Shown: one piece after another, positions 1 to 32,257 of the stretch | Layout: each line of letters begins with the position of its first letter | Position numbering within the stretch: position 1 is the stretch's first letter | Assembly: GCA_021825385.1 (NCBI GenBank) | Contig: JAKAHU010000005.1 | Span: forward strand, 1 to 32,257 | Origin: Chloroflexota bacterium | Lineage (GTDB): Bacteria; Chloroflexota; Limnocylindria; Limnocylindrales; CSP1-4 | Direction: 5' to 3' | DNA: 32,257 bases | Made by a program: the position numbers and the translations under genes | Notes under the pieces: generated by a model | Told to the model about the DNA's origin: nothing | The model's input: only the letters and a program-made list of their open reading frames with translations | The model's database searches: none

Positions 1-42
1 GCCGCCGTCCGCGCCCCCCGCGCCGCCGTCCGCGCCCCCCGC
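1..42 (+). repeat. Two tandem copies of a 21-bp unit (gccgccgtccgcgccccccgc) encoding a Pro/Ala/Ser linker
   Basis: Bases 1-21 and 22-42 are identical; a third degenerate partial copy follows; translates as PPSAPPA repeats. Confidence 0.9.
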
Positions 43-955
43 GCCGCCAGCCGCGGCGGGTGTCACGGCGACGCTGGGCGAGGCCCCGGCCGACGCCGTC
101 CTCGTCCCGCTCGAGGCCATCGCCCCGGCCATCCGGCAGGCCTCCCTGTCCCGGCGCGCCTTCCTCGGCTTCGGCCTGGCGGTGGCGGGCGGGGTGGCGG
201 GGGCCGCGGTCCTCGGGCAGCTGTTCCCGGTGTTCGCGAGCGCCGGGGACCAGGCCTCGCCGCTGGTTCCCAACTACGACCCGGCCACCAAGGCGTGGAC
301 GTTCGTGGTGGACACGTCCAAGTGCATCGGCTGCGGCCTGTGCGTGGTCGCCTGCAAGGAGGAGAACCACGTGCCCGAGTCCGCCGCGTTCACGCGGACG
401 TGGGTGGAGCGGCACGTGACGATGACCGACGGCACGGTCTACGTGGACTCGCCCGACGCCGGCATCAACGGCTTCCCGCCCACCTCGACAGCACCGGGCG
501 CGGATGGCAAGACCGTCAAGTCCGCCTACTTCGAGCCGCGGCTGTGCATGCAGTGCGCGGACAGCCCGTGCACCTCGGTCTGCCCGGTCAGCGCCACCTA
601 CACGACCCAGGACGGCATCGTCCTGGTGGACGCCCGCAGGTGCATCGGCTGCGGCTACTGCGTGGTGGCGTGTCCCTACGGCGCCCGCTACCTCACGCCG
701 GCCGGCGAGGACACGCCGGCGGGCACGCCGGGCGTCGCCGACAAGTGCACCTGGTGCTACCACCGGATCAGCAAGGGGCAGCAACCCGCCTGCGTGGAGA
801 TCTGCCCGGTCGGCGCCCGGCGCTTCGGCAACGCCAACGATCCCAACGACGACATCCGCACGGCGGCGCTGGCCGCCGGGGCCCGTCCCCTCCACCCCGA
901 GTACGGCACGCAGCCCCGGGCGCTGTACCTCGGGCCCGCCCTCCAGGAGTCCTGA
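2..955 (+). CDS. 4Fe-4S ferredoxin-type electron-transfer subunit (NrfC/TtrB/PsrB-like), 5'-truncated by window edge, internal Tat-like motif
   Basis: Frame open from base 2; Cys clusters CIGCGLCVVACKEEN, CMQCADSPCTSVCPVSA, CIGCGYCVVACPYGARY, CTWCYHRISKGQQPACVEICPVGA; SRRAFLGFGLAVAGG resembles a Tat signal; followed directly by NrfD. Confidence 0.9.
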   Translation, partial: PPSAPPAPPSAPPAPPAAAGVTATLGEAPADAVLVPLEAIAPAIRQASLSRRAFLGFGLAVAGGVAGAAVLGQLFPVFASAGDQASPLVPNYDPATKAWTFVVDTSKCIGCGLCVVACKEENHVPESAAFTRTWVERHVTMTDGTVYVDSPDAGINGFPPTSTAPGADGKTVKSAYFEPRLCMQCADSPCTSVCPVSATYTTQDGIVLVDARRCIGCGYCVVACPYGARYLTPAGEDTPAGTPGVADKCTWCYHRISKGQQPACVEICPVGARRFGNANDPNDDIRTAALAAGARPLHPEYGTQPRALYLGPALQES

Positions 956-958
956 GCG

Positions 959-2320
959 ATGCAGGTCGTGGACAGCACGCTCCACGTCGGCAGGCTGGCC
1001 CTCCCCGCCAGCCCCCGCGCGATCCGCGCCGCGCTGGCGCGAGAAGTCAGCACCATGTCCCTCGCCACCCGGGTCTGGTATGCGCTGCTCCTGGCCGGTC
1101 TCGCGATCGGCGCGGTGACCGCGATCCTCGCCCTGCCGCCCGGCTGGGAGGTCATGGGCACGTCGCCGTCGATCGAGTGGGGCATGCTCATCGTGGGGTA
1201 TGTCTTCTTCGCCATCATGACCAGCGGCCTGTGCCTGGCGTCCTCGCTGGGCACGGTGTTCGGCATCGAGCGCTTCCTCCCCCTCGAGAAGCGCCACGCG
1301 GTCCTCGCGATCCTCTCGCTGTCCACGGCATTCGGGATCATCGCGCTTGAGCTCCAGTACCCCGTCCGGATGGTCTTCGGGGCCGTGCTGGTGATCTCGC
1401 CCAGCTCGCCCATGTGGTGGATGGGCGTCTTCTACGGCATGTACCTGGTGGTCCTCATCGTTGAGGTGTGGACGCTGTTCACGAACCACCCGGTCATCCA
1501 CAAGTACGCCTGCACCGGGGCCGCAATGATCGGCGTGGCGGCGCCGACCACGCTCGGGTCGGTGTTCGGCATGGTCGCGGCCAAGCCGCTCTGGGCCGGC
1601 GTCTTCACGCCGATCCTGATGGTCGCCTCGGCGTTCGTGGGCGGAGTCTCGCTGCTGGGGATCGTGTTCTGGGCGGTCAGTCGCTACCGCCTCGCCGACT
1701 GGGGTCGGTCCGGCGTGGCGCTCGGGTCGGTGCGCCTGCTGCTGGCGGGCGGCCTGCTGGTGGTCGCCGCCCTGCTGACCCGCCAGATCGCGGACGGCCT
1801 GACCAGCGACGTCGCAGGCTTCCGGCCCTCCACACTGGCGCTGGTCGCCGGGCCGCTGGCGCCCGCCTTCTGGGGTCTCCGGGTTGCGGCCGGCCTCGTG
1901 GCACCGCTCGCCATCCTCGCCCTGCCGCGCCTGCGGACCGTCGGCTTCACCGGCCTTGCCGCCGGGCTGGCGCTGCTCGGCATCTTCGTGGACCGGTCGC
2001 TGTTCGTCGTGGCCGGCGAGTTCGTGCCCCGCACAACGATGGCCGGCACCGTGTCCCACCCGTACGTCGCGTACACGCCGTCGCTGGTCGAGATCGGGAT
2101 CCTGGTCGGGGCCGCCTCGTTCATGGCGATGGCCTACTCCCTGTGCGAGCGGTACCTGCCGATGGGCGAGGGCGACGTCCATCTGTTCTGGCCGTGGCCG
2201 TGGCTCAAGGACCACCACCATGACGAGGAAGCGCACGGGGACGAGGGCGGCGCGGTCGCGGCCCCGGCAGCGGCCGGGTCGGGCGGCGAGCCCGCAGGCG
2301 CCGCGGAGGCGGTCCCGTGA
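959..2320 (+). CDS. NrfD/PsrC-like integral membrane quinol-interacting subunit with His/acidic C-terminal tail
   Basis: Many TM segments, position immediately after the Fe-S subunit, typical NrfD-type gene order; overlaps next ORF by 4 nt. Confidence 0.85.
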   Translation: MQVVDSTLHVGRLALPASPRAIRAALAREVSTMSLATRVWYALLLAGLAIGAVTAILALPPGWEVMGTSPSIEWGMLIVGYVFFAIMTSGLCLASSLGTVFGIERFLPLEKRHAVLAILSLSTAFGIIALELQYPVRMVFGAVLVISPSSPMWWMGVFYGMYLVVLIVEVWTLFTNHPVIHKYACTGAAMIGVAAPTTLGSVFGMVAAKPLWAGVFTPILMVASAFVGGVSLLGIVFWAVSRYRLADWGRSGVALGSVRLLLAGGLLVVAALLTRQIADGLTSDVAGFRPSTLALVAGPLAPAFWGLRVAAGLVAPLAILALPRLRTVGFTGLAAGLALLGIFVDRSLFVVAGEFVPRTTMAGTVSHPYVAYTPSLVEIGILVGAASFMAMAYSLCERYLPMGEGDVHLFWPWPWLKDHHHDEEAHGDEGGAVAAPAAAGSGGEPAGAAEAVP

Positions 2321-3129
2321 GGCGACCCGTGATGCGCTCCCTGCCGCGCGCAACCGAGCAGATCGCCTTCCCGCTCGCGTTTCTCGCGCTGCTGGTTGCG
2401 ATCCTCGTGGCCGGAGGGTTCGTGGCCACGGTCGCGCTGCCGGACATGCTCCGCACGGGCGCGGCCACCGCACCGGGCACGGGCGGGGGCGGCGCCCGTC
2501 CCAGCGGCTCGCCGCAACCGAGCTCTGCCATGGCGCTCTCGGCGATCGGCATCGCGATGCCGGCCAACGCCGACTGCCTGGCCTGCCACACGGTTTCGAC
2601 GGGCGGGGTCGGCACGAAGCCGATCCCGTACCTCGGCCATCCGCTCCAGGGGTTCACCAACTGCACCGCCTGCCACAACCCGACCGGCCTGGTGAAGACG
2701 GCTCCCGGGCACTCCAGCCTCCACGCGAGCCAGTGCCTGATCTGCCATCAGGAGAACCCCAACCTGACCTCCATGAGCCAGGTGCCGGCCCGACCGGAGC
2801 ACATGACCGGCGAGGCGTGCACCGACTGCCACAATCCGTCCAAGCACGCGCCGCTGCCGTCGGACATGGCCAACCGCGGCGACAACTGCTGGATCTGCCA
2901 CAACGGGCCCGAGTTCCAGTACCTGTTCGCCTCTCCGTCGCCGTCGGCGGGCGCCGGGTCCGCCGTCCCCACGCCGGCGCCGGCCGCGTCGGGCTCGGTC
3001 GCGCCGTCGGGCTCGCCCGCTCCGGCCGCGACCTCCGCGACCTCCGCGACCTCCGGGGCGATCGCGCCGGCGGGCCTGCCCGCCCCGGTCACCGGGTACC
3101 TCCTCGTGCCGGCGCGCGCCACCCCCTGA
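2317..3129 (+). CDS. Membrane-anchored multiheme (five CxxCH) c-type cytochrome
   Basis: CLACH, CTACH, CLICH, CTDCH, CWICH motifs; N-terminal hydrophobic anchor; Pro/Ala/Ser-rich C-terminal tail. Confidence 0.88.
   Translation: MRRPVMRSLPRATEQIAFPLAFLALLVAILVAGGFVATVALPDMLRTGAATAPGTGGGGARPSGSPQPSSAMALSAIGIAMPANADCLACHTVSTGGVGTKPIPYLGHPLQGFTNCTACHNPTGLVKTAPGHSSLHASQCLICHQENPNLTSMSQVPARPEHMTGEACTDCHNPSKHAPLPSDMANRGDNCWICHNGPEFQYLFASPSPSAGAGSAVPTPAPAASGSVAPSGSPAPAATSATSATSGAIAPAGLPAPVTGYLLVPARATP
3031..3057 (+). repeat. 9-bp tandem repeat (acctccgcg, two exact copies plus one with one or two changes) encoding TSA repeats in the cytochrome tail
   Basis: acctccgcg acctccgcg acctccggg read directly. 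Confidence 0.8.
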
Positions 3130-3138
3130 TCGGTCGCG

Positions 3139-4416
3139 CTACCTGGCCGTCGCCTCCTCGGGCGGGCGCAGGCGCCGGAACGAGCGGTAGAGCAACAGGT
3201 CGTAGACGATCTTGAGGCCGCCCGAGATGACGAACGGCGCTGAGGCGAGGGCCGCGGTTGCGAACAGCGGTCCCGCGATCAGCGGCGCGGCGGCGACGCC
3301 CAGGGACCGCGCGATGCCGGTGACGCCGGCCGCGGCCGAGCGCTCGTCGGGCGCCACGATCGCCATGGTGTAGCTCTGGCGGGTTGGCACGTCCATCTGG
3401 CTGATCGCGAAGCGCGCGAACAGGACGAGGATCGCGAGCGGCAGCGTGGGCATGAACGGCACCAGCGCCAGCAGCACGTTCGACGGGAGGTGGGTGAACA
3501 CCATGGTGTTCACGAGGCCGAAGCGGTTGGCCAGCCGACCCGCCGCCAGCGCGGAGAAGCCGGCGAGGATGTTCGCCCCCGCGAGCACGGCGCCGAGCGC
3601 CGCCGGGTCCACGCCGTAGCGCTGGTTGAACCAGAACGCGATGAAGCTCTGGATCGCGAAGCCGCCGGCGAACGCGTCGAGCGCGAACAGCGTGGACAGC
3701 CGGAGCACCACGCCCCTGGAGCGGTGGAGGCCAAGCCGACCGCGCACGGTCTCGTCGTGGACCTCGGCCGTCGGCACCTCCACGCGGGGCGACACCAGCA
3801 GGAACAGCCCGGCGAGCACGACGCCCACCAGCGCGTACCCGACGATGACCACGCGGTACGCGTCGGCCGGCTGCGCCCCGCCGGCCATGGCGACTTGCGC
3901 AACGGCCCCGCCGGCGAGCGTCCCGGCCGCGGTTGCGAACGAACCCGCGAGCTGGTACCAGGCGAACAGCCCGGTCCGCTTCCGGTCCGCCACCAGCTGC
4001 GAGAGCGACGCCTGCTCCACCGCGAGGAACGGCCCGACCTCGTTGCCCGACGGGCTGATCACCCCCAGCGTCGCGGCGACGATCAGCACGGGCAGGAGCG
4101 AGGTGGCGACAAACGCCACGCCCGCGCCCAGCATGAGGACCGCCCCGGCGACCAGGACGCGGCGCCGGCCGATCCGGTCCGCGTGCGTGGTCAGCCACAG
4201 CGACACGGCGGCGTCGCCGAGCAGCGTGAGGGCGAGCAGGAGCCCCACTTCGGCGCCGGACAGCCCGATCGCGTGGAGGTAGAGGACCAGGACGACCGCG
4301 AGGAAGCCGTAGCCGAACATCCGCAGGACACGCGTCCCGAACAGCAGCACGACGTCGCGCCGGTCGATTCCCGGCATGGCGCCATGGGCGTCGGGGGCGC
4401 CGACCCGACCGCTCAT
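3139..4416 (-). CDS. MFS transporter
   Basis: About 12 hydrophobic segments; MSGRVGAPDAHGAMPGIDRRDVVLLFGTRVLRMFGYGFLAVVLVLYLHAIG...; 'DRIGRRRVLVAG' loop typical of MFS; start overlaps upstream stop (ATGA). Confidence 0.85.
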   Translation of the reverse strand: MSGRVGAPDAHGAMPGIDRRDVVLLFGTRVLRMFGYGFLAVVLVLYLHAIGLSGAEVGLLLALTLLGDAAVSLWLTTHADRIGRRRVLVAGAVLMLGAGVAFVATSLLPVLIVAATLGVISPSGNEVGPFLAVEQASLSQLVADRKRTGLFAWYQLAGSFATAAGTLAGGAVAQVAMAGGAQPADAYRVVIVGYALVGVVLAGLFLLVSPRVEVPTAEVHDETVRGRLGLHRSRGVVLRLSTLFALDAFAGGFAIQSFIAFWFNQRYGVDPAALGAVLAGANILAGFSALAAGRLANRFGLVNTMVFTHLPSNVLLALVPFMPTLPLAILVLFARFAISQMDVPTRQSYTMAIVAPDERSAAAGVTGIARSLGVAAAPLIAGPLFATAALASAPFVISGGLKIVYDLLLYRSFRRLRPPEEATAR

Positions 4417-5642
4417 CGGCCGCGCGCCAGGTCCAGCAGCCGGCCCAGGACGCGCTCGCCGTCCGCTCGCAGGCCGTTGTGCGCGTACTCGTTGGTGACC
4501 CAGGGCCGGAGACCCCGGACGCCTCGCGCTGTCTCCTCGGCGAACGTCCGCTCCACGTAGACGTCGTCCGCGTAGATCGTGGCGGCCACCGGCACCTCGT
4601 TGCGTGCCAGGCGGTCGGCGTCGTAGAGACGCGGCCACGGGTGCTGGGCCAGCAGCTCGGCCGCCTCGCGGTGGGGGCGCAGCCCGCTGTAGTCCTCCCA
4701 CATCCAGGGGAAGACGTGCTCGGCGCCCAGCAGGTCGCCCGAGACCGCGTCCTCCGGGGCCAGCCGGTGCGCCGACCAGCGCGTCGGGCCGCCGTCGGCA
4801 TAGGAACTCTCGTGGAGTGTGGCGTAGATGGGATTGCGCTCCCAGCCGGGCGCGTCCTGCACGTCGCGAAGGAAGGCGAGCGACCCGAACGGCAGCTCGA
4901 GCACGTGGTGCAGCTTCTCGAACCCCGCGCTGTCGCCCAGCCACATCCCCAGCTGGCGGAACCGACGGGACGTGAGGCGATCGCCGTTGGGCAGCCGGAC
5001 GTCCTCCGCGTCGAGATGCTCGAGGATGCTCGCCAGCCGGTCCCGGTCGCCCGGATAGCGCGCGTGGAAGCGCTCGTTCGCCTCGCGGACGCGGATCCAC
5101 GTTGCGCGGTAGACGTCGTCCGCCGGCCGGTTGGTGATCGGCGCGAGCCCGCCGGTGATCAGGGCCTCGCGCAGCCCCTCCGGAGCGATCGAGAGATAGG
5201 TCAATGACGTGAACCCGCCGAAGCTCTGCCCCAGCAGGCTCCAGCGCCCCACGCCCAGCTCCGCGCGGATCAGCTCCAGGTCGCGCACGATCGAGTCAGC
5301 GCGGAAGTGCGTGAGGTACTCCGCCTGGTCCGCCGCCGAGGCGCCCGGCAGCGTCGGGCCAACCGGCGTGGAGCGCCCCGTGCCCCGCTGGTCCAGCAGC
5401 AGGACCCGGAAGTCGGCCACGGCGCGTGCCATCCAGCCGGACAGCGGGCTGGTCGGCCGGGTGGCCTCCATGCCCGGGCCGCCCTGGAGGAACACCAGGT
5501 ACGGGCGGTCCAGGCCGTCGGGCGCGGCCACCTCGCGGGTGAACACCGTGATGGTGCCGCGAGACGGGTCGCCGTGGACCAGGGGAACGGTGTGCTCGCG
5601 CTCGGTCAGGACCGCGCCGGGCACGCGGAAGGTCACGCTCAT
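4413..5642 (-). CDS. Alpha/beta hydrolase, proline iminopeptidase-like
   Basis: QGGPGMEATRP oxyanion region, LLDQRGTGRSTP, nucleophile elbow GQSFGG. Confidence 0.88.
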   Translation of the reverse strand: MSVTFRVPGAVLTEREHTVPLVHGDPSRGTITVFTREVAAPDGLDRPYLVFLQGGPGMEATRPTSPLSGWMARAVADFRVLLLDQRGTGRSTPVGPTLPGASAADQAEYLTHFRADSIVRDLELIRAELGVGRWSLLGQSFGGFTSLTYLSIAPEGLREALITGGLAPITNRPADDVYRATWIRVREANERFHARYPGDRDRLASILEHLDAEDVRLPNGDRLTSRRFRQLGMWLGDSAGFEKLHHVLELPFGSLAFLRDVQDAPGWERNPIYATLHESSYADGGPTRWSAHRLAPEDAVSGDLLGAEHVFPWMWEDYSGLRPHREAAELLAQHPWPRLYDADRLARNEVPVAATIYADDVYVERTFAEETARGVRGLRPWVTNEYAHNGLRADGERVLGRLLDLARGR

Positions 5643-5741
5643 CAGACCACTCTACCCTGCCCCACCTGCCCCCGGCAGGCGCCCGGGAGAGGACCGGCCG
5701 TATCCTCCGAGGCAGCATTCCAATGCCCCAGAGAGGCGCCC

Positions 5742-6554
5742 GTGGACTTCGACTACCGCCTGCCCAACTCCGACGCGCCCCAGATCCTGGTCCGGCGGAC
5801 CGCGATCGGTGGCGTCCGGGTGGTCGCGGACGGCGAGCGGGTGCCGGGCCGCGGCGGAGTGTACGAGATCGCGGGCTCGGACGGGCAGGCGCACCTGCTG
5901 CGCGTGACCGGGGCGTGGACCGGGCTGCGGGCGATTGCCGACGGCTGGGACGTCCCGCTGGAGGCCCCGGTGCCCCTCTGGTCGCGTGCCCTGATCGTCC
6001 TGCCGCTGGCGCTCGTCATCGGCGGCCTGGTCGGGGTCGCGCTGGGTGCGGTCGCCACGGCGCTGAACGCGATCGTCGCGCGCACGCCCCTGCGGGTCCC
6101 GGTCCGGGCGCTGGTCATGATCGCCGTGCTGGTGGCCGCCGGCGTGGCATGGGCGGCGGTGGGGTCGGCGCTCACGACGATGGGCAGCGCCAGCGTGTCG
6201 TACGCGGTGGGCACGTGCCTGTCGGGCCTCACCCCCGGCACGGACCTGGTGGCCAAGACGCCGACGCCCGTCGCGTGCGACGCCCCGCACGACGCCGAGG
6301 TGGTCGGGACGTACGCGGCCGCCGACGCCGCCACCTACCCGGGCGAGACCGCGCTGGCGAGCACGGCGGGCCAGCGGTGCCCGCCCCTGTTCAGGGCCTA
6401 CGTCGGCAGCGACTTCGCCTCGTCGCAGCTGGACATCCTGCCGGTGATCCCCACGCAGGTGGCCTGGGACGCCGGCACGCGCGACGTGGCCTGCGTGGCC
6501 GTCACGATGGACGGGTCCAAGCTGACCTCGTCGGTGAGGAACAGCCACCGCTAG
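5742..6554 (+). CDS. Membrane protein with a septum-formation-like extracytoplasmic domain
   Basis: GTG start; two TM segments then a Cys-containing domain with VGTCL...VACDAPHDAEVVGTY pattern typical of actinobacterial/chloroflexal septum-formation-related proteins. Confidence 0.6.
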   Translation: MDFDYRLPNSDAPQILVRRTAIGGVRVVADGERVPGRGGVYEIAGSDGQAHLLRVTGAWTGLRAIADGWDVPLEAPVPLWSRALIVLPLALVIGGLVGVALGAVATALNAIVARTPLRVPVRALVMIAVLVAAGVAWAAVGSALTTMGSASVSYAVGTCLSGLTPGTDLVAKTPTPVACDAPHDAEVVGTYAAADAATYPGETALASTAGQRCPPLFRAYVGSDFASSQLDILPVIPTQVAWDAGTRDVACVAVTMDGSKLTSSVRNSHR

Positions 6555-6555
6555 C

Positions 6556-6589
6556 GGCGCCGGGCGGCCGGCGAGGTCTGGCCGGCGCC
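6556..6589. terminator. Probable bidirectional terminator hairpin between convergent genes
   Basis: Perfect 8-bp stem GGCGCCGG (6556-6563) / CCGGCGCC (6582-6589), lying between stop codons ending at 6554 and 6590; no clear T tract. Confidence 0.5.
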
Positions 6590-7573
6590 CTACCAGCGCT
6601 GGTGGACCAGCGGGCGAACCCTGGCGTCATAGAGCTCCGCCACCCGCGCCATCGTCTCCGGCGGCAGCGGCGCCAGGCCCGCGGCGGCGGCGTTCGCGAT
6701 GGCCTGCTCCGGCGACTTGGCGCCCGGGATCGCCGCGGTCACACCCTCGTGCATGAGGATCCAGCGCAGCGCGACCTGGGCCAGCGTGACGCCGTCCGGG
6801 ACCAGCTCGCGCAGCGCCTCGACCACCTCCAGGCCGGTCGTGTAGTCCACGCCGGCGAACGTCTCGCCCACGTCGAACACGGCGCCCTGCCGGTTGTAGG
6901 CACGATGGTCTGTCGCCTCGAAGACGGTGTCGGGCCGGAGCCTGCCGGTGAGCAGGCCGGACGCGAGGGGCACCCGGGTGAGCACGCCCACGTCGCGGCG
7001 GGCGGCCTCGCCCAGGAACCGCTCGGCGGGCCGCTGGCGGAGCATGTTGAAGATGATCTGGACCGTGGCCACGCCCGGGAACTCCAGCGCCTTGAGGCCC
7101 TCCTCCACCTTCTCCACGCTCAAGCCGTAGTTGCGGATCCGCCCCTCCGCCGCCATCTCGTCGAGGGCGGCGAAGACCTCAGGCGTGTAGTAGACCTGCG
7201 TCGGCGGGCAGTGCAGCTGGACCAGGTCCAGCGTGTCCACGCCCAGGTTCTCGCGGCTGCGGTCGTTCCAGGCCCGGAACGCGTCCGGGTTGTAGCTCTC
7301 GGGCAGCTGCGGAACGCGGCGGCCCATCTTGGTGGCCACGAAGAACGTCTCGCCCGGTCGCTCGCGCAAGAACCGGCCGATCAGCCGCTCGCTCCGCCCG
7401 TCGCCGTAGACATCGGCCGTGTCGATCAGGTCAACGCCGGCGTCGGCGGCCGCGTGGAGCGCCCGGAGCGCGGTCGCGTCCTCCACCGCCCCCCAGTCGC
7501 CGCCGATGGCCCACGCCCCGAAGCCCACGACCGAGACGGCACGGCCGGTCTTGCCAAGCCTGCGGTGCTCCAT
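6590..7573 (-). CDS. Aldo/keto reductase
   Basis: MEHRRLGKTGRAVSVVGFGAWAIGGDWG..., DLIDTADVYGDGRSE, LDLVQLHCPP. Confidence 0.92.
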   Translation of the reverse strand: MEHRRLGKTGRAVSVVGFGAWAIGGDWGAVEDATALRALHAAADAGVDLIDTADVYGDGRSERLIGRFLRERPGETFFVATKMGRRVPQLPESYNPDAFRAWNDRSRENLGVDTLDLVQLHCPPTQVYYTPEVFAALDEMAAEGRIRNYGLSVEKVEEGLKALEFPGVATVQIIFNMLRQRPAERFLGEAARRDVGVLTRVPLASGLLTGRLRPDTVFEATDHRAYNRQGAVFDVGETFAGVDYTTGLEVVEALRELVPDGVTLAQVALRWILMHEGVTAAIPGAKSPEQAIANAAAAGLAPLPPETMARVAELYDARVRPLVHQRW

Positions 7574-7727
7574 GGCGCGCTCCCTCCTGGTTGCGGTCCC
7601 GTGGCGGGCCTGCGAGCCGAGTGTACCGAGCGGGGCGCGACGGCCGGGGGCGCCGGCCGGGAGGACCTGCACCCGCAGCCAGCGGCCCGCGAGCGCTTGC
7701 CGGCTCGCACTCCGCGACACAGGGCAC

Positions 7728-7760
7728 GTTGTGACAACTGGCCCTACTCACAAGGCCAGT
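7728..7760. promoter_or_regulatory. Overlapping palindromes in divergent intergenic region (putative operator)
   Basis: GTTGTGACAAC (7728-7738) perfect; ACTGGCC (7737-7743) / GGCCAGT (7754-7760) inverted repeat. Confidence 0.35.
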
Positions 7761-7825
7761 CGGCATACCACCATCTCGCCTTCCGTTGCCGCGACCGACT
7801 GGCGGCACGTTCAGGAGCGAGCCCA

Positions 7826-8953
7826 GTGGCCGATCTGTCCACGCGCTTCACGGGGATTCCCTTCGTCAACCCATTCCTGCTTGCCTCGGCGCCCCCGACG
7901 GAATCCGAGAGCAACATCGAGCGGGCCTTTGAGGCCGGCTGGGGTGGCGTCGTCACCAAGACGATCGGCCTGCACCCCGTGGTGAACGTCGCCGGGCCCC
8001 GGACCAAGTTCCTCCGGACCGATCCGGCCACCGGGCGGACGTCGATGGCCAAGCGCCCCGAAGCCGCGCTGATGGCGTCGTGGAACTGGGAGCTGATCAG
8101 CGACAAGTCGCTCGACTGGTGGATGCCGCGCATCGAGCGGCTCAAGCGCAACTGGCCGGACCGCGTGCTGGTGGCCTCAATCATGGCCGGCTCCGGGGAT
8201 GACAAGGAGTTCGAGCACTGGCAGACGCTGGCGCGTGGCGTCCAGGAGGCTGGCGCCGACGCGATCGAGCTCAACTTCAGCTGCCCGCACATGGACCGGG
8301 TTGACATGGGCTCCAACGTGGGCAAGGACCCGGTCCTGTGCTCCACCTCCACCATGGCCGTGCGGCAGGTGGCGAAGGTCCCGGTCTGGGTCAAGCTCAC
8401 CCCGGCCACGGCGAACATCGCCGAGGAGGCGGAGGCCACCTTCCTCGGCGGCGCGAGCGCGATCGTGTCGTCCAACACGTTCCCGGCCCTGCCGCTGGTG
8501 GACCCCGACTCGCTCGAGTTCGAGATCAACGTTGACGGCTACGTCTCCGCCGGCGGCCTGGGCGGGCCTGCCATCCTGCCGCTGTCGCTGGCCAAGATGG
8601 CCGAGATGACGAAAGCCTTCCCGGACCGCGAGTTCTCCGGCATCGGGGGCATCTCCGGCTGGGCGCAGGCGCTGGACTACTTCCTGCTCGGCTGCGGGAC
8701 CGTCCAGGTGGCCACGGCCGCGATGCTCGACCACGCGATCGGGCCCAACGTGATCCGGGACCTGACCGAGGGCATGGCCGCCTTCCTCGATCGGCACGCC
8801 GACCGGGGCTGGACCAGCCTCGACGACTTCCGCGGCCTGCGCCGCGACCGGATCGTGGCCCAGGGCGACATCCGGCGCCCGAGCGGCAGCGACTACCACG
8901 GCGGGCACGAGGAGGAGGCCGAGGGCTACGCCCCCGTGCCCGCGTCCGCCTAG
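7826..8953 (+). CDS. PreA-like dihydropyrimidine dehydrogenase / dihydroorotate dehydrogenase family, lacking C-terminal ferredoxin domain
   Basis: GTG start; GIPFVNPFLLASAPPTES, GWGGVVTKTIG, IELNFSCPHM, MGSNVGKDP, WVKLTPATANI, SGIGGISGWAQALDYFLLG. Confidence 0.85.
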   Translation: MADLSTRFTGIPFVNPFLLASAPPTESESNIERAFEAGWGGVVTKTIGLHPVVNVAGPRTKFLRTDPATGRTSMAKRPEAALMASWNWELISDKSLDWWMPRIERLKRNWPDRVLVASIMAGSGDDKEFEHWQTLARGVQEAGADAIELNFSCPHMDRVDMGSNVGKDPVLCSTSTMAVRQVAKVPVWVKLTPATANIAEEAEATFLGGASAIVSSNTFPALPLVDPDSLEFEINVDGYVSAGGLGGPAILPLSLAKMAEMTKAFPDREFSGIGGISGWAQALDYFLLGCGTVQVATAAMLDHAIGPNVIRDLTEGMAAFLDRHADRGWTSLDDFRGLRRDRIVAQGDIRRPSGSDYHGGHEEEAEGYAPVPASA

Positions 8954-8965
8954 CCAGGGAGGTGC

Positions 8966-9001
8966 GGACGGGTCTGGCGCGCCATCGGCGAGGACCCGTC
9001 C
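8966..9001 (+). terminator. Hairpin downstream of the PreA-like gene
   Basis: GGACGGGTC (8966-8974) / GACCCGTCC (8993-9001), 9-bp perfect stem just after stop at 8953; no T tract. Confidence 0.4.
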
Positions 9002-9200
9002 CGCCACCCGGCCGCACGGCCCCGGCGCCGCGAGACGCGCCGTGCGGGAACGCCGAGAAATCCATGCAGCAGCAGCGCACAATCCCGTGCCAAGGTCCAG
9101 CCCCGGCTGCTCGGCCGGGTCACAGGGCCGACTTGCGACGTCCAGCCGTCGCGGTCCGCGATCGCGCGAGGGTGAGGGTGCACCAGACACTGGCCGCCGA

Positions 9201-9237
9201 GCCTCCGATCCGTCTCGACGCTCCGTCGAGCGGAGGC
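9201..9237 (+). other. Bulged 14-bp stem-loop in the leader of the NCS1 permease gene
   Basis: GCCTCCG-atccgt-CTCGACG-ctc-CGTCGAG-CGGAGGC; two stacked perfect 7-bp stems with a 6-nt one-sided bulge and 3-nt loop. Confidence 0.45.
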
Positions 9238-9446
9238 GCCCGTCCGGTCCCTGCCTGGCGAACCACGCGAATCCGCACCCTGCCGGCCTTCGGGGGCCCG
9301 ACGCCTGACCCCGGGGCGCGTCCCGCGCGCCCGGTCCCAGTGCCGCTCGCGAGGAGGGCGCGGGCAGGGGGGCGCTGGGTCGGAAGAGGCACGGGGTGTC
9401 GCCCGTCGTAGGTGCGAGGCATCGGTCACACCCGGAGGGAGGCTCT

Positions 9447-11012
<1,566 letters not shown>

Positions 11013-11040
11013 CCCCTGTCGGTTCGTCCTGACGCGAAGC

Positions 11041-11068
11041 GAGGCCCCTCCGGCAACGGGGGGGCCTC
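11041..11068 (+). terminator. Rho-independent-like hairpin after the NCS1 permease gene
   Basis: GAGGCCCC (11041-11048) / GGGGCCTC (11061-11068), located between convergent genes. Confidence 0.6.
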
Positions 11069-11089
11069 GTCATGTCCCGGGGCGGGGTG

Positions 11090-12721
11090 CTACTTCCCCA
11101 GCCGCCACTGCCAGCGGCGCGCCGCCTGGAGACGCCCCACCAGCTCGGCCTCGGTGGCCTCGGTCACGCGACGGATGCCGGCGTTGCGGTTCAGCTCCAG
11201 GTTGACCGCCGCGTACGTCAGCCCCGACCAGCGCGCGATGTCCTTGGCCGCCTCGGCGTTGGCCAGGCGAAGCCGGTCCTTCACGGCGCGGCGCGTCGCC
11301 CCGTCCATCGGCAGGCCGGCCGGCGGCGCGACAAGGGGCGGGGGCGGCCCGAGCTCCAGCTCGATCGTCGGGTCCTCGCCCGACTCCCAGTCGCCCGGGA
11401 GCGGCTCGCTCCACGCCTCGCCCGTGGACGCGTCGCCCACGGCCACCGCGGACAGGGCCGCGAACAGCGAGAGCTGCTCGCCCGCCGCCAGCTCGGCCGC
11501 CTTGGCCCGGCGCTGCGCCTCCGGATCGTCCTCCTCGCCGGGGCGAGCCGTCCGTCGCAGCGAGTGCCGACGCTGCTCCGCGATCTCCGCCGCCCGGATC
11601 CGGAGCCGGGGATCGTCGGGGATGAACAGCCAGGCGCGCTGGTCGCGCACGCCGGGCACCCAGCGCACGAACCGGCCCACGGCCTGGCGGAAGAACAGGT
11701 CCGTGGTCACGGTGGTCGCGTAGACGCCCACCCGCAGGCGCGGGATGTCCACGCCCTCGCTCACCATCCGCACGGCCACCAGCCAGGGGTCCCTGCCCAC
11801 GGCGAACGCGGCGATCTTCTCGGACGCGTCCGGATCGTCCGAGGTGACCACCGTGGCCGGCGCGCCGATCTCCTGGCGCAGCAGCTGCGCGATCCCCCGG
11901 GCATGGTCCTGGTCCATGGCGATGACGAGGCCGCCCGCGTCCGATTGGTGCCGCCGCACCATCTCTAGCCGGGCGACAGCCTCGCGCAGAACCGACGGCA
12001 GCCAGTCGCCCTCGATCGAGAGCGCCGTCCGCAGGCGCTGGTTCGCCAGCTGGCTGGCGAGCGGGTCGTCGAACGTCGCCTGGTGGACGACGCCGTCGGG
12101 CGCGCTCCACTCCATCTCGCCGCCGGTCCGCGGGAAGTACACCGGACGCACCACGCGGCCGTCGCGCAGGGCGTCGCCGTAGCCGTACTCGAAATCGGGG
12201 ACGGCCTCGTCGGCCACGTAGCGCACGAACGGGATGGCCCGCGTGTCCGAGCGGAACGGCGTGCCCGAGAGCGAGATCCGCCGGTGCGTGGTGGCGAACG
12301 CGTGCCGCAGCGCGTCGCCCCACGCCTGCTCCTCGCCCGCGTGGTGGACCTCGTCGAGGACGACGTGGGCGCCCGCGGCCTGCGCCCGGATCGCGTCAGC
12401 GGCCAGCGCCACCTGCTGGTAGCTCGTGACGATGCCGTGCATGTCGGGCGGCATCGGCCCGTCGGCGGGCGACCAGGCCGGGTCCAGGTGCAGGCCGAGC
12501 CCCGCGGCGGCACTCGCCCACTGGACCTTGAGGTGCGCGGTCGGCGCCACCACGACAACCCGGCCCGGCCGCTTGGCGAGCGATGTCCGGAGGGCCGCCA
12601 GCGCGAACGTCGTCTTGCCGGCGCCGGGCGTGGCGACGGCCAGGAAGTCGGGGTGCTCGGCGGCGGCGAAGCGCGCCAGGGCGGCATGCTGCCAGGGTCG
12701 GAGACGGACGCTGCGGGACAC
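11090..12721 (-). CDS. SF2 DEAD/DEAH-box helicase
   Basis: ATPGAGKTTFALAAL (Walker A), DEVHH (motif II), LSGTPFRSD (motif III), QAVGRFVRW (motif VI); start codon uncertain (open frame reaches 12994). Confidence 0.85.
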   Translation of the reverse strand: MSRSVRLRPWQHAALARFAAAEHPDFLAVATPGAGKTTFALAALRTSLAKRPGRVVVVAPTAHLKVQWASAAAGLGLHLDPAWSPADGPMPPDMHGIVTSYQQVALAADAIRAQAAGAHVVLDEVHHAGEEQAWGDALRHAFATTHRRISLSGTPFRSDTRAIPFVRYVADEAVPDFEYGYGDALRDGRVVRPVYFPRTGGEMEWSAPDGVVHQATFDDPLASQLANQRLRTALSIEGDWLPSVLREAVARLEMVRRHQSDAGGLVIAMDQDHARGIAQLLRQEIGAPATVVTSDDPDASEKIAAFAVGRDPWLVAVRMVSEGVDIPRLRVGVYATTVTTDLFFRQAVGRFVRWVPGVRDQRAWLFIPDDPRLRIRAAEIAEQRRHSLRRTARPGEEDDPEAQRRAKAAELAAGEQLSLFAALSAVAVGDASTGEAWSEPLPGDWESGEDPTIELELGPPPPLVAPPAGLPMDGATRRAVKDRLRLANAEAAKDIARWSGLTYAAVNLELNRNAGIRRVTEATEAELVGRLQAARRWQWRLGK

Positions 12722-13039
12722 GGTTCCCTGCGGGCTGGGACGGGGCGGGGGCGGAGGCCGGCCGCCAGTTTCGCACCCCTCGCCGGTTGGGGTCGCCACC
12801 GGCCGCGGTCGCGGTCGCCGGGCCAGGGCTGGCAGCCCGGCGCGAAGTGCGCGAGGACCGGGCAGGGGTAGCCCGACCGCGGCTGACCGGTCCCGAGCGG
12901 GGTTGCGCCGAGGACGCGCTCGCGCCTGGCGGAACGCCTCGGGCCGGGTCGCATTCCCAGGAGCGGTGAGGAATAGCCGCGCCGGCCCGATCACGTCGCC
13001 GTCGAGACGCTATCCTGCCGCGATGGAGGTGTCCCCCGT

Positions 13040-13447
13040 ATGAAGATGCCGCTCCCCAGCCCGGTCCGTGACCTCATCGCGTTCCTGGTCGTGGCCGTCG
13101 CCTGCCCGACGTCGGTGTTCGGCGGCGCCAACCTCGGCTGCGTGGGCCACACCGACTTCAGCGGCTCCTGCGCGGCCACCGTGATCTTCGTGTCGCCGCT
13201 CGTCCTGGTCCTCGGGGGCCTGATCGCTGGCATCGCCACCCGAGGCTGGACCGGGCTCCTGGTGTCGCTGGTCGGCATGGCGGTTGGGATGACGGCCATC
13301 CTGGTGCTCTCCGAGATGGGCGGCAACCCCGTGCCGCTCGACTGGTTCTCGGCGGTCGTCGCCGCGGGCTTCTTCGGCGCTCCCACGGTCGTGGGCTACG
13401 CCGCGGGGCGGGGCGCCATGCGGCTGGTCGCCGGCCGGGCCCGGTAG
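13040..13447 (+). CDS. Small hypothetical membrane protein
   Basis: 135 aa, about four hydrophobic segments; no family recognised. Confidence 0.6.
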   Translation: MKMPLPSPVRDLIAFLVVAVACPTSVFGGANLGCVGHTDFSGSCAATVIFVSPLVLVLGGLIAGIATRGWTGLLVSLVGMAVGMTAILVLSEMGGNPVPLDWFSAVVAAGFFGAPTVVGYAAGRGAMRLVAGRAR

Positions 13448-13523
13448 CCCCGGGGAGACGCCCGCCGGTGCTCGCGTCCTAGAGGTAATCGATTGCTGCG
13501 GTCATCCGCGGTACGCTCTCCGG

Positions 13524-14528
13524 GTGACTGACCCAGCCGCGCGGCCCGCCGCCAAGACCCCGCGCCGCCCCGTCCCCGCCGTCCACAGCCGGCCGGCCGC
13601 GCTCGTGCTGCTGGCCCTCCTGTCGCTCGTCTGGGGCGTCCACTGGGTGGTGGTCAAGGAGGGGCTCCGGTACTTCCCGCCGCTCACCTACGGCGCGCTG
13701 CGGCTCGTCACGGGCCTGCTCACGATGGTCGCCATCCTCGCGCCGCGACGGCAGTTGCGCCGGCCCCCGCGCGCCGACATCCCGATCGTCCTCTCCGTGG
13801 GGCTGGTCCAGATGGCGGTCAGCATTCTGATCATGAACTTCGCCCTGCAGGCCGTTCCCGCGGGCCGGTCGTCGGTGCTCGCCTACGCCATGCCGCTGTG
13901 GGTATCGCTTCTGATGTGGCTGCTGTTCCGGGTGGTGCCGCGCCGCAGCGAGGTCCTCGGCATCGTGCTCGGCGTCGCCGGTGTCGCCATCCTGGTCAAT
14001 CCCACCGTGATCGACTGGGGCATCCCCGCTGAACTGGCAGGCACGCTTGCGCTCGTCTCGTATGGCGTCATGTGGGCCGGCGTCACCATCCACATCCGAC
14101 GGCACACGTGGCACGCGACGCCGCTCGAGCTCCAGCCCTGGATGCTGCTGCTCGCCACGGTCGTGGTGGGCGCGGCGGCACTGCTGTTCGAGCCCGGGGC
14201 GAAGGTGGACTGGCAGCCGGGCGCCGTCTTCGCGCTGCTCTACAGCGGACCGCTCGCCACGGCGTTCGCCTACTGGGCGAGCCAGTCCATCACGCGCTCG
14301 CTCGGCCCCTTGAGCTCCGCGATGGGCTTCCTCGCGACGCCCCTCGTCGGCCTGGTGGCGGGCGCGCTGATCCTCGGCGAGCAGCTCGGGCCGGCCGACC
14401 TCGCGGGCTTCGGACTCGTCGTCGCCGGGATCGCTGCCGCGTCGCTCGTGCCGGCCCGGATGGCGGCCCGCCATGATCCCGCGGGCGCGGACCCCGGGGC
14501 CGCCTTCCCCGCGGAGCCCATGGGGTAG
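13524..14528 (+). CDS. DMT/EamA-family transporter
   Basis: GTG start; LLALLSLVWGVHWVVVKEGLRYFPPLTYGALRLV, paired EamA-like repeats, SAMGFLATPLVGLVAGALILGEQL. Confidence 0.9.
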   Translation: MTDPAARPAAKTPRRPVPAVHSRPAALVLLALLSLVWGVHWVVVKEGLRYFPPLTYGALRLVTGLLTMVAILAPRRQLRRPPRADIPIVLSVGLVQMAVSILIMNFALQAVPAGRSSVLAYAMPLWVSLLMWLLFRVVPRRSEVLGIVLGVAGVAILVNPTVIDWGIPAELAGTLALVSYGVMWAGVTIHIRRHTWHATPLELQPWMLLLATVVVGAAALLFEPGAKVDWQPGAVFALLYSGPLATAFAYWASQSITRSLGPLSSAMGFLATPLVGLVAGALILGEQLGPADLAGFGLVVAGIAAASLVPARMAARHDPAGADPGAAFPAEPMG

Positions 14529-14598
14529 GGGCTGGGAAGCCCGCTCGTGCCCGCTCGGCGCAACGCGACGTGGCGCCGCGTGACGCCGGGCGGAGAGA

Positions 14599-14635
14599 GC
14601 TGAGGCACCCCGCCCCGCGGTGCCGCCGGCTCAGC
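14599..14635. terminator. Bipartite hairpin between convergent DMT transporter and operon end
   Basis: GCTGAG (14599-14604) / CTCAGC (14630-14635) outer stem and GGCACC (14604-14609) / GGTGCC (14619-14624) inner stem, overlapping by one base; overlaps the stop of the 14631 gene. Confidence 0.4.
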
Positions 14636-15878
14636 GGCTCACGCCGTACGTCTTTGCGGTCTCGATCATCGCGGCGAGGTTTTCGGGCTTCGCCTCGTCG
14701 AGCATCACCGACGTGTCCACGATGTAGCCGCCGTCGCGCCCGAGCAGGTCGATCAGCCGACGCGTCGTGGCCGCCACCTCGTCCGGCGTGGCGGCGAGGA
14801 GCTGGATGTTGGGCACGCTGCCCATCAGGCAGACCCTGCCCGCCAGCGCGCCGCGCGCCGCCTCGGGGCGCGTGCCCGCGAGGTGGTAGATCATCGTCCC
14901 GGAGGGCACGTCCGCAATGGCCTCGAGGCGGCTCTCGAAGTCCGCCTCCCAGTACACGAGCGGGATGATGCCGAGTCCCACCAGAGCGAGCAGGCCCTCG
15001 CGCAGGTACGGCCAGTAGAACTCCCGGAACTGGGCGTCGGACATGAACTCCCGGGTGGCCTTGTGGATCCAGATCCAAACGATGGGCAGCTCGGCCGAGG
15101 CTGCCGGGGCCGCGTACTCGACGAAGATCCGAGTCGCCACCTTGAGCGCGTCGTGGAGCTTGGCGGGCCGGCGGCGCATGTCGGCGAGGATGTTGGCGGT
15201 GCCGCGCAGCGTGTCGCCGAGGATGTCGAACGGCGCCCAGTCGAAGCCCGCGTACGCGAGCGGGTAGCCCTTGGCGCGCGCCTCCTCCGTGTACTGGCCA
15301 ATCGACGCGAACCAGTCGTTGACCTCCTCGCCGGCCTGGATCGCGGCCTCGAGCGAGCGGCGGGCCTCCGGGGCGGCCAGCGCGCCGAGGCTCATCCAGC
15401 CGCTCCACATGAAGCGCCTCCAGGGCGCGGGCCGCCCGAATCCCTCCAGGGCGGCGAACTGGCGTGGCGCCCAGGTGCGGAACATGAAGTCGGACGGGTC
15501 GGCGATGAAGTCGTCGTACTCGGCCGCTGTCATGTACTCGCCCTCGACGTACTGGTACATCGCGTCGTCGGGCAGGCCGTGGCCGGGCCAGCGGAACGCT
15601 CGGTAGCCCAGCGTCTCCATGGGCTTGGCGGGGTAAGCGAGGATCGGACCGAAGTCGAGGTCCGGGGCGAACCGATCGGCGAAGGCGTGGCACGCCCGCC
15701 GAGCGGCGGCGTAGTCGGTCATCGCCTCGCGCATCGTCAGGCCGCCGTAGGTGTAGACGTACTTCTGGTACGGCCCGAACACGGGGACGCGGTCCGGGGT
15801 CCGCTGCGCCACCGCGTCGCGCACGCGCTGCTGGCGGGCGGCGTAGGCGGCCGCGGGGTCGTCGTTGAACTCGCGCAT
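14631..15878 (-). CDS. Uroporphyrinogen decarboxylase (UROD/MtaA-like) family corrinoid methyltransferase
   Basis: TPDRVPVFGPYQKY..., GRVCLMGSVPNIQLLAATPDEVAATTRRLIDLLGRDGGYIVDTSVMLDEAKPENLAAMIETAKTYG; directly downstream of corrinoid protein gene. Confidence 0.85.
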   Translation of the reverse strand: MREFNDDPAAAYAARQQRVRDAVAQRTPDRVPVFGPYQKYVYTYGGLTMREAMTDYAAARRACHAFADRFAPDLDFGPILAYPAKPMETLGYRAFRWPGHGLPDDAMYQYVEGEYMTAAEYDDFIADPSDFMFRTWAPRQFAALEGFGRPAPWRRFMWSGWMSLGALAAPEARRSLEAAIQAGEEVNDWFASIGQYTEEARAKGYPLAYAGFDWAPFDILGDTLRGTANILADMRRRPAKLHDALKVATRIFVEYAAPAASAELPIVWIWIHKATREFMSDAQFREFYWPYLREGLLALVGLGIIPLVYWEADFESRLEAIADVPSGTMIYHLAGTRPEAARGALAGRVCLMGSVPNIQLLAATPDEVAATTRRLIDLLGRDGGYIVDTSVMLDEAKPENLAAMIETAKTYGVSR

Positions 15879-15895
15879 CTGCCGTGCCTCCGTGC

Positions 15896-16522
15896 TCAGG
15901 CGACCCAAGCCGAGGCGAGCCGGACGGCCGCCTGCGCGTTCGCGCCGTACGCGTCGGCACCGACGTAGGCCCGGACGTCCTCGTCCATGATCGCGCCCCC
16001 AATCATCACCTTGACCGTGCTGCGGAGGCCGGCCTCGGCCAGCGCCTCGACCGTCAGGCGCATCTGGTCGAACGCGATCGTGAGAAACCCCGACAGGCCC
16101 ACAACCGCGGGTCGCGCCTCGCGGACCCGCTCCACGAACACCTCCGCCGGCACGTCCACGCCAAGGTCCACCACCTCGAAGTTGTTCACCTCGAGCATGA
16201 ACGTGACGATGTCCTTGCCGATATCGTGGATGTCGCCGGCGACCGTGCCGATCACGACCCGCCCGCGGGGCGCCACCGGGGCCGCCTCGGCGAGCCGCGG
16301 CTTCACCAGCGCGGCGATCCCCTTCATCACGTCGCCCGCGATGATGAGCTCGGGCAGGAAGTACTCGCCCGCCTCGTAGCGTGCCCCGACGATCCCGAGT
16401 GCGTCCTTGGCGGCATCGAGGACCGCGGCAGGCTCGGCGCCGGCCTCGAGCCAGGCGACGGCCAGACGCGCGGCCTCGTCCTCCTCCATGTCGGCGATGG
16501 CGTGGATGAGCTCGTCTCTCAT
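15896..16522 (-). CDS. Corrinoid (B12-binding) methyltransferase cognate protein (MtbC/MtaC-like)
   Basis: Helical cap domain then GDIHDIGKDIV (DxHxxG cobalamin motif) and VKVMIGGAIMDEDVRAYVGADAYGANAQAAVRLA. Confidence 0.93.
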   Translation of the reverse strand: MRDELIHAIADMEEDEAARLAVAWLEAGAEPAAVLDAAKDALGIVGARYEAGEYFLPELIIAGDVMKGIAALVKPRLAEAAPVAPRGRVVIGTVAGDIHDIGKDIVTFMLEVNNFEVVDLGVDVPAEVFVERVREARPAVVGLSGFLTIAFDQMRLTVEALAEAGLRSTVKVMIGGAIMDEDVRAYVGADAYGANAQAAVRLASAWVA

Positions 16523-16544
16523 CGTCCTCTCCTGCGGTTCCCGA

Positions 16545-17642
16545 TCAGCGGGCGATGCGGGCGCTCGCGCCCCGGATGACCGCCTCGACCTCGGCTCGTG
16601 CGGCCATCGACGCGTCGCCCGGCGTGGTCATCGCGAGCGCGCCGTGGGCGGCTCCGTACTCCACCGCCTCGGCTGGGCCGCGCCCGTCGAGGAGCCCGAA
16701 GATGAGGCCCGAGGCGAACGAATCGCCGCCGCCGACGCGGTCGAGGACCTCGAGGTCGGGCCGGCGCGTGGCCTCGTGCAGCACGCCGTCGGCCCAGCAG
16801 ACGGCCCCCCAGTCGTTCCGGGTGGCCGTCCGGGCGACGCGGAGCGTGGTGGCCACGACCCCGAGGTTGGGGTACGCGGCGACCACGTCCCCGATCATCC
16901 GGCCGAAGCCCGCCGGGTCCAGCGCCGTGAGGTCAGCGTCCGAGCCGGGCACGTCGAACCCGAGCGCCGCGGTGAAGTCCTCCTCGTTGCCAAGCAGCAC
17001 GTCCACCAAGGCCACGAGGTCGCGATTGACGTCGCGGGCGCGTTCGCGACCGCCGATCCCGGCCCACAGCGACGGTCGGTAATTGAGGTCGTACGAGACG
17101 ACCACGCCGTGGCGGCGGGCGGCCTCCATCGCCTCGCGCGCCACTGCGGCGGTCGTCTCAGACAGCGCCGCGAAGATGCCGCCCGTGTGGAGCCAGCGAG
17201 CGCCATCGCCGCCGAACAGCGCGTCCCAGTCCACCTCGCCAGGCCGCATCTGCGATGCCGCCGTGTGACCCCGATCGGACACGCCCAGCGCGGCGCGAAC
17301 GCCGAATCCGCGCTCCGTGAAGTTCAGCCCGTTGCGCACCGACCTGCCGATGCCGTCGTACTGGACCCAGCGGACGCGGCTCGCGTCCACGCCACCCTGG
17401 CGGATGAGATCCTCGATCAGGCGCCCGACGGGATTGTCGGCCAGCGCGCTCACGAGCGCCGTCCGCAGCCCGAAGCACCGGGTCAGGCCGCGGGCGACGT
17501 TGTACTCGCCGCCGCCCTCCCAGGCGCTGAACTCGCGCGTCGTCGAGATGCGCCCCTCGCCGGGGTCCAGGCGGAGCATCACCTCGCCCAGGGCCACAAG
17601 GTCCCAGCGCGACCCTGCCGCCGGCCGGATGTCAAGCGGCAC
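16545..17642 (-). CDS. PfkB-family sugar kinase, 2-keto-3-deoxygluconate kinase-like
   Basis: GTG start; WDLVALGEVMLRLDPGEGRI, YDLNYRPSLW, DRVGGGDSFASGLIFGLL. Confidence 0.85.
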   Translation of the reverse strand: MPLDIRPAAGSRWDLVALGEVMLRLDPGEGRISTTREFSAWEGGGEYNVARGLTRCFGLRTALVSALADNPVGRLIEDLIRQGGVDASRVRWVQYDGIGRSVRNGLNFTERGFGVRAALGVSDRGHTAASQMRPGEVDWDALFGGDGARWLHTGGIFAALSETTAAVAREAMEAARRHGVVVSYDLNYRPSLWAGIGGRERARDVNRDLVALVDVLLGNEEDFTAALGFDVPGSDADLTALDPAGFGRMIGDVVAAYPNLGVVATTLRVARTATRNDWGAVCWADGVLHEATRRPDLEVLDRVGGGDSFASGLIFGLLDGRGPAEAVEYGAAHGALAMTTPGDASMAARAEVEAVIRGASARIAR

Positions 17643-17644
17643 CG

Positions 17645-18055
17645 CTACACCTTGCGATCCGAGTCGCCCGACTCGTCGAACGCCCGGTGCATCATGCCCA
17701 GCGACGGGTCCGGACCCTTGAAGCCGACCAGATACTCGAGCCGAATGGGCGCGAACGCCTCGTAGAACACAACGTCCTCGTCGCCCAGCTGACGGAAGGC
17801 GTGGATCCAGTTGGAGGGGATGACCAGGAGCGAGCCCGGCCCCACCTCCCTCTCCTCGCCCGCCACCCTGGCCCACAGGCGTCCCGACGCGACCAGCATG
17901 ATCTGCTCGGCTTCGTGGCTGTGCTCCGGGACCACCACGCCGCCGCGGTAGACGATGCGGGTCAGCATCACCTTCTCGCCGGAGACGGCCTGGCGGTGGA
18001 CGCCCTTGACGTACTCGACCGTCGGGAACTCGTCCCAGGTGGTGATCTGGCTCAT
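17645..18055 (-). CDS. Cupin-domain protein, KdgF-like
   Basis: VVVPEHSHEAEQIMLVASGRLWARVAGEEREVGPGSLLVIPSNWIHAF cupin motifs; ATGA overlap with upstream ORF. Confidence 0.8.
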   Translation of the reverse strand: MSQITTWDEFPTVEYVKGVHRQAVSGEKVMLTRIVYRGGVVVPEHSHEAEQIMLVASGRLWARVAGEEREVGPGSLLVIPSNWIHAFRQLGDEDVVFYEAFAPIRLEYLVGFKGPDPSLGMMHRAFDESGDSDRKV

Positions 18056-19071
18056 GCGGCTCCCTCCCCGGCGGCGGCCCGGGCATCGAGCCCGCGCAGG
18101 ATCGCCTCCGGCGTGACCGGCAGGGTGTCCACCCTCACCCCGCACGCGTGGTAGATGGCGTTGACGATGGCCGGGATCGGCGCGTTGGCAGTCATCTCGC
18201 CGACGCCCTTGACGCCGTACGGCCCGTTGGCCGAAGGGACCTCGAGCACCACCGATTCGATGAGCGGCAGCTCCGGCATGCCCGGCATCAGGTACCCGGC
18301 GAAGTCCTTGGGGCTGTGGTCGCGGCTCGGGTAGTACGGCTCCGTGGTCTCGTAGAGCGCGTGGCTCATGCCCATCCATGCACCGCCCGTGATCTGGCCC
18401 TTCACCAGCGCTGGGTTGACCTGCCGGCCCACCTCGTAGGCGCTTCGGATGCTCAGCACCGCCACCTCGCCCGTCTCGGTGTCCACCTCCACCTCGGCCA
18501 CCGTGCAGGCGTAGGCCTGGGTGGAGTCGGGGTCCATGGCCCCGGTCTCCGGGTCCACGCCGCTCTTGGGTTTCATGTACGCGCCGCGTCCGGAGATCGT
18601 GCGGCCGTACTGGAACTGGGCTCGTGACGCGAGGTCCGCGATGTCGCGCCGCTTCTGGGGCGAGCCGGACACATAGACGCCGCCCCGCCCGTCGAGGACG
18701 AGGTCGTCAGCCGACACCTCGAGCTCCTCGGACGCGAGCTGGAGCACGGCGTCGCGCGCCTCGATGGCCGCCGCTTTTACCGCGTTGCCCACCCGGTGCG
18801 TGGCGCGGCTGGCGAAGGTGCCCATATCGTGCGGCCCGGTGTCGGTGTCGGCGGTCTGGATGACGATCTGGTCATAGGGGACGCCGAGCGTCTCCGCGGC
18901 GATCTGGGCCATCACGGTGCGCAGCCCCTGTCCCAAGTCCGCGGCAGCGAGCACCACGTTGAACGAGCCGCTCGTGGTGGCGTGGATCAGCGCCTGGGAC
19001 GGGTCACCGCCTAGGTTCATCCCAGTCGGGTAGTTGACCGCGGCCATGCCGGTCCCACGCAGCTTCGCCAT
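18052..19071 (-). CDS. Molybdenum hydroxylase, molybdopterin-binding subunit C-terminal part (NdhM-type 'medium' subunit)
   Basis: AADLGQGLRTVMAQIAAETLGVPYD, VNPALVKGQITGGAWMGMSHAL, YGVKGVGEMTANAPIPAIVNAI (catalytic Glu region). Confidence 0.88.
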   Translation of the reverse strand: MAKLRGTGMAAVNYPTGMNLGGDPSQALIHATTSGSFNVVLAAADLGQGLRTVMAQIAAETLGVPYDQIVIQTADTDTGPHDMGTFASRATHRVGNAVKAAAIEARDAVLQLASEELEVSADDLVLDGRGGVYVSGSPQKRRDIADLASRAQFQYGRTISGRGAYMKPKSGVDPETGAMDPDSTQAYACTVAEVEVDTETGEVAVLSIRSAYEVGRQVNPALVKGQITGGAWMGMSHALYETTEPYYPSRDHSPKDFAGYLMPGMPELPLIESVVLEVPSANGPYGVKGVGEMTANAPIPAIVNAIYHACGVRVDTLPVTPEAILRGLDARAAAGEGAA

Positions 19072-19072
19072 G

Positions 19073-20419
19073 TCAGCGGCCCCCTTCCTGCTCGGCGCGC
19101 GGGGCCGAGGACATCGCCATGAGGTCGGGCGGCAGCTCGCGCCCGACAAGCCCGGCGGCCGCCTGCATCGTCTCGATGAGGGTGCAGTCCGCGACGGCCT
19201 TGCGGTGCGGCTTGACGTCGCCGTTGTGGTGGGCATTCCGGAAGCGAACTGTCCAGGGGTCCAGGCCGCAGACCTCGGCGATCTTGTCCATCTGGACCTC
19301 GACCGCGAACGAGCCCATCGTGACGCCGAACCCGCGCATCGCCGAGGTGGGGGTCCGGTTGGTGTAGACGCAGTAGGCATCGATCGACACGTTCGGGATG
19401 CGGTAGGGCCCGGCGGCGTTCGCCGCGTGCTTGGTCAGCGCGTAGGGCGTCTGGCGGCTGTAGGCGCCGCAGTCGGCGAGGCTCGTCACCTGGCGTGCGA
19501 CGACGGTGCCGTCGGCCAGCACCCCGTCCTTGATCCGGATCGTCCACGGGCTGCGCGTGGAGCTGACCTGCATCTCCTCCTGACGGGTGAACACGTAGCG
19601 CACGGGCCGACCGGTCCTCATCGCGCCGAGGGTCGCGAGCGGCTCGACGATGACGTCCACCTTGCCGCCGAACCCACCGCCGACGGTGCCGCCCACGAAG
19701 CGCAGCCGGTTCGGCTGCACCTGCAGGATGATCGAGGTGTTGTCCAGGCTGAAGTACAGCGCCTGCGTGTTGGTGTAGACCGTGTACCGGCCGTTGGGCT
19801 CGGGGACCGCGATGGCACCGGTGGTCTCGAGGGGCGCCTGCTCGATCGGCGAGGTGCGGTACTCGCCCTCCACGATGTGGTCCGCCTGCGCGAAGCCGGC
19901 CTCGACGTCGCCGAAGCGGACGCGCCGGCAGTTGTGGCCCTCGAACATGAACGTGTTGTTGCCCCAGTGGGTCACCACCGGGGCGTCGGGCCGCAGCGCC
20001 TCGTCCATGTCGAACACGGCGGGCAGTTCCTCGAGGTCCATGCCGACCCGGGCGACCGCCTCGTTGGCTGCGGCCTCGGTCTCGGCGAGGATGGCCACGA
20101 TCGGCTCGCCGACGTAGCGGACCCGGTCCTCGGCGAGCACGAACTCCTCCTCGGGCTCCACGCCGATGAGCCCCAGGATCGTGTAGACGTTGTGCGGCAC
20201 GTCGGCGTGGGTGAGGGCGCGGACGAAGCCCGGCACGCGCTCCGCCTCGGACAGGTCCACCCCCCGCACGCGTGCGTGGGGCAGCGGGCTGCGGACCACC
20301 TTGAGGTGCAGCATGCCCGGGAAGGTCAGGTCCGCCGTGTACTTCGTCTGGCCGGAGACGTGTCCGGCGCCGTCGTATCGCTGGAGCGATTCGCCGACGA
20401 CATTGAGGCCGGCGCTCAT
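19073..20419 (-). CDS. Molybdenum hydroxylase, molybdopterin-binding subunit N-terminal part (NdhL-type 'large' subunit)
   Basis: DGAGHVSGQTKYTADLTFPGMLHLKVVRSPLPHARV, GGTVGGGFGGKVDV, PTSAMRGFGVTMGSFAVE; stop at 19073-19075. Confidence 0.9.
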   Translation of the reverse strand: MSAGLNVVGESLQRYDGAGHVSGQTKYTADLTFPGMLHLKVVRSPLPHARVRGVDLSEAERVPGFVRALTHADVPHNVYTILGLIGVEPEEEFVLAEDRVRYVGEPIVAILAETEAAANEAVARVGMDLEELPAVFDMDEALRPDAPVVTHWGNNTFMFEGHNCRRVRFGDVEAGFAQADHIVEGEYRTSPIEQAPLETTGAIAVPEPNGRYTVYTNTQALYFSLDNTSIILQVQPNRLRFVGGTVGGGFGGKVDVIVEPLATLGAMRTGRPVRYVFTRQEEMQVSSTRSPWTIRIKDGVLADGTVVARQVTSLADCGAYSRQTPYALTKHAANAAGPYRIPNVSIDAYCVYTNRTPTSAMRGFGVTMGSFAVEVQMDKIAEVCGLDPWTVRFRNAHHNGDVKPHRKAVADCTLIETMQAAAGLVGRELPPDLMAMSSAPRAEQEGGR

Positions 20420-20910
20420 CGGGTGGCCTCCTCGCGGGACACGACGGCTGCAGCCTCGACGGCTGCGAGGATCGGCGCGTAGCCCGTGCACCGGCAGACG
20501 TTGCCCGACAGCGCGTCCATGACCTCCTCGCGGGTGGGCGACGGGTTCCGCTCGAGCAACGCCTCGGTGACCATCTCCATGCCCGGCGTGCAGTAGCCGC
20601 ACTGGGTGCCGTTGGCGTCGAGGAACGCCCGCTGAACGGGCGTTAGCCCCTCGGCGGGCGTGAGGTCCTCAAGGGTGGTCACGCTCCGGCCGGCCACGTC
20701 CTGGACCGGGAGCAGACAGGACGGGACGGGCTCGCCGTCCAGCAGCACCGTGCACGAGCCGCAGCCGCCCTGTCGGCAGCCGTCCTTCACCGACGTGCGG
20801 CCGAGCTGCGTGCGGAGGACCTGCTGGAGGGTCGTCAGCGGGCGAACCAGCACCTCCACGGGCCGGCCCCCAAGCTCGAATTCGACGACGACTGACGCCA
20901 CGCTACGCAC
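20416..20910 (-). CDS. 2Fe-2S subunit of molybdenum hydroxylase (CoxS/NdhS-like)
   Basis: CRQGGCGSCTVLLDGEPVPSCL and GTQCGYCTPGMEM...GNVCRCTGYAPI; start may be GTG at 20901. Confidence 0.95.
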   Translation of the reverse strand: MRSVASVVVEFELGGRPVEVLVRPLTTLQQVLRTQLGRTSVKDGCRQGGCGSCTVLLDGEPVPSCLLPVQDVAGRSVTTLEDLTPAEGLTPVQRAFLDANGTQCGYCTPGMEMVTEALLERNPSPTREEVMDALSGNVCRCTGYAPILAAVEAAAVVSREEATR

Positions 20911-21751
20911 CCCTCTCCTCGGGCTGCGCGAGCTGCGCCAAGGCCCGTTCCACCATCACGCCCACCATCCGCCGCCGATACCAGGCCGACGCGACCGGAT
21001 CCGAGAAGGGCTCGGCGTCCTCCATCGCCGCGGCGACCGCCTCGGCGATGGCCGCGTGGGTCAGCGGGCGGCCGAGCAGGGCCGCCTCGGCACCAGCCGA
21101 TCGCAGCGGGTGCGGACCGACGGCTCCGAGCGCCACGCGCGCGTCGGCGACCACATCGCCCTCCATGGCGACCCGCGCGGCGACGGTCACCACCGCCGGC
21201 GTGTTCGCCGCCTTGCGGCCGAACTTGAGGAACGCCTGGCGGTCGGCAGTGACCGGAACCGCCAGCCGCACCGCGAGCTCGTCCGGGGCGAGTGCGGTGG
21301 TCATGAAGCCCGTCCAGAACCCGCCGAGCGGCAGCACGCGGACACCGGACGGGCCGATCGCCTCGACCTGCGTGTCGAGCGCGAGCAGCGCCGTGGCCAC
21401 GCCCCCCCCCGGCGGCGGGGTGAACAGGTTGCCGCCGACCGTGCCCACGTTGCGCACCTGCCAGCTGGCCGTGTGGCGCGCGGCCTCAGCCAGGAGCGGC
21501 AGGTGCGGCTGGGCGGCCAGCGCCGTGAGCGTTGCCGTAGCGCCGATCATGAGGCGGTCGCCCACCAGCTCCACGCGGTCGATCCCGAGCCGGCGCAGGC
21601 CCATCACCCTGGCCGGCAGCGAGATGCCCTCGTTGATCAGCGGCATCGCGACCGTCCCACCGGCGATCACCAGGAGCTCGGGACCGTGCTCCGTGAGGAG
21701 GGCCAGGGCCTCTGGCACCGACGCGGGCTGGAAGTAGCTCGAGACCGTCAC
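20903..21751 (-). CDS. FAD-binding subunit of molybdenum hydroxylase (CoxM/NdhF-like)
   Basis: VIAGGTVAMPLINEG, VRNVGTVGGNLFTPPPGGGVATALLALD; GTG start overlapping upstream stop. Confidence 0.92.
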   Translation of the reverse strand: MTVSSYFQPASVPEALALLTEHGPELLVIAGGTVAMPLINEGISLPARVMGLRRLGIDRVELVGDRLMIGATATLTALAAQPHLPLLAEAARHTASWQVRNVGTVGGNLFTPPPGGGVATALLALDTQVEAIGPSGVRVLPLGGFWTGFMTTALAPDELAVRLAVPVTADRQAFLKFGRKAANTPAVVTVAARVAMEGDVVADARVALGAVGPHPLRSAGAEAALLGRPLTHAAIAEAVAAAMEDAEPFSDPVASAWYRRRMVGVMVERALAQLAQPEERGA

Positions 21752-22197
21752 TCGTGGACCTCCATGGCAAGGCGACGGTCCAGGGCGGCGAGACCCTGGC
21801 CGATCAGCGATTGGGCGAGGCGTTCTGCGATGCCGCCGTCGAGGCGGGCGAGCGGGCCGCCGACCACGCCCGACCCGCTGTAGGTCATGGCGGTCCCGGC
21901 GTCGGCGTCCGCGAGCTCGAACCGGGCCCGGCCCGCGATCGTGCCCATGGCGCCCTCGACGCGACCGTCGAGGTCGCATCGCTCGGGCTCGAGGATGTCG
22001 ACGAGGCGGACGTGCGTGCGGTAGGTGCCCGCAGCGCCCGGAAGGCGGAGGGCGATCCGGCCCGCGTACTCGTCGGGGCCAACCTGCTGGACGGCCTCGC
22101 AACCGGGGATCACAGCGAGCAGCACGCGCGGGTCGCGGATGGCGGCGAACACCGCGCCGCGCGGTGCGGCGAAGTGGTGGCGGCCCTGGATGTTCAT
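21748..22197 (-). CDS. CoxG/SRPBCC-like carbon monoxide dehydrogenase subunit G family protein
   Basis: MNIQGRHHFAAPRGAVFAAIRDPRVLLAVIPGCEAVQQVGPDEYAGRI...GSGVVGGPLARLDGGIAERLAQSLIGQGLAAL. Confidence 0.88.
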   Translation of the reverse strand: MNIQGRHHFAAPRGAVFAAIRDPRVLLAVIPGCEAVQQVGPDEYAGRIALRLPGAAGTYRTHVRLVDILEPERCDLDGRVEGAMGTIAGRARFELADADAGTAMTYSGSGVVGGPLARLDGGIAERLAQSLIGQGLAALDRRLAMEVHE

Positions 22198-22961
22198 CGC
22201 CGCACGGCCGACGCCACGGCGCTCGCCAGCGCCGCCTCCACGTGGGTCAGGTGCGCCTCCATGGCGGCGGCTGCCGCAGCGGGGTCATGCGCGCGCAGCG
22301 CGGTCAGGATCGTCTCGTGGTCCTTGAGGGCGCCCCGGCGAGTCGCGGCGGCAGCGCCCGTCCGCTCTCGGCTCACCCTGCCCAGCGTGTTGATGATGCG
22401 CATGAACTGGACGAGCAGGAAGTTGCCGGCCGCCTCGCAGACGGCGTCGTGAAACGCGATATCGAGCTCCGCGAAGCGGTCGGCGTCGTCCACGGCGGCC
22501 TGCAGCCGCTGCAGCAGCGCATCCAGGTCGCTCAGCTCGTCGGGCGTGATCCGCTGAGCCGCTAGGCGGACGTTGCCCACCTCCACGATGCGCCGGGTCT
22601 CGATGACCTGCGACAGCGCGACGGGGTCCTTCGAGAACACGAAGTCGAGGTGCGAGATGAGCTGCTGCGGCTCGAGGGCGGTGATGTAGGTGCCGGCACC
22701 CTGGCGGATCTCGACGACGTTCATGATCGCGAGCGCGCGAAGCGCCTCGCGCAGGACCGGCCGACTGACGCTCATCTCCGCGGCCAGCTCCCGCTCGGCG
22801 GGCAGCTTGTCGCCGGGCCGGAGCTGCTCGGCCCGGATGAGGTCGAGCAGGCGCGACGCGATCTCCTCGGGCAGGGTGCTGCGGTCCACCAGCGCGAAAC
22901 GCGGCCACGCCGGTGGCGTCTCGGCACCGCCGCCGGCGGCGGGTTCGGGATCGGTTGCCAC
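22194..22961 (-). CDS. GntR/FadR-family (FCD) transcriptional regulator
   Basis: LPEEIASRLLDLIRAEQLRPGDKLPAERELAAEMSVSRPVLREALRAL wHTH; alpha-helical FCD-type C-terminal domain. Confidence 0.95.
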   Translation of the reverse strand: MATDPEPAAGGGAETPPAWPRFALVDRSTLPEEIASRLLDLIRAEQLRPGDKLPAERELAAEMSVSRPVLREALRALAIMNVVEIRQGAGTYITALEPQQLISHLDFVFSKDPVALSQVIETRRIVEVGNVRLAAQRITPDELSDLDALLQRLQAAVDDADRFAELDIAFHDAVCEAAGNFLLVQFMRIINTLGRVSRERTGAAAATRRGALKDHETILTALRAHDPAAAAAAMEAHLTHVEAALASAVASAVRR

Positions 22962-23019
22962 GCTGCTCCTCCGCTCGATGGGACCCGGGCGATGCTATGG
23001 CGCGTCTGATAAAGTCGTC

Positions 23020-23036
23020 AACTGGTAAGACCACTT
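23020..23036. promoter_or_regulatory. Putative FadR/FCD-type operator in divergent promoter region
   Basis: AAcTGGTaagACCAcTT; core TGGT-AAG-ACCA (23023-23033) is a perfect inverted repeat with 3-nt spacer. Confidence 0.6.
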
Positions 23037-23050
23037 TAGGAGCCACCGGC

Positions 23051-23338
23051 ATGATCGAGCGCCACATCAGCTTCGCCGTCCTGCCCGCCAAGACCGCCGA
23101 GTTCGAGCGCTTCATCGCTGAGCAGTACCGGCCGCCCGTGCTCGAGATGCCGGGCCTGATCGAGTGCAGTCTCCTGCGCGAGGCGGAGCACGCCGACCGT
23201 TACCAGCTGGTGTTCCGGTGGGAGACGGCCGACAACGCGGTGGCTTGGCGCGTGAGCGACGTGCACCAGGGCCTGCAGCCGGCGCTCAACGCGCTGCATG
23301 CGGGCATGGAGATCGTCGCGTACGAGAAGGTTGCCTAG
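23051..23338 (+). CDS. Small ABM/dimeric alpha-beta barrel-like protein (putative monooxygenase or mutarotase-like)
   Basis: 95 aa: MIERHISFAVLPAKTAEFERFIAEQYRPPVLEMPGLIECSLLREAEHADRYQLVFRWET... Confidence 0.7.
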   Translation: MIERHISFAVLPAKTAEFERFIAEQYRPPVLEMPGLIECSLLREAEHADRYQLVFRWETADNAVAWRVSDVHQGLQPALNALHAGMEIVAYEKVA

Positions 23339-23387
23339 GCCGAGCACCTCCCCACCTCGCCCAACCCCAGCGCGACCGGAGGACGCG

Positions 23388-24380
23388 ATGCCCGACGAGC
23401 GGTTCCTGGTCACCGGCGGCACCGGCTGCATCGGCGCGTGGGTCGTGCGCGCCTTGGTGCGCGAGGGCCTGTCCGTCACGGTTGTGTCTGCCCGGGGCTC
23501 CGACGCCCGGCTGCGCCTCGTCCTGACCGAACCGGAGCTGGCGAGCGTCCAGCTGGTGGCCGCCGACATCACCGACCTCGCCGCGATCGAGGCGGTGGCC
23601 CGCCGCTCGGGCGTGAGCCGCATCGTCCACCTCGCCGCCCTCCAGCTGCCGTTCTGCGCGGCCGACCCGATCGCCGGCGCCCGCGTCAACGTCGAGGGCA
23701 CCGCCGTGATGTTCGAGCTGGCGCGGCGCCTGGAGACCGGTCGCCTCGTCTACGCGAGCAGCGCCGCGGTGTTCGGTCCGAAGGCACACTACGCGGATGC
23801 GGTCGTCGGCATGGACGCCGAGCTTCATCCGACCTCGCACTACGGCGTGTTCAAGGTCGCCAACGAGCAGGCGGCCCGCGTGTACTGGGAGAGCTGGGGG
23901 CTCGCGAGCACGGGGCTCCGGCCCCATTCCGCCTACGGCCCCGGCCGGGACCAGGGGGTGACGTCAAAGCCCACCGTGGCGATGATCGCCGCGGCAGCCG
24001 GGCGCCCATACCGCATCGACTTCGGCGGCGGCTGCCAGTTCCAGTTCGTCGAGGATGTCGCGGCGGCGTTCATCGCGGCGGCGCGCAGCGGGCGGCCGGG
24101 CGCCGAGGTGTTCAGCATCGGCGGCCCGCGCATCGGCGTGGACGAGGTGGTCGACGCCATCGGGGACGTGGCGCCTGCCTCCCGCGGGATGATCACGTTC
24201 GGAGACCGGATCCTGCCGTTCCCCGAGGCGTTCGACGGCGCGCCGCTAGAGGCCGCGCTGGGCGCCCAGCCGGTGACGCCACTGGCCGTGGGCGTCGAGC
24301 GGACGATCGCCGTCTATCGCGACGCGATCGCACGCGGGCTCGTGGACGACGCGTTCCTCGACCGCGTGGTGGGGGGCTGA
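23388..24380 (+). CDS. NAD-dependent epimerase/dehydratase (extended SDR)
   Basis: RFLVTGGTGCIGAWVVRALV, HLAALQLPF, YASSAAVFG, SHYGVFKVANE (YxxxK), GLRPHSAYGPGRDQG. Confidence 0.92.
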   Translation: MPDERFLVTGGTGCIGAWVVRALVREGLSVTVVSARGSDARLRLVLTEPELASVQLVAADITDLAAIEAVARRSGVSRIVHLAALQLPFCAADPIAGARVNVEGTAVMFELARRLETGRLVYASSAAVFGPKAHYADAVVGMDAELHPTSHYGVFKVANEQAARVYWESWGLASTGLRPHSAYGPGRDQGVTSKPTVAMIAAAAGRPYRIDFGGGCQFQFVEDVAAAFIAAARSGRPGAEVFSIGGPRIGVDEVVDAIGDVAPASRGMITFGDRILPFPEAFDGAPLEAALGAQPVTPLAVGVERTIAVYRDAIARGLVDDAFLDRVVGG

Positions 24381-24382
24381 CC

Positions 24383-25027
24383 ATGCAGGTGGAGGCGTTC
24401 GCGGCGCGGCTCGCCGAGGTCCGCGTGGTCCCGGTCGTGACCATCGACGACGCGGCCGACGCTGTCGGGCTTGCTGAAGCGCTCGCGCAGGGCGGGCTGC
24501 CGATGGCGGAGGTGACGTTCCGCACCGCCGCGGCGGCTGATGCGATCGCCGCGATCCGCGCCGCCAGGCCAGATGCGCTCGTGGGAGCGGGCACGGTGCT
24601 CGACCCGGCCACCGTCGACCGGGCGGTTGACGCCGGCGCCGAGTTCATCGTGGCGCCCGGGTTCGGGCCAGCCGTCGTGGCGCGGGCCGCCGAGCGCGGC
24701 GTGGCCATGCTCCCGGGCGCTGCCACGCCCACCGAGATCGAGATGGCGCTCGCGGCGGGCCTGAGCCTCGTCAAGTTCTTCCCCGCCGAGGCGTCGGGTG
24801 GCGTCGGCTACATCCGGGCCATCGCGGCCCCCTATCGCGAGGTGCGCTTCGTCCCCACGGGCGGGGTCACGGCGGCCAACCTGGCCGCGTACCTCGCGCT
24901 CCCGGCCGTCGTCGCCTGCGGAGGCACATGGATCGCCCCGCCTGACGCGATCCGCAACCACCGCTGGGAGGCGATCGGCGCGGCCGCGGCCGAGGCGGTC
25001 GCGATCGGGCGGCGAGCTGCGAGCTGA
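24383..25027 (+). CDS. eda: 2-keto-3-deoxy-6-phosphogluconate / 4-hydroxy-2-oxoglutarate aldolase
   Basis: VRVVPVVTIDDA, VTFRTAAAADAI, VGAGTVLDPATVDRAVDAGAEFIVAPGF, LVKFFPAEASGG (Schiff-base Lys), FVPTGGVTAANLAAYL. Confidence 0.92.
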   Translation: MQVEAFAARLAEVRVVPVVTIDDAADAVGLAEALAQGGLPMAEVTFRTAAAADAIAAIRAARPDALVGAGTVLDPATVDRAVDAGAEFIVAPGFGPAVVARAAERGVAMLPGAATPTEIEMALAAGLSLVKFFPAEASGGVGYIRAIAAPYREVRFVPTGGVTAANLAAYLALPAVVACGGTWIAPPDAIRNHRWEAIGAAAAEAVAIGRRAAS

Positions 25028-25097
25028 GGGGGCGACCGGCGGGCCGAGACGTCCAGCACGGCACCGGGAACGTCACGCGGCCCGGGGGCTCGAGCGG

Positions 25098-26222
25098 TCA
25101 GCTCGCGTCCACCCAGGCTTCCCCTCGGAGCACGCGGCGAACCCGCAGGTCATCGTCCAACTCCACGAGGTGCGCGAGGCGCCCGACCTCGATCCGCCCG
25201 CGATCGTGCGCATCGAGCAGCGCGGCGGGGTTGGACGACGCGGCCTGCACGGCGCGCACCAGCGGCAGCCCTTCGCGGACGAGGTTGCGGACCGCCGTGT
25301 CCAGCGCGATCGTGGAGCCCGCGAGCGTGTCCGTGCCCACCAGCGTCGCGCGGCCGCCGCGCACGTCCACCTCGAGGCCACCCACGCGTGTGCGCCCGTC
25401 GCCCATGCCGGCGAGCGGCAGCGCGTCACTGATCAGCACCAGGCGGTCCGCCGGCTTGGTGCGCGTGATGATCGGCCACAGCGCCGGGTGAACGTGGAAG
25501 CCGTCGGCGATTAGCTCTGCGTAGGCGTCGTCGTCCACGAGCGCCGCCACCGCGAGGCCGGGGTTGCGGTGGTCGATGCCGGACATCGCGTTGAACAGGT
25601 GCGTGGTCGTGACGCGCCGCCCAGCCGCCGCGTAGCCCGCCTGCGCCTCCGCGAGCGTCGCCTGCGAGTGGCCGAGCGAGGTCACGATCCCGCGCTCGGC
25701 GAGCCGCGCGATGAGTGCCGGCGATCCCGGCAGCTCAGGCGCGATCGTCATGATCCGCAGGCCGTCGAGCACGCGCTCGATCACGGCCGGGTCGAGGTCG
25801 GCCGGGGTGCGGAGGAGCGCCGGGTCGTGCGCGCCCTTGCGCGCAGGCGCGATGAACGGCCCCTCGAGGTTGAACCCGAGCGGCACGGCGCCGTCGGCCG
25901 GGGCAATGGGCATCCAGGCCCGGACCCGCTCAGCGAAGCGGGGCAGCTCGTCGGCTGACAGCGTCGGAGCGGTGGGCAGGAACGACGTGACGCCCCGACG
26001 GAGCAGCGCCCGCGCCATGCCTGACAGGGCGTCCGTGTCGCCGGTGGCGTCGTGGCCGCCCCAGCCGTGGCAGTGGACGTCGATGAAGCCGGGCGCGACA
26101 TAGGGCCCGGCGGCGGCCGACTCGTCGGGCTCGACCGAGGCGATCTTGCCGCCCTCCACGACGACGCGGCCCGGCACCACCGCGTCGGCGAGCACGAGAC
26201 GACCAACGACGACCTCAGGCAT
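25098..26222 (-). CDS. nagA: N-acetylglucosamine-6-phosphate deacetylase
   Basis: APGFIDVHCHGWGGHDATGD, FNLEGPFIAPARKGAHDP, SLGHSQATLAEA, TTHLFNAMSGIDHRNPG. Confidence 0.92.
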   Translation of the reverse strand: MPEVVVGRLVLADAVVPGRVVVEGGKIASVEPDESAAAGPYVAPGFIDVHCHGWGGHDATGDTDALSGMARALLRRGVTSFLPTAPTLSADELPRFAERVRAWMPIAPADGAVPLGFNLEGPFIAPARKGAHDPALLRTPADLDPAVIERVLDGLRIMTIAPELPGSPALIARLAERGIVTSLGHSQATLAEAQAGYAAAGRRVTTTHLFNAMSGIDHRNPGLAVAALVDDDAYAELIADGFHVHPALWPIITRTKPADRLVLISDALPLAGMGDGRTRVGGLEVDVRGGRATLVGTDTLAGSTIALDTAVRNLVREGLPLVRAVQAASSNPAALLDAHDRGRIEVGRLAHLVELDDDLRVRRVLRGEAWVDAS

Positions 26223-26487
26223 GGACGGGCTCCCACTCGCGCACGGCCTCGTGCATTGCGAGGATGTTCTCGGCTGGCAGGTCCGGCTGGATATCGCGGA
26301 CCGGGGCGAGCTGCTGGGCGCGGTCCTCCGCACCGGGCTCGCGCGGCTCAAGGCCAGGTGCGGGCCGAACCGCCGGCAGGAGTTGACGTGCATCCCGGTC
26401 AGGCGCGTGCCGCCCAGCTCGATCGGCAGGCGGTGGGGTTCGCGACGGGCGACGAGCGGCGCGGATGCGCTCGCGGCCGGCGGGCAT
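26215..26487 (-). pseudogene. Degenerate UROD/MtaA-like methyltransferase gene (frameshifts plus large internal deletion)
   Basis: N-terminal UROD signature split over frames ([11 protein letters not shown] / LVARREPHRLPIELGGTRLTGMHVNSCRRFGPHLAL) and C-terminal signature VRDIQPDLPAENILAMHEAVREWEPVHA* in a 90-aa ORF; start overlaps upstream stop (TGATG), stop overlaps nagA start (ATGCCTGA). Confidence 0.7.
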
Positions 26488-27251
26488 CAGACCTCCCGGG
26501 TCGTGTCGGGCTCGACGTCGAACCGGACGTCGAGCGCATAGCGGTCGGCGGAGTAGCGGCTCTCGGTGGCCTCGACTCGCCGCCCATGGGCATCGGCGAT
26601 CACCCGCCGCTCGACCAGCAAGGGGTCGCCGCGCCGGAGCTCCAGCAGGCGGGCGTCCTCGGCGGTGGCGGCCGCGGCGCCGATGGTCGCGGCGCCGCGA
26701 CGCAGGTGCCAGCCGCCCTGCGCCAGGGCTTCGTGGAGCGAGCCCTGCTCCACCTCGGCGGCCAGCACGATCTTGGCCACGGCAGCGATCAGCACGGCGG
26801 TCTCGAGCGCGATCGGCTCCCCATCGGCGCAGCGCAGCCGACGCACGACCACCACGGGCTCCGAGACGCGGATCCCGAGCGACTCCGCCTCCGCCCGCAC
26901 GGACGGGCGGATCTCGCGCGCCAGCAGGCGCGACGAGGGCGTGCGCCCACGGCGGCGCATCTCGTGGCTGAAGGTGAGAAGGCGGTCCGCCCGGCGGTGG
27001 GACGGCGGCTCCGCGACGTAACTGCCGCGGCCCGAGACGCGCACGATCAGGCCGTCAGCGGCAAGCCTCGCCATCGCATTCCGGGCGGTCATGCGGCTGA
27101 CGCCGAACTCGCGGCACAGCTCGGCGTCCGACGGAAGCGGGTCGCCGGGGGCCAGCATGCCGATCCGGATCCGCAGGGCCAGCTCAATGCGACGCCAGTG
27201 CGGAACGGCGGGACCCGGCGCGGGGGCGAGGCTGTCGAATGCGTCCGTCAC
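26487..27251 (-). CDS. GntR/HutC-family (UTRA) transcriptional regulator
   Basis: [59 protein letters not shown] wHTH followed by UTRA-like domain. Confidence 0.93.
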
Positions 27252-27442
27252 GTCAGGCCCCTGATGCGGGAGGCGCTCGCCTCATGGCGGCTGCACGACC
27301 TGCCCCGCCGTCCGGCGGCACCCGCTGGCGCGGTGCGACACGGCCGGCACAACCATGGGATCGCTGCGCCAGTATAGTCGGGTTGGCGGGCGAGAACGGG
27401 AGGCCGGTAGACGAAACCGGCGCTGTGGCGTATCCATGGGGC

Positions 27443-28369
27443 ATGCCCACGCGCGTCGCCCCGGTCGCGATCCCCGACGAGTTCACGGTGTTCGCCGCGT
27501 CAGACCTCCACGGTCAGCTGGCCGCGACGGATCGGCTGCTGGCGCGAGCAGGTCTGACCGACGGGGCCGAGGCCTGGACAGCGCCCCCCGGCACCGCGCT
27601 CGTGATCACGGGCGACCTGGTTGACCGCGGGCCGAACAGCGTGGGCCTGGTGCGGCGGATGGCATCGCTTCGCGATCAGGCCCCAGCACGCGGCGGCATG
27701 GTCGTGCTGCTCGAGGGCAACCACGAGATCCAGCTCCTCGGCGCGCTCGACGGCGTGCCCGACATCTTCCGCGCGTTTATGACCTTCGGCGGGGCGGCCA
27801 CGCTGCTCTCGGCGGGCATGCGCGAGGCCGAATGGCTCGGCGCGAGCGCGCAGGCCCTCGCCAGCCGCTTCCTCGCAGCGGCACCCGACGTCCGCAGCCT
27901 CGTGTGGTCGTTCGCCCCGTACGCGCGCTGGCGCGACGTGCTCCTCGTGCACGGCGGGCCTGTTCCCGGCCAGGATCTCGCGGCGTTTGAGGGCAGCGCG
28001 AGGAGACTGTGGATCCGGCAGCGGTTCTTCCAGGCCGAGGAAGCCTTCCCGGCGGCGTCGGCCTGGTCTGTCTACCGGCGGGCGCGAATGGAGCGGGTCG
28101 TGTTCGGCCACACACCGGTCGCGGCGCCCACCCTGTTCCACGGCGTCCACGCGCTGAACCTCGACACCTGGCGCGGCCAGACCGTGTCCCTGGCGCACCT
28201 CGCCGGCGAGCGGCTCGACGACGCGGTGCTCTTCTCCGAGCCCGTCGAGCCGCGCGCGATCGCCGATGCGCCGGTCACGCCCGAGCAGGTGCTTGCGATC
28301 GACGCGGCGCTGGCGGCGATCGTCGACGACTGGTGGCTCCGGACCAAGGGGCCGCTGCGGAGGGGGTGA
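27443..28369 (+). CDS. Calcineurin-like metallophosphoesterase
   Basis: AASDLHGQ, ITGDLVDRGPNS, LLEGNHEIQ, VFGHTPV. Confidence 0.9.
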   Translation: MPTRVAPVAIPDEFTVFAASDLHGQLAATDRLLARAGLTDGAEAWTAPPGTALVITGDLVDRGPNSVGLVRRMASLRDQAPARGGMVVLLEGNHEIQLLGALDGVPDIFRAFMTFGGAATLLSAGMREAEWLGASAQALASRFLAAAPDVRSLVWSFAPYARWRDVLLVHGGPVPGQDLAAFEGSARRLWIRQRFFQAEEAFPAASAWSVYRRARMERVVFGHTPVAAPTLFHGVHALNLDTWRGQTVSLAHLAGERLDDAVLFSEPVEPRAIADAPVTPEQVLAIDAALAAIVDDWWLRTKGPLRRG

Positions 28370-28415
28370 CCCCGTCAACGGTCCGCCGACCGCTAGCGCA
28401 CGGCCGCGACGTGTT

Positions 28416-28431
28416 CGATAATCGATCATCG
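28416..28431. promoter_or_regulatory. Putative operator upstream of the alcohol dehydrogenase gene
   Basis: CGATaATCGATcATCG, 16-bp palindrome with one mismatched pair in an AT-rich island about 65 bp upstream of the GTG start. Confidence 0.4.
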
Positions 28432-28496
28432 CTCGGGCGCGCCATCTGCTGGCGCCGCAACCGCCGCGATCCCACCCCGCCGGAGGTGCCGACGCC

Positions 28497-29564
28497 GTGA
28501 CCGCCGCCCTGCCCACAACAATGCGGGCCCTCGTGCTCCTGGCCCCGAGCGCCCTCGAGGTCCAAGACGTCCCAGTGCCCCAGGCGGGCCGCAACGAGGT
28601 CCTCGCCCGCGTCCGCGCCGTGTCCATCTGTGGCACCGACGCCCACCTGATCCACGGCGACTACCCCGGCTTCTGGCCACCGTCCTTCCCGTTCATCCCC
28701 GGCCACGAGTGGGCGGGCGAGATCGCGGCGCTGGGGCCGGGCGCCGAGGGCTACGGCTGGAAGGTCGGCGACCGCGTAGCGGGCACCAGCCACGACGCAT
28801 GCGGAGTGTGCCAGAAGTGCGTCGAGGGCCACTACAACTTGTGCGAGAACTACGGCAAGCCGGGCCTCCACCGCCAGTACGGCCACAGCTACCAGGGCGC
28901 CGATGCCACGTACGTCGTCCAGGGCATCAAGACGATCTTCCGGCTGCCCGACAGCCTGTCCTTCGACGAGGGCGCCCTGATCGACCCGGCCTCGATCGCG
29001 CTCCATGTCGCGGTGCGGGGCGGCGTCCGACCCGGCGACACGGTGGCGATCACGGGCGCCGGGACGATCGGCCTGCTGGCCGCCGACGCGGCCCTCGCGA
29101 TGGGCGCGGCGCGGGCCGTCGTCGTCGGCCGCGGCTACCGGCTGGCGAAGGCAGCGGCGCTGGGCTTCGACACCGTGGACAGCACGACCGGTGACCCGGT
29201 GGCGGCGGCGCGCGCGTACAACGACGGCCTCGGCGCGGACGTGGTCCTCGAGTGCGCCGGCGTGCCCGAGATGGTGAACGCCGCGCTCGCGATCGCCCGG
29301 CGCGGCGGCCGCGTGGCGGCCGTCGGCATCCCCACCGAGGGTGTCACGATCAACCTCCAGCGCCTCGTCCTCGACGAGGTGGAGCTGGTCGGCTCGCGTG
29401 CGTCCGCGGGCGAGATGCGCCGCGTGATGCCCCTCGTCGAGGAGGGCCGCATCCGCGTCAAGGAGCTGATCACGCACCGCTTCCCGCTCGCGCAGTACCA
29501 GCAGGCCATCGACACGTTCAACGACCGCGCCAGCGGCGCGATCAAGATCATCGTCAACCCCTGA
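28497..29564 (+). CDS. Zinc-dependent alcohol/polyol dehydrogenase (MDR family)
   Basis: GHEWAGEIAALG, CGVCQKCVEGHYNLCENYG structural Zn, ITGAGTIGLLAADAALAMGA Rossmann. Confidence 0.92.
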   Translation: MTAALPTTMRALVLLAPSALEVQDVPVPQAGRNEVLARVRAVSICGTDAHLIHGDYPGFWPPSFPFIPGHEWAGEIAALGPGAEGYGWKVGDRVAGTSHDACGVCQKCVEGHYNLCENYGKPGLHRQYGHSYQGADATYVVQGIKTIFRLPDSLSFDEGALIDPASIALHVAVRGGVRPGDTVAITGAGTIGLLAADAALAMGAARAVVVGRGYRLAKAAALGFDTVDSTTGDPVAAARAYNDGLGADVVLECAGVPEMVNAALAIARRGGRVAAVGIPTEGVTINLQRLVLDEVELVGSRASAGEMRRVMPLVEEGRIRVKELITHRFPLAQYQQAIDTFNDRASGAIKIIVNP

Positions 29565-29658
29565 CCCCAACCGCGTGCCACCACGCGGCCATCGTCAATC
29601 ACGGGCGTCCCCAATGGGAGTTCGGCCCGGCTCTCCGGCCGGGCGAAAGGGAGGCCGT

Positions 29659-30879
29659 ATGTCGGCGAAGACCATCCTGCTGATCGGCACGCTGGACACC
29701 AAGGGTCGGGAGTACGCCTACGTGCGCGACCTGATCCGGGCGCGCGGCCACCGGGTGTTCATGCTCGATGCCGGCGTCCTGGGCGAGCCGGTGTTCGAGC
29801 CCGACAGCCCCTCTTCAAGAACCGCGGAGGCAGGTGGAGGCACCCTGGCCGAGCTGCGCGAGCGGCGCGACCGGGGGCATGCGCTGGAGATCATGGGCCT
29901 CGGGGCCAGGTCGCTGGCCCTGGACCTGCTGGCGGCGGGCAAGTTCGACGCCGTGTTCGCGATGGGCGGGTCCGGCGGGACCTCGATCGGCGCCACCGCG
30001 ATGCAGGCGCTCCCGGTCGGCATGCCCAAGCTGATCGTCTCGACGATGGCGTCGGGCAACGTGGCCCCCTACGTCGACGTGAAGGACATCACGATGATGT
30101 ACTCCGTCGTGGACGTGGCGGGCCTCAACCGCGTCTCGCGCCGGGTGCTCGCCAACGCAGCCGGCGCGATCTGCGGGATGGCCGAGCAGGAGGCCGGCGA
30201 CGCGGAGCAGAAGCCGCTCGTGGCCGCCACGATGTTCGGGGTCACGACGCCGTGCGTGGACCGCGTCCGCGAGCGGATCGAATCGGCCGGCTACGAGATG
30301 CTGGTCTTCCACGCGACCGGCAGCGGCGGTCGCGCGATGGAGTCGCTGATCTCCGACGGGTTCGTGGCGGGCGTCGCTGACGTCACCACCACCGAGTGGT
30401 GCGACGAGCTGGTGGGCGGGGTCCTGTCCGCCGGGCCGACCCGCCTCGACGCCGCGGCCAGGGCGGGCATCCCGCAGGTCGTCTCGCTGGGCGCGCTGGA
30501 CATGGTCAACTTCGGCCCCATGGACACGGTGCCAGAGCAGTTCCGCGACCGGAACCTGTACGTCCACAACCCGCAGGTCACGCTGATGCGGACGACGCGC
30601 GAGGAGAACCGCCGCCTGGGCGAGATCATCGCGGGCAAGCTCAACGCGGCCACGGGGCCCACGGCGCTGTTCATCCCGCTCGGCGGCGTGAGCATGATCG
30701 ACGCCGAGGGGATGCCGTTCCACGACCCGGTGGCCGACGCCGCCCTGTTCGACGCCCTCCGCGCCAACCTCGACCGGTCCCGGGTGGACCTCGTCGAGAT
30801 CGACGCCAACGTCAACGACCCGGCCTTCGCCGACGCCATGGCCGATCGGCTGCTGGCCGAGCTCGCCGCCAAGGCCTGA
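29659..30879 (+). CDS. Tm-1-like ATP-binding domain protein (UPF0261)
   Basis: [86 protein letters not shown]. Confidence 0.92.
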
Positions 30880-30907
30880 CCGCGCTGCACCATCGAGGAG
30901 TCGCACC

Positions 30908-31750
30908 ATGCCCTTCATTCCGCGCGCCGAACTGGAGCACCGCCTGCGGGCGAACATCGAGGCCGGCATCCCGATCGTGGGCGCCGGGGCCGGCACCGGC
31001 ATCAGCGCCAAGATGGCCGAGGCCGGCGGCGCCGACATGGCGATCATCTACAACAGCGGCCGCTACCGGATGGCCGGGCGAGGCTCGCTGGCCGGCCTCC
31101 TCGCCTACGGCGACGCCAACGGGATCGTGGTCGAGATGGCGGCCGAGGTCCTCCCGGTCGTGAGCCGGATGGCCGTGCTGGCGGGCATCAACGGCACCGA
31201 CCCGTTCCGGATCATGAGGGTCTTCCTGCGCCAGCTGCGCGAGCTCGGCTTCGACGGCGTCCAGAACTTCCCGACCGTGGGCCTGATCGACGGGGACTTC
31301 CGCAAGAACCTCGAGGCCACCGGCATGGGCTACGACAAGGAGGTCGCGGCCATCGCCGAGGCCCACGCCCAAGACATGTTCTGCTCGCCCTACGTCTTCG
31401 ACCCCGACCAGGCCAGGGCCATGGTGGGGGCGGGCGCCGACCAGCTGGTCGCCCACGTCGGCCTGACGACCGCCGGCACGATCGGCGCGGGCGTGGCGTT
31501 CACGCTCGACCAGGCGATCGACAAGGTCATGGCGATGGCCGAGGCGGGCCGGAGCGTCCGCAAGGACGTCATCATCCTGTGCCACGGGGGACCGTTCGAC
31601 GAGCCGGCCAACGTGGGCGAGGCGCTTCGGCGCATGCCCGGCGTGCACGGCTTCTTCGGCGCCTCGTCGGTGGAGCGGCTGCCCACCGAGCGGGCGATCA
31701 AAGCCCAGGTGGCGGAGTTCAAGCAGCTGGCGGTGGCCGGGCCCGCCTGA
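30908..31750 (+). CDS. Phosphoenolpyruvate hydrolase-like TIM-barrel protein (Tm-1 C-terminal domain homologue)
   Basis: [80 protein letters not shown]. Confidence 0.92.
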
Positions 31751-31758
31751 CGATCCCC

Positions 31759-31789
31759 GCGGGTTCACGCGCGTCGGCGGCCAACCCGC
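31759..31789. terminator. Hairpin between convergent genes
   Basis: GCGGGTT (31759-31765) / AACCCGC (31783-31789), 7-bp perfect stem. Confidence 0.4.
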
Positions 31790-31807
31790 CGGCGCGCTGC
31801 CCTGCCC

Positions 31808-32257
31808 CTACGCGCGCCCTGCCGCCACCTCGTCCGCGCGGTTGCGGCCCGCGAGGATGATCAGGTCCTCGTGGAGCTCGAACCAGACGCCGTGGTACGA
31901 GTCGACCCGCGGCGACGCGACGTACTTCCCGTTGCCGCCTGCCACGGCCTCCGCAGCCGCGGCGAGACGGGCGCCGTACTGCGCCAGCCTGGGCAGGCCC
32001 GCGGCGGCGCCGTCGAGCCACGCCACGACGTCCGCGTGCAGCGGCGCGAGGCCGGCCAGCACCTCCGCGTCGTACGCGGCGTCGGCGTGCGTGTTCGGCG
32101 CGCCGTCGCGCAGCTGCCATGCCGTGGCGAACGCCTTGACGCGGCGGTCGAGCGCGATGAACGCCTCGAGCGCGGCCGATGCGCGGTCCAGACCCCAGGC
32201 GCGGGTGTCGGCCGCCATCAGTGCCGCCCCCTTCGTCCTGCCCTCGGCGGTCAGCTT
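31808..32257 (-). CDS. Conserved-looking protein of unknown function, C-terminal part; 5' end outside window
   Basis: Frame stays open to the window edge (KLTAEGRTKGAALMAADTRAWGLD...); regular protein composition VASPRVDSYHGVWFELHEDLIILAGR. Confidence 0.65.
   Translation of the reverse strand, partial: KLTAEGRTKGAALMAADTRAWGLDRASAALEAFIALDRRVKAFATAWQLRDGAPNTHADAAYDAEVLAGLAPLHADVVAWLDGAAAGLPRLAQYGARLAAAAEAVAGGNGKYVASPRVDSYHGVWFELHEDLIILAGRNRADEVAAGRA

What the first reader, a model, noticed from the sequence alone, without database searches (positions are those of the whole stretch)
18052..20910. Molybdopterin subunit is split into two ORFs in F-S-L-M order, like anaerobic nicotinate dehydrogenase
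Seen: one ORF of about 448 aa carries GGGFGGK and AMRGFG. A second of about 339 aa carries the DLGQG and GVKGVGE segments. The FAD (about 282 aa) and 2Fe-2S (about 164 aa) genes precede them. Together the halves keep all the active-site segments of a normal single large subunit. Established: Eubacterium barkeri nicotinate dehydrogenase is a rare case with separate large and medium molybdopterin subunits plus FAD and Fe-S subunits, and its large-subunit Mo site has labile selenium. Inference: this is a relative with the same split but in a sugar-acid/corrinoid context, so the substrate may be new.
Basis: partly seen in the sequence, partly recalled or inferred. Interest (0 to 1): 0.75.

Follow-up and report, generated by a model that had tools for sequence, protein, structure and literature searches.

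The report
Two-piece molybdenum hydroxylase, widespread uncharacterised family
A Chloroflexota genome encodes a molybdenum-dependent oxidising enzyme whose usual single large protein is made as two separate, closely linked halves; this is a real and widespread arrangement found in dozens of bacteria and an archaeon, and its context points to an unknown, perhaps sugar-like, substrate rather than nicotinate.

Summary
On the minus strand lie F (FAD), S (2Fe-2S), L (448 aa) and M (339 aa). L ends with a TGA one base before the ATG of M, and the active-site segments are divided between them as described. It is not an indel: the same genome holds a second split copy (77-80% identical), and 86 loci from Chloroflexota, Alphaproteobacteria, Actinomycetota, Thermomicrobiota and a haloarchaeon show separate L and M, nearly all 14-base overlaps to 4-base gaps, in all frames, with all three stop codons. 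One relative has them fused. The closest solved structure for both halves is E. barkeri nicotinate dehydrogenase (3hrd). But AU tests reject one clade of all split forms (p about 1e-4) and window clade + NdhLM alone (p 0.002). No selD above cut-off and no yqeB were found, so selenium is unsupported. The corrinoid genes are local to this window. Conserved neighbours are GntR/CoxG/cupin in close relatives, and MoxR, CoxE-type VWA and a lactonase-like amidohydrolase in others; NagA, KDG kinase, KDPG aldolase and sugar kinases recur in some. I infer a sulfo-type Mo enzyme, possibly oxidising a sugar or aldehyde; substrate unproven. Real, but a new clade of a known kind.

The parts
20903..21748 (-). 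F: FAD-binding subunit (FAD_binding_5 + CO_deh_flav_C)
20416..20910 (-). S: 2Fe-2S subunit (Fer2 + Fer2_2), GTG start
19073..20419 (-). L: large molybdopterin subunit (Ald_Xan_dh_C + MoCoBD_1), carries Q219, GGGFGGK, AMRGFG
18052..19071 (-). M: medium molybdopterin subunit (MoCoBD_2), carries DLGQG and GVKGVGE (catalytic Glu); starts 1 base after the L stop
17645..18055 (-). small cupin protein overlapping the M stop by a few bases (start inferred); conserved next to M in most close Chloroflexota relatives
16545..17645 (-). PfkB sugar kinase, nearest to 2-keto-3-deoxygluconate kinase (2afb); called beside FSLM in 6 of 34 Chloroflexota loci (start approximate)
21748..22197 (-). CoxG-like (SRPBCC) protein, conserved directly upstream of F
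22194..22961 (-). GntR/FCD transcription regulator, conserved upstream
25098..26393 (-). NagA-like amidohydrolase (GlcNAc-6-phosphate deacetylase model above cut-off), also near the second copy and three other relatives
26487..27251 (-). GntR-UTRA regulator next to NagA; homologue at the second FSLM copy
15896..16522 (-). corrinoid (B12-binding) protein: in this window only, not part of the conserved neighbourhood
14631..15908 (-). UroD/MtaA-like corrinoid methyltransferase: in this window only, not part of the conserved neighbourhood

Best explanation
This is a genuine operon for a four-subunit (F-S-L-M) molybdenum hydroxylase of the xanthine oxidase family. The molybdenum-binding chain is encoded as two proteins, cut at the linker between its two molybdenum-binding domains; the halves are presumably made in equal amounts by translational coupling (M starts at the L stop) and reassemble with the cofactor at their interface, as in the solved E. 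barkeri enzyme. The split is inherited throughout a large, discrete and apparently uncharacterised clade. The catalytic residues are invariant, so it should hydroxylate or oxidise a C-H bond with water as oxygen donor and pass electrons Mo -> 2Fe-2S -> FAD. Shown: gene structure, conservation, phylogeny, context. Inferred: complex formation, coupling, sulfur rather than selenium on Mo. Weakly inferred: the substrate is a sugar or aldehyde (aldose to lactone or acid) rather than nicotinate.
For: Gene structure and domains; best solved relatives 3hrd_A/3hrd_B. Second split FSLM copy in the same genome, 77-80% identical. 86 split loci, gap -14 to +4 bases in all but one (a broken L gene), three stop types, all frames. 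A natural fusion in L038 suggests that the halves act as one unit. Q219, GGGFGGK, RGF, DLGQG and the GVGE glutamate essentially invariant in 87 rows. No selD above cut-off, no yqeB; XdhC and CoxE maturation genes present in the genome and MoxR/CoxE next to FSLM in many non-Chloroflexota members. Sugar hints: KDG-kinase-like PfkB, NagA, ROK kinase, KDPG aldolase, FGGY kinase and isomerase-like proteins, sugar ABC transporters, fuconolactonase-like Amidohydro_2.
Against: No biochemical data found for any clade member. The sugar-linked genes occur in only some loci and differ between lineages; Amidohydro_2, cyclase, FAA hydrolase and isochorismatase neighbours also occur in aromatic or N-heterocycle breakdown. 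The fuconolactonase score (78 bits) is far below its cut-off (400). The genome is only 88% complete, so missing selenium genes are not proof. Assembly of L with M was not modelled.
Confidence: 0.78

Rival explanations
1. It is a true nicotinate (or other pyridine) dehydrogenase, an orthologue of E. barkeri NdhFSLM, possibly selenium-dependent.
For: Best solved-structure hit for both halves; same gene order and break point; NdhL Gln208, NdhM Tyr13 and Glu289 positions conserved.
Against: Fused proteins group with NdhLM apart from the window clade; a clade of window family + NdhLM is rejected (p-AU 0.0017); long stem of 1.15-1.22 changes per site; residues around NdhM Tyr13 and NdhL 184-199 differ consistently; no selD above cut-off, no yqeB; no recognised nicotinate-pathway gene among the neighbours scanned.
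Confidence: 0.06
2. It oxidises an N-heterocycle or other aromatic (for example a pyrimidine, hydantoin or pyrone) rather than a sugar.
For: Most characterised molybdenum hydroxylases act on such rings (established knowledge). A PreA-like protein and an NCS1 nucleobase permease lie in the window; amidohydrolase, cyclase, isochorismatase and FAA hydrolase genes flank some members.
Against: The PreA and NCS1 genes lie 7-12 kb away on the other strand, and no homologue was found near FSLM elsewhere; sugar kinases, NagA and KDPG aldolase recur closer to it in the window's own subclade.
Confidence: 0.35
3. The split is a sequencing or assembly indel in an ordinary fused gene.
For: The genome is in 371 contigs and L and M are in different frames one base apart.
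Against: 86 split loci from several phyla, in three frames with three stop codons and a start codon at M (79 ATG, 7 GTG), plus a second copy in the same genome.
Confidence: 0.01

Closest known systems
Eubacterium barkeri nicotinate dehydrogenase NdhFSLM (PDB 3hrd)
   Same: Four subunits in order F-S-L-M, large Mo chain broken at the same inter-domain linker, same active-site residues
   Different: Not sister on the tree (fused forms intervene); no evidence for selenium or nicotinate; different context; about 1.2 changes per site on the stem
Selenium-dependent / XdhA-type xanthine dehydrogenases and MOP-type aldehyde oxidoreductase (fused large chain)
   Same: Same catalytic domains, motifs and cofactor chain
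   Different: One Mo chain (sometimes also fused to the Fe-S domain); all equivalog scores far below cut-off
Aerobic CO dehydrogenase (CoxMSL with CoxD, CoxE, CoxG)
   Same: Many members carry MoxR (CoxD-like), VWA CoxE and CoxG-like genes
   Different: CoxL is one chain; the active-site loop here is AMRGFG, not the AYRCSF type; the genome has separate fused xanthine-oxidase-family enzymes on contig C152, beside XdhC and CoxE genes
Sulfolobus-type glyceraldehyde dehydrogenase (NCBIfam glyceraldDH)
   Same: F subunit scores best here among NCBIfam models (170.7 bits)
   Different: Below cut-off (350); alpha subunit is fused

Membership tests
Xanthine oxidase family (molybdenum hydroxylases) | Ald_Xan_dh_C, MoCoBD_1 and MoCoBD_2 domains with FAD and two 2Fe-2S modules | tested here: met
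   Pfam above cut-offs for all four genes
Xanthine oxidase family (molybdenum hydroxylases) | Catalytic Glu in GVGE, active-site Gln, Moco-binding motifs | tested here: met
   Invariant or nearly so in 87 rows
Nicotinate dehydrogenase NdhFSLM | Separate L and M genes in order F-S-L-M | tested here: met
Nicotinate dehydrogenase NdhFSLM | Groups with NdhLM to the exclusion of fused forms | tested here: not met
   AU p 0.0017 for window clade + NdhLM; p 3e-5 and 9e-5 for all split forms
Nicotinate dehydrogenase NdhFSLM | Nicotinate as substrate | not testable with these tools
   No recognised nicotinate-pathway neighbour among the genes scanned
Nicotinate dehydrogenase NdhFSLM | Labile selenium on Mo (selD, yqeB maturation genes) | tested here: inconclusive
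   No selD above cut-off and no yqeB in an 88% complete genome
Aerobic CO dehydrogenase | AYRCSF active-site loop and CoxL-type large chain | tested here: not met
   Loop is AMRGFG; NCBIfam CoxL scores far below cut-off

The most novel reading that the evidence does not exclude
A distinct, very widespread clade of split molybdenum hydroxylases that is neither nicotinate dehydrogenase nor any named enzyme, and that oxidises aldoses or amino sugars to lactones or acids feeding a KDG/KDPG route, with fission and re-fusion of the Mo chain as a recurrent evolutionary switch.
Probability: 0.3. Interest if true: 0.55.

Novelty: new member of a known kind. Interest (0 to 1): 0.38.

Why it matters
The split Mo chain is best known from a single anaerobic enzyme. 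Here it defines a large clade across at least four bacterial phyla and a haloarchaeon, with cultured members such as Mesorhizobium, Phytohabitans, Nonomuraea and Solirubrobacter in which the substrate could be found. It also shows that 'split like NdhLM' does not mean 'nicotinate dehydrogenase', which matters for annotation by gene order.

Tried and rejected
Indel artefact: rejected by relatives. Common origin with NdhLM as one clade: rejected, although one ancient fission with later re-fusions is not excluded; the tree needs at least four split/fused changes. Corrinoid link: not conserved. Selenium: no marker genes found. Oxidative chitin pathway (GlcNAc acid to KDG): considered because of NagA + KDG kinase; not adopted, since the known deacetylase OngB is described as linked to amino acid deacetylases (PMC12017989, title) and NagA-like proteins normally act on the 6-phosphate. 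Literature searches for split Mo chains or a Mo sugar dehydrogenase with a lactonase gave nothing useful in the open library. Two apparent further splits (L105, L106) look like frameshifted or truncated genes and were left out of the trees. No structure prediction was run: only single chains are offered and the L-M complex is the question.

Full report
Observation. The minus strand of the window encodes F (about 21748-20903), S (20910-20416), L (20419-19073, 448 aa) and M (19071-18052, 339 aa). The L stop TGA is followed by one C and then the ATG of M. A purine-rich, ribosome-binding-site-like stretch (AGGAAGGGGG) lies just upstream of that ATG, inside the L gene, which suggests translational coupling (inference).

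Is the split real? Yes. Searching the window's own genome showed a second split set on contig C205: L 77% and M 80% identical, with S, F, CoxG, GntR and cupin neighbours in the same order. A scan of a collection of 84,980 species genomes returned 80 close relatives (64-92% identity in M) from Chloroflexota, Alphaproteobacteria, Actinomycetota and Thermomicrobiota, and plasmid records added five more, including the haloarchaeon Salinigranum. Of the loci with both genes, 86 have L and M as separate frames. The gap between the L stop and the inferred M start is -14 to +4 bases in all but one; stop codons are TGA, TAG and TAA; M lies in any of the three frames relative to L. (One of these loci, L108, is very probably the same contig as L021.) The exception, L099, has a broken L gene. 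One member, L038 (Caldilineales), has L and M fused in a single 822-aa frame with a longer linker, which supports the view that the halves work as one unit. Within a sample of 151 genomes of the phylum there is a sharp gap between this family (79% or more) and everything else (43% or less), most of which is fused.

What it is. The best solved relatives of both halves are the large and medium molybdopterin subunits of E. barkeri nicotinate dehydrogenase (3hrd; 243 and 192 bits, against 183 and 152 for the next). The active-site loop AFRGFG at NdhL 349-354, numbered as in PMC8305194, aligns with AMRGFG here. The Gln at NdhL 208, GGGFGGK, DLGQG and the GVGE glutamate (NdhM 289) are essentially invariant in 87 clade rows. 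M carries a clade signature, NYPTGMNLGGDP, near its start.

Phylogeny. In an IQ-TREE of 60 concatenated or fused Mo chains the window's family is one fully supported clade (with the L038 fusion inside it) on a stem of about 1.2 changes per site. NdhLM groups with a fused protein from another Chloroflexota genome (L111), and both sit among other fused and split forms. Holding all split forms together is rejected (p-AU 3e-5; 9e-5 without long branches), and so is holding the window clade with NdhLM (p-AU 0.0017). The tree needs at least four changes between split and fused. One ancient fission with several re-fusions and several independent fissions are both compatible, so I do not claim convergence. 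The break lies at the same inter-domain linker in each case.

Context. In close Chloroflexota relatives the order is GntR-CoxG-F-S-L-M-cupin (GntR and CoxG called in 18 each, cupin in 13, of 34 Chloroflexota loci); in the Anaerolineae and Caldilineae subgroup a cyclase (PF04199) is typical instead of the cupin. In Alphaproteobacteria, Actinomycetota and Thermomicrobiota a divergent GntR/FCD regulator precedes F-S-L-M, followed by MoxR ATPase, CoxE-type VWA protein and an Amidohydro_2 protein (43, 22 and 42 of 53 non-Chloroflexota loci), whose only NCBIfam relative is L-fucono-1,5-lactonase, below cut-off. These counts come from a simple homology-based ORF caller and are lower bounds. MoxR/CoxE proteins serve Mo-site sulfuration and maturation in CO dehydrogenase (established knowledge), which together with the lack of selD and yqeB makes sulfur more likely than selenium. 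Near the window copy and its nearest kin lie a KDG-kinase-like PfkB, NagA, a GntR-UTRA regulator, a ROK kinase and KDPG aldolase; elsewhere FGGY kinases, xylose-isomerase-like proteins and sugar ABC transporters. This is the basis for a sugar-type substrate; it is suggestive only.

Verdict. The finding is real and the comparison to NdhLM is apt as architecture, but the arrangement is ordinary within a large, apparently uncharacterised clade, is not specially related to nicotinate dehydrogenase, and has no support for selenium. New member of a known kind, with a substrate worth finding.

Noticed in passing
L038 5540-8008: Natural fusion of L and M into one 822-aa open frame in a Caldilineales genome inside the otherwise split clade.
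   Followed up: partly
L099 13622-14998: L gene broken into two frames in a Sinorhizobium sp. BG8 plasmid; M intact.
   Followed up: no
L100 13139-14986 and L101 13362-14999: L proteins with long Pro/Ala-rich C-terminal extensions just before M, in Yoonia and Shinella plasmids.
   Followed up: no
window 14631-16522: Corrinoid protein plus UroD/MtaA-like methyltransferase between the PfkB gene and an EamA (DMT-type) transporter; absent from the nearest relative L017 at the same place, so a local insertion or loss.
   Followed up: partly
window 5723-8953: 1076-aa protein whose C-terminal third resembles PreA dihydropyrimidine dehydrogenase while the first 700 residues match no Pfam family; followed by an NCS1 nucleobase permease.
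   Followed up: no
window 29575-31750: UPF0261 (Tm-1-like) and PEP-hydrolase-like genes side by side; UPF0261 homologues also lie near FSLM in L028, L042 and L049.
   Followed up: no
window 182-3129: 4Fe-4S ferredoxin, NrfD-like membrane protein and cytochrome c7-like protein in a row: a probable membrane electron-transfer module.
   Followed up: no
L102 and L103: Two further split Mo chains in other Chloroflexota families, outside the window's clade and nearer to NdhLM.
   Followed up: partly
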